Source: Actinobacteria bacterium 69-20 | GTDB taxonomy: Bacteria; Actinomycetota; Actinomycetes; Mycobacteriales; Nakamurellaceae | NCBI GenBank assembly: GCA_001897425.1 | Contig: MKSW01000022.1 | Location: forward strand, 191,174-249,409 | Length of the DNA: 58,236 nt | Reading direction: 5' to 3' | Part shown: positions 1 through 58,236 of the stretch, in pieces | How positions within the stretch are numbered: position 1 is the stretch's first letter | How the letters are laid out: each line of letters opens with the position of its first letter | The notes under the pieces: model-generated | Seen by the model: only the letters and a program-made list of their open reading frames with translations | What the model was told of the DNA's origin: nothing | The model's database searches: none | Position numbers and translations under genes: made by a program

Positions 1-2
1 TC

Positions 3-800
3 GCGATCGAGATGAATTACCTGCCCGCCGCCGACTATGAAACGCTGCGCGCAGCGCTACCGGATCTCGACCTCTGCGCTGGGGACGACATACTTGTCGC
101 CGCGAGGCAGGTCAAGTCCGCTGACGAACTGCTCCTCCTGGAGCGGCTTGCCCGCATCTCCGATACGGCGATCCGCACCGCCTACGAATCCGCCGCCGTC
201 GGCACCAGCGAGATGGATATCGCAGCCGCGCTGACGCGCAGCGTGTACGAGCAGGGCGCCCAGCAGTTCAAACTGATGATCGTCGCCAGCGGCGAGCGAA
301 GTCAGTTGCCCAACGTCGGCCCGACCGGGCGGAGACTCGCGCCCGGGGACGTCTGCCGGGTCGAGATCTTCTCCGTCATCGATGGGTATCACGCCGGAGT
401 CTGCCGCACCGCGGTCGTCGGCGACGCTCCGCCGATCGCCGAGCGGATCTACGCGAACCTCGTCGAGTGCAAGCACGCTGTCTTCGACGCGATCCGGCCG
501 GGCGCAAGCAGCCGGCACGTCTACGAGACCTACCAGAAAACGTTCAATGCGCTCAAAATGCCGGCGATCTCGTTCGTCGCGCACTCCATCGGCGTCAATC
601 TCCATGAGCCGCCCTACTTCGGTCCCTATTCGGATCATGTCGTCCAAGAGGGCATGGTGCTGGGGATGGAGCCGTTGGTCTATCGGACGGGGCACGGCTT
701 CGGCATGCAGATCAAGGACATGATCGCCGTGGGGGCATCCGGCGCCCGGCTCCTGTCGGATGTCACCGATACCGAGAAGATGTTCCAGATCCCGGCATGA
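3..800 (+). CDS. M24-family peptidase-like protein (creatinase/Xaa-Pro peptidase fold), 5' truncated by window edge
   Basis: The frame is open to the left edge, so the N-terminus (usually a creatinase N-terminal domain) is missing; the first visible Met is at 12. The pita-bread catalytic domain is clear: GYHAG around residue 126, AHSIGVNLHEPP around 190 and EGMVLGMEPLVY around 213 (numbering from that Met). Of the five metal ligands of methionine aminopeptidase/prolidase, His191 and Glu220 are kept, but the two Asp positions read Glu118 and Gly129 and the last Glu reads Lys235. A metal-independent, creatinase-like or non-peptidase role is therefore likely (inference). Its stop overlaps the next start (ATGA at 797-800), so the two genes are probably translated together. 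Confidence 0.8.
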   Translation, partial: AIEMNYLPAADYETLRAALPDLDLCAGDDILVAARQVKSADELLLLERLARISDTAIRTAYESAAVGTSEMDIAAALTRSVYEQGAQQFKLMIVASGERSQLPNVGPTGRRLAPGDVCRVEIFSVIDGYHAGVCRTAVVGDAPPIAERIYANLVECKHAVFDAIRPGASSRHVYETYQKTFNALKMPAISFVAHSIGVNLHEPPYFGPYSDHVVQEGMVLGMEPLVYRTGHGFGMQIKDMIAVGASGARLLSDVTDTEKMFQIPA

Positions 801-1738
801 CGACAAGCGGAGCCGCACGCGGCGCCGAGGAGAGCGCGGTTCTCGCGGAGGGCGTTGACGAGGGCGGCGATGGCCCGCTCTTCCGGGTGTTCGACGGTGG
901 CTTTGATGCCGCAGAGTGCGCGCCGCCGTTCGGGCAACACCTGCACCCGCAGATACGGCATTGGTACGGCGGCGACTGGGTGGTTCCGGACACCTCGGAG
1001 CGCCCATACGTCTATTCGAACTTCGTCATCTCGCACGACGGTCGTATCTCGTTCGGAGAACCGGGTAGGAGCACCGGGTATGCCGTGAGCATGAACAGTC
1101 GGCACGATCGTTGGATCATGGCGTTGACGCGAAGCCGCGCCGACGCTGTTCTCATCGGCGACGGCATCCTGCGCGGCGATCCCGACTTCCGTTGCGGCGC
1201 CGACTATGTGTGGTCCGCCGCCGAGGGCCTCGACGTCGAAGCGTTCCGGCGCGTCGACGGCCGACGCAGCAAGTACCTCTGCGTCATCGTTTCGTACGAG
1301 ATGAACTTTCCCGCCGACTGCGCCATCCTGACCGACCCTGAAGTCGATGTCCTGGTCGCCACCACCGACCGCGGGCTGTCCCGCATGGCCGCGGGCGATC
1401 AGGCGGAGTGGACGGGTGTCCAGGTGCGCTCGTTCGGCGCCGAGTCCGTCGACCTCGCACAGGTGCTGCGCGAGGCGCACCGCGAACTCCGGGCCCGGAC
1501 AGTGCTCTGCGAGGGTGGGGCGTTGCTCTACGGCAGCATGCTGCAGGCCGGGCTGATCGACGACGAGTTCCTCACGCTCTCACCGCTGATGATCGGGCCG
1601 CCCCGCAATCCGGCGCACCGGCGGCCGACCGTTATCGACGGCACCGACTTCACCTCGGACCGGCACCCGGTGAGCCGACTGGTGAGTGTCCGGGCGGCGG
1701 GCAGCCACCTGTTCCTGCACTCGACCTACCGGGTCTAG
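797..1738 (+). CDS. RibD C-terminal/dihydrofolate-reductase-like reductase
   Basis: A 313-residue protein of the RibD_C (pyrimidine reductase-like, NADPH-binding) superfamily. It shows the family signature YVYSNFVISHDGRISF near residue 72, ADAVLIGDGIL near 115, and a C-terminal CEGGALLYGSML followed by DDEFLTLSPLMIG. The standard riboflavin reductase domain is about 200-230 residues; here it has an extra N-terminal ~65 residues. It starts inside the stop codon of the M24 gene, so they form an operon. A paralogue lies convergent just downstream. The substrate is unknown: a riboflavin-type pyrimidine or another small reducible ring is possible, and genuine RibD activity is unproven because no deaminase domain is present. 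Confidence 0.75.
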   Translation: MTTSGAARGAEESAVLAEGVDEGGDGPLFRVFDGGFDAAECAPPFGQHLHPQIRHWYGGDWVVPDTSERPYVYSNFVISHDGRISFGEPGRSTGYAVSMNSRHDRWIMALTRSRADAVLIGDGILRGDPDFRCGADYVWSAAEGLDVEAFRRVDGRRSKYLCVIVSYEMNFPADCAILTDPEVDVLVATTDRGLSRMAAGDQAEWTGVQVRSFGAESVDLAQVLREAHRELRARTVLCEGGALLYGSMLQAGLIDDEFLTLSPLMIGPPRNPAHRRPTVIDGTDFTSDRHPVSRLVSVRAAGSHLFLHSTYRV

Positions 1739-1749
1739 CCGGAAGCGAC

Positions 1750-1789
1750 GGTGCTGGAACCGGCGGTGCCGGAACCCGCGGTGCCGGCC
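1750..1789. repeat. short GC-rich tandem repeat between convergent RibD_C genes
   Basis: Two complete and one partial copy of a 15-bp unit (GGTGCTGGAACCGGC, GGTGCCGGAACCCGC, then GGTGCCGGCC) fill most of the 58 bp between the convergent genes. It is the only notable content of this gap. Confidence 0.5.
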
Positions 1790-1796
1790 GGAAGCG

Positions 1797-2729
1797 CTAC
1801 GACACCGCGTACCGCGACCGCAGGAACAGGAAATCGCCACTGCGGGCCACCGTCAACAGGTGCGAGACGGGTGCGGTGTCGGGTCCGAACGCGATGCCCT
1901 CCACCAGGCTCGGCCGGAGCGCCGTCGCCGTGCCGCCGAGCACGATGGGTGACAGGGTCAGGAACTCGTCATCGACGAGGTGCGCCGCCAGAAGGGAGGC
2001 ATAGACCCTCGGCCCGCCCTCGCACAGCAGCCGCCTGATACCGAACTCGCTCCGCAGCATCCGCATCATCGCGGCGAGATCTACTGCCGTCTCGCCGAAT
2101 GCGCGCACGTCGACCTGCGCCGGCACCCGATCGGCGAACTCCCGGGCGCGGTCGGCCACCGCGAGCGTCGTCACCAGGATCGTGTGGGCGGCAGGGTCGG
2201 CGAACTGTGCCGCGTCCTCGGGCAGGTCGGCGTCGTACGACAGCAGCACCAACGGCACCGTCTCCGGAAGGTTCTCCGCGCGCCGCAGATCGGCGAATGC
2301 GTCGGCGGCATGCGGCAAGACGAATTCCGAGCGCCAGATGTGGTCGCTGTTCGCCTTGAGCGTCCCATCGCCGACCATGACGGCGTCCGCGCGCGCTCTC
2401 AGCACGCCCATCAGCCACGGATCATGGCTCTTGCCGAGGGCGATCGGTGCGGGGGAGAAGTTGTCCGGCTCATTGAACGACACCCGGCCGTCCCGCGAGA
2501 TCATGAAGTTCATGTACACGTAGGGCCGGTCGCCGCGATCCGGGATGTCCCACGGGCCGATCACCGACTGCCATGGTTCCGGCAGCGCGTCGCCGGCCTC
2601 GCGGAATCCGCCGACCAGCGTCTCCCACGGGTCGTTGAGACCTAGTTCCGGTGCGGCGGCGACCATCGTTTGCTCCGATCTGACCATGCGGCGCGCGATC
2701 CGATCCGGAAGGTGCGGGGCACGATCCAC
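1797..2729 (-). CDS. second RibD C-terminal/dihydrofolate-reductase-like reductase
   Basis: A paralogue of the gene at 797-1738, sharing RPYVYMNFMISRDGRVSF, RADAVMVGDGTL, LLCEGGPRVYASLL and DDEFLTLSPIVLG. Same fold and probably the same NADPH-dependent reductase chemistry. The two copies converge on a 58-bp gap, consistent with an old inverted duplication or with two reductases acting on related substrates (inference). The start is uncertain: Met residues at positions 1, 15 and 22 are all possible and the conserved domain begins only near residue 60. Confidence 0.75.
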   Translation of the reverse strand: MDRAPHLPDRIARRMVRSEQTMVAAAPELGLNDPWETLVGGFREAGDALPEPWQSVIGPWDIPDRGDRPYVYMNFMISRDGRVSFNEPDNFSPAPIALGKSHDPWLMGVLRARADAVMVGDGTLKANSDHIWRSEFVLPHAADAFADLRRAENLPETVPLVLLSYDADLPEDAAQFADPAAHTILVTTLAVADRAREFADRVPAQVDVRAFGETAVDLAAMMRMLRSEFGIRRLLCEGGPRVYASLLAAHLVDDEFLTLSPIVLGGTATALRPSLVEGIAFGPDTAPVSHLLTVARSGDFLFLRSRYAVS

Positions 2730-2853
2730 ATCGTCACGTGTCGCATCGAGGCGTTACCGAGGTTGTCGGCTGGACTGATATGTTACACGTACCGGCGGAA
2801 TTGCGATATGTGCTTCGGGCCACCCGTCGCGGCAGGCGCGGTAGCGTGACCGC

Positions 2854-4383
2854 GTGAGCGTGCCGCCAGACATCGTCATCTACGTGGATGACGGCGTTCC
2901 CGAGGGTGGGCCCGAGCCGGACATGGCGAGCCTCGGAGATGACGACGTTCGCGGCGGCACGCCGCCGCCGCGCCGGTCCGGCAGCGCCGGCCGACTGGGG
3001 GCCGTGCTCGCGGTGGGCGCGGTGCTGATCTTCGGCTTCGGTGTCGCGGTGGGCTCGCACGCCCATGGCACGGAGGTGGCCGGGACGCCGGTCGCGGCGA
3101 CCACCCTGTCCGGGGCCGCGGTGAGTACCGGATCGCCGAGCGGGCCCGGGCCGGGTACTTCGTCATCGACGGATTCCGGCGGGAGCGGAACCGGCGGTGG
3201 CACAGAGACTTTCGATACGGCGCCGAACACGTCGAGCGATCCGGCGCCGGGCGCGCAGGCGCCGCCGGTGATGGCGTGGGACATGTGCGAGCAGCAGGAG
3301 CCGGTGGGTGCGGTCACCGGGGCGCAGCCGCTGCCGACCGGGGCGGATCTGTCGCTGATCACCGGAGTGGATGCCCGCCTTGTCGATCCGGCTTCCGCTC
3401 CGAAGCAGGTGCCGCTGCTCGACGAGGCTGCCAGGGCCGCGAGGGAGTATGTCGCCGAGCTGGTCGGAAGCGCGGGCCACTACATCGCACGGGTGAGCTC
3501 GTGCGCGAATCCGGGCGTCTCGCGATTGGTCGAGATCACCGGCAGCGCAGGGGCTTACAGCATGTCACCGATCAAGGCGACCATCCCGGCGGAGGCTCAG
3601 CTCGGGGGGTTGCTGGCGGGCGGAACCACACCGTGGGCGGAGCTGTATCAGGGAACTCAGGTGAGCGACGGTGCCAATTCCACGATGCGCGCGTCGCTAT
3701 TGGCGTTGGACGGCTCCAGCCGGGTCGTGGCGCTGCCGCCCGCCTTCTATCCGGTGGGCGCCTACCGGAATCTCGTCGTCGGCATCCTGCAGCCGTTCAC
3801 CAGCACTCCGGCGCCGATCCCGACCGGTGACATCATCCAGGTCTTCGACGTCACGAAGGGCAGCATCGTCGGCCAGCTGGGTAGCTACGTCGGCCGATAT
3901 GTGATGGGCGACGGATACCTGCTGTGGGAGCCGCAGTGCGAGACCCCGTGCGAGATCCACCGCTACGACATCGCCTCCGGGAAGGGCGCCGTGGTAGGCC
4001 CGGCGCCGGATATCGGCAACGAGGATCTGGTGAGGTGGGCGGCGGTCTCGCCGGACGGGAAACGCGTCGCGATGGTCGTGCCGCAGGGCAACGTGACGCG
4101 ATCTGCCGATGGGGGGTACCAGATCGAGGGATCGTCGGCGTCCTCGGTGGTGGTGCTCGACGTCGAAACGGGCACCACTTCGGTGGCCCACGGTGTCGAC
4201 CTGCCTATGTCGTTCACGTCGGTGGAGTTCTCGCCCGACTCGAAGTGGCTGGTCGTGGCACTGGCGACGCGCTCGGGCGGAGCGGTGGTCGCCTACGACG
4301 CCCGCATGCGCGGCCCGTACCTGGTCGCGTCCCTGCCGGACGTTGCCGGTTGGGGCATCCCGCTCGCCGTGCTGCCCAACTGA
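2854..4383 (+). CDS. membrane-anchored exported protein with Pro/Ser/Thr-rich linker and WD40/TolB-like segment
   Basis: A 509-residue protein starting at GTG. A charged N-terminal ~48 residues is followed by one membrane helix (GRLGAVLAVGAVLIFGFGVA), then a Gly/Ser/Thr/Pro-rich linker to about residue 135 and an extracytoplasmic domain. Near the C-terminus VSPDGKRVAMVV and FSPDSKWLVVAL are typical strands of a beta-propeller (WD40-like/TolB-like). Several Cys pairs (EPQCETPCEIH) suggest disulphides outside the membrane. No enzymatic motif is visible and function is unknown. It lies just upstream of menC in the same direction but with no obvious functional link. Confidence 0.6.
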   Translation: MSVPPDIVIYVDDGVPEGGPEPDMASLGDDDVRGGTPPPRRSGSAGRLGAVLAVGAVLIFGFGVAVGSHAHGTEVAGTPVAATTLSGAAVSTGSPSGPGPGTSSSTDSGGSGTGGGTETFDTAPNTSSDPAPGAQAPPVMAWDMCEQQEPVGAVTGAQPLPTGADLSLITGVDARLVDPASAPKQVPLLDEAARAAREYVAELVGSAGHYIARVSSCANPGVSRLVEITGSAGAYSMSPIKATIPAEAQLGGLLAGGTTPWAELYQGTQVSDGANSTMRASLLALDGSSRVVALPPAFYPVGAYRNLVVGILQPFTSTPAPIPTGDIIQVFDVTKGSIVGQLGSYVGRYVMGDGYLLWEPQCETPCEIHRYDIASGKGAVVGPAPDIGNEDLVRWAAVSPDGKRVAMVVPQGNVTRSADGGYQIEGSSASSVVVLDVETGTTSVAHGVDLPMSFTSVEFSPDSKWLVVALATRSGGAVVAYDARMRGPYLVASLPDVAGWGIPLAVLPN

Positions 4384-4412
4384 CCCGGCACCGGGTACGC
4401 GAGGATGGACCC

Positions 4413-5399
4413 ATGACGTCGTACGACATGATCAACGACATTCTCGCCAGCGCTCGGCCGTTCTCGATTCCGCTGCGAGATCGCTTTCGCGGCACCGACA
4501 TTCGCGAGGGCCTGCTGCTGGACGGGCCGGCCGGCTGGGCGGAGTTCGCCCCGTTCACCGACTACGACGACGCGGCCTGCGTGCCGTGGCTGCGCGCGGC
4601 CGTGGACACCGCGATCCGCAACTGGCCGGCGCCGCAGCGTTCGCTCATCGAGGTCAACACCACCGTGCCGGTGGTCGCACCGGACAAAGCGCGGGACATG
4701 GTCGCCGTCTCCGGGTGTCGCACCGCGAAGGTGAAGGTCGCCGGCCCGGGAGTCTCCTTGGATGACGATGTGTCCAGGGTGGCGGCCGTTCGGGAGGCGC
4801 TAGGCCCCGGGGGGAAGGTCCGCGTCGATGCCAACGGCGCCTGGTCGGTAGATGAAGCGATTGCCGCGATCGGCGAGTTGTCGCGCGCCGCAGGCGGTCT
4901 CGAATACGTCGAGCAGCCGTGCCGTACCGTCGACGAACTGGCACGCCTCCGCGTGCACGTGGACGTGCCGATCGCGGCGGACGAGTCGATCCGGCTCGCC
5001 ACCGATCCGCTGGAGGTGGCGCGGCGCGGCGCCGCCGATATCGCCGTCATCAAGGTCGGCCCGCTCGGCGGGGTGTGGCATGCGCTCACCATCGCGACGG
5101 AATGCGGCCTGCCCGTGGTGGTCTCGTCCGCGGTGGACACGTCGATCGGCCTCGCCGCCGGGCTCGCCCTGGCCGGCGCGCTGCCGGAGCTGCCGTACGC
5201 CTGCGGGCTGGGCACGGCGTCATTGCTGGCGGGCGACGTGGTGCCGCGGCCGTTGACGCCGATCGACGGTGTGCTCCCGGTCGTGCCCTACCCGCCGGCG
5301 CCGGACGCGACACTCCTTGCGGAGCATGCGATGTCACCCGAGCGCGAAGACTATTGGCGCAGTCGTATCACTCGCGTCGCCGCCCTCGCGTTCGGCTGA
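4413..5399 (+). CDS. menC: o-succinylbenzoate synthase (menaquinone biosynthesis)
   Basis: Dehydrates SHCHC to o-succinylbenzoate in the cytoplasmic menaquinone pathway. It is an enolase-superfamily barrel of 328 residues from the ATG at 4413; the frame is open further upstream, but that part only overlaps the previous gene. Catalytic KxK is Lys106-Val-Lys108 (TAKVKVAG), metal ligands are Asp139 (RVDANGAW), Glu167 (YVEQPC) and Asp190 (AADES), and the second catalytic Lys is Lys214 (VIKVGPLGG). Length and the lack of an N-terminal cap extension match mycobacterial MenC. It lies in the same wider locus as menD, menF, menG and menJ. Confidence 0.92.
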   Translation: MTSYDMINDILASARPFSIPLRDRFRGTDIREGLLLDGPAGWAEFAPFTDYDDAACVPWLRAAVDTAIRNWPAPQRSLIEVNTTVPVVAPDKARDMVAVSGCRTAKVKVAGPGVSLDDDVSRVAAVREALGPGGKVRVDANGAWSVDEAIAAIGELSRAAGGLEYVEQPCRTVDELARLRVHVDVPIAADESIRLATDPLEVARRGAADIAVIKVGPLGGVWHALTIATECGLPVVVSSAVDTSIGLAAGLALAGALPELPYACGLGTASLLAGDVVPRPLTPIDGVLPVVPYPPAPDATLLAEHAMSPEREDYWRSRITRVAALAFG

Positions 5400-5415
5400 G
5401 CCGCGGCCGACCGGT

Positions 5416-5856
5416 TCAGCTGGCCCGGGCTAGGAATTCCTCGATATTCCGCGGATCCACCCGTTCCAGCCCGTCGATCCCGTCGAACGCGGTATCCGGG
5501 GAGATGATCGTGCCGATGCCGTTCTCCAGGGCGGTCGCGGCGTGTACCGCGTCGCGACCACGGATCCGCTCGTGGGACGCGACAAGGTCGAACATGCGCT
5601 CCATGATCGCCTGGTCGAACGGGTGCAGGAGGCACGCGTCGGCGATGTCACGCGACTGCGCGAGCGCTATTGCGCGATCCACCTTGCGGAGTCGGTGGTA
5701 GAGCAGTTCCTGGATCATTTCGACGCTGGCTTGTGCACGAAGCCTGCGTGCGGCGACCGCGGACATGACCTCGATGCAGGGTTGTCTGAAGTGATGATCT
5801 CGGCCGTACACGTACGCCGGAACGGCGGTGTCCAGAAGTGCGGTCGGCACCGTCAT
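5416..5856 (-). CDS. vapC: VapC-type PIN-domain ribonuclease toxin
   Basis: A 146-residue PIN-fold toxin, expected to cleave RNA using a Mg-binding acidic cluster. Candidate acidic residues are Asp9 (LLDTAVPAY), Glu46/Glu50 in SVEMIQELLYH, Asp102 (RGRDAVHAATAL) and Asp121/Asp125 (ISPDTAFD). Its ATG overlaps the stop of the upstream antitoxin gene by 4 bp (5853-5856), the usual antitoxin-first, coupled layout. A chromosomal type II toxin-antitoxin pair between menC and menD. Confidence 0.88.
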   Translation of the reverse strand: MTVPTALLDTAVPAYVYGRDHHFRQPCIEVMSAVAARRLRAQASVEMIQELLYHRLRKVDRAIALAQSRDIADACLLHPFDQAIMERMFDLVASHERIRGRDAVHAATALENGIGTIISPDTAFDGIDGLERVDPRNIEEFLARAS

Positions 5857-6128
5857 GGCAGGCGAGCGACGATGTCGTCTTCGATGGCGCGTTTGATCTC
5901 GTCCCAGTCCTCTTCGCGCTCACCGGGTGTCGGCGGCGTCACCCAATCCAGAACTCGCTGTGCCGCAGCCTGGTGTCGGGCCGCGTCGGCATCCCAGCGC
6001 GTATCGATCGCCTCGCGGATGAGCGATGCGATGCTCCGGCCGGACTCCCTCGACTCCGCGGACAGGCGGGAGTACCGCTCCTCGTCCAGCAGCAGTTGCA
6101 GTCGTCGTTCCATCACGGACATACACAT
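5853..6128 (-). CDS. vapB: VapB-type antitoxin (ribbon-helix-helix)
   Basis: Up to 91 residues. The N-terminal segment ERRLQLLLDEERYSRLSAE, followed by GRSIASLIREAIDTRW, is a typical ribbon-helix-helix DNA-binding fold; the acidic C-terminus (REEDWDEIKRAIEDDIV) would wrap the PIN toxin. Three in-frame ATGs (6128, 6122, 6113) are possible. The inverted repeat TACACAT-N8-ATGTGTA at 6122-6143 overlaps the first two, so the start at 6113 may be the real one. Confidence 0.85.
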   Translation of the reverse strand: MCMSVMERRLQLLLDEERYSRLSAESRESGRSIASLIREAIDTRWDADAARHQAAAQRVLDWVTPPTPGEREEDWDEIKRAIEDDIVARLP

Positions 6129-6143
6129 ACAGTAGCATGTGTA
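6122..6143. promoter_or_regulatory. probable VapB autoregulatory operator
   Basis: Perfect 7-bp inverted repeat TACACAT / ATGTGTA with an 8-bp spacer at the 5' end of the vapBC transcript. The position and symmetry fit an autorepression site for a ribbon-helix-helix antitoxin. Inference from position only. Confidence 0.5.
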
Positions 6144-6189
6144 GGTTTAGCCGGCCCGGATCGGCGGCGTGCCTCTGCTGGCGCACGGG

Positions 6190-7071
6190 TCACCACGGCA
6201 CGGTGACGGCGAGCGCTTCGCCGAACGGAATCATGGCGGTCCGATCGCGGTCGAGCGCCCGGTACGTCAGTTGGAATCCGTCCAAGATCATGCTGAGGTT
6301 CGGGTAAAGGTTGCCGAACTTTCCGTCCGCGGGGCACGTCGTCAGCCCGAAATGGATTTCCGGCATCAAGCTGTTCGGCCCCACGCTCATGGGCCACGAC
6401 GCGGGGTGCGTGGGAGCCGACAGGTCGGGCCGCGTCCATGGCGTGGCGGAATTCAGCCGCAGCATTCGCGTCGAGAAGTCGGGGTTGCCGAGTCCGCCCG
6501 CGCCCGGGATCATGGCTCCGGTCACCGTGACCGGGTGGTCCGCGACGAGCTGCACGGTGACGTAGAGCGGGCGATTGGCGGCGCAGGGCACTTGCAGCAT
6601 GTTCGCGAGCGACATGTCGACGAAACCTGTTTGATCGCAACCAGTGTCGGTGTCAACGCTGGCGCAGACCCGCGTGCTCAGGGTGACGAGATGCGGATCG
6701 AAGGACAGCCACCAGTAGATCGCGCCGCCGGCGCCGCCGAACAGAACGAGCGCGGACGCGATGATGATGGCAAGGTGCGCACCGCGCCGCCGGCGGGCGC
6801 GGGAGATGCTGCCCGGCTCGGCCCGTTCCGCGCGGGAAATCAGGTCTGCGGCAGCGGCAACCGGCGTGCCGAGGGCAGCGCTCAGGTCTTCTTGGCTCTC
6901 GTAGCCGGCTTCGGGCGCGGGCCGCGCGATCAGGGCCTTGCGGATCGTGTCCGCCATCTCCCGGCGCATCCTGCGCGGCAGACGCCGTAATTCGTGCTCG
7001 ACACTGGACGCATACCAATCTTCGGTGAGCGACAGGTCGCGAACGTCGTCATGCTCGGGTGGTTCAGACAT
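6190..7071 (-). CDS. HAAS-like domain membrane protein
   Basis: A 293-residue protein. The N-terminal ~80 residues (WYASSVEHELRRLPRRMRRE, then a segment ending in LGTPVAAAADLIS) resemble the HAAS helical signalling domain often linked to PadR-type regulators. A single membrane helix follows (AHLAIIIASALVLFGGAGGA, about residues 98-120) and then a ~170-residue extracytoplasmic domain with paired Cys (VCASVDTDTGC, VPCAANRP, TTCPADG). The outer domain is unrecognised. The next upstream gene on the same strand has the same HAAS-plus-helix layout, so the two probably function together. Confidence 0.6.
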   Translation of the reverse strand: MSEPPEHDDVRDLSLTEDWYASSVEHELRRLPRRMRREMADTIRKALIARPAPEAGYESQEDLSAALGTPVAAAADLISRAERAEPGSISRARRRRGAHLAIIIASALVLFGGAGGAIYWWLSFDPHLVTLSTRVCASVDTDTGCDQTGFVDMSLANMLQVPCAANRPLYVTVQLVADHPVTVTGAMIPGAGGLGNPDFSTRMLRLNSATPWTRPDLSAPTHPASWPMSVGPNSLMPEIHFGLTTCPADGKFGNLYPNLSMILDGFQLTYRALDRDRTAMIPFGEALAVTVPW

Positions 7072-7156
7072 GTCGGTGACTCCCCTCCGGCACGCGTGGG
7101 TGGTTCATCCGCCCACCTTTCGCCACACCGCGCCGGGTGGTCAAGGGTCGCGACCG

Positions 7157-7507
7157 CTATCGCGTGGCCAAGACGATCGCGACGACAGCCACGATCACCA
7201 CGACCACGGCGAACAGCACCCACAGCCATGCGGTGCCGGAACTCGTTCGGGCGGCCGCAGGCCGCGACACGACGTCATGAGCGGTGTCGCCCCGGCCCCG
7301 CAACCGCGCGGCGTACTCGGCAGGGGTCCCCAGCTCCCGCTCGATGCGCGGGTAGCCGTCGTACGGGCTCGACGACAGCAGCGCGCGCCGAACGGTATTG
7401 AGCATGGCGTGCTGCCGTCCGCTCGGCTCGTGGCGCAGCTGATACTTCACCTGCGCGACATAGCTCTGCTCCGCCCGGGTCAGGTCGCGCGACTTGCTGC
7501 CTGCCAT
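7157..7507 (-). CDS. small HAAS-like domain membrane protein
   Basis: A 116-residue protein. The N-terminal helical region (SYVAQVKYQLRHEPSGRQHA, then ELGTPAEYAARLRG) matches the HAAS-like pattern of the neighbour at 6190-7071. A C-terminal membrane helix (TAWLWVLFAVVVVIVAVVAI) ends the protein, with only three residues beyond it. There is no catalytic motif. It may be a signalling or scaffolding partner of the neighbouring protein. No PadR regulator gene is visible nearby. Confidence 0.6.
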   Translation of the reverse strand: MAGSKSRDLTRAEQSYVAQVKYQLRHEPSGRQHAMLNTVRRALLSSSPYDGYPRIERELGTPAEYAARLRGRGDTAHDVVSRPAAARTSSGTAWLWVLFAVVVVIVAVVAIVLATR

Positions 7508-7669
7508 CGATCGCCTCCGACTCCGTGCGGGCGGCCGGCTGCGTGAAGGTGCCGCGCGGTGCCGGTCCGCCCGATGGCGCTTGGATCAGATCTGCCGCGA
7601 CGGATGGATCACACCGATGTGCGGAGATCGTGAGTAGATACTGCCGCGTCGTGCGACACAATCGCTAGC

Positions 7670-9421
7670 GTGAACCCCTCGACGGCGCAGGCGAGCGCAC
7701 TGGTGGACGAGCTCTGTGCGAACGGCGTGCGCGAGGTGGTGCTGTGCCCGGGATCCCGGAATGCCCCGCTGTCGATGGCCCTGCACACCGCGGACGCCGT
7801 CGGCCGCATCCGGCTGCACGTCCGCATCGACGAACGGGGGGCCGGATTCCTCGCGCTCGGCCTCGCGCGGGCCTCGGGGATCCCGGCCGCCGTTGTCACC
7901 ACCTCGGGCACAGCGGTGGCCAACCTGCATCCGGCGGTGCTGGAGGCCCATCACGGCGCCGTTCCGCTGGTGGTGCTCTCCGCGGACCGTCCGGCGCATC
8001 TGCGCGGCGTCGGCGCCAACCAGGTGATCGACCAGCTGACCCTCTTCGGCTGCGGTGTGCTGCGTTACCAACACGAGATCGCCGTTGCCACCGCTGGTTT
8101 CGAGCGGAACGGGTACTGGCGCGGGCAGGTGTGCCGCGCGGTGGCCGCGTCGCTCGGGGCGTTCGCGTCCGGTCGGCCCGGCCCGGCGCACCTCAACATC
8201 CCGTTCGACGTGCCGCTGCTGCCGGGCGGTGAAACTGCCGAGTATGACGCTGTTCTCGGCCGCACGGGTTCGGACCCCGCGAGGCTCGGGGGGCCTGCCG
8301 AGCCCGCCGGGCTCGGTGGTTACGGCGGCCTGCCGTGGACGCGAATTCCCGCGCCGGGCGATACCGGATCGCCAGTCGCTGGGCCGGGTGTGGGTGAGAA
8401 GTGCCTGTTCATCGGCGATCTCACGCATCCGCTGGCCGCCGCGGTGGCCGCAGCCGGATATCCGGTGGTCAGCGAGGCCGGTGGGCTCGGCGGCGCGGAC
8501 GTGCTCGCCGCCGGTGTGCACCTGCTGGCCGACGAGGACTTCCCCGGCGCTCACCTGCCGGATCGCGTCATCGTGCTCGGTCGGCCGACGCTCTTCCGGC
8601 CCGTCACCGCGCTGCTCGGGCGCGCGGACATCGTCATCGACGTGGTCGACAATCCCCGCGGCTACGCGGATCTCGCCGGATCGGTGCGTGCGGTCGCGCC
8701 CACGCTGGCGGATGTGCCCCCGGCCGCCGAGACCGCGCCCGCCGACTGGCTCGCATCGTGGCGGGGGGCCGACGCGGCGGCATCGTCAGCGATCGATGCC
8801 GCCCTGTCCGGTCGCGATGTCGCGAGCTCCGCGGTGCTCGCCCGGGCCGTGGCGGCAGGGTTGCCGGACGCGGCGGCGCTGTTCCTCGGCTCCTCGCAGA
8901 CCCCGCGCGATATCGGCCGATTCACCCGGCCCCGCAACGGCATTCGGGTGCTGGCGAACAGGGGAGTGGCAGGGATCGACGGGACCGTGTCCACCGCCAT
9001 CGGCAGCGCGCTCGCAGCTGGCCCCGATCGGGCCACGTACGCGCTGATGGGTGACCTGGCATTCCTGCACGACGTCAACGCGCTCGCGATCGGGCCGCAC
9101 GAGGCGCGGCCGAACCTCACCATCGTGGTCGCGAACAATGACGGCGGCGGCATCTTCGCGACCCTGGAGCAGGGCGCTCCGCGGTACGCCGCGTCCTTCG
9201 AGCGGGTGTTCGGCACGCCCACCGGCGCTGAGATCGCCAGCATCGTCGAGGGTTTCGGCGCGGAGCACCTGCTGGCGGTCACGGCCGACGAGCTCGCCGA
9301 GGCGCTCTCCGAGCCCCCGTCCGGCCTTCGCGTCGTCGAGGTCCCGGTCACCCGCACAGACCTCCGCGCACTCGCCGCCGAGATAGCAGCAGCCGTCGCC
9401 GCTGCGCTACGGGGCAGGTGA
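7670..9421 (+). CDS. menD: SEPHCHC synthase (menaquinone biosynthesis, ThDP-dependent)
   Basis: Joins isochorismate and 2-oxoglutarate to make SEPHCHC, the committed step of menaquinone synthesis. It has 583 residues with a GTG start at 7670. The N-terminal substrate/ThDP signature VVLCPGSRNAPLSMAL (residues ~22-37) and the C-terminal ThDP-Mg motif MGDLAFLHDVNAL ending in NNDGGGIFATLEQG are intact, so it should be active. It lies between menC and menF, with unrelated toxin-antitoxin genes interspersed, rather than in a tight operon. Confidence 0.93.
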   Translation: MNPSTAQASALVDELCANGVREVVLCPGSRNAPLSMALHTADAVGRIRLHVRIDERGAGFLALGLARASGIPAAVVTTSGTAVANLHPAVLEAHHGAVPLVVLSADRPAHLRGVGANQVIDQLTLFGCGVLRYQHEIAVATAGFERNGYWRGQVCRAVAASLGAFASGRPGPAHLNIPFDVPLLPGGETAEYDAVLGRTGSDPARLGGPAEPAGLGGYGGLPWTRIPAPGDTGSPVAGPGVGEKCLFIGDLTHPLAAAVAAAGYPVVSEAGGLGGADVLAAGVHLLADEDFPGAHLPDRVIVLGRPTLFRPVTALLGRADIVIDVVDNPRGYADLAGSVRAVAPTLADVPPAAETAPADWLASWRGADAAASSAIDAALSGRDVASSAVLARAVAAGLPDAAALFLGSSQTPRDIGRFTRPRNGIRVLANRGVAGIDGTVSTAIGSALAAGPDRATYALMGDLAFLHDVNALAIGPHEARPNLTIVVANNDGGGIFATLEQGAPRYAASFERVFGTPTGAEIASIVEGFGAEHLLAVTADELAEALSEPPSGLRVVEVPVTRTDLRALAAEIAAAVAAALRGR

Positions 9422-9433
9422 CCGGTCACTCGA

Positions 9434-9471
9434 CCGACGGATCTGACGGTTTTCCGACGGAATACTGACGG
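9434..9471. promoter_or_regulatory. direct repeats upstream of Xre/RES module
   Basis: Two near-identical units, CCGACGGATCTGACGG (9434-9449) and CCGACGGAATACTGACGG (9454-9471), lie 20 bp apart just upstream of the antitoxin ATG. The arrangement fits an operator for the Xre-type antitoxin (inference). Confidence 0.4.
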
Positions 9472-9492
9472 CGGCCGGCGTATGCTCAAGGC

Positions 9493-9831
9493 ATGACTAC
9501 CGCGTTCGCCGATGAGGCCGTTCGGATACATCGTGCGGCCGGGCTCTCTGACCGGGTGATCGGTGAGGCGGTGGGGGCGCGGCCGAGCACCGTGCGCGAT
9601 TGGCTGGGCGGCCGAACCTCACCGACCGGTATGCGGGCGAGGCGAGTCGCCGAGTTGGCCGAGATCACCGATCGGCTGGCACGGGTGATGGACACCCGAT
9701 ATATCCCGGTATGGATGGTCAAACCTGTCGAGGCGCTGGATGATCGTGCGCCCGTGGAGCTGATTGCCGCCGGCCAGGTGCGTGACGTGGCGCGGCTGAT
9801 CAGTTCCCTCGAGTCTCCCGGTGCCGCCTGA
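9493..9831 (+). CDS. Xre/MbcA/ParS-type antitoxin with toxin-binding domain
   Basis: A 112-residue protein. An N-terminal helix-turn-helix (LSDRVIGEAVGARPSTVRDW, residues ~19-38) is followed by the DUF2384-type toxin-binding region (VWMVKPVEALDDRAPVELIA, then RDVARLISSLES). It is the antitoxin of a RES-Xre type II system, of which MbcTA of M. tuberculosis is the studied example; it precedes its toxin by 3 bp. Confidence 0.82.
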   Translation: MTTAFADEAVRIHRAAGLSDRVIGEAVGARPSTVRDWLGGRTSPTGMRARRVAELAEITDRLARVMDTRYIPVWMVKPVEALDDRAPVELIAAGQVRDVARLISSLESPGAA

Positions 9832-9834
9832 TCC

Positions 9835-10938
9835 GTGGCGATTCTCGACGTCGATGTGGCCACCGTCCGCGGGTCGTGGTTTCGCCATGTGCCGGACGGC
9901 ATCGATCCGGCGGCGCGGCCGGACCCACCGGGTGACAACCGGTGGCAACACGGCGGAATCGTCGACGCTATCTACCTCGCCGATAGCGAGGCATGCGCCT
10001 GGGCTGAGTGGTATCGCCATCTGGCCGAGGCTGGTATACCACCCGTTGTATCGATGCCGCGGGACTTGTGGCAGTACAAAGTGGCCGAACTTCGGGTGGC
10101 GGATCTCTCCGATGCCGACCGACTGGCCCGCGTGGGGTTGCCATTGCCGCGCCCCGGCAGGAGGGGTTGGGGTGTGTTCCAGCAGGTGGGCGAGCAACTG
10201 CAGCGCGACGGGTGGGCGGGGCTACTCGCGCCGAGCGCGGCCCGACCGGAAAGCCTGGTGCTGGCGGTGTTTCTGCGCGGCGGGCGTATGCCTTCTGAGC
10301 TGACCACCACGCAGCGCACGCGCGTCACGCAGCCTCCAGCCCCGTCGACCGGGGCAGACCTGACCGCGCCGTCTTCAACGGTGGGCGGTGTCAGACGCCA
10401 CCTGCGCAGGCAGCGCGCGGGCGCGCGCGAGCCATGCGCCGGCCGCCGGTCAACCCTCGAGGGCGTCGCGCACGGGCACCATCTTGATCTGCGCCTCACG
10501 GGCCTCGGCCTCCGGGTCGGAGTCGGCGACGATCCCGCAGCCTGCCATCAGCCGGACCGTCGAACCGGAGACCTGGGCGCAGCGCAGCGCGATCGCGAAC
10601 TCGCCGTCGCCGCGCGCGTCGACCCAGCCCACCGGCGCGGCATACCGTCCGCGCGGGGCCGGCTCCAGCTCGGCGATCATCGCCTGGGCCACCGCCCGCG
10701 GTGTGCCGCCCACCGCTGCCGTGGGGTGCAGCCGGGCGGCGAGGTCGAGCGCGGACGGCACGGGGTCGGCGCCCGTCAGCTCCCCGGAGATGTCCGTGGC
10801 CAGGTGCGTGAGGTTCGCGAGTTCGAGCGCGCCCGGGTGCGCGGGCACCGCAAGCGCCGACGCCAGCGGCCCGAGCACGTCCGCGACCGACCGCACCGCG
10901 AACGCATGTTCCGCCAGATCCTTCGCGCTGGCGAGTAG
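9835..10938 (+). CDS. RES-domain toxin (MbcT-like, NAD-degrading family) with abnormal C-terminal read-through
   Basis: Starts at GTG 9835, directly after the antitoxin. Residues ~1-155 carry the RES fold: FRHVP near the N-terminus, IVDAIYLADSEACAWAEWY, and LLAPSAARPESLVLAVF. RES toxins (phosphorylases or hydrolases of NAD) are normally 150-190 residues, but this frame has no stop until 10938, giving 367 residues and running antisense through the 3' 489 bp of menF. The Arg/Gly-rich tail looks like antisense coding. Two TGA codons just out of frame at 10296 and 10301 suggest a small indel removed the original stop. The active form may be altered, truncated or dead. Confidence 0.65.
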   Translation: MAILDVDVATVRGSWFRHVPDGIDPAARPDPPGDNRWQHGGIVDAIYLADSEACAWAEWYRHLAEAGIPPVVSMPRDLWQYKVAELRVADLSDADRLARVGLPLPRPGRRGWGVFQQVGEQLQRDGWAGLLAPSAARPESLVLAVFLRGGRMPSELTTTQRTRVTQPPAPSTGADLTAPSSTVGGVRRHLRRQRAGAREPCAGRRSTLEGVAHGHHLDLRLTGLGLRVGVGDDPAACHQPDRRTGDLGAAQRDRELAVAARVDPAHRRGIPSARGRLQLGDHRLGHRPRCAAHRCRGVQPGGEVERGRHGVGARQLPGDVRGQVREVREFERARVRGHRKRRRQRPEHVRDRPHRERMFRQILRAGE

Positions 10939-11835
10939 GTCGACGGCCACGCGATGCATCCCGGGCGGATGCGCGTCGGCGGTGCTGGCCGCGGTACCGG
11001 GCGTGGCGCCCGGAACCGCGCCGGCCGCAGTGCTCGGCGCGGCGGAGCCCGAAGCCCCGTCGACCCGATCGGATTCACGCTCCGGCCAGGCCGTCCCCGC
11101 GAGCACGCGCGAGGTGATGCGCGTGCCGTGCCGGCGGATCAACATCTCCGGGCTCGCGCCGATCAGGCCGCCCACGGCGAACGTGGTGCACGTCGGATAA
11201 CGCTCCGCGAGCCTGACGAGCAGGAAACGCTCGTCCACCGCGAACTGCGTCATGGCCGTCAAGCCATGTGCCAGAACAACTTTCGCCGCTTCGCCGGACC
11301 TGATGCGGTCGACGGCCGATTCGACGGCCATGACGAATCCGGTAGTGGACATCTCCGCGTCCGCATACGCAACTTGGCCCGGGGCCGTGACGGCGGCGCG
11401 GTCCGTGGGCGGTGCGTCGCCTATCTGCGTCACGAACGTGGCGCCGTCCTGCCGGCCGAGCACCACCTCGGGGATCACCGCGACGGACGCGTCGTTCGGG
11501 GCGAACCCGAGCGACACGAAGCACACTGCGCCGCTGCCGCGCACCCCCACGTGGTCGACAACATCGAGGGCGGAACGTCTCTCGGCGTACCAGCGCGCGA
11601 TCTGCGCCGCCGCATCGGCGCCGGTGACGCTGATCGCGGCGAACTCGCCCCACCCGACGAGTCCCGCCCCGTCCGTGATGAAGGCGACCGAGCCGGTCGG
11701 CGTCGGCAGCATGCCGAGCAGGCCCGCCCCGTCCGGGGTCCACGGTCGCGTGACGCAGCGATGTCGCGTGCGCTGGCCACCGGCCGGACCGTACCCGTTC
11801 AATTCCGTCGACACCATGTCCCGCATCGACCCCAT
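10450..11835 (-). CDS. menF: isochorismate synthase (menaquinone pathway)
   Basis: Converts chorismate to isochorismate, the substrate of MenD. The C-terminal chorismate-binding (MST) domain is complete: AAKVVLAHGLT, FAVGGLIGASPEMLIRR, RVLAGTAWP, LHPTAAVGGTPRAVA, then GDGEFAIALRCA and the end DALEG. Starting at ATG 11835 gives 461 residues; ATGs at 11826 and 11817 are also possible, and the upstream open frame is not conserved. It is longer than the ~370-residue mycobacterial EntC partly because of an Ala/Pro/Gly/Thr-rich insertion after the LAGTAWP motif. No siderophore genes are visible, so menaquinone is the likely role. Its 3' end is overlapped antisense by the RES toxin frame. Confidence 0.88.
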   Translation of the reverse strand: MGSMRDMVSTELNGYGPAGGQRTRHRCVTRPWTPDGAGLLGMLPTPTGSVAFITDGAGLVGWGEFAAISVTGADAAAQIARWYAERRSALDVVDHVGVRGSGAVCFVSLGFAPNDASVAVIPEVVLGRQDGATFVTQIGDAPPTDRAAVTAPGQVAYADAEMSTTGFVMAVESAVDRIRSGEAAKVVLAHGLTAMTQFAVDERFLLVRLAERYPTCTTFAVGGLIGASPEMLIRRHGTRITSRVLAGTAWPERESDRVDGASGSAAPSTAAGAVPGATPGTAASTADAHPPGMHRVAVDLLASAKDLAEHAFAVRSVADVLGPLASALAVPAHPGALELANLTHLATDISGELTGADPVPSALDLAARLHPTAAVGGTPRAVAQAMIAELEPAPRGRYAAPVGWVDARGDGEFAIALRCAQVSGSTVRLMAGCGIVADSDPEAEAREAQIKMVPVRDALEG

Positions 11836-11923
11836 GGCGGTCGGTGCGACGGGAGAGGCGGACACGCCTGCCAAGGGTAGTCGCCGCGCGGGCGCGCCCG
11901 GTCCCCGCCTCGCGGGCGTCGAG

Positions 11924-11971
11924 CGGGAGTCCTGCAGAGTTGTGCGCCCCGAAAACTCTGCAGGACTCCCT
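11924..11971. repeat. long perfect inverted repeat between divergent menF and menG
   Basis: Arms GGGAGTCCTGCAGAGTT (11925-11941) and AACTCTGCAGGACTCCC (11954-11970) are perfect 17-bp complements around the 12-nt loop GTGCGCCCCGAA. It lies between divergent genes, so it is not placed as a terminator. The loop core recurs in two other intergenic hairpins of the window. Confidence 0.8.
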
Positions 11972-12039
11972 GTCAACGAGAATCCGGGCATGGCCTCGCG
12001 ACGTCGTTCGCACCCATCCGCCGTTACTAAGCTGTGCCT

Positions 12040-12726
12040 ATGGTTCGTGCGGATCTGGCGAAGGACCCCTCGCAAGTCGCCGCGATGTTCGACGACGTCG
12101 CGGGCCGATACGACCGCACCAATACGCTGCTCTCCCTCGGCCAGGACGGCCGCTGGCGGCGGCACGTGGTCCGAGCGTTGCGACCCCACCCGGGCGAGCG
12201 GGTGCTCGACCTCGCTGCGGGCACCGGCGTGTCCACCGCAGAGCTGGCACGGTCCGGCGCGTGGTGCGTCGCGGCGGACTTCTCGCTCGGCATGCTACGA
12301 GCCGGCGCCGCCCGGCAGGTGCCGAAGGTCGCGGCCGATGCGATGGCGCTCCCGTTCGCGGACGCGGTATTCGACGCGGCGACCATCTCGTTCGGGCTGC
12401 GCAACGTGGTCGACCCCCGCGGCGCGCTCACCGAGCTGGCACGTGTCACGAAACCCGGTGGCCAGCTGCTGGTCTGTGAGTTCTCCACGCCGCCGTTCGC
12501 CCCGATGCGGTGGGGCTACCGCTGGTACCTCAAGCACGTGCTCCCGCTGATCGCCCGAAGGTTCGCGTCGAACCCGGAGGCCTACACCTATCTGGCGGAC
12601 TCCATCAACGCGTGGCCCGACCAGCGCAGTCTGGCTGCGATCATCGCGACAACCGGCTGGCGGGACGTGATCTGGCGGAACATGACGTTCGGTGCGGTCG
12701 CGCTGCACCATGCGATCCGGGTATGA
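12040..12726 (+). CDS. menG: demethylmenaquinone methyltransferase
   Basis: The last head-group step of menaquinone synthesis: SAM-dependent C-methylation of demethylmenaquinone (also called ubiE/menH in older annotation). 228 residues from ATG 12040. SAM motif I is [11 protein letters not shown], the UbiE signatures are [18 protein letters not shown] and [20 protein letters not shown], and CEFSTPP with [13 protein letters not shown] follows. It is very like M. tuberculosis Rv0558. An in-frame GTG six bases upstream is the only close alternative start. Confidence 0.95.
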
Positions 12727-12790
12727 CGCTGTTCATGCCGCGCCTGTTCGTCCCGCCCGGCCCCGCTCGAGCCATCCCCAAGTCCGGCCG

Positions 12791-12850
12791 CGCGCCACTT
12801 CCTGGACGTCGCGCCGCATGCTTCGGGCGCACGGTCGAGAAAGTGGCGCG
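12791..12850. repeat. intergenic inverted repeat sharing loop core with 11924-11971
   Basis: Perfect 10-bp arms CGCGCCACTT and AAGTGGCGCG flank a 40-nt loop that contains TTCGGGCGCAC (12822-12832), whose complement GTGCGCCCGAA is nearly the loop core of the hairpin at 11924-11971. Confidence 0.6.
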
Positions 12851-12856
12851 TGGCGA

Positions 12857-12914
12857 GGCCGGAGCGTGCCGGGGTGCGGGCGGGGCCGGAGCGTGCCGAG
12901 GCCGGAGCGTGCCG
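12857..12914. repeat. three copies of a 15-bp repeat
   Basis: GGCCGGAGCGTGCCG occurs exactly at 12857-12871, 12884-12898 and 12900-12914, irregularly spaced, in the menG-menJ gap. Confidence 0.7.
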
Positions 12915-13022
12915 CGGCGTGCCGCCGTCCCGAGGGCACTCTCGACAGGCGGACGCGACAGGCCGACGGGGGCCGATTCGCGCCGGTGTGCGCCGCCGCC
13001 TAGACTCCCCGAGGAACACTTC

Positions 13023-13036
13023 GTGAAAGCTTTCAC
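13023..13036. promoter_or_regulatory. perfect palindromic operator-like site upstream of menJ-nuo
   Basis: GTGAAAGCTTTCAC is a perfect 14-bp palindrome lying 17 bp after a possible -10 (TAGACT) and about 100 bp before the menJ start. Its AT-rich core stands out from the GC-rich background. It is probably a regulator binding site; the regulator is not identifiable here. Confidence 0.5.
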
Positions 13037-13123
13037 AAGCCCGCCGGCTGAGGATTCCGGGAGTTCCAGGATGCACGGCCCATGGACTGCCCGGTTCGCA
13101 AGTGTGAGGAGGTGCGCGCTCCC

Positions 13124-14491
13124 GTGACCGCCGTCCTCGAACCAGCCGAACAAGCTGAGTCGGCGAAGCCAGTCGAACATGCCGAGCCGGCCGCCCGGCC
13201 GCTCCTGCATGGCGCGCCCGCACCGTCCGATCGCACCGCCGACGTCATTGTGGTCGGCGCCGGGCCCGCCGGGTCGACGGCCGCCACCTACCTCGCCCGG
13301 GCCGGGGTGGACGTGCTGCTGCTGGAGAAGTCGACCTTCCCGCGGGACAAGGTCTGCGGCGACGGGCTCACCCCGCGCGGCGTGAAACAGGTCCTGGCGC
13401 TCGGCATCGACGTCTCCGGCGACGACTGGATCAAGAACCGCGGGCTCCGCGTGGTCGGCGGCGGCACCACGCTCGAACTCGACTGGCCGACGCTCGCGGA
13501 CTTCCCGAACTTCGGCCTGGTGCGGCCGCGTAAGGACTTCGACGAGATGCTCGCGCAGCTCGCCGTCAAGGCCGGCGCCCGTATGTATCAGGGCGTCACG
13601 GTCACCGCTCCGGAGATCGACCGGGCAACGAACAACGTCATAGGCGTTTCGGCGAAAACCGAGGACGGCCCGCAAACGTTCCGTGCGCCCATCGTTATGG
13701 CCGCCGACGGTGTGTCCGCGCGGATGGCAACGGCGTTGCAGATCCACCGCCGCGAGGATCGGCCGATGGGCGTGGCCGTGCGCCGCTACTACCGCAGCGC
13801 GACGCGCACCCACGACGACTTCCTCGAATCGCACCTCGAGCTGTGGGACCGCACGGATCCAGCAAATCCGAAGCTGCTGCCGGGGTACGGATGGATCTTC
13901 GGGCTTGGCGACGGCACCGTGAACGTCGGCCTCGGCATGCTCAGCTCGTCGAAGGCGTTCCGCAGCACGGACTATCGCGCGCTGATGCGCACCTGGCTGG
14001 ACGGCACGCCGGAGGAGTGGGGCCTGCGCGAGGACAACGCCACCAGCAAGTTCGGCTCCGCGGCGCTGCCGATGGGCTTCAACCGCGCACCGCATTACAA
14101 AGATGGTTTGTTACTTCTCGGTGACGCCGGCGGCATGGTGAACCCGTTCAACGGCGAGGGCATCGCCTACGCGATGGAGTCGGCCGCGATCGCGTCGCAG
14201 TCCGTGCTGCAGGCCCTCGGGCGCCCGAGCGGGCCCTCGCGGGAGGCCGCGCTGCACGGATACGTCACCGCGATGCAGCGCCACCTCGGCTCCTACTACC
14301 GGCTCGGCGGCCTGTTCTCCAAGGCTATCGGCAAGCCGGCCGTCATGAAATACGCGACCCGGCTCGGGCTGCCGCGCCGGCATCTGATGCACCTGGTCCT
14401 CAAGGCGCTCGCCGGTCTGTACGACCAGCGGGACGGCGACTGGGCGGATCACGCGGTGCGGCTGATGACCTCGGTGGTGCGAAGTGCCTGA
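13124..14491 (+). CDS. menJ: menaquinone reductase MenJ-like (geranylgeranyl reductase family flavoprotein)
   Basis: An FAD-dependent reductase that saturates one isoprene unit of the menaquinone side chain, like Rv0561c. About 455 residues from GTG 13124, preceded by GAGGAGG at 13106-13112; an in-frame ATG at 13082 lacks such a site. A charged/Ala-rich ~40-residue N-terminus precedes the FAD-binding VIVVGAGPAGSTAATYLARA; KVCGDGLTPRGV and GDAGGMVNPFNGEGIAYAME complete the signature. It lies 198 bp upstream of nuoA, which places the quinone-modifying enzyme beside its main reductase complex. Confidence 0.9.
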   Translation: MTAVLEPAEQAESAKPVEHAEPAARPLLHGAPAPSDRTADVIVVGAGPAGSTAATYLARAGVDVLLLEKSTFPRDKVCGDGLTPRGVKQVLALGIDVSGDDWIKNRGLRVVGGGTTLELDWPTLADFPNFGLVRPRKDFDEMLAQLAVKAGARMYQGVTVTAPEIDRATNNVIGVSAKTEDGPQTFRAPIVMAADGVSARMATALQIHRREDRPMGVAVRRYYRSATRTHDDFLESHLELWDRTDPANPKLLPGYGWIFGLGDGTVNVGLGMLSSSKAFRSTDYRALMRTWLDGTPEEWGLREDNATSKFGSAALPMGFNRAPHYKDGLLLLGDAGGMVNPFNGEGIAYAMESAAIASQSVLQALGRPSGPSREAALHGYVTAMQRHLGSYYRLGGLFSKAIGKPAVMKYATRLGLPRRHLMHLVLKALAGLYDQRDGDWADHAVRLMTSVVRSA

Positions 14492-14534
14492 CGCGTCACC
14501 CGGCGCGGCGCCGCGGGCTGCCGGCGCGCGTTTA

Positions 14535-14553
14535 TTAGGCCAGCCTTACCGAG
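14535..14553. promoter_or_regulatory. possible DtxR/IdeR iron box upstream of nuoA
   Basis: TTAGGCCAGCCTTACCGAG matches about 14 of 19 positions of the DtxR/IdeR consensus (TTAGGTTAGSCTAACCTAA). It lies about 140 bp upstream of nuoA in the non-coding gap. Iron control of an operon encoding many Fe-S clusters would make sense, but the match is imperfect. Confidence 0.35.
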
Positions 14554-14689
14554 CAGACCTGCCGGGCGCGGGGATAGAGTTCCCGTGGCGTGATTCGAGG
14601 CGTCCGGCCAGCGCATGCTGGTCGCGGCGTCCGCCCATCTCGCGGTGTGCGATCGGCTCGCGGGGTAGCAATGGAAGGGAGACCCGGCG

Positions 14690-15064
14690 ATGACGATGCT
14701 CATCGAATATCTGCCGATCCTGATCCTGCTCGTGGTGGCCGGCGGCTTCGTCGTGACCTCCGCGACGGTGGTGACGGATTCGTTCGGCCCGCGCCGGTTC
14801 AACCGCGCCAAGCTCGCCGAGTACGAATGCGGCATCGAGCCCACGCCGCTGCCCGCCGGTGTGCACGGCAGGTTTCCGATCAAGTACTACATCACCGCCA
14901 TGCTCTTCATCGTCTTCGATGTGGAGATCATCTTCCTGTACCCGTGGGCGCAGTCGGCGGAGTCGCTGGCCATCTTCGGGCTCGTCGAGATCGCGCTCTT
15001 CATCGTGACCGTGTTCGCCGCCTACGCCTATGTGTGGCGGCGCGGCGGGCTGGACTGGGACTGA
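14690..15064 (+). CDS. nuoA: NADH-quinone oxidoreductase subunit A
   Basis: First gene of the complex I operon: a 124-residue membrane subunit with three helices. The conserved loop YECGIEPTPLP and the FDVEIIFLYPWA segment of helix 2 are present; these shape the quinone-site/membrane-arm junction. GAAGGGAG at about 14674-14681 precedes the ATG. nuoB follows after 24 bp. Confidence 0.95.
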   Translation: MTMLIEYLPILILLVVAGGFVVTSATVVTDSFGPRRFNRAKLAEYECGIEPTPLPAGVHGRFPIKYYITAMLFIVFDVEIIFLYPWAQSAESLAIFGLVEIALFIVTVFAAYAYVWRRGGLDWD

Positions 15065-15088
15065 CACGGGGCAGGAAGGAGACGCATC

Positions 15089-15676
15089 GTGGCATCGCTG
15101 GAAGAGAAGATTCCCGGCGGAATCATGCTGACCACCGTCGAGAAGCTGGTCAACTGGACGCGGAAGGGCTCGCTGTGGCCGGCCACATTCGGCCTGGCCT
15201 GCTGCGCCATCGAGATGATGACGACCGGCGCCCCGCGCTACGACCTGGGCCGCTTCGGCATGGAGGTGTTCCGTGCCTCGCCCCGCCAGGCGGATCTGAT
15301 GATCGTCGCGGGCCGGGTGAGCCAGAAGATGGCCCCGGTATTGCGGCAGATCTACGACCAGATGCCGGAGCCCAAGTGGGTGCTGTCGATGGGCGTGTGC
15401 GCGTCGTCCGGCGGCGTGTTCAACAACTACGCGATCGTGCAGGGCGTGGACCACGTGGTGCCGGTGGATATCTACCTGCCCGGCTGCCCGCCGCGCCCGG
15501 AGATGCTGATCGACGCGATCCTGAAACTGCACCAGAAGATCATGGACGAGCCGCTCGGGCCCAAACGGGCCGCGGAGCTCGAGGGGCAGCGCACCGAACT
15601 GGAGCCCTCGTCCGTGCACTATTCCGGCGGTAGGCGGACGATGCCGATCGGGCGCCCGGAGGCGAATCTCGGATGA
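15089..15676 (+). CDS. nuoB: NADH-quinone oxidoreductase subunit B
   Basis: The cytoplasmic-face subunit that holds Fe-S cluster N2, the last electron donor to menaquinone. 195 residues. The adjacent Cys pair in [11 protein letters not shown], the Cys of [10 protein letters not shown] and the Cys of [12 protein letters not shown] supply the four cluster ligands. The C-terminal ~30 residues extend beyond the conserved core. Its stop overlaps the nuoC start (ATGA). Confidence 0.96.
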
Positions 15677-16425
15677 CGGAAACACCCCAGACGACCGATG
15701 TCGCAACGGATCTGGCACACACCGGCGCAGGTGCGCTCACCGGCCCGACCGGCAAGGGCGCGCCGGTGCCGCCGATCACGCCCGAGCGGCACGGCATGTT
15801 CCATGCCCGCGACACCGGTGATACGTCCGGATACGGCCGGCTGGCCATCGCCCCGGTGACGCCTGCCCCTGCCACCCGCCCGTTCGGCGGGTACTTCGAC
15901 GAGGTCGCCGACGCGCTCGCTGCGGCCATGGCGGAGCGCGGGATCCCGGAATCGGCCATCGAGCAGGTGACGATCGCCGCGACGGAGATGACGATCTACG
16001 TCTCCCGCGCGCACCTGGTCGCGCTGCTGCAGGTGCTGCGTGACGACGAGGCGCTGCGGTTCGAGCTGTTGTCCTCGCTGTCCGGCGCCGACTACGGCGT
16101 GGACGTGCCGCGGCGGCTGCATGTGGTCTACGAGCTGCTGTCGATGACGTACCGGCGCCGCGTCCGCCTCGAGGTATCGGTGAACGTCGACGACGCGACT
16201 GTGCCCAGCGCCGTGTCCATCTATCCCACGGCCGACTGGCACGAGCGGGAGACCTACGACATGTTCGGCGTGGTGTTCGCCGGGCATCCGGGCCTGACCC
16301 GGATCCTGATGCCGGACGACTGGGTCGGCCACCCGCAGCGCAAGGACTACCCGCTGGGCGGCATCCCGGTCGAGTACAAGGGCCACGAGATCCCGCCGGC
16401 GGACCAGAGGAGGGCGTACACGTGA
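15673..16425 (+). CDS. nuoC: NADH-quinone oxidoreductase subunit C
   Basis: The 30-kDa peripheral subunit of complex I, 250 residues. The conserved signature [20 protein letters not shown] and the end segment [13 protein letters not shown] are clear. An N-terminal ~75-residue Thr/Pro/Ala-rich stretch precedes the conserved domain, as in other actinobacterial NuoC proteins. It overlaps nuoB and nuoD by 4 bp each; in this genome C and D are separate, not fused as in E. coli. Confidence 0.95.
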
Positions 16426-17798
16426 GCGACAACCCGACCGTGGGTTCGGCCGATCCCGGCGCCGAGGTCGTCACCGCCGAGCAGGCGCTCGCCAAGTCCA
16501 GCAGGCAGTCGGATATCGAGGCGCTGGTCGCCTCCAAGGGTGGCGACTGGGACGCGCTGCTCGACGACATCGAATACGCGGACTCCGAGCAGATCATCCT
16601 GAACATGGGTCCGCAGCACCCGTCCACGCACGGCGTGCTCCGGCTGATCCTGGATATCGACGGCGAGACCGTCACCAAGGCCCGCGCCGTGATCGGCTAT
16701 CTGCACACCGGGATCGAGAAGTCCACCGAGTACCGCACTTTCACGCAGGCCGTGCAGTTCCTGACGCGCGCCGACTACCTCTCGCCGACGTTCAACGAGG
16801 CGTGCTACTGCCTCGCGGTGGAGAAGCTGCTCGGCATCGAGGTGCCGCAGCGCGCGACGATCATGCGTGTGCTGCTGATGGAGATCACCCGGATCTCCTC
16901 GCACCTGGTGGCGATCGCCACCGGCGGCATGGAGACCGGTGCGCTCACCGGCATGACGATGGGCTTCCGCGAGCGCGAAGAGGCGCTGCACGTCATGGAA
17001 CTCATTACCGGCCTGCGCATGAACCAGGGCTTCGTCCGCCCCGGCGGTGTCGCGCAGGACATGCCGCCCGGCTGGGAGGAGCGGCTCGACTACTTCATCA
17101 AGGTCATGAACCAGCGGCTGCCCGAATATGACGAACTGCTGACCGGCCAGCCGATCTGGAAGGCCCGACTCCAGGGCATCGGATACCTGCCGGTGCAGGG
17201 CTGCCTGCAACTGGGCATCACCGGCCCGCCTTTGCGCTCCTCGGGTCTGGCGTGGGACCTGCGCAAGACCATGCCGTACTGCGGCTACGAGGAATACGAC
17301 TTCGACGTGCCCACCACGACGAACTCCGACTCCTACGATCGCTACCTGCTGCGCGTCGCCGAGATGCACGAATCGCTGAAGATCATCAAGCAGTGCCGCG
17401 AGCGCCTGAAGGAGCCCGGCCCGGTGATGGTCGAGGACAAGAAGATCGGCTGGCCCGCGCGACTCTCGGTGGGCGCCGACGGCACCGGCAACTCGCTCGA
17501 ACACATCCGGCACATCATGGGCGAGTCCATGGAGGCGCTGATCCACCACTTCAAGCTGGTGACCGAGGGATTCGCGGTGCCGGCCGGTCAGGCGTACGCG
17601 GCCGTCGAGGGGCCGCGCGGCGAACTCGGCGCGCACGTCGTGTCCAACGGCGGCACCAAGCCGTGGCGCGTCCACCTGCGCGACCCCGGATTCGTGAACC
17701 TGCAAGCGGTTTCGGCAATGTGTGAGGGCGGCATGGTGTCCGACGTCGTCGTGGCGATCGCCTCCCTGGATCCCGTTCTCGGAGGTGTGGATCGATGA
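16422..17798 (+). CDS. nuoD: NADH-quinone oxidoreductase subunit D
   Basis: The 49-kDa subunit that forms the quinone pocket with NuoB, 458 residues. [16 protein letters not shown] near residue 60 carries the conserved His of the quinone site; [30 protein letters not shown] and the C-terminal end typical of the family are present. A short Ala/Glu-rich N-terminal extension precedes the core. GTG start overlapping nuoC; the stop overlaps the nuoE start. Confidence 0.96.
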
Positions 17799-18670
17799 CG
17801 CGGGGAATGACGGAGTCGGCGAAGACCGCCGTGCACTACCCGGACCCCAATGCCGCCATGGTCGCCGGGACCACGCGCTCCGGCGCGACCACCACGGCGT
17901 TCTGGGGCGAGGGTGGGCGGCCGACGCTGGAGCATCGCGCGGATGTGCCGCAGTACCGCGTCACCGGAGTCACCTTCGATGACGATATTCGCGCCAAGGC
18001 GGCGGAGGTGATCGCCCGCTACCCGCATACGCGGAGCGCCGTGATGCCGCTGCTGCACCTCGTGCAATCCGTCGAGGGCTTCGTGTCGAAGGACGGGATC
18101 GCTTTCGTGGCAGGGCTTCTCGACGTGCAGGAGTCCGAGGTTAGCGGAGTTTCCACCTTCTACAACATGTACAAGCGCGAGCCGGTGGGGGAGCACATCG
18201 TCTCGGTCTGCACCAACACGATGTGTGCGGCGCTCGGCGGGGACGCGATCTACCAGGCGCTGCGCTCCGAGCTGGGCGTGGACCACGAGGAGACGGCCGG
18301 CGAGCCCGGTACCCCCGGATCGGTGACGCTCGAACACGTCGAGTGCTTGGCGTGCTGCGATCACGGTCCGGTGCTCACCGTCAACTACGAGATCTTCGAC
18401 AACCAGACCGCGCAGTCCGCGGTGGAGCTGGTGCAGGCGCTGCGCCGCGGCGAACGTCCGCATCCGACGCGCGGCGCCGCGCTCACGGACTTCAAGCATG
18501 CCGAACTGGAACTCGCCGGGTTCCTGGACGATGACGCCGCGGAGGTCGACGCGCCGTCGGCGTCGCCGCAGTCGCTGCGCGGGGTCCAGCTGGCGTCGGA
18601 CCGCGGGTGGACGGCGCCGGCGATGCCCGAGACGCCGCCGGCCTTCCCGCCGCTGCCGGAGAAGAAGTGA
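17795..18670 (+). CDS. nuoE: NADH-quinone oxidoreductase subunit E
   Basis: The 24-kDa subunit with the thioredoxin-like [2Fe-2S] cluster N1a. Ligand Cys lie in [13 protein letters not shown] and [13 protein letters not shown]. At 291 residues it is far longer than E. coli NuoE (166): an extra ~60 residues sit at the N-terminus and a Ser/Pro/Ala-rich ~70-residue tail (ending FPPLPEKK) at the C-terminus. Extended NuoE is usual in mycobacterial relatives. nuoF follows after 12 bp. Confidence 0.94.
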
Positions 18671-18682
18671 GGGTGACGATCG

Positions 18683-20014
18683 ATGGCTGACGACACCACC
18701 GCGCCCCAGTTCAATGTGGGACTCGATCCGTTGACCCCGGTGCTCACCCGGAGCTGGCTGTCGCCGCGGTCGTGGCGCCGGGACAGCTACGAGCAGCTCG
18801 GCGGCTACGGGGCGCTACGGACCGCGATCACCGCCCAGCCTGAGCAGCTCGTGGAGCTGATGAAGTCCTCCGGGCTGCGCGGCCGCGGCGGCGCCGGCTT
18901 CCCCACCGGGCTCAAGTGGTCGTTCCTGCCGCCGCTCGGCGCGAAACCGCGGTACCTCGTGGTCAACGGCGACGAATCCGAGCCGGGCACCTGCAAGGAC
19001 ATCCCGCTGATGATGGCCGACCCGCACCTTTTGGTCGAGGGCTGCATCATCACCAGCTACGCGATCCGCTCGCACTACTGCGTCATCTACATCCGGGGCG
19101 AGCTGATCCACCCGATCCGGCGCGTGCGGAGTGCCGTCAAGGAGGCGTACGCCGCCGGCTACCTCGGCAAGAACATCCTCGGCACCGGGTACGACCTGGA
19201 CATCGTGGTTCACGCGGGGGCGGGCGCCTACATCTGCGGCGAGGAGACCGCGCTGCTCTCCTCGCTCGAGGGTTTCCGCGGCCAGCCGCGCCTCAAACCG
19301 CCGTTCCCGGCCGTCGAGGGCCTGTACGCGGCGCCCACCGTGGTGAACAACGTCGAGACCATCGCGTCGGTGCCCAGCATCATCTCCGGCGGCGTCGACT
19401 GGTACCGCAAGTTCGGCACCGACAAGTCGCCCGGCACCAAGATCTTCTCGCTGTCCGGCCACGTGGAGCGGCCCGGCCAGTACGAGGCGCCGCTCGGCAC
19501 GACGCTGCGGCAGCTCATCGACCTGGCCGGCGGCATGAAGGACGGCATCCCGATCAAGTTCTGGACGCCGGGCGGCTCGTCCGTCCCGCTGTTCGGCGAC
19601 GACAAGCTCGACGTTCCGCTCGACTACGACGACGTGGCCGCCGCCGGTTCGCTGCTCGGCACCACGGCGCTGCAGATCTTCAACCAGACGGCGTCCGTGC
19701 CGTGGGCAGTCGCGCGCTGGGCAGACTTCTACCGGCACGAGTCCTGCGGCAAGTGCGCCCCGTGCCGCGAGGGCACCGCCTGGATGTCGAAGACGTTGCG
19801 CCGCATCATCACCGGGCGCGGCACCCTCGAGGACATCGACACGCTCGAAGACACCGCGCACAACATCTTCGGACGGGCGTTCTGCGCGCTCGGTGACGGC
19901 GCGGCGACATCGGTGTCCAGCGCGATCCAGCGCTTCCGGCAGGAGTTCGTCGACATGGTCACCGGGGTCACCCCGGCGCCGTCGACCCAGGCCGATCTGA
20001 TCGAGATGCACTGA
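18683..20014 (+). CDS. nuoF: NADH-quinone oxidoreductase subunit F
   Basis: The NADH-oxidising 51-kDa subunit with FMN and cluster N3, 443 residues. GLRGRGGAGFPTGLKW is the NADH/FMN glycine-rich loop, NGDESEPGTCKD and GAGAYICGEETALLSSLEG complete the FMN site, and ESCGKCAPCREG with the later FCALGD supplies the [4Fe-4S] ligands. After it, unusually for this operon, there are 108 bp before nuoG. Confidence 0.96.
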   Translation: MADDTTAPQFNVGLDPLTPVLTRSWLSPRSWRRDSYEQLGGYGALRTAITAQPEQLVELMKSSGLRGRGGAGFPTGLKWSFLPPLGAKPRYLVVNGDESEPGTCKDIPLMMADPHLLVEGCIITSYAIRSHYCVIYIRGELIHPIRRVRSAVKEAYAAGYLGKNILGTGYDLDIVVHAGAGAYICGEETALLSSLEGFRGQPRLKPPFPAVEGLYAAPTVVNNVETIASVPSIISGGVDWYRKFGTDKSPGTKIFSLSGHVERPGQYEAPLGTTLRQLIDLAGGMKDGIPIKFWTPGGSSVPLFGDDKLDVPLDYDDVAAAGSLLGTTALQIFNQTASVPWAVARWADFYRHESCGKCAPCREGTAWMSKTLRRIITGRGTLEDIDTLEDTAHNIFGRAFCALGDGAATSVSSAIQRFRQEFVDMVTGVTPAPSTQADLIEMH

Positions 20015-20122
20015 CATGACACGTACGGCGACGGCACGCACAGCCATGAGATACACAGCTATGACGGGGAAGTCGGCACTTCGCGCGCTCTGCGCACCTG
20101 GTGATATGGCGGTAATTGCGAG
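20015..20122. other. 108-bp gap inside the nuo operon
   Basis: Non-coding spacer between nuoF and nuoG, whereas most other nuo genes overlap or are within 24 bp. No convincing hairpin, promoter or small frame is seen; an internal promoter or processing site is possible. Confidence 0.4.
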
Positions 20123-22681
20123 ATGACAGCGACACTCCCCGCGACGGAAACCCCGGCCATCCTCGGCCCCGCCTGGGATGCCGACGCCCCCGCGCCGGAC
20201 GGTTACGTCAAGTTCGTGATCGACGGTCAGGACGTCATCGCGCCGAAGGGCGAGATGGTGATCCGCACCTGCGAGCGCATGGGCATCGAGATCACCCGGT
20301 TCTGCGACCACCCGCTGCTCGAGCCGATCGCCGCCTGCCGGCAATGCCTGGTCGAGATGGAGATGGGCGGGCGCAAGATGCCCAAGCCCCAGCCGGCCTG
20401 CGCGGTCGCGGTGGCCGACGGGCTCGTGGTGCACACGCAGCGCACGAGTGAGGTCGCGGCCCGGGCCCAGTGGGCGAACGTCGAGTTCATCCTCACGAAC
20501 CATCCGCTCGACTGCCCGATGTGCGACAAGGGCGGCGAATGCCCGCTGCAGAACCAGGACCTGGCCCACGGACCCGGCGAGTCGCGCTTCAAGGAGGCCA
20601 AGCGCACCTTCGTCAAGCCGATCGCCATCTCGACCGAGATCCTGCTGGACCGGGACCGCTGCATCCTGTGCTACCGATGCACACGGTTCTCCGAGGAGAT
20701 CGCCGGCGACCCGTTCATCGACATGCTCGGGCGCGGCGTCCGGCAGCAGGTCGGCACCGGGCCCGAAGTGCCGTTCCAGTCGTACTTCTCCGGCAACACC
20801 ATCCAGATCTGCCCGGTCGGCGCGCTCACCTCGACGGCCTACCGGTTCCGCTCCCGCGCGTTCGACCTCAAGTCCGCACCGACGATCTGCGAACTGTGCT
20901 CCGCCGGCTGCGAACTGCGCACCGACCACCGCTCCGGCAAGATCCTGCGCCGCTACGCGGGCGAGAACGGCGATGTCAACGAGGAGTGGAACTGCGACAA
21001 GGGCCGCTTCGCGTTCCGGTACGTCACCGCTGACGATCGGCTGCGCACCCCGCTGGTGCGCGGCGCCAACGGCAGCCTCGCTCCCGCATCCTGGACCGAC
21101 GCGATGACGGCCGCGGCCGCCGGCCTCGCGAAGGCGAAGGCGGCCGGCGGGGTCGGCGTGCTCGCCGGCGGCCGGCTCACCGTGACCGACGCCTACGCGT
21201 ACGGCAAGTTCGCGCGCGTCGCGCTCGGCACGAACGACGTCGACTTCCGTGCCCGCGTCCACTCCGCCGAGGAGCTCGACTTCCTCGCCCGGCGGGTCGT
21301 CGGCGTCTCACCGAAGACCGGCGGCGTCACCTATCGCGGGCTGGAGGCGGCCAAGCACGTGCTGCTGGTGGCCCTCGAGCCCGAGGAGGAGTGCCCGATC
21401 GTCTTCCTGCGGCTGCGCAAGGCGGCGCGTCGGCACGGAACCCAGGTCACGGCCGTCGCGCCGTACGCCAGCTACGGGCTGCACAAGATGGGCGGCGTGC
21501 TGATCCCCGCGGCACCGGGCGCCGAGAACGCGGCGGTCGCGGCCCTGGCCGGGGCGGACGACCCGGCAGGGCTCCGCACCGACGGCGCCGTGATCCTGGT
21601 GGGCGAGCGCGCGGCCGAGGTGCCGGGACTGCTCACCGCCGTCGGCGAGTTGGCCGACGAGACCGGAGCCAGGCTCGCTTGGGTGCCCCGCAGGGCGGGG
21701 GAGCGCGGCGCGCTGGACGCCGGCGCCACCCCGACGCTGCTGCCCGGTGGGCGCGCCGTCACCGACGCGGCGGCCCGCGCACAGGTCGAGAACGCTTGGG
21801 GCACCGCCATTCCCGAGACTCCTGGCCGGGACACGGCGGGCATCCTGGCGGCGGCCGCAGCGGGCGAGCTCGGCGGGCTACTCATCGGCGGGGTGGAACT
21901 CGACGATCTGCCGGACCCGGCGGCCGCGCGGCGGGCCGTCGCGAACGCCGGTTTCGTGGTGAGCCTCGAGCTGCGGCCTAGCGAGGTCACCGATCTCGCG
22001 GACGTCGTCTTGCCGGTCGCCGCAGCGCCGGAGAAGGCAGGCGCGTACCTGGACTGGGAGGGCAGGGTCCGCCCGTTCAATACGGCGCTCAAGTGGGCCG
22101 GCGGCCTGGACGACGCCCGCGTCCTGGACACCCTCGGGGTGGAGATGGACGTCGACCTGTACACGCAGACCCCGAAGTCGGCCACGGAGGACCTGGCGCG
22201 GCTCGGCGCATACGAGATCCCCCGCACGAGAACGGCGTCATACCCGCCGACGGCGGCGACACCGGCGGCCGCGGACGGTGCGCTCACCCTCGCGAGCTGG
22301 CGCCTGCTGCTCGACGGCAGCCGCGCCGAGGACGGTGAGCCGCATCTGGCCGGCACCCGGCGACCGGCGTCCGCGCGAATGAGCCCGGCGACGGCCGATC
22401 GGCTCGGCCTCGCCGACGGCGCGCTCGTCGCGCTCAGCGGACGCGCCGGATCGGTGACGCTGCCGCTCGTGGTGACCGACATGGTCGACGGAGTGGTGTG
22501 GGCACCGGGCAGGATCGCCGGGGCGTCGCTCGCCGCACAGACCGGTGCGCGCGCGGGAGACGGCGTCACGGTTGCCGCGGCGGCGCCCGGCGCCACCGCC
22601 GCCGTCGACCCCGACGTGGTCGCGTCCGAGGCGGAGGGCCGGATCGGTTCGGTGGTCACCGGAATGGGAGGCAGCAAATGA
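20123..22681 (+). CDS. nuoG: NADH-quinone oxidoreductase subunit G
   Basis: The large peripheral subunit, 852 residues. The N-terminal ferredoxin-like domain has [2Fe-2S] ligands in [19 protein letters not shown]. Next come [14 protein letters not shown] (cluster N5 region), [10 protein letters not shown] with QICPVGAL (N4), and [13 protein letters not shown], the extra cluster N7 motif found in some bacteria. A molybdopterin-oxidoreductase-like domain without molybdenum follows, rich in Ala/Gly and less conserved. The stop overlaps nuoH by 4 bp. Confidence 0.95.
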
Positions 22682-24030
22682 GAGTGGCCGTGACCCCCGG
22701 CGGGACGGTCTCCGGACCCGATTCGCTGTCCGTAGCCCCGTTGCTGGCCAACGACCCGGTCTGGCTGATGCTGATCAAAGCGGTCGTCATCTTCGCGTTC
22801 CTGCTGCTGCTCACGCTGTTCGCCATCTGGTTCGAGCGGCGCGTGGTCGGCCGCATGCAGCACCGCCCGGGTCCCAACTGGAACGGCCCGCTGGGTCTGC
22901 TGCAATCGCTCGCGGACGCGCTCAAGCTCATCTTCAAAGAGGGCCTGATGCCGCGCATGGTGGACAAGGTGGTCTACATCGCGGCGCCGATCATGGCGGG
23001 CATCCCGGCATTCATGGTGTTCTCGGTGATCCCGGTCGGCGGGCGGGTGTCGATGTTCGGGCACCAGACCGCGCTGCAGCTCACCGATCTCCCGGTGGGC
23101 GTGCTGCTGGCGCTGGTGATGTCGTCCATCGGCATCTACGGCATCGTGCTCGGCGGCTGGTCCTCCGGCTCCACCTACCCGTTGCTCGGCGGCCTGCGCT
23201 CGGCCGCTCAGATGATCTCCTACGAGATCGCCATGGGGCTGTCCTTCGTCGCGGTGTTCCTGTACGCGGGCACGTTGTCCACCTCGGCGATCGTCGCGCA
23301 GCAGGAGGCCGGCTGGTACATCTGGCTGCTGCCGGTGTCGTTCATCGTCTACTGCATCGCCATGGTCGGTGAGACGAACCGCGCGCCGTTCGACCTGCCG
23401 GAGGCCGAGTCCGAGCTGGTCGGCGGCTACAACACGGAGTACAGCTCGATGCGATTCGGGCTGTTCTTCCTCGCCGAGTACATCAACCTGATCAACGTCT
23501 CGGCGCTGTGCACCACGCTCTTCCTGGGCGGGTGGCGCGCCCCGTGGCCGCTGTCCCTGTGGTCGGGAGCGAACGAGGGATGGTGGACCATGCTGTGGTT
23601 CTTCATCAAGGTGTTGATCTTCATGTTCGTCTTCGTGTGGTTGCGCGGGACGTTGCCGCGGTTCCGCTACGACCAGTTCATGCACATGGGCTGGAAGGTG
23701 CTGGTGCCCGTCTCGCTGGCCTGGATCCTGCTGGTCGGGGTGGCCCGGGTGCTGAATACGGCCACCACCCTCACCACCTCGCAGGTGCTGCTGTGGATGG
23801 GCATCCCGCTGGTGATCCTGCTGCTCATCGTGGCGTTCTGGCCGGCCAGGGCCGAGAGCGGTGAACCCGGCGAGGAGGACGAGTATGACGTCGTTCCCGC
23901 CGTCGCCCCGTCCCATCACGGTGAGCCGGGCGTTGTCGGCCCCTCGCTCGCGGACTTCCCGGTGCCGCCGATGGACCTGGTGGTGCCGGCCGGGCCGGTC
24001 AGGAAGGGAAGAGTAGATGTCGATTCTTGA
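22678..24030 (+). CDS. nuoH: NADH-quinone oxidoreductase subunit H
   Basis: The membrane subunit that links the quinone chamber to the proton pumps; 450 residues with about eight helices. The start is the ATG at 22678, overlapping the nuoG stop; the longer upstream open frame is nuoG shadow. Key signatures [17 protein letters not shown] near residue 51 and [20 protein letters not shown] (the charged quinone-channel loop) are intact. A ~60-residue cytoplasmic C-terminal tail is an actinobacterial feature. It overlaps nuoI by 14 bp. Confidence 0.95.
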
Positions 24031-24655
24031 TCCGCTCAAGGGCTTCGGTGTCACGTTCGGGACCATGTTCCGGGGTGTCGTCACCGAGGACTACCCCGTC
24101 AACCCGGCGCCGGTGGCGCCGCGGTACCGCATGCGGCACCGGCTCAACCGCCACCCCGACGGGCTGGAGAAGTGCATCGGGTGCGAGCTGTGCGCCTGGG
24201 CCTGCCCGGCCGACGCCATCTACGTCGAGGGCGGCAACAACACACCCGACGCGCGCTACTCACCCGGTGAGCGGTACGCGAAGGACTACCAGATCAACTA
24301 CCTGCGCTGCATCGGCTGCGGGATGTGCGTCGAGGCGTGCCCGACCCGCTCGCTGACGATGATCAACGAATACGAGCTCGCCGACGACGACCGCCGGCGG
24401 CTCATCTACACCAAGGAGCAGCTGCTCGCGCCGCTGCTCCCGGGCATGGAGCAGCCGCCGCACGACCTGCGGCTGGGCACCGAGAAGGACTACTACGTCA
24501 AGGGTCCCGAGCTGCTCAAGGAGTACAACGACGCCCGGCGCGCCGCCGGCGACAAGATTCCGCAGCCGCCGCCGCTGCCGCCACTCGGCGTGGCGACCGG
24601 GCAGTCCGCGGATCGGGTGCTCAAGTCCACCTCCCGAGGCGAGGACGCATCGTGA
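24017..24655 (+). CDS. nuoI: NADH-quinone oxidoreductase subunit I
   Basis: The ferredoxin-like subunit carrying clusters N6a and N6b, 212 residues. Two 4Fe-4S motifs, [14 protein letters not shown] and [15 protein letters not shown], are complete. The C-terminal ~50 residues ([13 protein letters not shown] region) extend past the core. The stop overlaps the GTG start of nuoJ. Confidence 0.96.
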
Positions 24656-25608
24656 TCGCACACCTGACCACTGCGGTGACGACTGCCGTAGGCGCAGCCG
24701 TGACGCCGCTGACCGCCACCGGCGGTGGCGCCGGTGGCGCCGAGGAGATCGTGTTCTGGATCGTCGGCCCGCTCGCCCTGCTCGGCGCGATCGGCATGTT
24801 GTTCTCCAAGGGCGCGGTGCACTCGGCGCTGTGGCTCGTGCTGACCATGATGTGCCTCGGCGTGCTATACATCACCCAGCAGGCCGAGTTCCTCGGCTTC
24901 GCGCAGATCATCGTCTACACCGGCGCGATCATGATGCTGTTCCTGTTCGTGCTGATGCTCACCGGCCGCGACGCCGGCGACTCGGTCATCGAGGTGCTGC
25001 GCGGGCAGCGGGTCGCGGCCGGGCTGCTCGGGCTCGGTCTCGTCGGGCTGCTGGTGGCCGTGCTGATGCATGCCGTGGGCACACTGCCGAACGTGGGACT
25101 GACCGACGCGATCGCCGAGCGCGGCGCGGTGGGCTCGCTGGCGGCATCGATCTTCACGACCTACCTCTTCCCGTTCGAGCTCACCTCGGCGCTGCTCATC
25201 ACCGCGGCCGTGGGCGCCATGGTGCTGGCGCACGTGGAGCGGACCAAACGTGAGCGGCGCAGCCAGAAGGCCACCGTGCTCGCCCGGATGCGATCCGACC
25301 GCATGTCGCCGCTGCCCGGCCCGGGCGTGCATGCGACCTCCGCGTCGAACGCCACCCCGGCCATGTTGCCGGACGGGTCGATTGCGCCCGGTTCGGTGTC
25401 GCACCTGGTGGAGATGGCGGTCTCCGAGCAGGTCGCCCGGCGCTTCCGGGAGGGGGAGCTGGTGCCCATCAACGGGCCCGAGCACCCGTACCGCCCGAAG
25501 CGCGCGGCGATCGACCACGAGGGTTCGGCCGAGAACATCGTCATACCCGCTGTTTCCGCGGCTTCCGGTGGATCGGCCGGCGCCGCACACGAGGGGAGCG
25601 AGTCGTGA
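24652..25608 (+). CDS. nuoJ: NADH-quinone oxidoreductase subunit J
   Basis: A membrane subunit with five helices; GTG start at 24652 in the GTGA overlap with nuo[21 protein letters not shown] is the diagnostic helix 3 with the pi-bulge that moves during turnover. At 318 residues it is much longer than E. coli NuoJ (184) because of a hydrophilic C-terminal tail of ~120 residues after [11 protein letters not shown]. Such tails occur in actinobacteria; function unknown. Confidence 0.94.
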
Positions 25609-25904
25609 ACCCCACCCACTACCTGATGCTGTCCGCGCTGCTGTTCGGGATCGGCGCCGTCGGTGTGCTCATCCGGCGCAATGCGATCGTCGTTTTCATG
25701 AGCATCGAGCTCATGCTCAACGCGGTGAACCTGTCGTTCGTCACGTTCGCCCGGATGCAGGGCAACCTCGACGGCGTCATCATCGCGCTGTTCGTGATGG
25801 TGGTGGCCGCAGCCGAGGTCGTGGTGGGCCTCGCCATCATCATGTCCATCTTCCGGAGTAGGCGGAGCGCATCCGTCGACGACGCGAACCTGCTGAAGTA
25901 CTGA
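25605..25904 (+). CDS. nuoK: NADH-quinone oxidoreductase subunit K
   Basis: A small 99-residue, three-helix membrane subunit. GTG start overlapping nuoJ. The two buried glutamates of the proton path are present, in [13 protein letters not shown] and [11 protein letters not shown]. Confidence 0.95.
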
Positions 25905-25917
25905 ACGGGGGAGGACC

Positions 25918-27915
25918 GTGACCCAGGCCCTACAATTGGCGGCCCACCTCGGCGCGGCAGGCGCCGGATCCGCCGTGCCGCCGGAGGCGACGGGCGTCAC
26001 CGCGATCGCCTGGCTGGTGCTGGTGCTGCCGGCCGCGGGCGCGCTGGTGCTGATGCTCGGCGGGCGGCGGCTGAACCGCATTGCGCCGATCCTCGGCTGT
26101 CTGACGGTGGTCGCCGCGTTCGTCATCGCCGTGTCGATCTTCTTCGCGACGATCGGGGCGGGCGCGGGCGACCGGGTGCACGAGATCCCGATCTGGTCCT
26201 GGATGCCGGTGCAGGCGCTGCAGGTCGAGTTCGGGATGCGCATCGACCCGCTGTCGCTCACCTTCATGCTGCTGATCACCGGCGTGGGGTCGCTGATCCA
26301 CATCTACTCGATCGGCTACATGGAGCACGACGAGCGCCGGCAGCGGTTCTTCGCCTACATGAACCTGTTCGTGGCCGCCATGCTGCTGCTGGTGATGGGC
26401 AACTCGTTCGTCACCGTGTACGCCGGCTGGGAGGGCGTGGGCCTGGCCTCGTACCTGCTGATCGGCTTCTGGTCGCACAAGCGGGTCGCCGCGACCGCCG
26501 CGAAGAAGTCCTTCGTGATGAACCGGGTAGGCGATTTCGGTTTCGTCATCGGCATTTTCATCATGTTCGCGGAGATGGGTACCACGTCGTTCTCCGGCGT
26601 GTTCGCGAACATCGGCACGGTGGCGCAGCAGCACCCCGGCGCGGTGACGGCGATGACGCTGTTCCTGCTGCTGGGCGCGTGCGCCAAGTCCGGCCAGGTC
26701 CCGCTGCAGGCGTGGTTGCCGGACGCGATGGAAGGCCCGACGCCCGTCTCGGCGCTGATCCACGCCGCGACCATGGTCACCGCGGGCGTCTACCTGATCA
26801 CCCGATCGGCCGACATCTACAACCTCAGCGGCACCGGGCAGCTGGTGGTGAGCATCGTCGGCGCTGTCACCATCCTGGTAGGCGCGATCGGCGGCTGCGG
26901 CAAGGACGACATCAAGCGGGTGCTGGCCTACTCCACCGTCTCGCAGATCGGCTACATGTTCCTGGCCGCCGGGCTGGGCACCGGCGTGTACGGGCTGGCG
27001 ATCCTGCACCTGCTGACGCACGGCTTCTTCAAGGCCGGGATGTTCCTCGCGTCCGGGTCGATCATGCACGGCATGAACGACCAGGTGGACATGCGCCACT
27101 ACGGCGCGCTCGCCAAGCGGATGCCGCTCACGTTCATCACCATGGCGTGCGGGTACCTGGCGATCATCGGCTTCCCGTACCTGTCCGGGTTCTTCTCCAA
27201 GGACCCGATCATCGAGGCGGCCTTTGCCGCCGGCGGCACCAAGGGATGGCTGCTCGGCGGGGCCGCGACGCTCGGTGCGGCGATCACCGCGTTCTATATG
27301 ACGCGCCTGATGATCATGACGTTTTTCGGCGAGGCGCGCTGGAAGAACCTCACCTCGCCGGACGGCCGCGCGTATCACCCGCACGAGTCCGGGCTCGTGA
27401 TGACGGTTCCCATGCTGATCCTGTCGATCGGCTCGCTCGGGGCCGGCGCGTTCCTGGCGTCCGGCGAGCGGCTGGTCGGCTGGCTCACCCCGTCGGTCGG
27501 CGAGTTCGCGGAGCCGCACCCGACGCTGCTCTCGGCCGGTGTGATCACCTGGGGCAACGTCGTTCTCATGCTGGTGGGCGCCGGCATCGCCTACGTCTAC
27601 TTCGGCATGCGGCCGGTGCCGGTCACCCAGCCCGCCACCCGCAACCCGGTCGTCATGCTGTCGCGAGCCGGGGTCGGCGGCGACGCCATCAACGAGACGC
27701 TCGTCGCCCGGCCGGGCCTGTGGCTGGCCCGCACCTCGTCCTACCTCGACGCCCGCGGCGTGGACGGGGTGGTCGACGGGGTGGGCACCGCCATCCTGGG
27801 GCTCTCCTCGTGGTGGAAGGGCTGGCAGAACGGCTACGTGCGTAGTTACGCCTTGTCCATGCTCTCCGGCACCCTGCTGGTCGCCGTGGCCCTGATGGTG
27901 GTGAACTTCTCATGA
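25918..27915 (+). CDS. nuoL: NADH-quinone oxidoreductase subunit L
   Basis: Distal antiporter-like proton pump subunit, 665 residues. It starts at GTG 25918 after a GGGGAGG site. YAGWEGVGLASYLLIGFW carries the key helix 5 glutamate; GPTPVSALIHAATMVTAGVY and LLTHGFFKAGMFLASGS mark the conserved helices 7-8 and 11-12. The C-terminal part contains the lateral amphipathic helix region and a final anchor (SYALSMLSGTLLVAVALMVV). It overlaps nuoM by 4 bp. Confidence 0.95.
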   Translation: MTQALQLAAHLGAAGAGSAVPPEATGVTAIAWLVLVLPAAGALVLMLGGRRLNRIAPILGCLTVVAAFVIAVSIFFATIGAGAGDRVHEIPIWSWMPVQALQVEFGMRIDPLSLTFMLLITGVGSLIHIYSIGYMEHDERRQRFFAYMNLFVAAMLLLVMGNSFVTVYAGWEGVGLASYLLIGFWSHKRVAATAAKKSFVMNRVGDFGFVIGIFIMFAEMGTTSFSGVFANIGTVAQQHPGAVTAMTLFLLLGACAKSGQVPLQAWLPDAMEGPTPVSALIHAATMVTAGVYLITRSADIYNLSGTGQLVVSIVGAVTILVGAIGGCGKDDIKRVLAYSTVSQIGYMFLAAGLGTGVYGLAILHLLTHGFFKAGMFLASGSIMHGMNDQVDMRHYGALAKRMPLTFITMACGYLAIIGFPYLSGFFSKDPIIEAAFAAGGTKGWLLGGAATLGAAITAFYMTRLMIMTFFGEARWKNLTSPDGRAYHPHESGLVMTVPMLILSIGSLGAGAFLASGERLVGWLTPSVGEFAEPHPTLLSAGVITWGNVVLMLVGAGIAYVYFGMRPVPVTQPATRNPVVMLSRAGVGGDAINETLVARPGLWLARTSSYLDARGVDGVVDGVGTAILGLSSWWKGWQNGYVRSYALSMLSGTLLVAVALMVVNFS

Positions 27916-29603
27916 GTTCGTTCCCCTACCTCCTCGTCCTGCTGCTGCTGCCGCTCGTCGGCGGCATCGTGGTGGCGGGCATGGGCGGCGCGACCGTCCG
28001 CACGGCCAAGCTCACCGCGCTCGGCTTCTCGCTCGCCGAGTTCGTGATCGCGGTGCTGCTCTGGTTCGACTACCGCAACTTCCTCACCCAGGGCGGCGGC
28101 ACGTCGCCGTTCGGCGAGGTCGTGAAGGTCACCTGGATCCGCAGCTTCGGCATCCACTTCGCGCTGGGCGCGGACGGCATCTCGCTCATCCTGATCGCGA
28201 TGACGTGCTTCCTGGTGCCCATCGTGCTCGGCGCCTCCTGGGAGGAGAAGCTGCCCGCCGGCCGCACCATCACCGGCTACTTCGCGCTGGTGCTCGTCTT
28301 CCAGTCCGCGATGATCGGCGTGTTCGCGGCGACCGACGTGTTCCTGTTCTACTGCTTCTTCGAAGTCATGCTGATCCCGATGTACTTCCTGGTCGGCTAC
28401 TTCGGCGGCCCGCGCCGGGCGTACGCCGCGACCAAGTTCTTCCTCTACTCGCTGCTCGGCGGCCTGCTCATGCTGGCGTCGGTGATCGGCCTGTACGTCG
28501 CCTCCGGGCACGTGCTGCCGGAAGGCACCCTCGACTGGGAGACGCTGCGGTCGATCGCGCACCAGATCCCCGAGTCGACGCAGGTGTGGATCTTCCTCGG
28601 CTTCGCGATCGCGTTCGCCATCAAGGCGCCGCTGGTGCCGTTCCACACCTGGCTGCCGGAGGCCGGCGCCGAGGCGCCGACCGGTGCCTCGACGTTGCTG
28701 GTGACGACCATGGACAAGGTCGGCACCTTCGGCTTCCTGCGCATCTGCCTGCCGTTGCTGCCGGCCGCCTCGCAGAAGCTGGTGTGGCTGTTCCTGCTGC
28801 TCGCGCTGCTCGGCATCGTGTACGCGGCGATCGTCGCGGCGATGCAGACGGACCTGAAGAAGTTCGTCACGTTCACCTCGATCGCGCACTTCGGGTTCAT
28901 CGTGATGGGCGTCTTCGCGTTCACCACCCAGGCCATGGCCGGCGCGGTGCTGTACATGCTCAACCACGGCATCGCCACGGGATTGCTCTTCGTCATCGTC
29001 GGCATGCTCATCGCCCGCGGCGGGTCCCGACAAGTCGCCGACTACGGCGGGGTGTGGAAGATCGCCCCGGTGCTCGGCGGGATCTTCCTGGTCGCCACCA
29101 TGGCCACACTCGCGCTGCCCGGCACCAACTCCTTCGTCTCCGAGTTCCTCGTGCTGATCGGCACGTTCCAGCGTCATCCGGCCTGGGCGATCATCGGGAC
29201 GGCCGGCATCATCCTGTCGTCGGTCTACGTGCTGTGGATCTTCCAGCGGACGATGACCGGACCGCTGCGCGGCGCTGCGGTCGTCGATACGGACACGGCC
29301 GCCGATGACGGGGTTCGCGGCGCGGCCCCCGAACTGGAACCGGCGCCCCCCGCGGGCGGCGGCACGGCGACGGCTGTTGTCGTGGAAGCCCCCGCCGAGC
29401 CGAAGGTGAAGGCCGGGTTCGGCGACCTCACACCGCGCGAGATCGCTGTGGTGGCACCGCTGGTCGCGGCGATCATCTTCCTGGGCATCTACCCGAAGCC
29501 GGTGCTCGACGTGATCCAGCCGACGGTCACCGCCACCATGCACGCGGTCGGGGTCAGCGACCTGGCCCCGGCGACACAGAACCTGAACGGAGGCGGCAAC
29601 TGA
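27912..29603 (+). CDS. nuoM: NADH-quinone oxidoreductase subunit M
   Basis: Antiporter-like proton pump subunit, 563 residues. The key glutamate is in YCFFEVMLIPMYFLVGYFGG; EAPTGASTLLVTTMDKVGTF and MLNHGIATGLLFVIVGML are typical. A hydrophilic Ala/Pro/Asp-rich insertion of ~50 residues (RGAAVVDTDTAADDG onward) precedes the last membrane helix, making it longer than E. coli NuoM (509). Its stop shares one base with the nuoN start. Confidence 0.95.
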   Translation: MSSFPYLLVLLLLPLVGGIVVAGMGGATVRTAKLTALGFSLAEFVIAVLLWFDYRNFLTQGGGTSPFGEVVKVTWIRSFGIHFALGADGISLILIAMTCFLVPIVLGASWEEKLPAGRTITGYFALVLVFQSAMIGVFAATDVFLFYCFFEVMLIPMYFLVGYFGGPRRAYAATKFFLYSLLGGLLMLASVIGLYVASGHVLPEGTLDWETLRSIAHQIPESTQVWIFLGFAIAFAIKAPLVPFHTWLPEAGAEAPTGASTLLVTTMDKVGTFGFLRICLPLLPAASQKLVWLFLLLALLGIVYAAIVAAMQTDLKKFVTFTSIAHFGFIVMGVFAFTTQAMAGAVLYMLNHGIATGLLFVIVGMLIARGGSRQVADYGGVWKIAPVLGGIFLVATMATLALPGTNSFVSEFLVLIGTFQRHPAWAIIGTAGIILSSVYVLWIFQRTMTGPLRGAAVVDTDTAADDGVRGAAPELEPAPPAGGGTATAVVVEAPAEPKVKAGFGDLTPREIAVVAPLVAAIIFLGIYPKPVLDVIQPTVTATMHAVGVSDLAPATQNLNGGGN

Positions 29604-31249
29604 TGGGCTCATTGACCGGCACTGCGCTCTTGGCCGCATCCGTGGCGCCCGCGGTGTCTCCCACTGTGTCTCCCACAGCAGTGGCGCCGTCGCCGCCGAT
29701 AGCGGCGCCGTCGATCGATCTGATCGGCGTGCTGCCCGTCCTCATCGTGCTCGGTGCGGCCTGTCTTGCGGTGATCGTCGAGGCCGCGCTGCCGAAGCGG
29801 CAGCGGTTCGTCACGCAGGTGGTTCTGGCCGTCGCGGCGATCATCGCCGCGGGAGTCGTCACCGTCGTGCTGGGCGTCCGCGGACACTACGTCGTCACGT
29901 TCGCCGGTGCCATCGCGGTGGACTCGGCGACGTACGTCATGTGGGGATCGCTGCTCGCCCTCGCCCTGGTGGCGGTCCCGGTGATGGCGGACCGCGTCAT
30001 CGAGCCGGGCGGCGTGTTCGCGGCCGAGGCTTCGGCCGTCATCGGATCGCCGCGGGCCAAGCAGGCCACGGCGGTGGCGACACCCATGCAGACCGAGGTC
30101 TTCCCGCTGGCCCTGTTCGCGGTCGGCGGGATGCTGGTGTTCCCGGCCGCATCGGACCTGCTGACGCTGTTCGTGGCCCTGGAGGTGATGTCGCTGCCGC
30201 TGTACCTGCTCTCCGGCATGGCCCGGCGCAAGCGGCTCATCTCGCAAGAGGCGGCCGTCAAGTACTTCCTGATCGGTGCATTCACCTCGGCGATCCTGCT
30301 GTACGGGATCGCGCTGCTCTACGGCTATGCGGGCTCCGTCAAGTTCGCCGCGATCGCGTCGGCGGCCAAGGCCGGCGGCGGCAGCGACCTGCTGCTGCTC
30401 GCCGGGATCGGGCTGCTGGTGGTCGGGCTGCTGTACAAGGGCTCCGTCGGCCCGTTCCACCTGTGGACGCCCGACGTCTACCAGGGCGCGCCCACCCCGC
30501 ACTCGGCCTTCATGGGCGCGTGCACCAAGTTCGCCGCCTTCGCCGCGCTGCTGCGCGTGATGCAGGTGGCGCTCGGCGGCATGGCGTGGTCCTGGAAGCC
30601 CGTGCTCATGGTGATCGCCGTCATCTCCATGGCGATCGGTGCGTTCTTCGGCGTGATCCAGCAGGATCTGAAGCGCATGCTCGCCTACTCGTCGGTGGCG
30701 CACGCCGGCTTCCTGCTGCTCGGCGTCATGTCGATCACCGAGCGGGGCGTCACCGCGACGCTGTTCTACCTGCTCACCTACGGCTTCGCGACGATCGGCG
30801 GCTTCAACCTGCTGATGCTGGTTCGCCGTGGCGGTCTGGAGGCGCCGCGGCTCGCGGACTGGGCGGGCATCGGCAAGAAGTCCCCGGCCGTCGCCGCGAC
30901 CATGACGATCTTCCTGCTGTCACTCGCTGGTATCCCGCTCACCAGCGGGTTCATCGGCAAGGTGGTCATCTTTACCGCTGCGATGAACGCCGGCATGGGT
31001 CCGCTTGTGGTGATCGCGATGATCGCCACCGTGGTGACGGCGTTCTTCTACCTGCGGGTGATCGTGATGATGTACTTCGCGGAGCCGCCGGCCAAGTCGG
31101 TCGGCGGTATCGATGCGCCCACCGTGGCCCTGCCGTCGACCCTGACGCTGGTCTCCATCGCGGTGTGCGCGATCCTCACGATCCTGTTGGGCATCGTGCC
31201 GCAGCCGGTGCTGGATATCATGCACGTCACCTTCCCGCTGCTGTCCTAA
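29603..31249 (+). CDS. nuoN: NADH-quinone oxidoreductase subunit N
   Basis: Third antiporter-like pump subunit and last gene of the operon, 548 residues. The conserved glutamate lies in LFVALEVMSLPLYLLSGMAR; GSVGPFHLWTPDVYQGAPTP and DLKRMLAYSSVAHAGFLLLG are diagnostic. The start ATG at 29603 overlaps the nuoM stop (TGATG). A polyprenyl synthase gene follows 69 bp downstream in the same direction. Confidence 0.95.
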   Translation: MGSLTGTALLAASVAPAVSPTVSPTAVAPSPPIAAPSIDLIGVLPVLIVLGAACLAVIVEAALPKRQRFVTQVVLAVAAIIAAGVVTVVLGVRGHYVVTFAGAIAVDSATYVMWGSLLALALVAVPVMADRVIEPGGVFAAEASAVIGSPRAKQATAVATPMQTEVFPLALFAVGGMLVFPAASDLLTLFVALEVMSLPLYLLSGMARRKRLISQEAAVKYFLIGAFTSAILLYGIALLYGYAGSVKFAAIASAAKAGGGSDLLLLAGIGLLVVGLLYKGSVGPFHLWTPDVYQGAPTPHSAFMGACTKFAAFAALLRVMQVALGGMAWSWKPVLMVIAVISMAIGAFFGVIQQDLKRMLAYSSVAHAGFLLLGVMSITERGVTATLFYLLTYGFATIGGFNLLMLVRRGGLEAPRLADWAGIGKKSPAVAATMTIFLLSLAGIPLTSGFIGKVVIFTAAMNAGMGPLVVIAMIATVVTAFFYLRVIVMMYFAEPPAKSVGGIDAPTVALPSTLTLVSIAVCAILTILLGIVPQPVLDIMHVTFPLLS

Positions 31250-31318
31250 GCGCCCTTCGAGGATTCCCGTGACGAACCCCCTGGCATCTGCGGCGGCCGC
31301 ACCACCCCGGTCGGCCCC

Positions 31319-32323
31319 GTGAACACGAGCGCGCCGAGCGTCCCGATGCCCGGCTTCGACCTCGTCGACCCCGCGCTCGCCGCACGGGTGTCGACCGGAC
31401 TCGCGCTCGTCGAGCAGCGCCTCGGTGCGGAGTTGGCGAGCGAGTTCTCCTTCGTCACCGAGGCGTCCTCGCACCTGATCTCGGCCGGCGGCAAGAGGTT
31501 CCGGCCGCTGTTCACCATGGTCGCCGCCGGGGTCGGCCCGCGCGCGGACTCGGACGACGTCATCACCGCGGCGGCGGTGGTGGAGCTGATCCATCTCGCG
31601 ACGCTGTATCACGACGACGTGATGGACGAGGCCGCGATCCGTCGCGGCACCGATTCCGCCAACGCGCGGTGGGACAACTCGATCGCGATCCTGGCCGGCG
31701 ACTTCCTGTTCGCCCGCGCCTCACGCCTGGTGGCAAGCCTCGGCCCGGAGGCCGTCCGCATCATCGCGGACACCTTCGCCGAGCTGGTGTCCGGGCAGAT
31801 CCGCGAGACGGTCGGCCCGCAGCCCGGCCAGGATCCGATCGAACATCACCTGACCGTGCTGGCCGAGAAGACCGCCTCGCTCATCGATACCTGCGCGCGG
31901 TACGGTGGCATGTTCTCCGGGGCCACCGAGGACCAGACGGCGGCGCTGCGCCGGTACGGGCGGGCGCTCGGCGTCGCGTTCCAGATCTCCGACGACATCA
32001 TCGATATCGCGTCCGACGACTCCGGGAAGACCCCCGGCACGGACCTGCGTGAGGGCGTGCGCACGCTGCCGATGCTCTACACCCTGGCCGACCCGGCCGC
32101 GGAGGGCGAGCTGGTCTCGCTGCTCGCCGGCCCCATCCATGACGACGCGTCCGTGGACCGCGCGGTGCTGCTGCTGCGGCGCTCGCCGGGCCTCGCCCGG
32201 GCTCGCGCCACGCTCGACGAGTACGCGGCCACCGCGCGCGCCGAGCTCGGGACGTTGCCGCCGTCGGTCGCGGTCGACGCCCTGCGCACCCTCGCCGACT
32301 ACGTCGTCGCCCGCACCCGCTGA
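31319..32323 (+). CDS. grcC: long-chain trans-polyprenyl diphosphate synthase
   Basis: Builds the isoprenoid chain for menaquinone from farnesyl- or geranylgeranyl-diphosphate and IPP. 334 residues, GTG start. Both aspartate-rich motifs are intact: HDDVMDEAAIRRG (Asp99, Asp100, Asp103) and ISDDIIDI (Asp225, Asp226, Asp229), plus GGKRFRPLF. It resembles M. tuberculosis GrcC1, which neighbours menJ there; here the nuo operon is inserted between the two. The exact chain length cannot be read from sequence. Confidence 0.9.
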   Translation: MNTSAPSVPMPGFDLVDPALAARVSTGLALVEQRLGAELASEFSFVTEASSHLISAGGKRFRPLFTMVAAGVGPRADSDDVITAAAVVELIHLATLYHDDVMDEAAIRRGTDSANARWDNSIAILAGDFLFARASRLVASLGPEAVRIIADTFAELVSGQIRETVGPQPGQDPIEHHLTVLAEKTASLIDTCARYGGMFSGATEDQTAALRRYGRALGVAFQISDDIIDIASDDSGKTPGTDLREGVRTLPMLYTLADPAAEGELVSLLAGPIHDDASVDRAVLLLRRSPGLARARATLDEYAATARAELGTLPPSVAVDALRTLADYVVARTR

Positions 32324-32386
32324 TCCTCGTCGCCCGGCGCCGGCCACCGACCCTGGGTTGTCGGTGGTGGTGCGCATACTGGCGGT

Positions 32387-32968
32387 ATGACATCGATCGC
32401 GTTGTTCCATTCCGTTCTGGGTGTGCGTCGTGGGGTGCTCGATGCGGCGGAGAGGTTGCGGGTCGCCGGTCACGACGTGCGGGTCGTCGACCAGTACGAC
32501 GGGCGGGTGTTCGACGACTATCGGGAGGCGTCGGCGTTCGCCGAGTCGATCGGCTACCCCGCGTTGATGCGACGAGCCGCGGAGGGCGTCCAGGATCTCC
32601 CGGACGGGTTCGTTGTGGCCGGCTTCTCCAACGGCGGCGGGATGGCGGAATATGTCGCCACGCAGCGGGCGGTCTCCGGCGTGCTCATGCTCTCGGGCGC
32701 GCTCGCGCTGGCCATGATCGGCGCCGAGCGCTGGCCGGCCGGCGTGCCCGGCCAGATCCACTACACGGTCGACGACCCGTTCCGGAACCAGCCCGGCATC
32801 GACGCCGTGCTGGCGAACGCGCGTGAGGCCGGCGCGGACGTCGAGACGTTCGACTACCCGGGCCGCGGCCATCTGTTCACCGACGCATCCCTGCCCGACG
32901 AATTCGACGCCGAGGCCACGGAACTGCTCTGGCAGCGCGTGCTCGCGTTCCGCCCCTTGACCGGGTGA
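32387..32968 (+). CDS. dienelactone hydrolase family alpha/beta-hydrolase
   Basis: A 193-residue single-domain hydrolase. The nucleophile elbow is GFSNGGGM (Ser in place of the Cys of classical dienelactone hydrolase), and the catalytic His is in YPGRGHLFTD. Asp of DDPFRNQPGID or the following loop completes the likely triad. Substrate unknown; the family cleaves small esters or lactones. It stands alone, not obviously in an operon. Confidence 0.75.
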   Translation: MTSIALFHSVLGVRRGVLDAAERLRVAGHDVRVVDQYDGRVFDDYREASAFAESIGYPALMRRAAEGVQDLPDGFVVAGFSNGGGMAEYVATQRAVSGVLMLSGALALAMIGAERWPAGVPGQIHYTVDDPFRNQPGIDAVLANAREAGADVETFDYPGRGHLFTDASLPDEFDAEATELLWQRVLAFRPLTG

Positions 32969-32998
32969 GGGGGTCGATCGCTGGGCCGAATGCGCGCG

Positions 32999-33406
32999 TC
33001 AGCCCTTGTCGGGCTCGAAGTGGAAGTCGAGTCGTTCGGTGGCCCCCGTCGCCGTGTCCGTGCGGCGCACGGTGAGCACCGCATCGTCGGCCGCGAGGCT
33101 GTCCGCGGTCAGCGCCGTGTAGACCACCGGTCGCCCGAACGGCCGTTGCACCACGAACCGGCCGGCGGTGGTGAACTCGCCGCGGGCCGACTCCGGGGAC
33201 GTGCCGTCGGTCTCCGTCACGGCCGGGCGGGCGAAGCGCAGGATCAGGTCCCGCTCCGCGCAGCGGTAGTCGCCGTCCGGCCGCGGTTCGAACTCCGTGA
33301 CGTCGACCTCTCCGGACAGGGCATCGGCCGGAACATTGTCATACTCGGCGGTTTTGATCTGTGTGGCATCGCTACCGCGCGCCCGCAACCTGTCCCGCAG
33401 ACTCAT
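32999..33406 (-). CDS. conserved hypothetical protein
   Basis: A 135-residue soluble, mainly beta-strand protein with no recognised motif. ATG at 33406 follows a good GGGAGG site and overlaps the 3' end of the upstream permease gene by 35 bp, so the two are cotranscribed and probably coupled. Acidic (many Asp/Glu) with no signal peptide. Confidence 0.6.
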   Translation of the reverse strand: MSLRDRLRARGSDATQIKTAEYDNVPADALSGEVDVTEFEPRPDGDYRCAERDLILRFARPAVTETDGTSPESARGEFTTAGRFVVQRPFGRPVVYTALTADSLAADDAVLTVRRTDTATGATERLDFHFEPDKG

Positions 33407-34331
33407 CGGTACCTCCCTGCATGGATCCCGGGATCGATTCTCCCATCGAGCCCGGACGTGCGGGCGTCCGGCGCCGGCGGGACCGGCGCACCGCGTCGAC
33501 GGACAGCACCATCAGCGACACCCAGATCACGGCGAAGCCCGCCCAGCGCGTCGGGGCGAGGCGCTCGCCCGCCCACAGCACGCCGAGCAGGAACTGGGTG
33601 AGTGGGTTCAGGTACTGCAGGAACCCGAGTACGGACAACGGAATGAGCCGCGCCGCCGCCCCGAACAGCAGCAGCGGGACCGCCGTCACCAAGCCGGACC
33701 CGGCCATGGCGACGATGTGCCAGGCCCCGTACCCGGTGAAGTGCGCGCGGCCGTCGACCTGCAGGAAGATCAGGAACCCCAGGGCCGGCGCGAGGAGCAC
33801 CGACGATTCGCCGAGAAGTGAGATGGCGGAAGGGATTCCGATGACGCGCTTGACCAGCCCGTACAGCCCGAAGCTGACGGCCAGGATCAGCGACAGGTAG
33901 GGCACGCCGCCCGCGCCGAGGCCAGTGAGCACAACCCCCGGCACCGCGACGGCGAGCGCCGCCCACTGCAACGGGCTCAACTTCTCGCGGAGCGCGGCCA
34001 CGCCGAGTGCCACCGCGACGAGCGGATTGATGAAGTAGCCGAGCGACGCCTCGATCACGTGGTCGTTGTTGACGGCGTAGATGTAGACGCCCCAGTTGAT
34101 GGAGACGAAGATCGCGCCCAGCGTGATCAGGAGCCAGGTGCGCGCGGAGAGGTTGCGAACCTCGCGCCAGCGACGCAGCAGCGTGATCCCGATGCCCATC
34201 ACGACGGCCGACCAGAACATGCGGTGCGCGAGGATCTCCACGGCGCCCGCCGGCTCGAGCAGCCGCCAGTACAGCGGGAAAAGGCCCCACATCAGGTAGG
34301 CGCCGATGGCGAGCAGCACGCCCTTGCGCAT
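33372..34331 (-). CDS. rarD: RarD-type EamA/DMT-family permease
   Basis: A 319-residue membrane protein with about ten helices in two EamA-type halves. The RarD signature near the N-terminus (GVLLAIGAYLMWGLFPLYWR) and FFINPLV-type segment (SLGYFINPLVAVALGV) are clear, as is LQYLNPLTQFLLGVL in the second half. Likely exports or imports a small metabolite; the substrate is unknown. A hydrophilic C-terminal tail of ~45 residues overlaps the next gene. Confidence 0.88.
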   Translation of the reverse strand: MRKGVLLAIGAYLMWGLFPLYWRLLEPAGAVEILAHRMFWSAVVMGIGITLLRRWREVRNLSARTWLLITLGAIFVSINWGVYIYAVNNDHVIEASLGYFINPLVAVALGVAALREKLSPLQWAALAVAVPGVVLTGLGAGGVPYLSLILAVSFGLYGLVKRVIGIPSAISLLGESSVLLAPALGFLIFLQVDGRAHFTGYGAWHIVAMAGSGLVTAVPLLLFGAAARLIPLSVLGFLQYLNPLTQFLLGVLWAGERLAPTRWAGFAVIWVSLMVLSVDAVRRSRRRRTPARPGSMGESIPGSMQGGTDESAGQVAGAR

Positions 34332-34334
34332 CGG

Positions 34335-34826
34335 TTACCTCCGTCGCGTGTCGCCCCATTGTGACAGGCCGTGCGGAGCCGGGCCGGTGGTGGTGCGGTC
34401 GAGCAGCGTGGAGAGCACAATCGTGGATTCCGTGCGCGCGACGGCGTCGGTGGCGCGCAGCTTCTCCAGGGCCTGCTCGAAATCGGCCATATCCGCGGCA
34501 CGGAGATGGACAAGGACATCCGCATCGCCGGAGACGGTGTAGGCGGCGATCACCTGCGGGATGGGCTCGAGGATCTTCTTGATCCGGTCGGGCGGGACGT
34601 TCCCGGCGTAGGTCACCGCGACCAGCGCCTGGGCGCGCCAGCCGAGGGCCTCGGGTGTGAGCCGGGCGGTGAAACCGGAGATGACGCCGTCCGCGACCAA
34701 ACGGTCGACGCGCCTCTTCACCGCCGGCGCGGACAGGCCGACGGCTTCTCCGATCTCCCGGAACGAGGCTCGCGCATTGTCCACCAGGCGCGCAATGATT
34801 TGCTCGTCTATGTTGTCGATCTGCAA
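34335..34826 (-). CDS. Lrp/AsnC-family transcriptional regulator
   Basis: 163 residues from TTG 34826, chosen because AAGGAG lies just upstream and the protein then begins at the usual QIDNIDEQII helix; upstream ATGs fall within the divergent promoter. N-terminal winged HTH (VGLSAPAVKRRVDRLVADGV) and C-terminal RAM ligand-binding domain (VIAAYTVSGDADVLVHLRA). Divergent from the dimethylargininase gene, as in M. tuberculosis Rv2324/Rv2323c, so it probably controls that gene in response to an amino acid. Confidence 0.88.
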   Translation of the reverse strand: MQIDNIDEQIIARLVDNARASFREIGEAVGLSAPAVKRRVDRLVADGVISGFTARLTPEALGWRAQALVAVTYAGNVPPDRIKKILEPIPQVIAAYTVSGDADVLVHLRAADMADFEQALEKLRATDAVARTESTIVLSTLLDRTTTGPAPHGLSQWGDTRRR

Positions 34827-34837
34827 CGAAATGCTCC

Positions 34838-34867
34838 TTGATCCGCAATGTAGCGGCATTGTAATGC
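34838..34867 (+). promoter_or_regulatory. candidate promoter and AsnC operator for dimethylargininase gene
   Basis: TTGATC (34838-34843) and TAATGC (34862-34867) are 18 bp apart and orientated toward the gene at 34895. Between them CAATG (34846-34850) and CATTG (34857-34861) form an inverted repeat, a sensible site for the divergent AsnC-type regulator. Confidence 0.45.
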
Positions 34868-34894
34868 GCGCGCCGGCGCCCATACCCTTGAAGT

Positions 34895-35797
34895 ATGACG
34901 ATGACCGCCGAAAAGGCTCCCGCTGTGCTGACCCCGACCGCGACGACTGCTGCCGGGGCGACGCTATCCCGCCGAACTCCGAGGCCGCAGCGGTTCCTGG
35001 TCACGCGCCCGACGTATTTCGACGTGGTGTACTCCATCAACCCGTGGATGCACACCGATGTCGACACGGACGCGGGGCTGGCGATGCGCCAATGGGAGAA
35101 CCTGGTCGCCACGTTCCGTCGGCTCGGGCATGAGGTCGAGATCTGCGAGGGCGCGCCGGGGCTGCCGGACATGGTGTTCGCGGCCAACGCCGGCACCGTG
35201 ATCGACGGCGTGGCGGTGCCCGCCAAGTTCTCCACCGACAAGCGATCGGGCGAGGAGAAGCCCTACACGGACTGGTTCCGCGATCACGTGGGCAGCGTCG
35301 TGGTCCCGACGCTCGTCAACGAGGGCGAGGGCGATCTGCTATGGACCGGGCGACTCCTGTTGGCCGGCAGTGGTTTTCGCACGGACCCGCTCGCGCACAA
35401 CGAGGTCGCCGAGGCGCTCGGCGTGCCGCTCGTCCCGCTGAAGCTCGTCGACCCGTCCTTCTACCACCTGGACACGGCCCTGGCCGTGCTGGACACCGGG
35501 TCCGCCGGCGCGTCCGGTCGCGCGGAGACCATCGCCTACTACCCGGGCGCATTCTCCGCCGGGTCGCAGGCCGCGCTCAGGCGTCTCTACCCGGATGCCA
35601 TCATCGCCTCCCGGGCGGACGCCGAATGGTTCGCACTCAACGCGGTCTCCGACGGCCGCAATGTGGTGGTGCCCGAGCAGGCGCCCACCTTCGCCCGGCA
35701 GCTCGAGGAGCGCGGCTTCGTGCCCGTGCCGGTGGACGTCTCCGAGTTCCGTAAGGCCGGCGGCGGCGCCAAGTGCTGCACCCTCATCCTGCGGTAA
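34895..35797 (+). CDS. ddaH: dimethylargininase / amidinotransferase-fold hydrolase
   Basis: Cytosolic enzyme likely hydrolysing N-methylated arginine (or arginine-like guanidines) to citrulline plus amine. 300 residues, the first ~30 variable. Conserved elements are RPTYFDVVYSINPWM, PDMVFAANAG, NEGEGDLLW, FYHLDTAL with the catalytic His, and the C-terminal nucleophile region GGGAKCCTLILR (Cys294). Same family as M. tuberculosis Rv2323c. It is divergent from the AsnC regulator. Alternative activity: another guanidine-modifying hydrolase. Confidence 0.85.
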   Translation: MTMTAEKAPAVLTPTATTAAGATLSRRTPRPQRFLVTRPTYFDVVYSINPWMHTDVDTDAGLAMRQWENLVATFRRLGHEVEICEGAPGLPDMVFAANAGTVIDGVAVPAKFSTDKRSGEEKPYTDWFRDHVGSVVVPTLVNEGEGDLLWTGRLLLAGSGFRTDPLAHNEVAEALGVPLVPLKLVDPSFYHLDTALAVLDTGSAGASGRAETIAYYPGAFSAGSQAALRRLYPDAIIASRADAEWFALNAVSDGRNVVVPEQAPTFARQLEERGFVPVPVDVSEFRKAGGGAKCCTLILR

Positions 35798-35841
35798 CCC
35801 GACGCCACCCACCCCTGCGCACGAATGCGGCACCACGCGGA

Positions 35842-35909
35842 GTGTGAATGCAGCAGGCAGATGTGCATAAAACCGGGGCTTTTCGGGCGTATTGCTGCAG
35901 GATGCACAC
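35842..35909. repeat. imperfect intergenic hairpin with shared core
   Basis: GTGTGAATGCAGCA (35842-35855) and TGCTGCAGGATGCACAC (35893-35909) are imperfect complements. The loop includes TTTTCGGGCG (35880-35889), whose complement CGCCCGAAAA recurs in the hairpins near 11.9 and 12.8 kb. It lies between the convergent dimethylargininase and yajQ genes, so it may also act as a bidirectional terminator. Confidence 0.5.
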
Positions 35910-36001
35910 CCTTCGATGCCGGTGTGACTGCGGCCAAGAACCGCTCCCTTTCCGCACCAGCGGCGGCGAACGGGGCACGGCCCGGACCTACGTCATAGGC
36001 G

Positions 36002-36493
36002 TTATCGGTAATTGGTGAACTGGAGCGCGACGTCCAGGTCCGCCTCCTTCAGGAGTGCGATCACGGCCTGCAAGTCGTCGCGGGACTTGCCCGTGACCCG
36101 CAGCTGGTCGCCCTGGATCTGCGACTTCACCGCCTTCGGCCCCTCGTCGCGGATCAGCTTGGCGATTTTCTTCGCATTCTCTGACGAGATCCCTTGCACC
36201 AGAGTGCCTGTCACCTTGTAGGTCTTGCCGGAGGGTGCCGGGTCGCCGATGGTGAAGGACTTCAGCGACAGCCCGCGCTTGATCAGCTTCTCCTTGAACA
36301 CGTCGATCGCGGCCTTGCAGCGCTCCTCGGTGGACGCCGAGATCGTCACGGATTCCTCGCCGGCCCAGGTGATGGCGGCATCCGTGCCGCGGAAGTCGAA
36401 ACGCTGCGCGAGCTCCTTCGCCGCCTGATTCAGCGCGTTGTCCACCTCCTGCCGGTCCGCCTTGCTCACGATGTCGAACGATGATTCCGCCAT
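36002..36493 (-). CDS. yajQ: YajQ family nucleotide-binding protein
   Basis: A 163-residue protein of the YajQ family (two RNP-like folds; some homologues bind cyclic-di-GMP or nucleic acid). Family hallmarks [27 protein letters not shown] and [20 protein letters not shown] are complete. The ATG at 36493 follows GAAGGGAG. It sits just before tRNA-Tyr, transcribed away from it. Confidence 0.93.
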
Positions 36494-36633
36494 GACGATC
36501 TCCCTTCGCCGGCGCCCGGATCCGGGGCCGACAGCCGTGTGCCGGCGGTCATCGGGCGGCCGTTTGGTGGGCGCCCGCACCACCTAGTACGCTTGATCTT
36601 CGCCGGGTGAGTCCTGACTGTATCCCCGGCACT

Positions 36634-36717
36634 GGCAGGTTACCCAAGTGGCCAAAGGGAGCTGACTGTAAATCAGCCGCGCAAGCTTCGGGAGTTCGAA
36701 TCTCTCACCTGCCACCA
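36634..36717 (+). tRNA. tRNA-Tyr (GTA)
   Basis: Acceptor stem GGCAGGT (36634-36640) pairs with ACCTGCC (36707-36713); anticodon stem CTGA/TCAG encloses loop CTGTAAA with anticodon GTA at 36668-36670. A long variable arm marks a class II tRNA, and TTCGAAT is the T loop. CCA is encoded. The 3' end lies next to the integrase gene, so the tRNA serves as the attachment site of the element to the right. Confidence 0.96.
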
Positions 36718-36750
36718 CCAGCGGAAACGTTGATCTGACCAGCGGAAACG
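36717..36750. repeat. direct repeats beside attachment site (candidate integrase arm sites)
   Basis: ACCAGCGGAAACG occurs at 36717-36729 and 36738-36750 (21-bp period) immediately after the tRNA. Such spaced repeats beside the core are typical of arm-type sites of tyrosine recombinases or excisionase sites (inference). Confidence 0.45.
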
Positions 36751-36877
36751 CTACTCGCTAGTTCACCCTCGTGGTGGACAGCTGTGCCCCCAAAATGCCC
36801 CAAGTTGCCCGCGGATATGGCACGCTAATGGCACGAGGCTCGTTGAGAAGCCCCACTCGGAGACGGGAGGGCACGAC

Positions 36878-37999
36878 ATGGCACGAGGCAAACGGAGCTG
36901 GGGCTCCATCCGCAAGCTGCCCAGCGGTAGATATCAGGTGCGGTACCTCGGACCCGACCGGGAGTACCACGCCGCGCCAGTGACCTTCACTACGAAGGCT
37001 GATGCTTCCGCGTGGCTCGCGGCGGAGCAAACCAAGATTTCTACGGGCGCTTGGGAGGCCGAACAAGTGCCTCGACGTGTCTTGCCCACCGTCGCCGACT
37101 ACGCGTGGCAGTGGATCGAGACGCGGACGACGGGCACCGGCGAGCCACTTCGGCCGAAGACCCGGCATCAGTACGAGCAGTTGCACGCACGCCACATCGC
37201 GGATGACCCGATCGGTGTGATGGCCATCGACGCCGTGACGGCGGCCGACGTGCGCGATTGGTGGGCGCGCCTGCCCGGCGACCGGCCGACCTGGCGAGCG
37301 CACGCCTATCGGCTGCTGCGAGCCGTGTTCAACAGCGCAGTCGATGAAGAGCTGGTGTCTGCTACGCCATGCCGTATTCGGAGCGGTGGAGCGGCGAAGC
37401 GGGAGCGGGAGGTGCGCCCGGCATCGCTTGCGGAGCTTGAGACGATCATGGCGTCGATGCCGGAGCGGTATCGGGCGGCCGTGCTACTCGCGGCCTGGTG
37501 CGCGTTGCGGTTCGGTGAGCTGACGGAGTTGCGCCGCTCTGATGTGGATCTGAAGGCTGGCGTGGTGCACGTGCGGCGCGCGGTCGTGCGTGTCGAAGGC
37601 GAGTCGATCGTGGGTCCGCCGAAATCCGCCGCTGGTGTCCGCGCGGTGGCGATCCCGCCGCATGTCTTGCCGGTTGTTCAAGAGCATCTGCGGGGCGTTG
37701 CCGGCGGTCGGACTGCGCTGCTGTTCCCGTCGGAGCGCGACCCGCAAGCGCACCTGGCTCTGAGTACCCTCGCGCGGCACTTTGAGAAGGCCCGCGAGGC
37801 CGCCGGTCGGTCGGATTTGCGCTGGCACGATCTGCGTCATACGGGGGCTGTGCTCGCCGCGCAGGCTGGAGCGACACTGGCGGAATTGCAGGGCCGGCTA
37901 GGCCATTCCAGCGTCGCGGCTGCGCTGGTGTATCAGCATGCCGCCGACGGCCGAGACGCCGAGATCGCCCGGCGCATGTCGGAGATGAGCCAAAAGTGA
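36878..37999 (+). CDS. int: tyrosine recombinase integrase
   Basis: Site-specific recombinase of 373 residues that would integrate and excise the element at tRNA-Tyr. An N-terminal AP2-like DNA-binding segment (SIRKLPSGRYQVRYLG) is followed by the SAM-like core-binding domain (~70-160) and the catalytic domain. All catalytic residues are present: Arg211 (CALRFGEL), Lys249, His317-x-x-Arg320 (HDLRHTGA), His343 (LGHSS) and nucleophile Tyr352. ATG after GGGAGGG. No separate excisionase is evident. Confidence 0.95.
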   Translation: MARGKRSWGSIRKLPSGRYQVRYLGPDREYHAAPVTFTTKADASAWLAAEQTKISTGAWEAEQVPRRVLPTVADYAWQWIETRTTGTGEPLRPKTRHQYEQLHARHIADDPIGVMAIDAVTAADVRDWWARLPGDRPTWRAHAYRLLRAVFNSAVDEELVSATPCRIRSGGAAKREREVRPASLAELETIMASMPERYRAAVLLAAWCALRFGELTELRRSDVDLKAGVVHVRRAVVRVEGESIVGPPKSAAGVRAVAIPPHVLPVVQEHLRGVAGGRTALLFPSERDPQAHLALSTLARHFEKAREAAGRSDLRWHDLRHTGAVLAAQAGATLAELQGRLGHSSVAAALVYQHAADGRDAEIARRMSEMSQK

Positions 38000-38067
38000 C
38001 GGCGACGTGCACGGCAGAGGTGAAGCGTGCCAGGCTCCTCGAGGCGCTCCCCGGCGGTACGCGATAA

Positions 38068-38120
38068 GGAACTTTCGCGTATCGATCTGTAGACTCGGTT
38101 ACGGAACTATCTCGTGTCGA
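38068..38120. promoter_or_regulatory. direct repeats upstream of abiE operon (candidate operator)
   Basis: GGAACTTTCGCGTATCGA (38068-38085) and GGAACTATCTCGTGTCGA (38103-38120) agree at 15 of 18 bases, 35 bp apart, just before the antitoxin start. A possible -10, TAGACT, lies between them at 38090. This fits autoregulation by the AbiEi-type antitoxin, which is known to bind repeats upstream of its operon. Confidence 0.5.
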
Positions 38121-38140
38121 CTTGATGGCAGGAGGGCGTG

Positions 38141-38839
38141 ATGGCCGTGATGACTCGTGATCGCGCGAGAGCGCGGGCAGAGCGCGACCGCATCTTGCGG
38201 TCTCGCCGCCGGTTTTGGCGGCCCGACGAGTTGGCCACGGCCGGGTCTACGACGAAACATCTCCTGGCGGATCTTGTGTCGGCCGGTGATCTGCGCAGGA
38301 TTCGCCGAGGCCTGTATTGGCGAGGGGATGCCTCCCCGCTGGGGATGTCGCCGCCTTCGGTGACGGACTTGGTCGCCGAGTTGGCGCCGGGTCCCGGGGT
38401 GGGCCCGGCCGGGCTGTACGCGGCGAACCTGCTGCGCTTGTCGACGCAGGTGCCGCGGGCGGCCGAGATCGCGGTCCCGGGTCGTGCCCCCACCTCCCCA
38501 CACGGTATCCGGTTCGCAGCCCGGCAGGCCCGCTCGGCGCGGGTCGAAACGGGCCTCACTGCGATCGAGGTGGCGCTGCTAGAAAGTCTCGAATCCTGGG
38601 AACGAGTGGTGGAACTGCCCGCCATCGAGGCCACCGCGCTGCTTGTCGAGATGATTCGGTCTGGTGCGGTGCGCCCCGACGCCTTGGCGCGGGCGAGCGT
38701 GACGGAGCCGGGAGCGGTGCGGGCGAGGCTGCGGCGACTCCTGCACGCCGCGGGCCGTGATGATCTCGTTGACGCCGTTCCGGCGCCCGATCCAAGGACC
38801 GAACTCGCGCGAACACGAGCGCTGGCAGTGGCTTCGTGA
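38141..38839 (+). CDS. abiEi: AbiEi-family antitoxin / transcriptional repressor
   Basis: 232 residues from ATG 38141, after GGAGG at 38131. The N-terminal winged-helix domain (FWRPDELATAG, then LRRIRRGLYWRG) and the C-terminal antitoxin domain (ETGLTAIEVALLESLESWE) match the AbiEi group. In abortive-infection system AbiE, AbiEi represses the operon and neutralises the nucleotidyltransferase AbiEii. It overlaps the toxin gene by 4 bp (GTGA). Confidence 0.85.
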   Translation: MAVMTRDRARARAERDRILRSRRRFWRPDELATAGSTTKHLLADLVSAGDLRRIRRGLYWRGDASPLGMSPPSVTDLVAELAPGPGVGPAGLYAANLLRLSTQVPRAAEIAVPGRAPTSPHGIRFAARQARSARVETGLTAIEVALLESLESWERVVELPAIEATALLVEMIRSGAVRPDALARASVTEPGAVRARLRRLLHAAGRDDLVDAVPAPDPRTELARTRALAVAS

Positions 38840-39822
38840 CTGTCGCTGCCTGGAGGGACGCCGAGCCGGATCAATTCGCCGCAGCCGTGCTGAACGCCGC
38901 CGAACGATTGGGCGTCCTACCGCTGGCCGTGGAGAAGGACTACTGGGTGTGCCGGGCACTCGGCGCGATTACCCACGCGTTCCCAAGACGAATCATCTTC
39001 AAGGGCGGCACCAGCTTGGAGAAACTCCGCGTCATCCGGCGATTCTCCGAAGATCTCGACCTTCTCGTCGTCGGCAGCTACCCGTCGAACCGCGCTGCGC
39101 AGCGCGGGCTCAAGGAGATCATCGACGTCGCGTCCGCCGTGACCGGCGCGCCCGCCGCCGGCGCGGGTAGTGGTGGCGGGCCGGGCGCCTATCACCGCAG
39201 TGCATATCTGGCCCCGCCGCTGCAGCATTCCAGCGAAGGCGCCGGCGTCGCGGACGCGGCGGCAATCCTGGTCGAACTCGGGCAATCGGGCGGCCCGAAC
39301 CCGCATGCGGCTCGCGTCATCGAATCACTTCTAAGCCGTGAACTCGGCGCTGCGGGCTTTGACATCGCCGCCTGGTCGGACTTGGCGCCATTCCGCGCGG
39401 ACATCTTGCACCCGGGCCGAACCCTGATCGAGAAGCTGCTTCGCATCAACAATTTCACGTCCGACGCCGCCGCGCGGCAAACTGCGCACGGCTGGGTCCG
39501 CATCGGAAGACAGTTCTACGACGTGTGGGCCCTCCTCGGCACCCCGGAGGTGCTGGACTTCCTCGCCGACAAGGCCAGCGCCGCAAGCGTGTTGACTGAT
39601 TGCTATAGGGCATCGCGCGCCTTCAAACCGGACATGCCCGTGCCCGATGGAGGGCTCGCCCGCAGCGTCGCCTTCGACCCCGAAGGGCCACTTGCTGCCG
39701 AGCTGCGGACGCGACACGACCAGGCGATGGCCGGCCTGTACTACGGCACCGATCGACCGCCCAGCTTTGACGACGTCATCCATCGTGTCGCGGCGAACAA
39801 GTTGCTACTCGATATCAGCTGA
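38836..39822 (+). CDS. abiEii: AbiEii-family nucleotidyltransferase toxin
   Basis: A 328-residue toxin of the AbiEii/MenT superfamily, GTG start. The nucleotidyltransferase signature is IIFKGGTSLEKL (Lys56-Gly-Gly-Thr-Ser) followed by RRFSEDLDLLV with Asp73 and Asp75 binding metal. Related toxins transfer nucleotides to tRNA 3' ends or other targets. As element cargo, it could act in phage abortive infection or stabilise the element. Confidence 0.88.
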   Translation: MTVAAWRDAEPDQFAAAVLNAAERLGVLPLAVEKDYWVCRALGAITHAFPRRIIFKGGTSLEKLRVIRRFSEDLDLLVVGSYPSNRAAQRGLKEIIDVASAVTGAPAAGAGSGGGPGAYHRSAYLAPPLQHSSEGAGVADAAAILVELGQSGGPNPHAARVIESLLSRELGAAGFDIAAWSDLAPFRADILHPGRTLIEKLLRINNFTSDAAARQTAHGWVRIGRQFYDVWALLGTPEVLDFLADKASAASVLTDCYRASRAFKPDMPVPDGGLARSVAFDPEGPLAAELRTRHDQAMAGLYYGTDRPPSFDDVIHRVAANKLLLDIS

Positions 39823-39905
39823 CAGACTGCCGTTGGGGGCTCCGGTGCGGCGGCGCTGCGTTCCGTGACGGGCCTCAAGACGATAGCGAGACGCCAGAAA
39901 CTCGA

Positions 39906-40397
39906 CTATCGCGAGATTCCGGTCGATCGATCACGGTGCGGCTTGCGCAGCCTGCCGTTGGCCGCGGCGGTGGCGAGGTCAGTCTCAGTTGTCTTCGTGC
40001 CCGTGCCCGTGGCGTGCATCAACGCGTCCAGCACGATCCTGCTGGTGGGTCGGTCGAGGCCGGCGAGTGCATCTGCGAGGTCCACTGGTTGTTCGCCGAG
40101 GAGTGAGCGGGTGATGGCGAGGACTCGTCTTTCGCCGCCGGAGAGTACGCCGATATGGTCGTCGGACAGCCTCGCGGCGTCGAGGTAGTGGTTGCCGGAT
40201 GCGGTGGTCTTGATCCAGGGCCAGCCGGGCCGCGCGAAGCGGCCGTCGAAGGCCTGTAGCAGCAGTTGAACGGCTGCTTCGGTGGGGTAGATCCCCTTCG
40301 CCCAGGCGCGTAGATCGGCGGGGACGGATCGCGTGGCGGAGTCGATGGCCATGGGGTTTCCTCCTTCGGGCGGTGCGACGGACGGGCTTGTCGTCAT
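39906..40397 (-). CDS. hypothetical protein coupled to relaxase
   Basis: A 163-residue soluble protein with no recognised domain. Its ATG at 40397 overlaps the relaxase stop codon by 4 bp (ATGA), so it is probably translated with the relaxase and may assist DNA processing; a second ATG at 40352 is an alternative start. Visible segments are GIYPTEAAVQLLLQAFDGRF, which reads like an ordered fold, and a basic, Thr-rich C-terminus. Confidence 0.65.
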   Translation of the reverse strand: MTTSPSVAPPEGGNPMAIDSATRSVPADLRAWAKGIYPTEAAVQLLLQAFDGRFARPGWPWIKTTASGNHYLDAARLSDDHIGVLSGGERRVLAITRSLLGEQPVDLADALAGLDRPTSRIVLDALMHATGTGTKTTETDLATAAANGRLRKPHRDRSTGISR

Positions 40398-43300
40398 CGG
40401 GACATCCCGGCCTGCTCACTGGGTCGGGCGGCGCGTGGCCCGTGGCGGTCGGGGCCATGGCTCGTCGCTGCACGGGCAGCCAGTCGGCTGTTCAGCGTGT
40501 GGGCGGCTTGTTCGGCGCCCTGATTGGTGAGTACCTGTTCGAGGACGTTTCGGGCGGGCCGTGTTTCGCGGTCGGCTCCGAGGGTGTCGAGTTCGCCGTG
40601 GCAGGTGTCGGTGTCGATGTAGGCGTGGTTGGAAAGGCGGCCGCGGGTCATGGCGACGTAGAACGCTTCGCGGGTCATGCGGCTGCTGGCGATGGTGTGG
40701 GTGGTGTCGACGGTGACGCCTTGGCAGCGGTGCGCGGTGACGGCGTAGCCGAGCTCGACGTGCTGCGGCACGTAGTCGGCGGGAAGGGCGACGGGCCGGC
40801 CGCCGCTTGCTTGGGCTTCGATCGCCCCGTCTCGGCGCACGTCGGTGATGGTGAGGATGGTGCCGTTCTTGATGAAGCCCGCGGCGAGTCGGCCGCGCTC
40901 GTCGACGCCTCCGCCCGGGTTGGTGCCGTCCGAGAGTCGTCGGTCGACTCGGCGGGTGATGATGCGGTCGCCGATACCGGCGACGGTGCCGTCGTGCAGC
41001 GCCACACCCTCGGCGTGAACGTGGCCGGCTTCGATGAGGTCGGCCCGCACGGTGAGGTTGAGGGCTTGGACGGTGTCGTTGTCGGCCGCGATCAGAAGAC
41101 TGGTCAGGCCTCGCGTGTGGTCTGCCTTCCAGGCTTGGTGTGCGGCGTGGATCATCGCGTCCGCGTCACCGTCCGTAAACCGGCCGTGCGCCTGGTAGGC
41201 GTTTAGCGCTGTCGGGTCGCCGCGGCGGAGCCCCAGGGACGCGTCGGCCTCCCATCGGCGAAGCTGCCCGTCGAGGTTCGTGAAGCGGCGGATATCGGTG
41301 AGCTGCGGCGTATCGGCGTGATGTTCGGCCAGGAGCTGGAAGGTGCCGCCGGCGCCGATCGCGGGCAGTTGCGCGTGGTCACCGACGAGCAACAGCTTCG
41401 CCCCTGCCGTGCGGGCTTGTGCGGCGAGGGCGTTCATAGTGGACAGGTCTGCCATGCCGGCCTCGTCGACCACCAAGAGCTGGCCGGGGTGCAGTGCCCA
41501 CCGGTCGTAGCGGGAGCGTGCTTGCGCGATCGCTTGGTCGATGCCTGTCACCGGTTTTCCGGCCGCGGTCGCGTCGGCGCGGCGGGCTTCGAGACTGGCG
41601 ACGCGCTGGGCTCGACCGGGTTGGAATTGTTGCTGGGCGAGCCACTGCGCGGTGTTCTCGGCTGCGATGTCGATCTCGGTGCCGAGCACCTCGGCCGCGA
41701 CTGCGGAGGTGGCCAGGCCAAGCACCGAGCCGGGGCCGTGCTCGGCTTCCCAAGCGGCCCGCAGCCCGGCCATGGTGGTGGTCTTGCCGGTACCAGCCGG
41801 GCCGACCAGCACGTCACAGACCCGGCCCGATTCGCAGATCGCCCGTACCGCTGATGCTTGGTCCGGTGCGAGCCGGTGGTCGCGGCCGGGCAGGGGAGCA
41901 GCGGCAACATCATCGATGACGTCGGCGGAAACGGTTGGCGCGGTGACGGTATCGGTGGCCTGGAGTAGGGCGTCCTCGGCGGCCAGGACTTCCAGGGACG
42001 TGAACACTTCGGGCGCGTCATAGATCGATCGGCCCGTCGTGACGTCGATCTCCGCGACGGCCGCGGGAGTACTGGCCGGGTTGAGCAGGACGCTGCGTTC
42101 GATTGCGGCGGCCGTGACCCGGCGACGCACCTCGAACAGGTCGGATTCGGTGGCGAATTGCAGGCCCGCTGCGCCAATGGCCCGGCAGGTAGCGGCAACC
42201 ACATTCCACCGCGACCAGGTGGCGCGCTTGGCCTCGACCTGATCCAACGCGGCCGCGGCGAGGATCTCGATCGTCTGTTCGTCGACCGCGCCGGCCGTCA
42301 CCAACCTGGCGCTGCCTCGGATCGTGTCCGGGCTCAGGGTGATGTGCGTGCCTGTTGTCGCTGTCGGGATGGTGGTGATGGCGCGCGCCCAGGCACGTGC
42401 GTCACTGCCGAGGATGAGGTCGGCACGGCGGGTCCATTGGTCGGTGTATTCGGCCACGGTGGAGACGTGTTTCGGCTGCCGTGTTTCCAGGGTGGCCTGT
42501 TGGCGGATGCGTACGGCTTCGGGTCCGGTCGGCTGTCGGCCGTGATCTGCGACGAACTTCTCGATGGCGGCGTCTTTGGCGGCGGTGATGGCGGCGGTGC
42601 GCTGCGAGAACTCCGCGATCAGGTGGTCCGGTATCGCGGCCAACTCCCGGCGCGGGTTGCGGGCCCGGCCGCGCAGCCGCACCTCCCAGCCGACGCCAAG
42701 TGCGCGGGTGAGATTGTCGGCGAGCAGCAGGTCGTAGGTGTCCGAGTGCGCGACCGACGCCGCGTACAAGGAGCGGGAATCCAACGTTCGCCAATGCCCA
42801 TCGGATGCTGCCTGGACACGGTTGGCGATCGTCACATGCGTGTGCAACTGCGGATCGCCGGCGCGGGAGTCGTGGTGATCGAACCCGGCCGCGATCAGGC
42901 CGCGCACCGGCACCCGGGCGGAGCCGCCATGCCCGGTGCGGGTGCGGGCCACGTCACGCTCGATCAGCCGGATCGTCGACGCAATCGCCTGGTGATGCGC
43001 GGCCACAATGGCGCGCTGCACGTCTGCGTCGGAAAGCGCCCACAGCACCGACACGGACTTCGGCACCGAAAACGTCAAATCGAATCCCGCGACCGCGCCT
43101 CGCGTGTCGCGGGCCTTCTCGGCCGCTGCGGTCGCCGTAACCCTGGCTTCGCGCACTGCGGGCGCCAGGCCTGCGGGCAGCTGCGCGACCTTCGTTGCGA
43201 TCCGATCCGCCGGTTGAGCCGTGGCATGGTATTCGCGGCCTAGCGGCGTACCGGTCACCGGGTCGTGGCCGGCGCCGAACATCCGCGCCATCTGATCCTC

Positions 43301-43498
43301 CGACACGACGCTCCCCACGGCCAGACCCGCCCCGTCATTCACCCCGGCCAGACCCGCGCCCAGCCACACCCCGGCCGGATAGCCGGCGTTCACGTAATAC
43401 CGGGTCATCGCCGTCGACCGATCCGGCGCATCCCCACGCGACGTGTGCCGCATCAGGTACTCGAAACCCGACCCGGCCGACATGCGCGACAGAGACAT
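40394..43498 (-). CDS. traA: MobF-family conjugative relaxase with helicase domain (TrwC/TraA-like)
   Basis: A 1034-residue protein that nicks and unwinds DNA for conjugative transfer. The relaxase domain at the N-terminus has FEYLMRHTSRG, a Tyr pair in MTRYYVNAGYPAGVWLG, FSVPKSVSVLWAL and the three-His metal site GDPQLHTHVTIANR (about residues 214-227). The C-terminal RecD-like helicase has Walker A GPAGTGKTTT (~566) and Walker B LLVVDEAGMAD. The start ATG at 43498 follows two GTG codons; the longer upstream frame crosses the divergent gene and is not used. A 10-bp palindrome lies just upstream. Confidence 0.93.
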   Translation of the reverse strand: MSLSRMSAGSGFEYLMRHTSRGDAPDRSTAMTRYYVNAGYPAGVWLGAGLAGVNDGAGLAVGSVVSEDQMARMFGAGHDPVTGTPLGREYHATAQPADRIATKVAQLPAGLAPAVREARVTATAAAEKARDTRGAVAGFDLTFSVPKSVSVLWALSDADVQRAIVAAHHQAIASTIRLIERDVARTRTGHGGSARVPVRGLIAAGFDHHDSRAGDPQLHTHVTIANRVQAASDGHWRTLDSRSLYAASVAHSDTYDLLLADNLTRALGVGWEVRLRGRARNPRRELAAIPDHLIAEFSQRTAAITAAKDAAIEKFVADHGRQPTGPEAVRIRQQATLETRQPKHVSTVAEYTDQWTRRADLILGSDARAWARAITTIPTATTGTHITLSPDTIRGSARLVTAGAVDEQTIEILAAAALDQVEAKRATWSRWNVVAATCRAIGAAGLQFATESDLFEVRRRVTAAAIERSVLLNPASTPAAVAEIDVTTGRSIYDAPEVFTSLEVLAAEDALLQATDTVTAPTVSADVIDDVAAAPLPGRDHRLAPDQASAVRAICESGRVCDVLVGPAGTGKTTTMAGLRAAWEAEHGPGSVLGLATSAVAAEVLGTEIDIAAENTAQWLAQQQFQPGRAQRVASLEARRADATAAGKPVTGIDQAIAQARSRYDRWALHPGQLLVVDEAGMADLSTMNALAAQARTAGAKLLLVGDHAQLPAIGAGGTFQLLAEHHADTPQLTDIRRFTNLDGQLRRWEADASLGLRRGDPTALNAYQAHGRFTDGDADAMIHAAHQAWKADHTRGLTSLLIAADNDTVQALNLTVRADLIEAGHVHAEGVALHDGTVAGIGDRIITRRVDRRLSDGTNPGGGVDERGRLAAGFIKNGTILTITDVRRDGAIEAQASGGRPVALPADYVPQHVELGYAVTAHRCQGVTVDTTHTIASSRMTREAFYVAMTRGRLSNHAYIDTDTCHGELDTLGADRETRPARNVLEQVLTNQGAEQAAHTLNSRLAARAATSHGPDRHGPRAARPSEQAGMSR

Positions 43499-43514
43499 CA
43501 CCACACCCCAATAA

Positions 43515-43573
43515 GGTGCGCACCCCGCGCGGTAGCGAAGAGAAGTTGTCGATATTGCAGATGCAAGTATCAT
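43515..43573. promoter_or_regulatory. divergent control region between relaxase and HTH/PIN module
   Basis: The 81-bp gap has a perfect palindrome GGTGCGCACC (43515-43524) next to the relaxase start, and TTGCA-GA-TGCAA (43555-43566) within a rightward promoter candidate TTGTCG (43546) - 16 bp - TATCAT (43568-43573). With transcription starting about 7 bp after TATCAT, the mRNA for the gene at 43580 would be leaderless. Confidence 0.4.
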
Positions 43574-43579
43574 GGGGTC

Positions 43580-43960
43580 ATGGTTACTAGAGCTACGGCG
43601 ACTACGCTTGACGCCGCGGATCCGGCTGTCCGGTCGGATGCGCGATCTCTCGCGGCCCGGCTCAATGGGGACAATCCCGTCGAGGTTGCGGTGCGCTCGA
43701 TGCTCGACGATGTTGCCGATGGCGCGCGCGTTGTCGTGCTGCGTACGGACGATGAGGTCACGCCCGGTCAGGCTGCCGAGATTCTTGGTGTCACTCGGCA
43801 GTTTGTCGATCGTCTCTGCGAGGACGGTGTGCTCGCCTTTCGTCGCCTGCCCGGCAGCCGTCATCGCCGCATCCGAGTGAAGGACGTCACGGATGTTGCC
43901 GCTGAACGGGAGAGGCGCCGGGCCGGCGGCGCCGCGATCCGCGCTGTGATCGGTCAGTGA
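43580..43960 (+). CDS. helix-turn-helix (MerR/excisionase-type) antitoxin
   Basis: A 126-residue protein. The central-to-C-terminal DNA-binding domain reads EVTPGQAAEILGVTRQFVDR then LCEDGVLAFRRLPGSRHRRI, a MerR/excisionase-like winged HTH. The following PIN-domain gene begins 3 bp after its stop, so the pair looks like an antitoxin and toxin. An excisionase role for the element is an alternative, given the fold, but it is remote from the integrase. Confidence 0.75.
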   Translation: MVTRATATTLDAADPAVRSDARSLAARLNGDNPVEVAVRSMLDDVADGARVVVLRTDDEVTPGQAAEILGVTRQFVDRLCEDGVLAFRRLPGSRHRRIRVKDVTDVAAERERRRAGGAAIRAVIGQ

Positions 43961-43963
43961 CCG

Positions 43964-44536
43964 TTGGCTCAGCTGCGGCGGGTGTTCATTGACACCAACG
44001 AGCTGTTCCCGTTCACGATCATGGACCTGCTCCTGACGTTCGCGGAAGACTTTCTGTTCACCTGGGTGTGGACTGACGAGATCTTGGATGAATGGGAAGA
44101 AGTCATCATCCGAGAGGGGAAACGGACCCCGGAATCGGCCGCGTCAGTCATTAATGCGGTGCGAACGTACTTCGGCGACGACCGCATCGACCCAGCCACC
44201 TATCGCCATGCGATTACCGACGATCTATCGCCCGACCCTGACGACCGCGTGCATGCTGCGGCTGCCATCCACGGCAACGCCGACGTGGTGCTCACCCGGA
44301 ATCTCAAGCATCTGCGCACGGAACCGGTGATGGCCGCCGGGATCGAGGTGATCACCTCCGACGAGTTCCTGTGCGCATTGCTGGACGATCATCCTGGGGC
44401 CGTGATCGAGTCATTTATGCGCGCAGCCGCCGGTAGGCAGAGCCCGCCGACGACACCGACGCAGCTTGCACAGCACATCGCAGCCGCCGGGGCCCCAGAA
44501 TTCGCCGAAAGGCTCCAGGCCTTGCTCGCCCGCTGA
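43964..44536 (+). CDS. PIN-domain toxin-like protein
   Basis: 190 residues from TTG 43964 (GTG 43982 is possible). The PIN core shows VFIDTNELFPF near the N-terminus with the first Asp, WTDEILDEWEEV with the second acidic pair, DPDDRVHAAAAIHGNADVVL with the third and ITSDEF. Expected to be an RNase held in check by the HTH protein encoded immediately upstream. A C-terminal ~50-residue helical extension is beyond the PIN core. An addiction role would stabilise the element. Confidence 0.78.
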   Translation: MAQLRRVFIDTNELFPFTIMDLLLTFAEDFLFTWVWTDEILDEWEEVIIREGKRTPESAASVINAVRTYFGDDRIDPATYRHAITDDLSPDPDDRVHAAAAIHGNADVVLTRNLKHLRTEPVMAAGIEVITSDEFLCALLDDHPGAVIESFMRAAAGRQSPPTTPTQLAQHIAAAGAPEFAERLQALLAR

Positions 44537-44976
44537 CGTCCTGACAAGATCTCGACGACAACGCGGCGCCTGCGCCGCTGGCACCGGGCTGCGGCCGTTC
44601 GTATAGGTGGGCAAGACATCACCACAGCCCACGCGTAACGGGTAAACCCAAAGTTTATTGAGGGGTCTTCGCGCCGCTGGTGCCAGTCGTGTGTCGGGAT
44701 TTTTTGGGCGCTCGGCGGGGCGCATCCTGCTTCCGTAGGCTCCGGCGGGCGAGGCGGGGACGTCCGCAGCGGCGGGCTTGACGTCAGGGTCGGCGCGGCC
44801 GAAAATCGCGGGCCGGCAAACTGGCCTGCGATGGGTTCAGGCAGGCTCTGACGGCTGCGCGCCGAGACGATGTTGCCCTCCGGATGGCGGTGGATCCCCC
44901 TCGAGATCCGCGCGGGCGACGCCCCCGTCCAGCGGGCCCGCCGCTCTCCTCGTCGCCGTATCCGTAGGCTGAAAGG
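44537..44976. other. 440-bp non-coding region, candidate oriT/cis site
   Basis: No credible gene on either strand. It contains GTGGGC (44607-44612) and GCCCAC (44627-44632) as an inverted repeat, then GGGTAAACCC (44640-44649) and an AT-rich stretch (AAAGTTTATTG) unusual for this GC-rich element. A near-repeat GCGCCGCTGG occurs twice (near 44567 and 44671). One CGCATCCTGC motif of the element's repeat family lies at 44721-44730. The clustered inverted repeats and AT-rich spot about 1.1 kb from the relaxase gene would suit an origin of transfer. Confidence 0.35.
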
Positions 44977-45336
44977 ATGTCCAATACAGTCCCAACGGCC
45001 GGTCGCGATGAGGGGTTCGAGACGTTCGGCACGCCGGAGGATGCGGCGCTGGCCGGGTCGCGTTCCACGCCGGCTGCGCGTGCCCGGGTGGTCGAGGTCG
45101 CCCCGGCCACGGAGTTCGTGGGCGCGTACGTGACGGTGCAGACCGACGGCCATCCTGGCTTCCACGACCGCGACATCTCATCGTGCGTCCAGACGCCGGA
45201 CGGCCGGTGGTTCGAGGCCGGCAGCGCTGGCGCGTGGCACGGCATGATGGCGCTGCCTGCCTTCGCATGGGTTCGCGACGGCGACATGCCCACGAGGCGC
45301 GTGCCGCCCGTGGGCATGTCGATCGGTACAACATAG
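44977..45336 (+). CDS. hypothetical protein
   Basis: A 119-residue soluble protein with no recognised domain. The segment FVGAYVTVQTDGHPGFHDRD and a Trp/His-containing stretch (GAWHGMMALPAFAWVRDGDM) suggest a compact beta fold. GAAAGGATG at the start gives a weak site. It stands alone between two non-coding repeat regions. Confidence 0.5.
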   Translation: MSNTVPTAGRDEGFETFGTPEDAALAGSRSTPAARARVVEVAPATEFVGAYVTVQTDGHPGFHDRDISSCVQTPDGRWFEAGSAGAWHGMMALPAFAWVRDGDMPTRRVPPVGMSIGTT

Positions 45337-45655
45337 TCATGTTGCCGCCAGCCACGCCACGCTCCGGAAACGTAGCGGCGGGAACCGTTTGGAAGCGCGC
45401 ATCCTGCGCGCGACCTGCAGCCGGCATTTCAGGATGCGCAGGTCAGCGAAAGATTCCCGGCCAGGATGCGCCGCCTGCGGTTCCAGGTTGCGCTGCTCGA
45501 GGGCCCAGGATGCGCGTGGGTTGCACCCTGGTAGCGGATGCACGCGGGGCCGAACGCCGGTAGCCGATCCGCATACAGCTCCCGTCCGGTGTTACCCGGT
45601 CACTTGCCCGGCCAACGGGTGGGCTCCAGGACGCGGCTCGGTATAGCGTGAGGAT
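45337..45655. other. 319-bp non-coding region with GGATGCGC repeats
   Basis: No credible gene. It holds four copies of the motif GGATGCGC or its complement, and the long inverted repeat at 45397-45439. The terminal part would contain the promoter of the vsr-like gene. Confidence 0.55.
45397..45439. repeat. inverted repeat of the GCGCATCCTG family
   Basis: GCGCATCCTG (45397-45406) and CAGGATGCGC (45430-45439) are perfect 10-bp complements. The right half lies in TCAGGATGCGCAGGTCA (45429-45445), a 17-bp sequence repeated exactly at 51731-51747. Confidence 0.75.
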
Positions 45656-46093
45656 GTGGGTGCAGTTTCGTGGGCTAGCAGCCCTCACTCCGCGACGGTC
45701 ATGCGCGGTAATCGGTCGCGGGACACGAAGCCCGAGCTCGCCGTCCGAAAGCTTCTGCATGCTCAAGGATTGCGTTACCGCGTCCACTACCGGCCTTTAT
45801 CATCCCTCCGGCGGACCGCAGATATCGTGTTTACCGCTAGCCGCATCGCCGTATTTATCGATGGTTGTTACTGGCATGGATGCCCTGAGCATTACGTTGC
45901 CTCCAAGTCGAATCGTGAATACTGGGACACCAAGATCGCAACGAATTCGGCACGAGATGCAGAGACCACTGCGGTGCTATCGGACGCTGGCTGGACCGTA
46001 CTGCGCTACTGGAGTCATGATCGCCCCGAGGAAATCGCCAGCTCGATTCGAGAACTGGCGCTCCGCGCCCCGCACGGTGGACAAGTGCGCTAG
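45656..46093 (+). CDS. vsr: Vsr-family very short patch repair endonuclease
   Basis: A 145-residue strand-specific endonuclease that normally cuts beside T:G mismatches arising from deaminated 5-methylcytosine. The family pattern is clear: MRGNRSRDTKPELAVRKLL, RRTADIVFTASRIAVFIDG (catalytic Asp56), CYWHGCPEHY (zinc ligands) and GWTVLRYW near the end. The usual final E-C/E-H is S-H here. GTG start. It converges on and overlaps the methyltransferase gene by 4 bp (46090-46093), the classic Vsr-Dcm partner. Base composition is lower in G+C than the flanks, indicating separate acquisition. Confidence 0.9.
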   Translation: MGAVSWASSPHSATVMRGNRSRDTKPELAVRKLLHAQGLRYRVHYRPLSSLRRTADIVFTASRIAVFIDGCYWHGCPEHYVASKSNREYWDTKIATNSARDAETTAVLSDAGWTVLRYWSHDRPEEIASSIRELALRAPHGGQVR

Positions 46094-47484
46094 CCGACCT
46101 GCGCCGCCGACCGATCAGCCCCCGCAAACGTAGAAGCCCTCGACTTCCTCGTTCTCGTCGCGGGAAGTTCTTCCGACAAGGTGTCGACCACTGTTTGCGC
46201 CGTGGTCCTCGATAGCGCGAGTAGAGACACTTCGCCAAGAGGTATCGCTACGCGCAGCGCTGCAGGCGAGTGCCCAAGTGACCCGAGCAGAGCGAGAGCT
46301 GCGGCTCGGGCCAACGGAGGTGGAACGCTATTTCCGACCTGACGATGACCATGCCAGTTCGTCGTGTGAAACCGGAACCAGTCAGGGTACCCGTGGAGGC
46401 GAGCCGCTTCGCGGACGGTGATAACGCGATCCTCGCACGGATGAATCGGCCGCGGGGATGTATGCGAGCCACGTTCGGACCCCGTGCCGGCCCGCAACGT
46501 CCGGGACGGACCGTCGAGCGGGAGCCGATACAGACGGCTCTTCGGCTCCACAGTGCCGAGCGCGGTCGCGGCGAAGCGTTCCACTGTTTCCTTCGTATGA
46601 GTGGTGCGGCGGGAGCCTGTCAAGTAGGACGGCTCCGACAGGCGCGGCCGGGACTTGTCACCGGGAAGTGCATCGACGCCTGCCAACGTGCGTGCATATG
46701 CGCTCTTGATCGATAAGCGGCGTTCGATGTCCTCATCCCGCAGCTCGACCTCATCCGCGCTCAGCAGTGCCTCATATCCTGACGGGGAGGGAAGACCCTC
46801 GAGCGCCTCCTTAACTGAGATTTTTCTTTCGATCTGAACCGGCCGAGTCGGGGCAACCTTGCCCAGTGCACCAAGCACGATGACCCGTCGCCGTGACTGA
46901 GGTACGCCGAAGTTGAGGCTGTTGACCGCCTCATCGGTCCCGGAAAGTGCATAGCCCGCGCGCCTGAGCTTCGTGAAGGCTTCTTCGCGGATGTCATCGA
47001 ATTTCTCTTCTAGCAGGCCAGCGACGTTCTCCAGGCAGAGCGTCTGCGGCTTGAGTTCTTCGACTAAGCGGACGAAGTGCAGAATTAGGTCGTTGCGCTC
47101 GTCGTTCTGCTCACGCTTGCCGCCTGCGGAGAACCCTTGACATGGCGGGCCGCCGATCAGAGCGTCGAGTCGTCCGGGCCACGGAGTTCCTGGATGAAGC
47201 CGCTTGAACCCGCGTTTGGCGACCGCGAGCACGTCGGTCGCTGACAACTTTGAGGCGTCACGGCATAGCACCTCACAGTTAGGAAAGTTGAACGCGTGAG
47301 TTGCCGCATGCACTGGGTCATACTCGACAGCCGCAACGACGTCGTAGCCGGCTTGCTCGAATCCAAGGCTCATGCCTCCTGCCCCGGCGAAGAGGTCGAC
47401 CGCTACTGGCCTGCTCAGGCGCGCGCTAGCGGAGGAGACTGTCACCCTATGACGATCGCACATCTCGCCCCCGGACGCACGCAC
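46090..47484 (-). CDS. dcm: C5-cytosine DNA methyltransferase
   Basis: Methylates cytosine at carbon 5 in a specific DNA site using SAM. Up to 464 residues; Met8 (47463) is an alternative start. Motif I DLFAGAGGMSLGF (30-42), motif IV GGPPCQGFS with the catalytic Cys115, motif VI LENVAG (151-156), motif VIII PQSRRR (195-200) and motif X QVGNSVPP are all intact, so it should be active. The target-recognition region lies between ~230 and ~370. It is divergent from the GHKL ATPase gene by 52 bp and convergent with vsr. No standard restriction endonuclease gene is visible. Confidence 0.93.
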   Translation of the reverse strand: MRASGGEMCDRHRVTVSSASARLSRPVAVDLFAGAGGMSLGFEQAGYDVVAAVEYDPVHAATHAFNFPNCEVLCRDASKLSATDVLAVAKRGFKRLHPGTPWPGRLDALIGGPPCQGFSAGGKREQNDERNDLILHFVRLVEELKPQTLCLENVAGLLEEKFDDIREEAFTKLRRAGYALSGTDEAVNSLNFGVPQSRRRVIVLGALGKVAPTRPVQIERKISVKEALEGLPSPSGYEALLSADEVELRDEDIERRLSIKSAYARTLAGVDALPGDKSRPRLSEPSYLTGSRRTTHTKETVERFAATALGTVEPKSRLYRLPLDGPSRTLRAGTGSERGSHTSPRPIHPCEDRVITVREAARLHGYPDWFRFHTTNWHGHRQVGNSVPPPLARAAALALLGSLGHSPAALRVAIPLGEVSLLALSRTTAQTVVDTLSEELPATRTRKSRASTFAGADRSAAQVG

Positions 47485-47536
47485 CGACGCGGGCAGGTTC
47501 TACCTCAGCCGGGCACAGATCGGGCATCATGAGCAC

Positions 47537-48952
47537 ATGGTGACATCCATCCCCGACACGACGGTCAATGCGGGCGCCGAGAAGCGCTTCTTCATCGAAA
47601 TGTTGACCAAGGACATCGAGCTGCTGCCAGCGATCGTCGATCTAGTGGACAACAGCGTGGACGGGGCGCGGGGGCTTCACCCCGACGGAGACCTCGACGG
47701 GCAGTGGGTGAAGATCAAAGTCAAAGACGACTCGTTCACAATTTCGGATAATTCGGGAGGCATCTCGGTCGATATCGCGCGTCACTACGCGTTCCGCTTC
47801 GGCCGCTCCAAGGACTTCACCGGGGTCAAACGTTCGGTGGGCCAGTTCGGCGTCGGAATGAAACGAGCGATCTTCAAGATCGGCCAGGCGTTCACCGTGA
47901 AGTCTGCTCATCGTGGCGAGACGGGCGGCAGCGATAGCTCGCGTTTCGATATGAGCGTCGATGTCGAGGAGTGGGCGGTTCAGGAGGCGTGGACCTTCGA
48001 ATTCGGCAACGTCCAGGAGGGCATCACCCTCGCGGCCGGCGAGGAGACCGGCACCACGATCACGATTACGAAGCTCCACCCCAGCGTGCAGGACGACTTG
48101 AACGACCCGTCAGTGGCTCAGCTCCTGCGAACCGAGTTGCGCGTTCGACATCAGGAGTCGATTCAAAGCGGCCTGAAGCTCTATCTGAACAGCGAGACAC
48201 CGCTGGTTGCATCTCGTCCCTCGCTTCAGGCCTCCGCTGTCGTGCGACCCGTCTACAAGCAATTCCAAGTCGAGGCATTGGGTGGCACCGTTGACGTCAA
48301 GCTCTACGCCGGAACGGTTGCCCCACCCAAGCGCGACAAGGACACCGATCCCGAAGACGACGGACGGGCCGAAAACTTCCAAGATCCAGGCGATGCCGGC
48401 TGGTATCTCTTCTGCAACGACCGATTGCTTCTCGTGGCCGACCGGACACCCATCACCGGCTGGGGCAATCCCGCAGCGGCCTACCACCCTCAGTACCGTC
48501 TCTTCCGCGGGTTCGTGTATCTCTCCGCAGACGACGCGAGTCTCCTGCCCTGGAATACCACCAAGACGGCCGTGGACCGAGATTCGCCTGTCTTCCGCGC
48601 AGTGCAGTCCGAGATGAAGACGACGCTCGTTGCCGTACAAGCGGTCATAAACCGCGCCAAGCAAGTGCGCGCTCGCCTCGACGAAGAAGAGACGAAACCC
48701 GAGATCCTTGTGGCGCTGGACGAAACCCCGGACCAGCCGATCAGCTCGCTGACAACGGTGTCGTCCCAGATGCTCGCGCCTGCCTCGCCTCCGCCCAAAC
48801 CACACACGCCGGCGACGCCCAAGATTCAGCGAATCCAATATACGGTCGAGCGCGACCGGTACAAAGAAGTCGCGGAAGCGCTTGGGGCATCGAGCGGCTC
48901 GGAAGTAGGTCGCCTGACTTTCGACTACTTCTACGACCAAGAGATCGACTGA
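47537..48952 (+). CDS. GHKL ATPase of MutL/MORC/HSP90 type (HATPase_c_3)
   Basis: 471 residues. The N-terminal ATPase has N-box IVDLVDNSVDGA (Asp35, Asn39), motif II ISDNSGGI (Asp71) and motif III VGQFGVGMKRA (102-112). The catalytic Glu of most GHKL proteins is Asp35. A second S5-like domain follows, with GWYLFCNDRLLLVADRTPITG and SLLPWNTTKTAVDRDS, typical of bacterial MORC-like ATPases that Iyer and colleagues described in restriction-modification loci. The C-terminus has a Pro-rich linker and a helical end. It likely clamps DNA on ATP binding and acts with the downstream protein; its stop shares a base with that start. Confidence 0.85.
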   Translation: MVTSIPDTTVNAGAEKRFFIEMLTKDIELLPAIVDLVDNSVDGARGLHPDGDLDGQWVKIKVKDDSFTISDNSGGISVDIARHYAFRFGRSKDFTGVKRSVGQFGVGMKRAIFKIGQAFTVKSAHRGETGGSDSSRFDMSVDVEEWAVQEAWTFEFGNVQEGITLAAGEETGTTITITKLHPSVQDDLNDPSVAQLLRTELRVRHQESIQSGLKLYLNSETPLVASRPSLQASAVVRPVYKQFQVEALGGTVDVKLYAGTVAPPKRDKDTDPEDDGRAENFQDPGDAGWYLFCNDRLLLVADRTPITGWGNPAAAYHPQYRLFRGFVYLSADDASLLPWNTTKTAVDRDSPVFRAVQSEMKTTLVAVQAVINRAKQVRARLDEEETKPEILVALDETPDQPISSLTTVSSQMLAPASPPPKPHTPATPKIQRIQYTVERDRYKEVAEALGASSGSEVGRLTFDYFYDQEID

Positions 48953-49848
48953 TGGCCAGACAGTACGAGTTCCGGCCAGCCAAGGCCGCCCAACGACGGA
49001 TGATCGTCGACGCGTGCAGACGGCTAACAGCGATCGCATCGCCCGATCAATATCAGTACGTCGGATTCGGAGGGCTGGAGTTCATCGACTTCGTCGAATT
49101 CCACCGTGGTCTCGGCATCCCCCAGATGACGAGCATCGAACACGACACAAACATGCAACACCGACTCGACTTCAACAAGCCATACAACAGCATCCGGCTC
49201 CTCATCGGCGAAGCCCGGGATCAGCTTCCCCAAATCGATTGGGCGAAACTGGCGATCACCTGGCTCGATTACACCGACGTTCTCACCACCGACATCCTCC
49301 GCGACGTCGACTACGTCGTCCGGTCGAGTCAACCGGGCAGCGTCGTGCTCGTGACCGTCAACGGTGCCGCAACCGACGTTCCGATCCCCGAGCGGCTCCC
49401 GAACCTTCGGAGCAAGCTCGGCGACCTTGTCACCGACGGGCTCGAACAAACGGACATGGCCGGTTGGGGTCCCACACGGGTCGAACGAGGCATCCTCCAG
49501 GCAACCGCCCACGCGGCCGGTCGGCAGGCGCACGGTCTGCCATTCCGCCAACTCTTCAACTTCGAGTATGCGGACGACGCAAAGATGCTCACTTGGGGAG
49601 GAATCGTTACCAGCCCGGCTCTCGACCGCACGATCGACACCTGCCGATTCGACGACCTGACCTTCGTCCGCACCAGGGACGACGCCTTCGAGATCAATGT
49701 TCCAGTGCTAACCGAACGCGAGATCGCCTACCTGGAAACCGAGCTTGTCGGAGCGTCAGCCACCGCGCTGCCCAAGATCAAAGGCGTTTGCTCGAAAGAC
49801 ATCCGGGCATTCGCACAGGTCTACCGATGGAGGGTCGGTGTCCGCTAG
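48952..49848 (+). CDS. Rossmann-fold protein (putative SAM-dependent methyltransferase-like) of defence island
   Basis: 298 residues, starting on the last base of the ATPase stop codon, so strictly coupled. A Rossmann-type core is suggested by YQYVGFGGLEFIDF (34-47) in place of the SAM Gly loop, MTSIEHDTNM (59-68) as the acidic end of strand 2, LAITWLDYTD (100-109) as the motif IV region, and SVVLVTVNG. The C-terminal half is unrecognised, with many conserved-looking Trp/Arg positions. It could be a methyltransferase, a SAM-binding sensor or a degenerate enzyme; I see no nuclease motif. Function unknown; context says it works with the GHKL ATPase. Confidence 0.7.
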   Translation: MARQYEFRPAKAAQRRMIVDACRRLTAIASPDQYQYVGFGGLEFIDFVEFHRGLGIPQMTSIEHDTNMQHRLDFNKPYNSIRLLIGEARDQLPQIDWAKLAITWLDYTDVLTTDILRDVDYVVRSSQPGSVVLVTVNGAATDVPIPERLPNLRSKLGDLVTDGLEQTDMAGWGPTRVERGILQATAHAAGRQAHGLPFRQLFNFEYADDAKMLTWGGIVTSPALDRTIDTCRFDDLTFVRTRDDAFEINVPVLTEREIAYLETELVGASATALPKIKGVCSKDIRAFAQVYRWRVGVR

Positions 49849-49961
49849 GGATCCACTGATTTTCGCCAATTCGATCGTCGCCTGTCGAGTGTCACCTGCG
49901 GAAACGTCAGTGCGGTACGAGTCCAGTTGGCGTTTTTCAGCGTTTCCCTAGAGCGCTGGCA

Positions 49962-50001
49962 CGACTCGCTTCGGCCGCCGTACGGCGGCCGAAGCGAGTC
50001 G
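49962..50001. repeat. perfect 40-bp palindrome abutting the insertion sequence
   Basis: The left arm CGACTCGCTTCGGCCGCCGT is followed directly by its exact complement, with no loop. The last three bases (TCG) are also the left copy of the target duplication of the adjacent IS. The palindrome lies 113 bp after the stop of the defence-island gene and may be its terminator or a recombination target. Confidence 0.85.
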
Positions 50002-50071
50002 GGGACTGCTGCACGGATAGGTGACATCTGATGTGTGGAGGCTCGGTGCCTCTGCTGGAAGGATGTCGACC

Positions 50072-50359
50072 ATGCCGAAAGCGTTTCCCAAGGAGTTCCG
50101 CGAGGACGTGATCCGGGTAGCCCGCCAGGCGGAGGCCCCGGTGTCGCAGGTTGCGAAGGACTTCGGTATCTCCGAGTCCTGTCTGCACCGATGGCTGCAA
50201 CAGGCCGATATCGAGGACGGTAAACGTCCAGGCGTGACCGCGTCCGAATCCTCGGAGCTGCGTGACGCGAAGAAGCGGATCCGACTGTTGGAGCAGGAAA
50301 ACGAGGTGCTGCGCCGCGCGGCCGCCTATCTGTCCCAGGCCAATCTGCCGGGAAAATGA
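50072..50359 (+). CDS. IS3-family transposase OrfA (HTH and leucine zipper)
   Basis: 95 residues from ATG 50072 after GGAAGGA; ATG 50063 is possible. An N-terminal helix-turn-helix (VSQVAKDFGISESCLHRWLQ) and a C-terminal leucine zipper (LRDAKKRIRLLEQENEVLRR) are present. The last codons contain the heptamer GGGAAAA (50350-50356) in the G-GGA-AAA phase, a canonical -1 frameshift signal just before TGA, so an OrfAB fusion transposase is likely produced. Confidence 0.92.
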   Translation: MPKAFPKEFREDVIRVARQAEAPVSQVAKDFGISESCLHRWLQQADIEDGKRPGVTASESSELRDAKKRIRLLEQENEVLRRAAAYLSQANLPGK

Positions 50360-51258
50360 TGTACCCGCTCGTCCGTGAGCTGGCCGCCGGCGGGATCCCC
50401 GTCGCGGTGACGTGCCGGGTCTTGAAACTTGCCCGTCAGCCCTACTATCGCTGGTTGAAACAGCCTGTGACCCAAGCGGAATGGGATGAGGCGCACCGGG
50501 CGAACGCCCTGTTCGATGCCCACCGGGACGACCCGGAGTTCGGGCACCGACTGCTCGCCGACGAAGCACGCGATGCCGGCCAGTCGATGGCTGATCGGAC
50601 TGCGTGGCGGATCTGTCGGGATAACCGTTGGTGGTCCACATTCGGTAAGAAACGGGGCCGCAACGGTAAGCGCCCCGGGCCGGCGGTGCACGACGACCTG
50701 TGTGCCGTCGTCGACGGCAACGGCCGGGTTCGGCACCAGTTCACCGCCGAAAGCCCGAATGAACTGTGGCTCACGGACATCACGGAGCATCGCACCGGCG
50801 AGGGCAAGCTCTACCTGTGCGCGGTCAAAGACGCCTACTCGGGCAGGATCGTGGGCTACTCCATCGACTCCCGCATGAAATCCCGCCTGGCCGTCGCCGC
50901 GCTCACCAGCGCCGCAGCCCGCCGCGGTGACGTCGCCGGCTGCGTGGTGCACAGCGACAGAGGCAGTCAATTCCGTTCGCGAAAATACTTGCGGGCATTG
51001 CGATCTCACGGCCTCGTCGGTTCCATGGGGCGGGTCGGCGCCGCCGGGGACAACGCCGCCATGGAATCATTCTTCGCGCTGCTGCAGAAAAACGTGCTCA
51101 ACCGGCGCACCTGGCAGACACGAGACCAGCTTCGCATCGCGATCGTTGCCTGGATCGAACGCACCTACCACCGCCGCAGACGCCAAGCCCGACTCGGCCG
51201 CTTGACCCCCATCGAATACGAGACAATCATGACCACACCGGCCACCCAGGCCGCATGA
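50356..51258 (+). CDS. IS3-family transposase OrfB (DDE integrase core)
   Basis: 300 residues, overlapping orfA by 4 bp in the -1 frame. The rve-type catalytic core is intact: Asp141 (LTDITEH), Asp201 (VVHSDRGSQF) and Glu237 (NAAMESFFALLQ), spaced DD35E, with the usual Lys/Arg after the Glu in KNVLNRR. An upstream HTH_21-like region (FDAHRDDPEFGHRLLADEAR) is present. Should be active as the OrfAB fusion; separate OrfB can start at its own ATG. Confidence 0.93.
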   Translation: MMYPLVRELAAGGIPVAVTCRVLKLARQPYYRWLKQPVTQAEWDEAHRANALFDAHRDDPEFGHRLLADEARDAGQSMADRTAWRICRDNRWWSTFGKKRGRNGKRPGPAVHDDLCAVVDGNGRVRHQFTAESPNELWLTDITEHRTGEGKLYLCAVKDAYSGRIVGYSIDSRMKSRLAVAALTSAAARRGDVAGCVVHSDRGSQFRSRKYLRALRSHGLVGSMGRVGAAGDNAAMESFFALLQKNVLNRRTWQTRDQLRIAIVAWIERTYHRRRRQARLGRLTPIEYETIMTTPATQAA

Positions 51259-51289
51259 AGAACCTGTCACCTATCCGCGCAGCAGTCCC

Positions 51290-51872
51290 TCGACTCCAAA
51301 CTCTGATGTTTGTCGAGGGCTTGGTCGCGGATCGCGTCGGTGAGGGTTTCGATGAGGTTACGTCGTTCGGTGGCTCCTTGGCGCATGTCGGGGCTCATGC
51401 TAGCGGTGGCATCGGCCAGCTATGAAACACTGCGGTCGCGTCTTCATTGACCCGATTGCCGAACCAGTCGCGGGACGGCGCCGGCTACGCCCGTGCCGAA
51501 CACGTTGCACTGATACGTGCATCGCGTAGGAGTCGTCGGGGTATCTGTTCCGGGATGGGGGTGGCGGACGGCGCGTACTCAATGGAGTGGTGGCCGTGGT
51601 CAGAGACGGGGACTGTGCATCGGTCTCATGCCTTGACCTGTCGATCGGGATCATTGAGGCGTGTCCATGGCGATCTTCGACGGAATTCGTTCCCCGGGGC
51701 GCATCCGGAACGCATCCTGCTCCTGACAGCTCAGGATGCGCAGGTCACGGGCATGTCCGAGGCCAGGGTGCGCCGAGTCAATCCCAGGATGCGCCCCGCA
51801 TCCTGGCCCAAGATGCGCCCAGAATGCGCTTTGGACGCGTTCCGGTAACGCCCGCCGTCGACGCTGCCGGGC
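51290..51872. other. 583-bp mostly non-coding region with GGATGCGC hairpins
   Basis: Apart from the interrupted minus-strand frame next to the IS and degraded minus-strand coding-like sequence near 51400-51460, no gene is supported. From about 51690 to 51840 it is crowded with GCATCC/GGATGC motifs, including two inverted repeats. Confidence 0.5.
51711..51806. repeat. cluster of GCGCATCCTG-family inverted repeats
   Basis: CGCATCCTG (51711-51719) pairs with CAGGATGCG (51732-51740). A tighter hairpin is CCAGGATGCG (51784-51793), loop CCC, CGCATCCTGG (51797-51806). TCAGGATGCGCAGGTCA at 51731-51747 is an exact repeat of 45429-45445. Single variants (AGATGCGCCC, AGAATGCGC) follow. Confidence 0.75.
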
Positions 51873-52727
51873 ATGGACACGAAACGGCAGGTCGGCCCAA
51901 CCGATTCAGCATGGGCCAAGGGATGTGACTGGCAGGCTGCGCTCGGGTCGGATGATCCGGCGCAGCAGTGGGCGGCGTCATGCTCGATCGCCGCGGTTGT
52001 TACCGCACGCGATCCGTGCGTCGATTCGACGTTGCTGCACGAGGCATCGGTCGGCGCGTTCGAGGCGGCAACCGAGGGCTGCGTCAACGATCTGGTGAGT
52101 GCCGCCTGCGCGGGCGCGCGGCGGGCCGCTTATTGGGAGCGGCAGGCCCGTTCACGGCTGGTGCCGCCGGTCTCTTACCGGGAACACCGCTGGATGTCGG
52201 ACGTGCGTGCTGGTGGTGGCCAGTTGACGCTGGTGCCCTTGGATGAGATGGCGACGCGATCGGCGGAGCCGCAAGGCGCTCCGAAGTCGCGTCTCGCGTC
52301 GAGGATCGGTTCGTTGCTAGACGACGCAGGCTGGCGGTGGGACGCGCGGCCCGCGCATGTCGCCGCGGACGCGATCGAGGAGGTCTGTTTATCCGGCCGG
52401 GACCGCGCTGGCCGATGCCTGGCGGGCCGCTATGCGTCGCTGCCGCCGGTGGTGGCCAGCGGCATGGTGCTGCTGGTGGCCGGGTCTCGTCGCCGCGACG
52501 GGTTGGGCTGGCCGGGCGTGGTGTGGCTGGACGCGCACCGGGGCTGGCAACGTGCGGCCAGTGACCCGGGGACCCGGGCGGTTCTCGCGGCGCTCGCCGA
52601 GGGCAGGCGCGCCAGGCCCGTCAATGCGGTGGCGACCCACACCGCGCCCCATCGGGCCGTCCGTGGGAACGTCTCGACCATCGCCGCCCGCCGTCGTGAT
52701 GACGTGCTGCAGGCGGTGGCGTCATGA
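51873..52727 (+). CDS. hypothetical protein of conjugative element
   Basis: A 284-residue protein, no recognised domain. The N-terminal half is helical and Ala/Cys-rich (AASCSIAAVV, VNDLVSAACAGARRAAYWER); the C-terminal half includes LPPVVASGMVLLVAGSRRRD, which may be a buried strand rather than a membrane helix. The stop overlaps the next start by ATGA, so it belongs to the transfer-gene operon that follows. Confidence 0.6.
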   Translation: MDTKRQVGPTDSAWAKGCDWQAALGSDDPAQQWAASCSIAAVVTARDPCVDSTLLHEASVGAFEAATEGCVNDLVSAACAGARRAAYWERQARSRLVPPVSYREHRWMSDVRAGGGQLTLVPLDEMATRSAEPQGAPKSRLASRIGSLLDDAGWRWDARPAHVAADAIEEVCLSGRDRAGRCLAGRYASLPPVVASGMVLLVAGSRRRDGLGWPGVVWLDAHRGWQRAASDPGTRAVLAALAEGRRARPVNAVATHTAPHRAVRGNVSTIAARRRDDVLQAVAS

Positions 52728-53344
52728 TCAGTCCCGCGCAGCGCTACCAGTTTGCGGCGGTCAACGCCTTGTCGGCGGCCCTCTGGTCGTCGGCTGATGC
52801 CGACCGCATGTTCCAGATCGTCCGCCCGCGCGACTTCCATCCGGTGGATGACACGATTGCGGCCGCGGTGTTCGATCTTCGGCGCCGCGGGATCACGTGG
52901 ACGGACCCGTGGCCGGCGGTCGACACTTTGCGCGATTACCGCCAGCTCTGGAAGGAGCGGGTCGACTCCGGCAAGTTTGGACGGCACGCGATCGAGACGC
53001 CGGTAGAGGATCTTCTCGACCCGGATCGGTGGCCACTGCGCTTCGCCGAGCGGCCACTGGTCTCCGGCCGGATCTTCGACATTCAATGTCTCATCAGCGA
53101 AGTGGACGTGACCGAGACCGCGCGTGAGGTCGCCGCATGCCGTCGTCACGAGGTTGCCGAGGCAACGATGCAAACCGTCCACCAGATCCTCACCGCCCCG
53201 CCCGCCGGGTCGACACGTCGTGAGCGTCAGCAGGCGATCAGCGCGGTCTTGCACGGCTACCGGCGCGACATGTCCGCCACCCACCTCTACCCGCCGAGGC
53301 CGGCCGGGGCGGCCCGTTGCTCCATGTCCGACCTGCAACGGTGA
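52724..53344 (+). CDS. hypothetical protein, DnaB N-terminal-like
   Basis: A 206-residue protein starting inside the previous stop. Its N-terminal ~100 residues (ALSAALWSSADADRMFQIVR, DFHPVDDTIAAAVFDLRRRG) have the layout of the replicative-helicase DnaB N-terminal domain (protein-protein interaction), without any ATPase domain. It could be a helicase-interacting or replication accessory factor of the element (inference). Ends in a Pro/Arg/Cys-containing tail. Confidence 0.5.
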   Translation: MISPAQRYQFAAVNALSAALWSSADADRMFQIVRPRDFHPVDDTIAAAVFDLRRRGITWTDPWPAVDTLRDYRQLWKERVDSGKFGRHAIETPVEDLLDPDRWPLRFAERPLVSGRIFDIQCLISEVDVTETAREVAACRRHEVAEATMQTVHQILTAPPAGSTRRERQQAISAVLHGYRRDMSATHLYPPRPAGAARCSMSDLQR

Positions 53345-53431
53345 CCCGCCAGTTAACTACCGCGCGCGGCGCGCACCTATTTAGGGCGGCGGCGCTCGCA
53401 TGTGCGCATCGCCTGGAATAGGAGGCTTCCC

Positions 53432-53755
53432 ATGTTGTATCTCGACCGGGCCTGGGCCCGGGTGGGTGCGTTTCTGATGGATGATCCGCTGTCGGGCGGG
53501 GACACGGTGACGATCCCGGGGCTGGCACGGTTTAAGGGGATCGTGTCGGCGATGGTGCCGTTCGCCCTGGTGGCTTGCGTGCTGGCGGTGATCATCGGCG
53601 CGATCATCTGGGCGATGGGCGGGTTCACGAACAATCCGCATCGAGCGGCGTCGGGCAAAACCACTGTCTTGTGGTCGCTGGTTGCCGCGATCGTGATCGG
53701 CGCCTCTGGGTTCGTGGTGGGCTGGGCCCACGACCAGGGCACCACGATCTCCTGA
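53432..53755 (+). CDS. DUF6112-like small membrane protein of type IV secretion system
   Basis: A 107-residue protein from ATG 53432 after TAGGAGG. Two membrane helices (VSAMVPFALVACVLAVIIGA and TVLWSLVAAIVIGASGFVVG) with a short loop resemble the VirB2/TrbC-like small subunits of actinobacterial conjugation systems. First of a run of membrane and exported proteins that continues to the right edge. Confidence 0.7.
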   Translation: MLYLDRAWARVGAFLMDDPLSGGDTVTIPGLARFKGIVSAMVPFALVACVLAVIIGAIIWAMGGFTNNPHRAASGKTTVLWSLVAAIVIGASGFVVGWAHDQGTTIS

Positions 53756-53761
53756 GCCGAG

Positions 53762-54556
53762 GTGGCCGTCATGCGCATCATTCCGTTTCCACGCCGGCAC
53801 CGTGCGTTATGGATCGCTGCCGCCGTGCTGGGTGTTTCCGCGTGGGGCACCTGGCTGGCGTCGTCGGGCCGCACGTTCGACTATGGCAGCGGTGCGACAT
53901 CCCTCGCACCCGCCGCGACACCGACACCGGGGGCGTCAACGCCGGACGTGGCGGTTGTTGCGAGCATGCCGTCGACAGGTATGACGGACCTCGCGGCCGA
54001 ACCGTATCCGCACACCTCGGCGCCCGGGCTGGTGGTCATCGCCGACCGGCCGACAGCTGGCGTCGGCGACGACGAAGGCTCGGTAGTGGTGGCCGCGCCT
54101 CGATCGGATCTGGCGGGTGTGACGGATCCGCTCGCATTTGCTGGCGCCGTCGCGGACGTCGTGCTGTCGTTTGGGCCGGAGGAGGACCCCGCCCGGGCTG
54201 ATGTCGTGCTGGCGGTGGCGGCACTGCCGCCGATCGGGGCCCCACAGGAACTGGCGGCTGACCTGGACCGTCTCGCCCCGGCGCCGGCGTTGGTTTCGTC
54301 TGGCGCGACTGTGGAGTTCGCGCCGGACTTGGTCGCCCCGTCTGCGTGGGCTGCGCCTCGAATGGACCAGCTGCGCCTGCCACTCGGCTCGTTTGCGATC
54401 GACGTGACCGGAACCCAGATCGTCACCGTCCCCGGCCACGACCCGGTGTCGATCTCGGTGACGATCGGCGTCACCGGAGCCTGCCCGCCCGCCCTGCCCC
54501 AGTGCGAGATCGACCGGATCTTCCCGCGCACCGTCGCCCAGGAGCTCGGCTCATGA
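53762..54556 (+). CDS. membrane-anchored exported protein of transfer operon
   Basis: 264 residues. An N-terminal signal-anchor (RALWIAAAVLGVSAWGTWLA, after RRH) is followed by an Ala/Val/Asp-rich extracytoplasmic region with no recognised domain; paired Cys (ACPPALPQCEIDRI) lie near the end. It starts 6 bp after the previous gene and overlaps the next by ATGA, so it is probably a structural part of the cell-envelope channel. Confidence 0.6.
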   Translation: MAVMRIIPFPRRHRALWIAAAVLGVSAWGTWLASSGRTFDYGSGATSLAPAATPTPGASTPDVAVVASMPSTGMTDLAAEPYPHTSAPGLVVIADRPTAGVGDDEGSVVVAAPRSDLAGVTDPLAFAGAVADVVLSFGPEEDPARADVVLAVAALPPIGAPQELAADLDRLAPAPALVSSGATVEFAPDLVAPSAWAAPRMDQLRLPLGSFAIDVTGTQIVTVPGHDPVSISVTIGVTGACPPALPQCEIDRIFPRTVAQELGS

Positions 54557-55659
54557 CCCCGGCCGCCCGCAGACTCATGGTCGCCGCGGCCGCGACCCCG
54601 TCGATCGCGGCTGTCGCGGTGGTGGCCTTGATCCTCACCGCGTTCGCGGCCTTTGCCGCAGGCGGGGGCACGGGCGACGATCCGGCGATCCACGCCGCCG
54701 CGTGCAACTCGGTCGGCAGCCCCGCTTCAGGTCTATCTGCCGAACAGACCATGAATGCCGCAACGATCGCCTCCGTCGCGGCGGCGCGCGGCCTGGGCAC
54801 TGCGGGCGCGGTGATCGGGGTGATGACGGCCATGACGGAGTCGTCACTTCTGAATATCGACCACGGTGACGAGGCCGGGCCGGATTCGCGGGGCCTGTTC
54901 CAGCAGCGCGACTCCTGGGGGCCAGCATCGGTGAGGATGGATCCGGCCGGAGCGGCCGATCTCTTCTTCGACCGACTCGAGACGATCGACGGATGGCAGG
55001 ACCTGGCCCCGTGGGCGGCCGCGCAGCAGGTGCAGCACTCCGCGTTCGCCGACGGCTCGAACTACGCCGCCCACTACCAGGACGCGCTGACCATCGTCGC
55101 CGGCCTGCAAGGCATCGATCCCGAGGTGACGGGCGCGCAGCCGGCGTCCGCTGTCGCCGATGTGCCCGGCTTCGACGTGGTGGCCTTCTGCGCCATGGGC
55201 AGCACGGGAGTCGCCGCTGGCGGTGGGGTGATGGCGGGTGCGTGGGGCGGGTTCTCGAACGGACAGATCCCGGCGACCGCGCTGTGCCCGCTCACCGCCG
55301 CCGGGCAGCTCCTGCGCTGCGACGCGGCCGCAGCGTGGAACGGTATGTCGACGGCGTATCGGGCCTCGTCGGGCTCACCGCTGTGCATCACCGACTCGTA
55401 CCGCACCCTGGCCGCCCAGATTGCTCTGCACGCCGAGAAGCCCACGTTGGCGGCGGCGCCGGGAACGTCGAATCACGGCTGGGCGCTTGCGGTGGATTTG
55501 TGCGAACCCGGCCGGGGCGGCATGGGTTTTACGACCGCGACCTACCTGTGGTTGAAGGCGAATGCCGGCGGGTTCGGTTTCACGCACCCGGCGTGGGCCG
55601 AACCGGGCCGAGGTCAGGAAGAGCCGTGGCATTGGGAATACACGCGGGGCGCGTCATGA
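54553..55659 (+). CDS. two-domain peptidoglycan hydrolase: lysozyme-like plus M15 D-Ala-D-Ala peptidase
   Basis: 368 residues from ATG 54553. A signal-anchor (AAVAVVALILTAFAAFA) is followed by a transglycosylase-like domain with likely catalytic Glu96 (MTAMTESSLLN), DSRGLFQQRDSWG and AAQQVQHSAF. The C-terminal domain is VanY/M15-like: Ser282-Tyr-Arg (ITDSYRTLAAQ), His308 and Asp315 (SNHGWALAVDLC), His360 (EPWHWEY). It would open the cell wall for the conjugation channel. The start overlaps the preceding stop and the stop overlaps the next start. Confidence 0.82.
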   Translation: MTPAARRLMVAAAATPSIAAVAVVALILTAFAAFAAGGGTGDDPAIHAAACNSVGSPASGLSAEQTMNAATIASVAAARGLGTAGAVIGVMTAMTESSLLNIDHGDEAGPDSRGLFQQRDSWGPASVRMDPAGAADLFFDRLETIDGWQDLAPWAAAQQVQHSAFADGSNYAAHYQDALTIVAGLQGIDPEVTGAQPASAVADVPGFDVVAFCAMGSTGVAAGGGVMAGAWGGFSNGQIPATALCPLTAAGQLLRCDAAAAWNGMSTAYRASSGSPLCITDSYRTLAAQIALHAEKPTLAAAPGTSNHGWALAVDLCEPGRGGMGFTTATYLWLKANAGGFGFTHPAWAEPGRGQEEPWHWEYTRGAS

Positions 55660-56423
55660 CGGCGCGAACCGGGATCGTGCCGCTCCGCGCGGACGGCACG
55701 GCCGCGCTCGACTCGCTGGGGGGTCAGGCCGTCGGCTGGGGCTTGGCGGTGGCCGTCGGCATGGTGATCATCTGCGCGGCCACCTGGGCGATCGCGGCCA
55801 CCCATTCCCATCCGCAGATGGCGGCAAAGGCAAAGTCCGGCATCCTCGTCGCCCTGGCCGGGGCGCTACTGCTCGGCGCCGGCACCGGCTACCTCGCCTG
55901 GCTGGCCGGCGGCCAAGCGCAGGCGTTCACCGCCGACCCGGCCTCCTACAAGGCCGAAACCGCCGCACCTACTCCCGGCGTCGAAGTCGTTGACAAGACA
56001 GCCGACTGGATCGGCGCAGTCAACGACGCCCGCGCCACCGTAGGTGCTGCGGGCGTGGCCGCCGATCCGGCGCTCACCTCGCTGGCCGCCTCCTGCGCGG
56101 CAAGGCTCGCCGCCGACCAGGAAGGCACCTGCCCCGCCGAAGGCCAGTTCTACGAGGTCGGGCTCTCACCGAGCCAAGTCGTGAAACTCTCCGGAACCCT
56201 CGCCCCGGAAATGATCGGCAGCTGGGCGCCGATCCTCGCGTCCGACCTGTCGGCGCTGACGGGTGATCCGCGGGTGGCGATGGTCGCCGCCCGCAACACC
56301 CACAACGGCACCGCCACGCTCGTCATCTTCATCTCCGCAGGCCCCTGCCAGGCGCCGTGCACACCGAGCGAGGACGGGGCGATCATGCCGGGGCTGATTA
56401 CGCACGTCGTCATGGGCGGGTGA
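55656..56423 (+). CDS. two-helix membrane protein with possible CAP-like domain
   Basis: 255 residues; ATG overlaps the previous stop. Two membrane helices (GWGLAVAVGMVIICAATWAI and AGALLLGAGTGYLAWLAGG) precede an exported domain in which ADWIGAVNDARATVGAAGVA and DPALTSLAASCAARLAADQE look like the first helices of a CAP/SCP1 domain (Asn/Arg/Gly pattern). Several Cys pairs. The helix pair resembles a VirB2-type hairpin. Function in the channel is inferred from position only. Confidence 0.55.
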   Translation: MTARTGIVPLRADGTAALDSLGGQAVGWGLAVAVGMVIICAATWAIAATHSHPQMAAKAKSGILVALAGALLLGAGTGYLAWLAGGQAQAFTADPASYKAETAAPTPGVEVVDKTADWIGAVNDARATVGAAGVAADPALTSLAASCAARLAADQEGTCPAEGQFYEVGLSPSQVVKLSGTLAPEMIGSWAPILASDLSALTGDPRVAMVAARNTHNGTATLVIFISAGPCQAPCTPSEDGAIMPGLITHVVMGG

Positions 56424-56429
56424 CTCGAA

Positions 56430-57425
56430 ATGACGAATCCGGCTGTGGCTGCGCCGCCACACCTGTCGGGTATCGCCGACATCCTCGGCGACGAGATCGG
56501 CTCGCTGCTGCGCCGCATCGCGCAAGGCTTCGTCGACGCCGCCGGGTTCCTGCTCCAGGTCACCATCGACGATTTGAACGGCGGGCTGCGCATCGACCTG
56601 TCCGCAGGATGGATCCAGACGGTGCTCGGCCAGATGCAAACCCTCGTCATCTCCCTCGTGGCACTGATGTTCGTGCTGCAAGTGATCGTCGCCATGCTCC
56701 GCAAGGACCATCGCGGCCTGTGGCGCGCCGCAGGAGGGTCAGCGCTCGCCCTGCTCGGCGGGGCGGCCGCGGCCGCGATCTCCGCCGCGATCTTGCTCGT
56801 CGTCGACCAGTTCACCGCGTTCGTCCTCGGCCGCGCCCAACAGTCCGCCGAAGACACCATGGCCCGGGTCTTCGAAATGGACGGGGTGATAGACACGGCC
56901 GGCTGGCTGGTCGTCATCATCATCGCCGGCCTCGCCTGTCTCGCGTTCCTGTTCATCCACCTCGTGCTGATCGGCCGTAACGCCATGGTGATCGCCACCG
57001 TCGTCTTCGCCCCGTTCGCGTTCGCCGGCGCCACCACCGACCGCACCAAGACCTGGTTGGTGAAATGGTTCGAGATCTTGATCGCCCTGGCATTGGCGAA
57101 GTTTGCGATCGCTGTCATCCTCACGCTCGGTTTCCTGTCCCTGGCAGACAGCGTTGCTGCACCGGGCGGGCCGTCCACCACCCAGGTGATGACGGGCGCG
57201 CTGTGGCTGTTCGTCGCCGCGTTCTCCCCGCTGGCGACGATGAAGTTCGTGACGTTCGCCGGCGGGGAACTCGCCGCCCCGCACCCCGGCGGCGGGGGAG
57301 AAGCGCTCGGCAACGTCAACTCCGCCGCCTACACCGCCTCGACCGTCTCACGCCTCAACCCGGTGCGGCTCCGCCGGCCCCGCTCCGTACCGGCACCGCC
57401 CAGGCCACCGGGAGGAACACCATGA
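56430..57425 (+). CDS. TrbL/VirB6-like conjugal transfer membrane protein
   Basis: 331 residues with about six membrane helices (for example TLVISLVALMFVLQVIVAML, VVIIIAGLACLAFLFIHLVL, VIATVVFAPFAFAGA). The N-terminal ~60 residues are amphipathic and precede the first helix, as in TrbL/VirB6 inner-membrane channel proteins; the C-terminus is Pro/Arg-rich and cytoplasmic. It starts 6 bp after the previous gene and overlaps the SCO6880-like gene by ATGA. Confidence 0.78.
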   Translation: MTNPAVAAPPHLSGIADILGDEIGSLLRRIAQGFVDAAGFLLQVTIDDLNGGLRIDLSAGWIQTVLGQMQTLVISLVALMFVLQVIVAMLRKDHRGLWRAAGGSALALLGGAAAAAISAAILLVVDQFTAFVLGRAQQSAEDTMARVFEMDGVIDTAGWLVVIIIAGLACLAFLFIHLVLIGRNAMVIATVVFAPFAFAGATTDRTKTWLVKWFEILIALALAKFAIAVILTLGFLSLADSVAAPGGPSTTQVMTGALWLFVAAFSPLATMKFVTFAGGELAAPHPGGGGEALGNVNSAAYTASTVSRLNPVRLRRPRSVPAPPRPPGGTP

Positions 57426-58236
57426 CCACCACCGCAACCCCGGTGCGCTTCGCCCAGCGCCCCGACCGCTCCCTGCTGCTCGGCCTGTCCGCGACGCGCG
57501 CCATCACCCTGGCCGCGTGCGTGTTCGCGGTTGCCGCGGTGACAGTCGCGGCAGGTATGACGACCGGGCTGATGACCGTGATCGGCATCTCACCGCTCGC
57601 CGGCTCCGCCCTGCTGATGGTCGAGGGCCGGGCTTTGATCGAATGGGCCCCGGACGGCGCCCGCTACGCCTGGCGCGGCGCGCAAGGCCGCTTGCGCTCC
57701 CTCGCCCCGGTCGACCGGCCGACCCGCGCCGGAGTACTACCCATCCCCGGAACGGCCCTCCAACTCTCCGTTCTGGAAACCACCGATGGGGCGGCGATCC
57801 TGCGCGACAAGACCGCCGATACCTGGACCATCATCGCCGCCGCCAGCGGCAACGGGTTCATGTTCGCGGACGGCGAGACCCAGGACGCCGCCTGCGCCGG
57901 CCTGGGTCGGGCACTCGCGGCGATCGGCGGTAGCGGCCAAATCACCCGTATCCACATCACCCACCGCGTGAGACCCGAAACCACCCAAACTTCAGATGCA
58001 GCAATAAGTTCCGCGTCGATGCTGCCAGCCGCAAACGAGTATGACGACGTAGCGTTGATGGGCTCTCGACCGGCGAAGCCTGCGGCCGGAACTCCAGGCG
58101 AGCGTTCCGGTGGTGCGGTCGAGGACGGGGTCGGATCGTCGGCGATGACGCGGGCCGCTGCCGACGTCTACCGGCACACCCTCGCGGAGCACGCTGCGTC
58201 GTGGCGGCACGACACGCTCATCGCACTGACCATCGG
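57422..58236 (+). CDS. SCO6880-like type IV secretion protein, 3' end beyond window
   Basis: Open from ATG 57422 to the right edge (271 codons visible, no stop). An N-terminal pair of membrane helices (ATRAITLAACVFAVAAVTVA and IGISPLAGSALLMV) is followed by ALIEWAPDGARYAWRGAQGR and LETTDGAAILRDKTADTWTI, the pattern of the SCO6880 family found beside VirB4-type ATPases in actinobacterial elements. A Ser/Ala/Gly-rich loop after residue ~185 interrupts the usual domain. The VirB4 and coupling-protein genes would be expected next. Confidence 0.82.
   Translation, partial: MTTTATPVRFAQRPDRSLLLGLSATRAITLAACVFAVAAVTVAAGMTTGLMTVIGISPLAGSALLMVEGRALIEWAPDGARYAWRGAQGRLRSLAPVDRPTRAGVLPIPGTALQLSVLETTDGAAILRDKTADTWTIIAAASGNGFMFADGETQDAACAGLGRALAAIGGSGQITRIHITHRVRPETTQTSDAAISSASMLPAANEYDDVALMGSRPAKPAAGTPGERSGGAVEDGVGSSAMTRAAADVYRHTLAEHAASWRHDTLIALTI

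Follow-up and report, generated by a model that had tools for sequence, protein, structure and literature searches.

A GHKL ATPase and a PF20553 protein as candidate restriction arm of a restriction-modification-like cassette on a mobile element

Introduction

Genes for a Vsr endonuclease, a C5-cytosine DNA methyltransferase, a GHKL ATPase and a protein of family PF20553 lie side by side in an actinobacterial stretch of 58,236 nucleotides (the whole of which is called the window here), and their arrangement raises the question of what would act on unmodified DNA where a modification enzyme stands beside two proteins of no established role. Enzymes of the Dcm family methylate DNA cytosines, Vsr proteins repair the T:G mismatches that arise by deamination of 5-methylcytosine, and the ATPases of MutL, MORC proteins and topoisomerases form ATP-closed dimeric clamps on DNA. 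The comparisons presented below point, with a confidence somewhat above even, to a restriction-modification-like defence cassette carried on a mobile element, in which the ATPase and the PF20553 protein (hereafter the pair, and the latter the partner) would form the restriction arm.

Results

The four genes and their surroundings

Table 1. Coordinates of the cassette genes and neighbouring features in the window
Feature	Coordinates	Strand	Basis
tRNA-Tyr gene, possible integration site	36634-36717		
TrwC relaxase gene	40394-43864	-	
HTH_17 protein then PIN_3 protein, toxin-antitoxin-like, between relaxase and Vsr	43265-44536		
Vsr very-short-patch repair endonuclease, optional accessory	45656..46093	+	PF03852, TIGR00632
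C5-cytosine DNA methyltransferase (Dcm type), putative modification arm	46090..47484	-	PF00145, TIGR00675, PADLOC MTase_II
Gap of 52 bp, flanked by dcm and ATPase genes in divergent orientation	47485..47536	.	sequence
GHKL ATPase, core gene 1, 471 aa	47537..48952	+	PF13589
PF20553 'putative O-methyltransferase', core gene 2, 298 aa	48952..49848	+	PF20553
Two-gene transposase (HTH_Tnp_1, rve domains), immediately 3' of partner	50021-51258		
DUF6112 / weak T4SS pilin-like protein, and protein with VanY-type D-alanyl-D-alanine carboxypeptidase domain	53402-55659		

Open reading frames and curated family matches agree on four adjacent genes (Table 1), with scores above the cut-offs for Vsr (PF03852, 71 bits against 27, 6e-20; TIGR00632, 121.6 against 97.85), the methyltransferase (PF00145, 193 bits against 22, 1.2e-56; TIGR00675, 164.7 against 100.65; PADLOC MTase_II, 1e-117), the ATPase (PF13589, 48.7 bits against 25) and its partner (PF20553, 269.9 bits against 27), so that the protein described in an earlier note on this DNA as a Rossmann-fold partner can be assigned to an existing Pfam family. 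The layout given in that note is likewise present in the sequence: vsr and dcm overlap by 4 bp (46090-46093), dcm and the ATPase gene diverge across the gap, and the ATPase and partner genes share a single base at 48952 (TGATG), the partner start lying inside the ATPase stop codon. Both promoters may be located within the 52-bp gap, where an alignment with three relatives displays a conserved stretch immediately 5' of the ATPase start, and where a promoter and terminator scan returned no sigma-70-like match.

The Vsr and the methyltransferase were recognised by PADLOC, none of whose models matched either member of the pair, and both members are covered by PHROGs families of unknown function (phrog_20521, 6.7e-64; phrog_19983, 2.6e-28). 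Neither exceeds the cut-off of any nuclease family in Pfam, NCBIfam or PADLOC, in agreement with the earlier statement that no conventional restriction endonuclease is present, and Vsr represents the sole nuclease family within the four-gene cluster. The lower G+C content claimed for the cluster was also found, as it forms the minimum of the window (61-62% in the two bins of 2 kb that span 46-50 kb, 64.5-73% in the remaining bins); regarding the proposed conjugative element, the TrwC relaxase gene was confirmed, but the match to a type IV secretion pilin fell under its cut-off.

Conservation of the ATPase–PF20553 pair

Loci were gathered with the partner profile from genome contigs (8) and viral contigs (4), with the ATPase profile from viral contigs (13), and from plasmid records (2), phage records (1) and whole genomes, few of which contain the family (2 of 396 and 3 of 397). 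Excluding duplicates of the window (L002, L013, L034, L043), of L037 (L014, L044), L017 (L023), L015 (L024), L016 (L026) and L039 (L036), two loci treated as duplicates of L008 on account of the same contig size and ORFs (L035, L038), and three without PF20553 (L027, L029, L030), the set comprises 24 distinct PF20553 loci (the window, L005-L012, L015-L022, L025, L028, L031-L033, L037, L039), or strictly 23 independent ones since the partners of L016 and L017 are 96% identical. The pair of the inovirus PfAC20, used as a DNA query, found no match in 20,395 E. coli records from 5,426 genomes, a DNA search being insensitive at such divergence.

The ATPase gene is located directly upstream of PF20553 in 23 of these 24 loci. 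In the remaining one (L033, on psymA of S. meliloti, 4662-9807), about 3 kb of inserted DNA separates the ATPase from a partner without its N-terminus, and this copy therefore looks interrupted; two ORFs cover the ATPase in L012, where the partner extends past the contig end. Because relatives with 27-83% identity keep the same tandem order at separate loci, the linkage of the pair goes beyond chance. Among 396 actinobacterial genomes, the PF20553 and ATPase profiles (E up to 1e-20) each match the same two only (G000, G111), and when the 120 top-ranked listed clusters of each protein search (of 1852 and 131 hits) were compared by the length of their longest contig, 54 lengths coincided, against 0.65 expected and a maximum of 5 in 2000 trials. 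The distances of the two proteins are correlated at 0.96 (18 loci, Mantel p 0.0001), and those of the pair proteins with Dcm at 0.79 and 0.85 (18 loci); these are 18 of the 22 aligned loci, after dropping L016 and L017 (near-duplicates with L015) and L011 and L032 (without Dcm), with the broken L012 and the cut-off L033 outside the alignment. Tandem order, co-occurrence and parallel divergence support the view that the GHKL ATPase and the PF20553 protein would operate as one functional unit.

In the viral ATPase search the partner adjoins the ATPase in 10 of 13 loci, and three more distant relatives (L027, L029, L030; 25-28% identity) have no PF20553, yet a C5 methyltransferase within about 1.5 kb, indicating that some members of the wider ATPase family have no such partner. 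The 581-aa GHKL ATPase that adjoins a C5 methyltransferase in two of them, without PF20553 (L027, 6023-7768; L029, 7986-9731), is a possible single-protein variant. A fused ATPase-partner protein was considered for the 685-aa relative P0035 and rejected, its N-terminal extension alone being read as a wrong start.

Linkage to methyltransferases and Vsr

A C5 methyltransferase is found close to the pair in 21 of the 24 distinct loci, in variable order: divergent upstream (the window, L005-L010, L015-L017 and, at 0.7 kb, L039), upstream on the same strand (L018, L019, L021, L022, L037), downstream (L020, L025, L031), convergent (L028) or 2.8 kb off (L033). The background amounts to 28 match segments in about 98 Mb from 21 related genomes, or about 0.3% per 10-kb neighbourhood, although it was drawn from bacterial genomes only, whereas viruses or phages account for 11 of the 24 loci. 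The linkage across genomes expected from the earlier proposal is thus upheld, with DrmMI in one further locus. The methyltransferase is more variable than the pair, with 32% (L020) and 29% (L025) identity to that of the window, against 32-40% for the pair proteins, and in two loci DISARM or Pbe genes stand in its place, for which reason the core is reduced from four genes to the ATPase–PF20553 pair.

Vsr was detected in at least 10 of the 24 loci, a lower bound because one query was used at E 1e-3 and some contigs end nearby. It had been proposed either as nuclease or as repair factor, and the second role is favoured: being a regular TIGR00632 member found in 10 of the loci, it is most likely an optional repair accessory for deaminated 5-methylcytosine, and as an effector nuclease it was rejected as the main reading, this normal TIGR00632 Vsr going undetected in 14 of 24.

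Two loci without Dcm sit in other modification-linked defence operons, each of these associations being represented by one locus. On a Microvirga plasmid (L032) the pair lies within a run of drmD, MmeI-type, ATPase, PF20553, drmA, drmB-like and drmC genes, with PADLOC matches to DrmMI, DrmA and DrmB, and in a Chloroflexi MAG (L012) it follows PbeA-like (4e-206) and PbeC-like (5e-114) genes and a 135-aa ORF without match, no C5 methyltransferase being detected in that genome, which is of unstated completeness. In a third locus (L011) no methyltransferase gene was found on the contig, and four occur in the genome.

Conserved residues and the possibility of a second methyltransferase

Conservation was assessed in alignments of 94 ATPase relatives (A4) and 98 partner relatives (A3), both hand-picked subsets of the hits. 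The N, G1 and G2 boxes of the ATPase and K343 are invariant, with N39, D71, G75, G105, G107 and K343 unchanged in 94 of 94; the N-box acid is Asp35 in all 94 and Glu in the aligned MORC2. The lysine of the WNTTKT motif, which we take to be the S5-type transducer lysine, is equally invariant. From these residues we infer an active, possibly slow, ATPase in the window. As a sequence it has no match in the PDB, and its profile gives weak matches to MORC2, gyrase and topoisomerase, the best being MORC2 (E 0.05).

The partner retains G38, G40, D106 and D118 in 98 of 98 relatives, E63 in 97 of 98, and R8, K11 and R15 in all 89 that reach the N-terminus. No relative was found in the PDB with either its sequence or its profile; compared with a profile of 11 O-methyltransferases (from 16 translated loci, five of 340-692 aa being dropped) its profile gave E 2e-4 with a probability of 44%, against E 0.1 for Dcm and 0.36 for the ATPase. 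This comparison aligns E63, the GEARDQLP stretch, D106 and the PGSVVLVTV strand. Such a match, together with the conserved SAM-site positions, makes a SAM-type Rossmann fold likely for the partner; the O-methyltransferase label does not amount to an assignment of function.

The partner could nevertheless be an ordinary methyltransferase, in which case the pair might belong to the modification arm, PF20553 acting as a second methyltransferase on DNA, RNA or protein, with the ATPase clamp loading PF20553 or Dcm and no restriction taking place. The profile alignment and the retained SAM-site positions agree with this possibility, but the metal-binding Asp of the O-methyltransferase class falls on T135 of the partner, a position taken by Thr or Ser in all 98 relatives; the pair also accompanies DISARM and Pbe genes, where interference genes are in place already, and it is present in a genome (G778) where no C5 methyltransferase was detected. 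A role of this type is accordingly considered unlikely, and a restriction arm remains the favoured role of the pair.

Mobile elements and neighbouring defence genes

The mobile and defence-gene surroundings anticipated for the pair were found in an inovirus, in phage contigs, next to relaxase genes, within the DISARM run and behind Pbe-like genes. The Pf inovirus PfAC20 carries the ATPase, PF20553 and a C5 methyltransferase, the last of which a passage of PMC11878078 counts among incomplete defence systems; a P2-type GPD tail gene adjoins the cassette in L022, integrase genes are present on the contigs of L019 and L021, and a TrwC relaxase gene adjoins the cassette in L005. ResIII / Ppl-like genes (L037, 1132-6476) and an AbiLi-like AAA protein (L016, 1192-2370) were also observed near the cassette.

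Carriage by an inovirus, by phage contigs and by loci adjoining TrwC relaxase genes would also suit an anti-restriction cargo, in which the DNA of the phage or conjugative element is methylated against host restriction and the pair aids methylation or DNA protection. Since mobile elements carry defence genes as well, location cannot decide between both possibilities; the pair is, however, found inside DISARM and Pbe operons, and there seems little probability in an anti-restriction role compared with a restriction arm.

Comparison with known systems

The window cluster has the DNA methyltransferase gene of a Type II restriction-modification system (PF00145 and TIGR00675 over cut-off) without a recognisable cognate restriction endonuclease alongside. 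Its ATPase combines a GHKL domain (PF13589, invariant boxes) with an S5-type lysine (in WNTTKT), as do those of MORC and paraMORC operons. Operons of restriction-modification type that encode MORC or paraMORC ATPases alongside methylases and Vsr have been on record since 2008 (PMC2292703), in line with the earlier remark that bacterial MORC-like GHKL ATPases occur in such loci; according to the relevant passages they are sporadic and mobile, share with the window a GHKL+S5 ATPase, a cytosine methylase and Vsr, and in some cases have no helicase. In those passages the partners are helicase, RE-fold, HNH and TIR proteins, with PF20553 unmentioned. Anti-phage activity is described in PMC12137116 for a Shedu protein with a GHKL domain, whose type had previously been annotated as paraMORC3, and the terms GHKL, MORC and HATPase are absent from the passages on DISARM-type helicases in PMC12458937.

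The NCBIfam MzaB model gives the window ATPase 24.1 bits against a cut-off of 850, so membership of MZA was rejected; its likeness to MzaB is confined to the GHKL part, and no other Mza gene was recognised among the neighbour genes scanned. Nevertheless, weak matches to MzaB among the 94 relatives (49 with PADLOC; 70 with the NCBIfam model, E up to 0.01) indicate a remote relationship of the ATPase to a known defence protein. Membership of the BbrUII/HgiDII family of restriction enzymes was rejected as well (NCBIfam model, 17.7 bits in the GHKL part, cut-off 550; one of 94 relatives matching), that model being 659 long against the 471 aa of the window ATPase, which has a separate partner protein; M.BbrUII and M.HgiDII are 5mC methyltransferases, as stated in a passage of PMC5867850.

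DISARM and DndCDEA-PbeABCD resemble the window cassette in joining a DNA modification to a multi-gene interference arm. PbeABCD (PbeB of 66 aa, PbeD of 152 aa) is reported in PMC6459918 to inhibit the replication of viruses without cleavage, in a phosphorothioate-dependent manner. The window cluster was rejected as DISARM, as drm genes were not found in it and its methyltransferase, which matches DrmMII and DruM, fits the generic MTase_II better; nor did PADLOC give a Pbe match for any of the four genes. No description of the ATPase–PF20553 pair was found in the published literature searched, mostly outside subscription papers, and no named system with the same gene set among PADLOC models or in that literature, as the earlier note had supposed.

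The same neighbourhood logic, a GHKL gene with a partner, a C5 methyltransferase and Vsr, is found in the HEF_HK / Response_reg_2 pairs, where the GHKL gene is often HATPase_c_3 and Vsr is frequent, as reported in 2021 in passages of PMC8011034, and the window pair might by analogy be a signalling device in which a kinase-like GHKL protein works with a regulator of Rossmann fold. Membership was rejected because neither protein matches PF19191 or PF19192 (E up to 0.1) and the partner belongs to PF20553; moreover, the invariant WNTTKT lysine is more in keeping with a clamp ATPase than with a histidine kinase, and signalling appears scarcely probable beside a restriction arm.

Discussion

That the pair is unrelated cargo merely sharing mobile elements with dcm and vsr is very improbable indeed, for although the HTH/PIN pair and transposase genes adjoin it as in other gene-dense cargo and L011 has the pair with no methyltransferase found on its contig, a C5 methyltransferase lies near it in 21 of 24 loci despite changing order, and Dcm co-diverges with it (0.79-0.85).

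In the restriction-modification-like cassette favoured here, Dcm would methylate cytosines of resident DNA as a self mark, with Vsr, where present, limiting mutation at methylated sites. The GHKL ATPase may close on DNA as an ATP-dependent dimeric clamp, by analogy with MutL, MORC and topoisomerase, and with its SAM-fold partner would act against DNA without the cognate modification, in replacement of a restriction endonuclease; the target might be cleaved, prevented from replicating, as is reported for PbeABCD, or chemically marked. A more far-reaching and rather unlikely proposal is that the pair is a portable, nuclease-free interference arm serving 5-methylcytosine, DISARM-methyltransferase and phosphorothioate systems, which would clamp DNA and then apply SAM chemistry or block replication, with no cutting.

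Where no endonuclease is recognisable, C5 methyltransferases are commonly labelled orphan or incomplete, and the ATPase–PF20553 pair provides a specific candidate for the missing half of such systems. That the pair occurs both within a DISARM run and after Pbe genes points to a single effector module common to systems with differing DNA marks, in which case two genes would suffice to test how bacterial MORC-like ATPases work.
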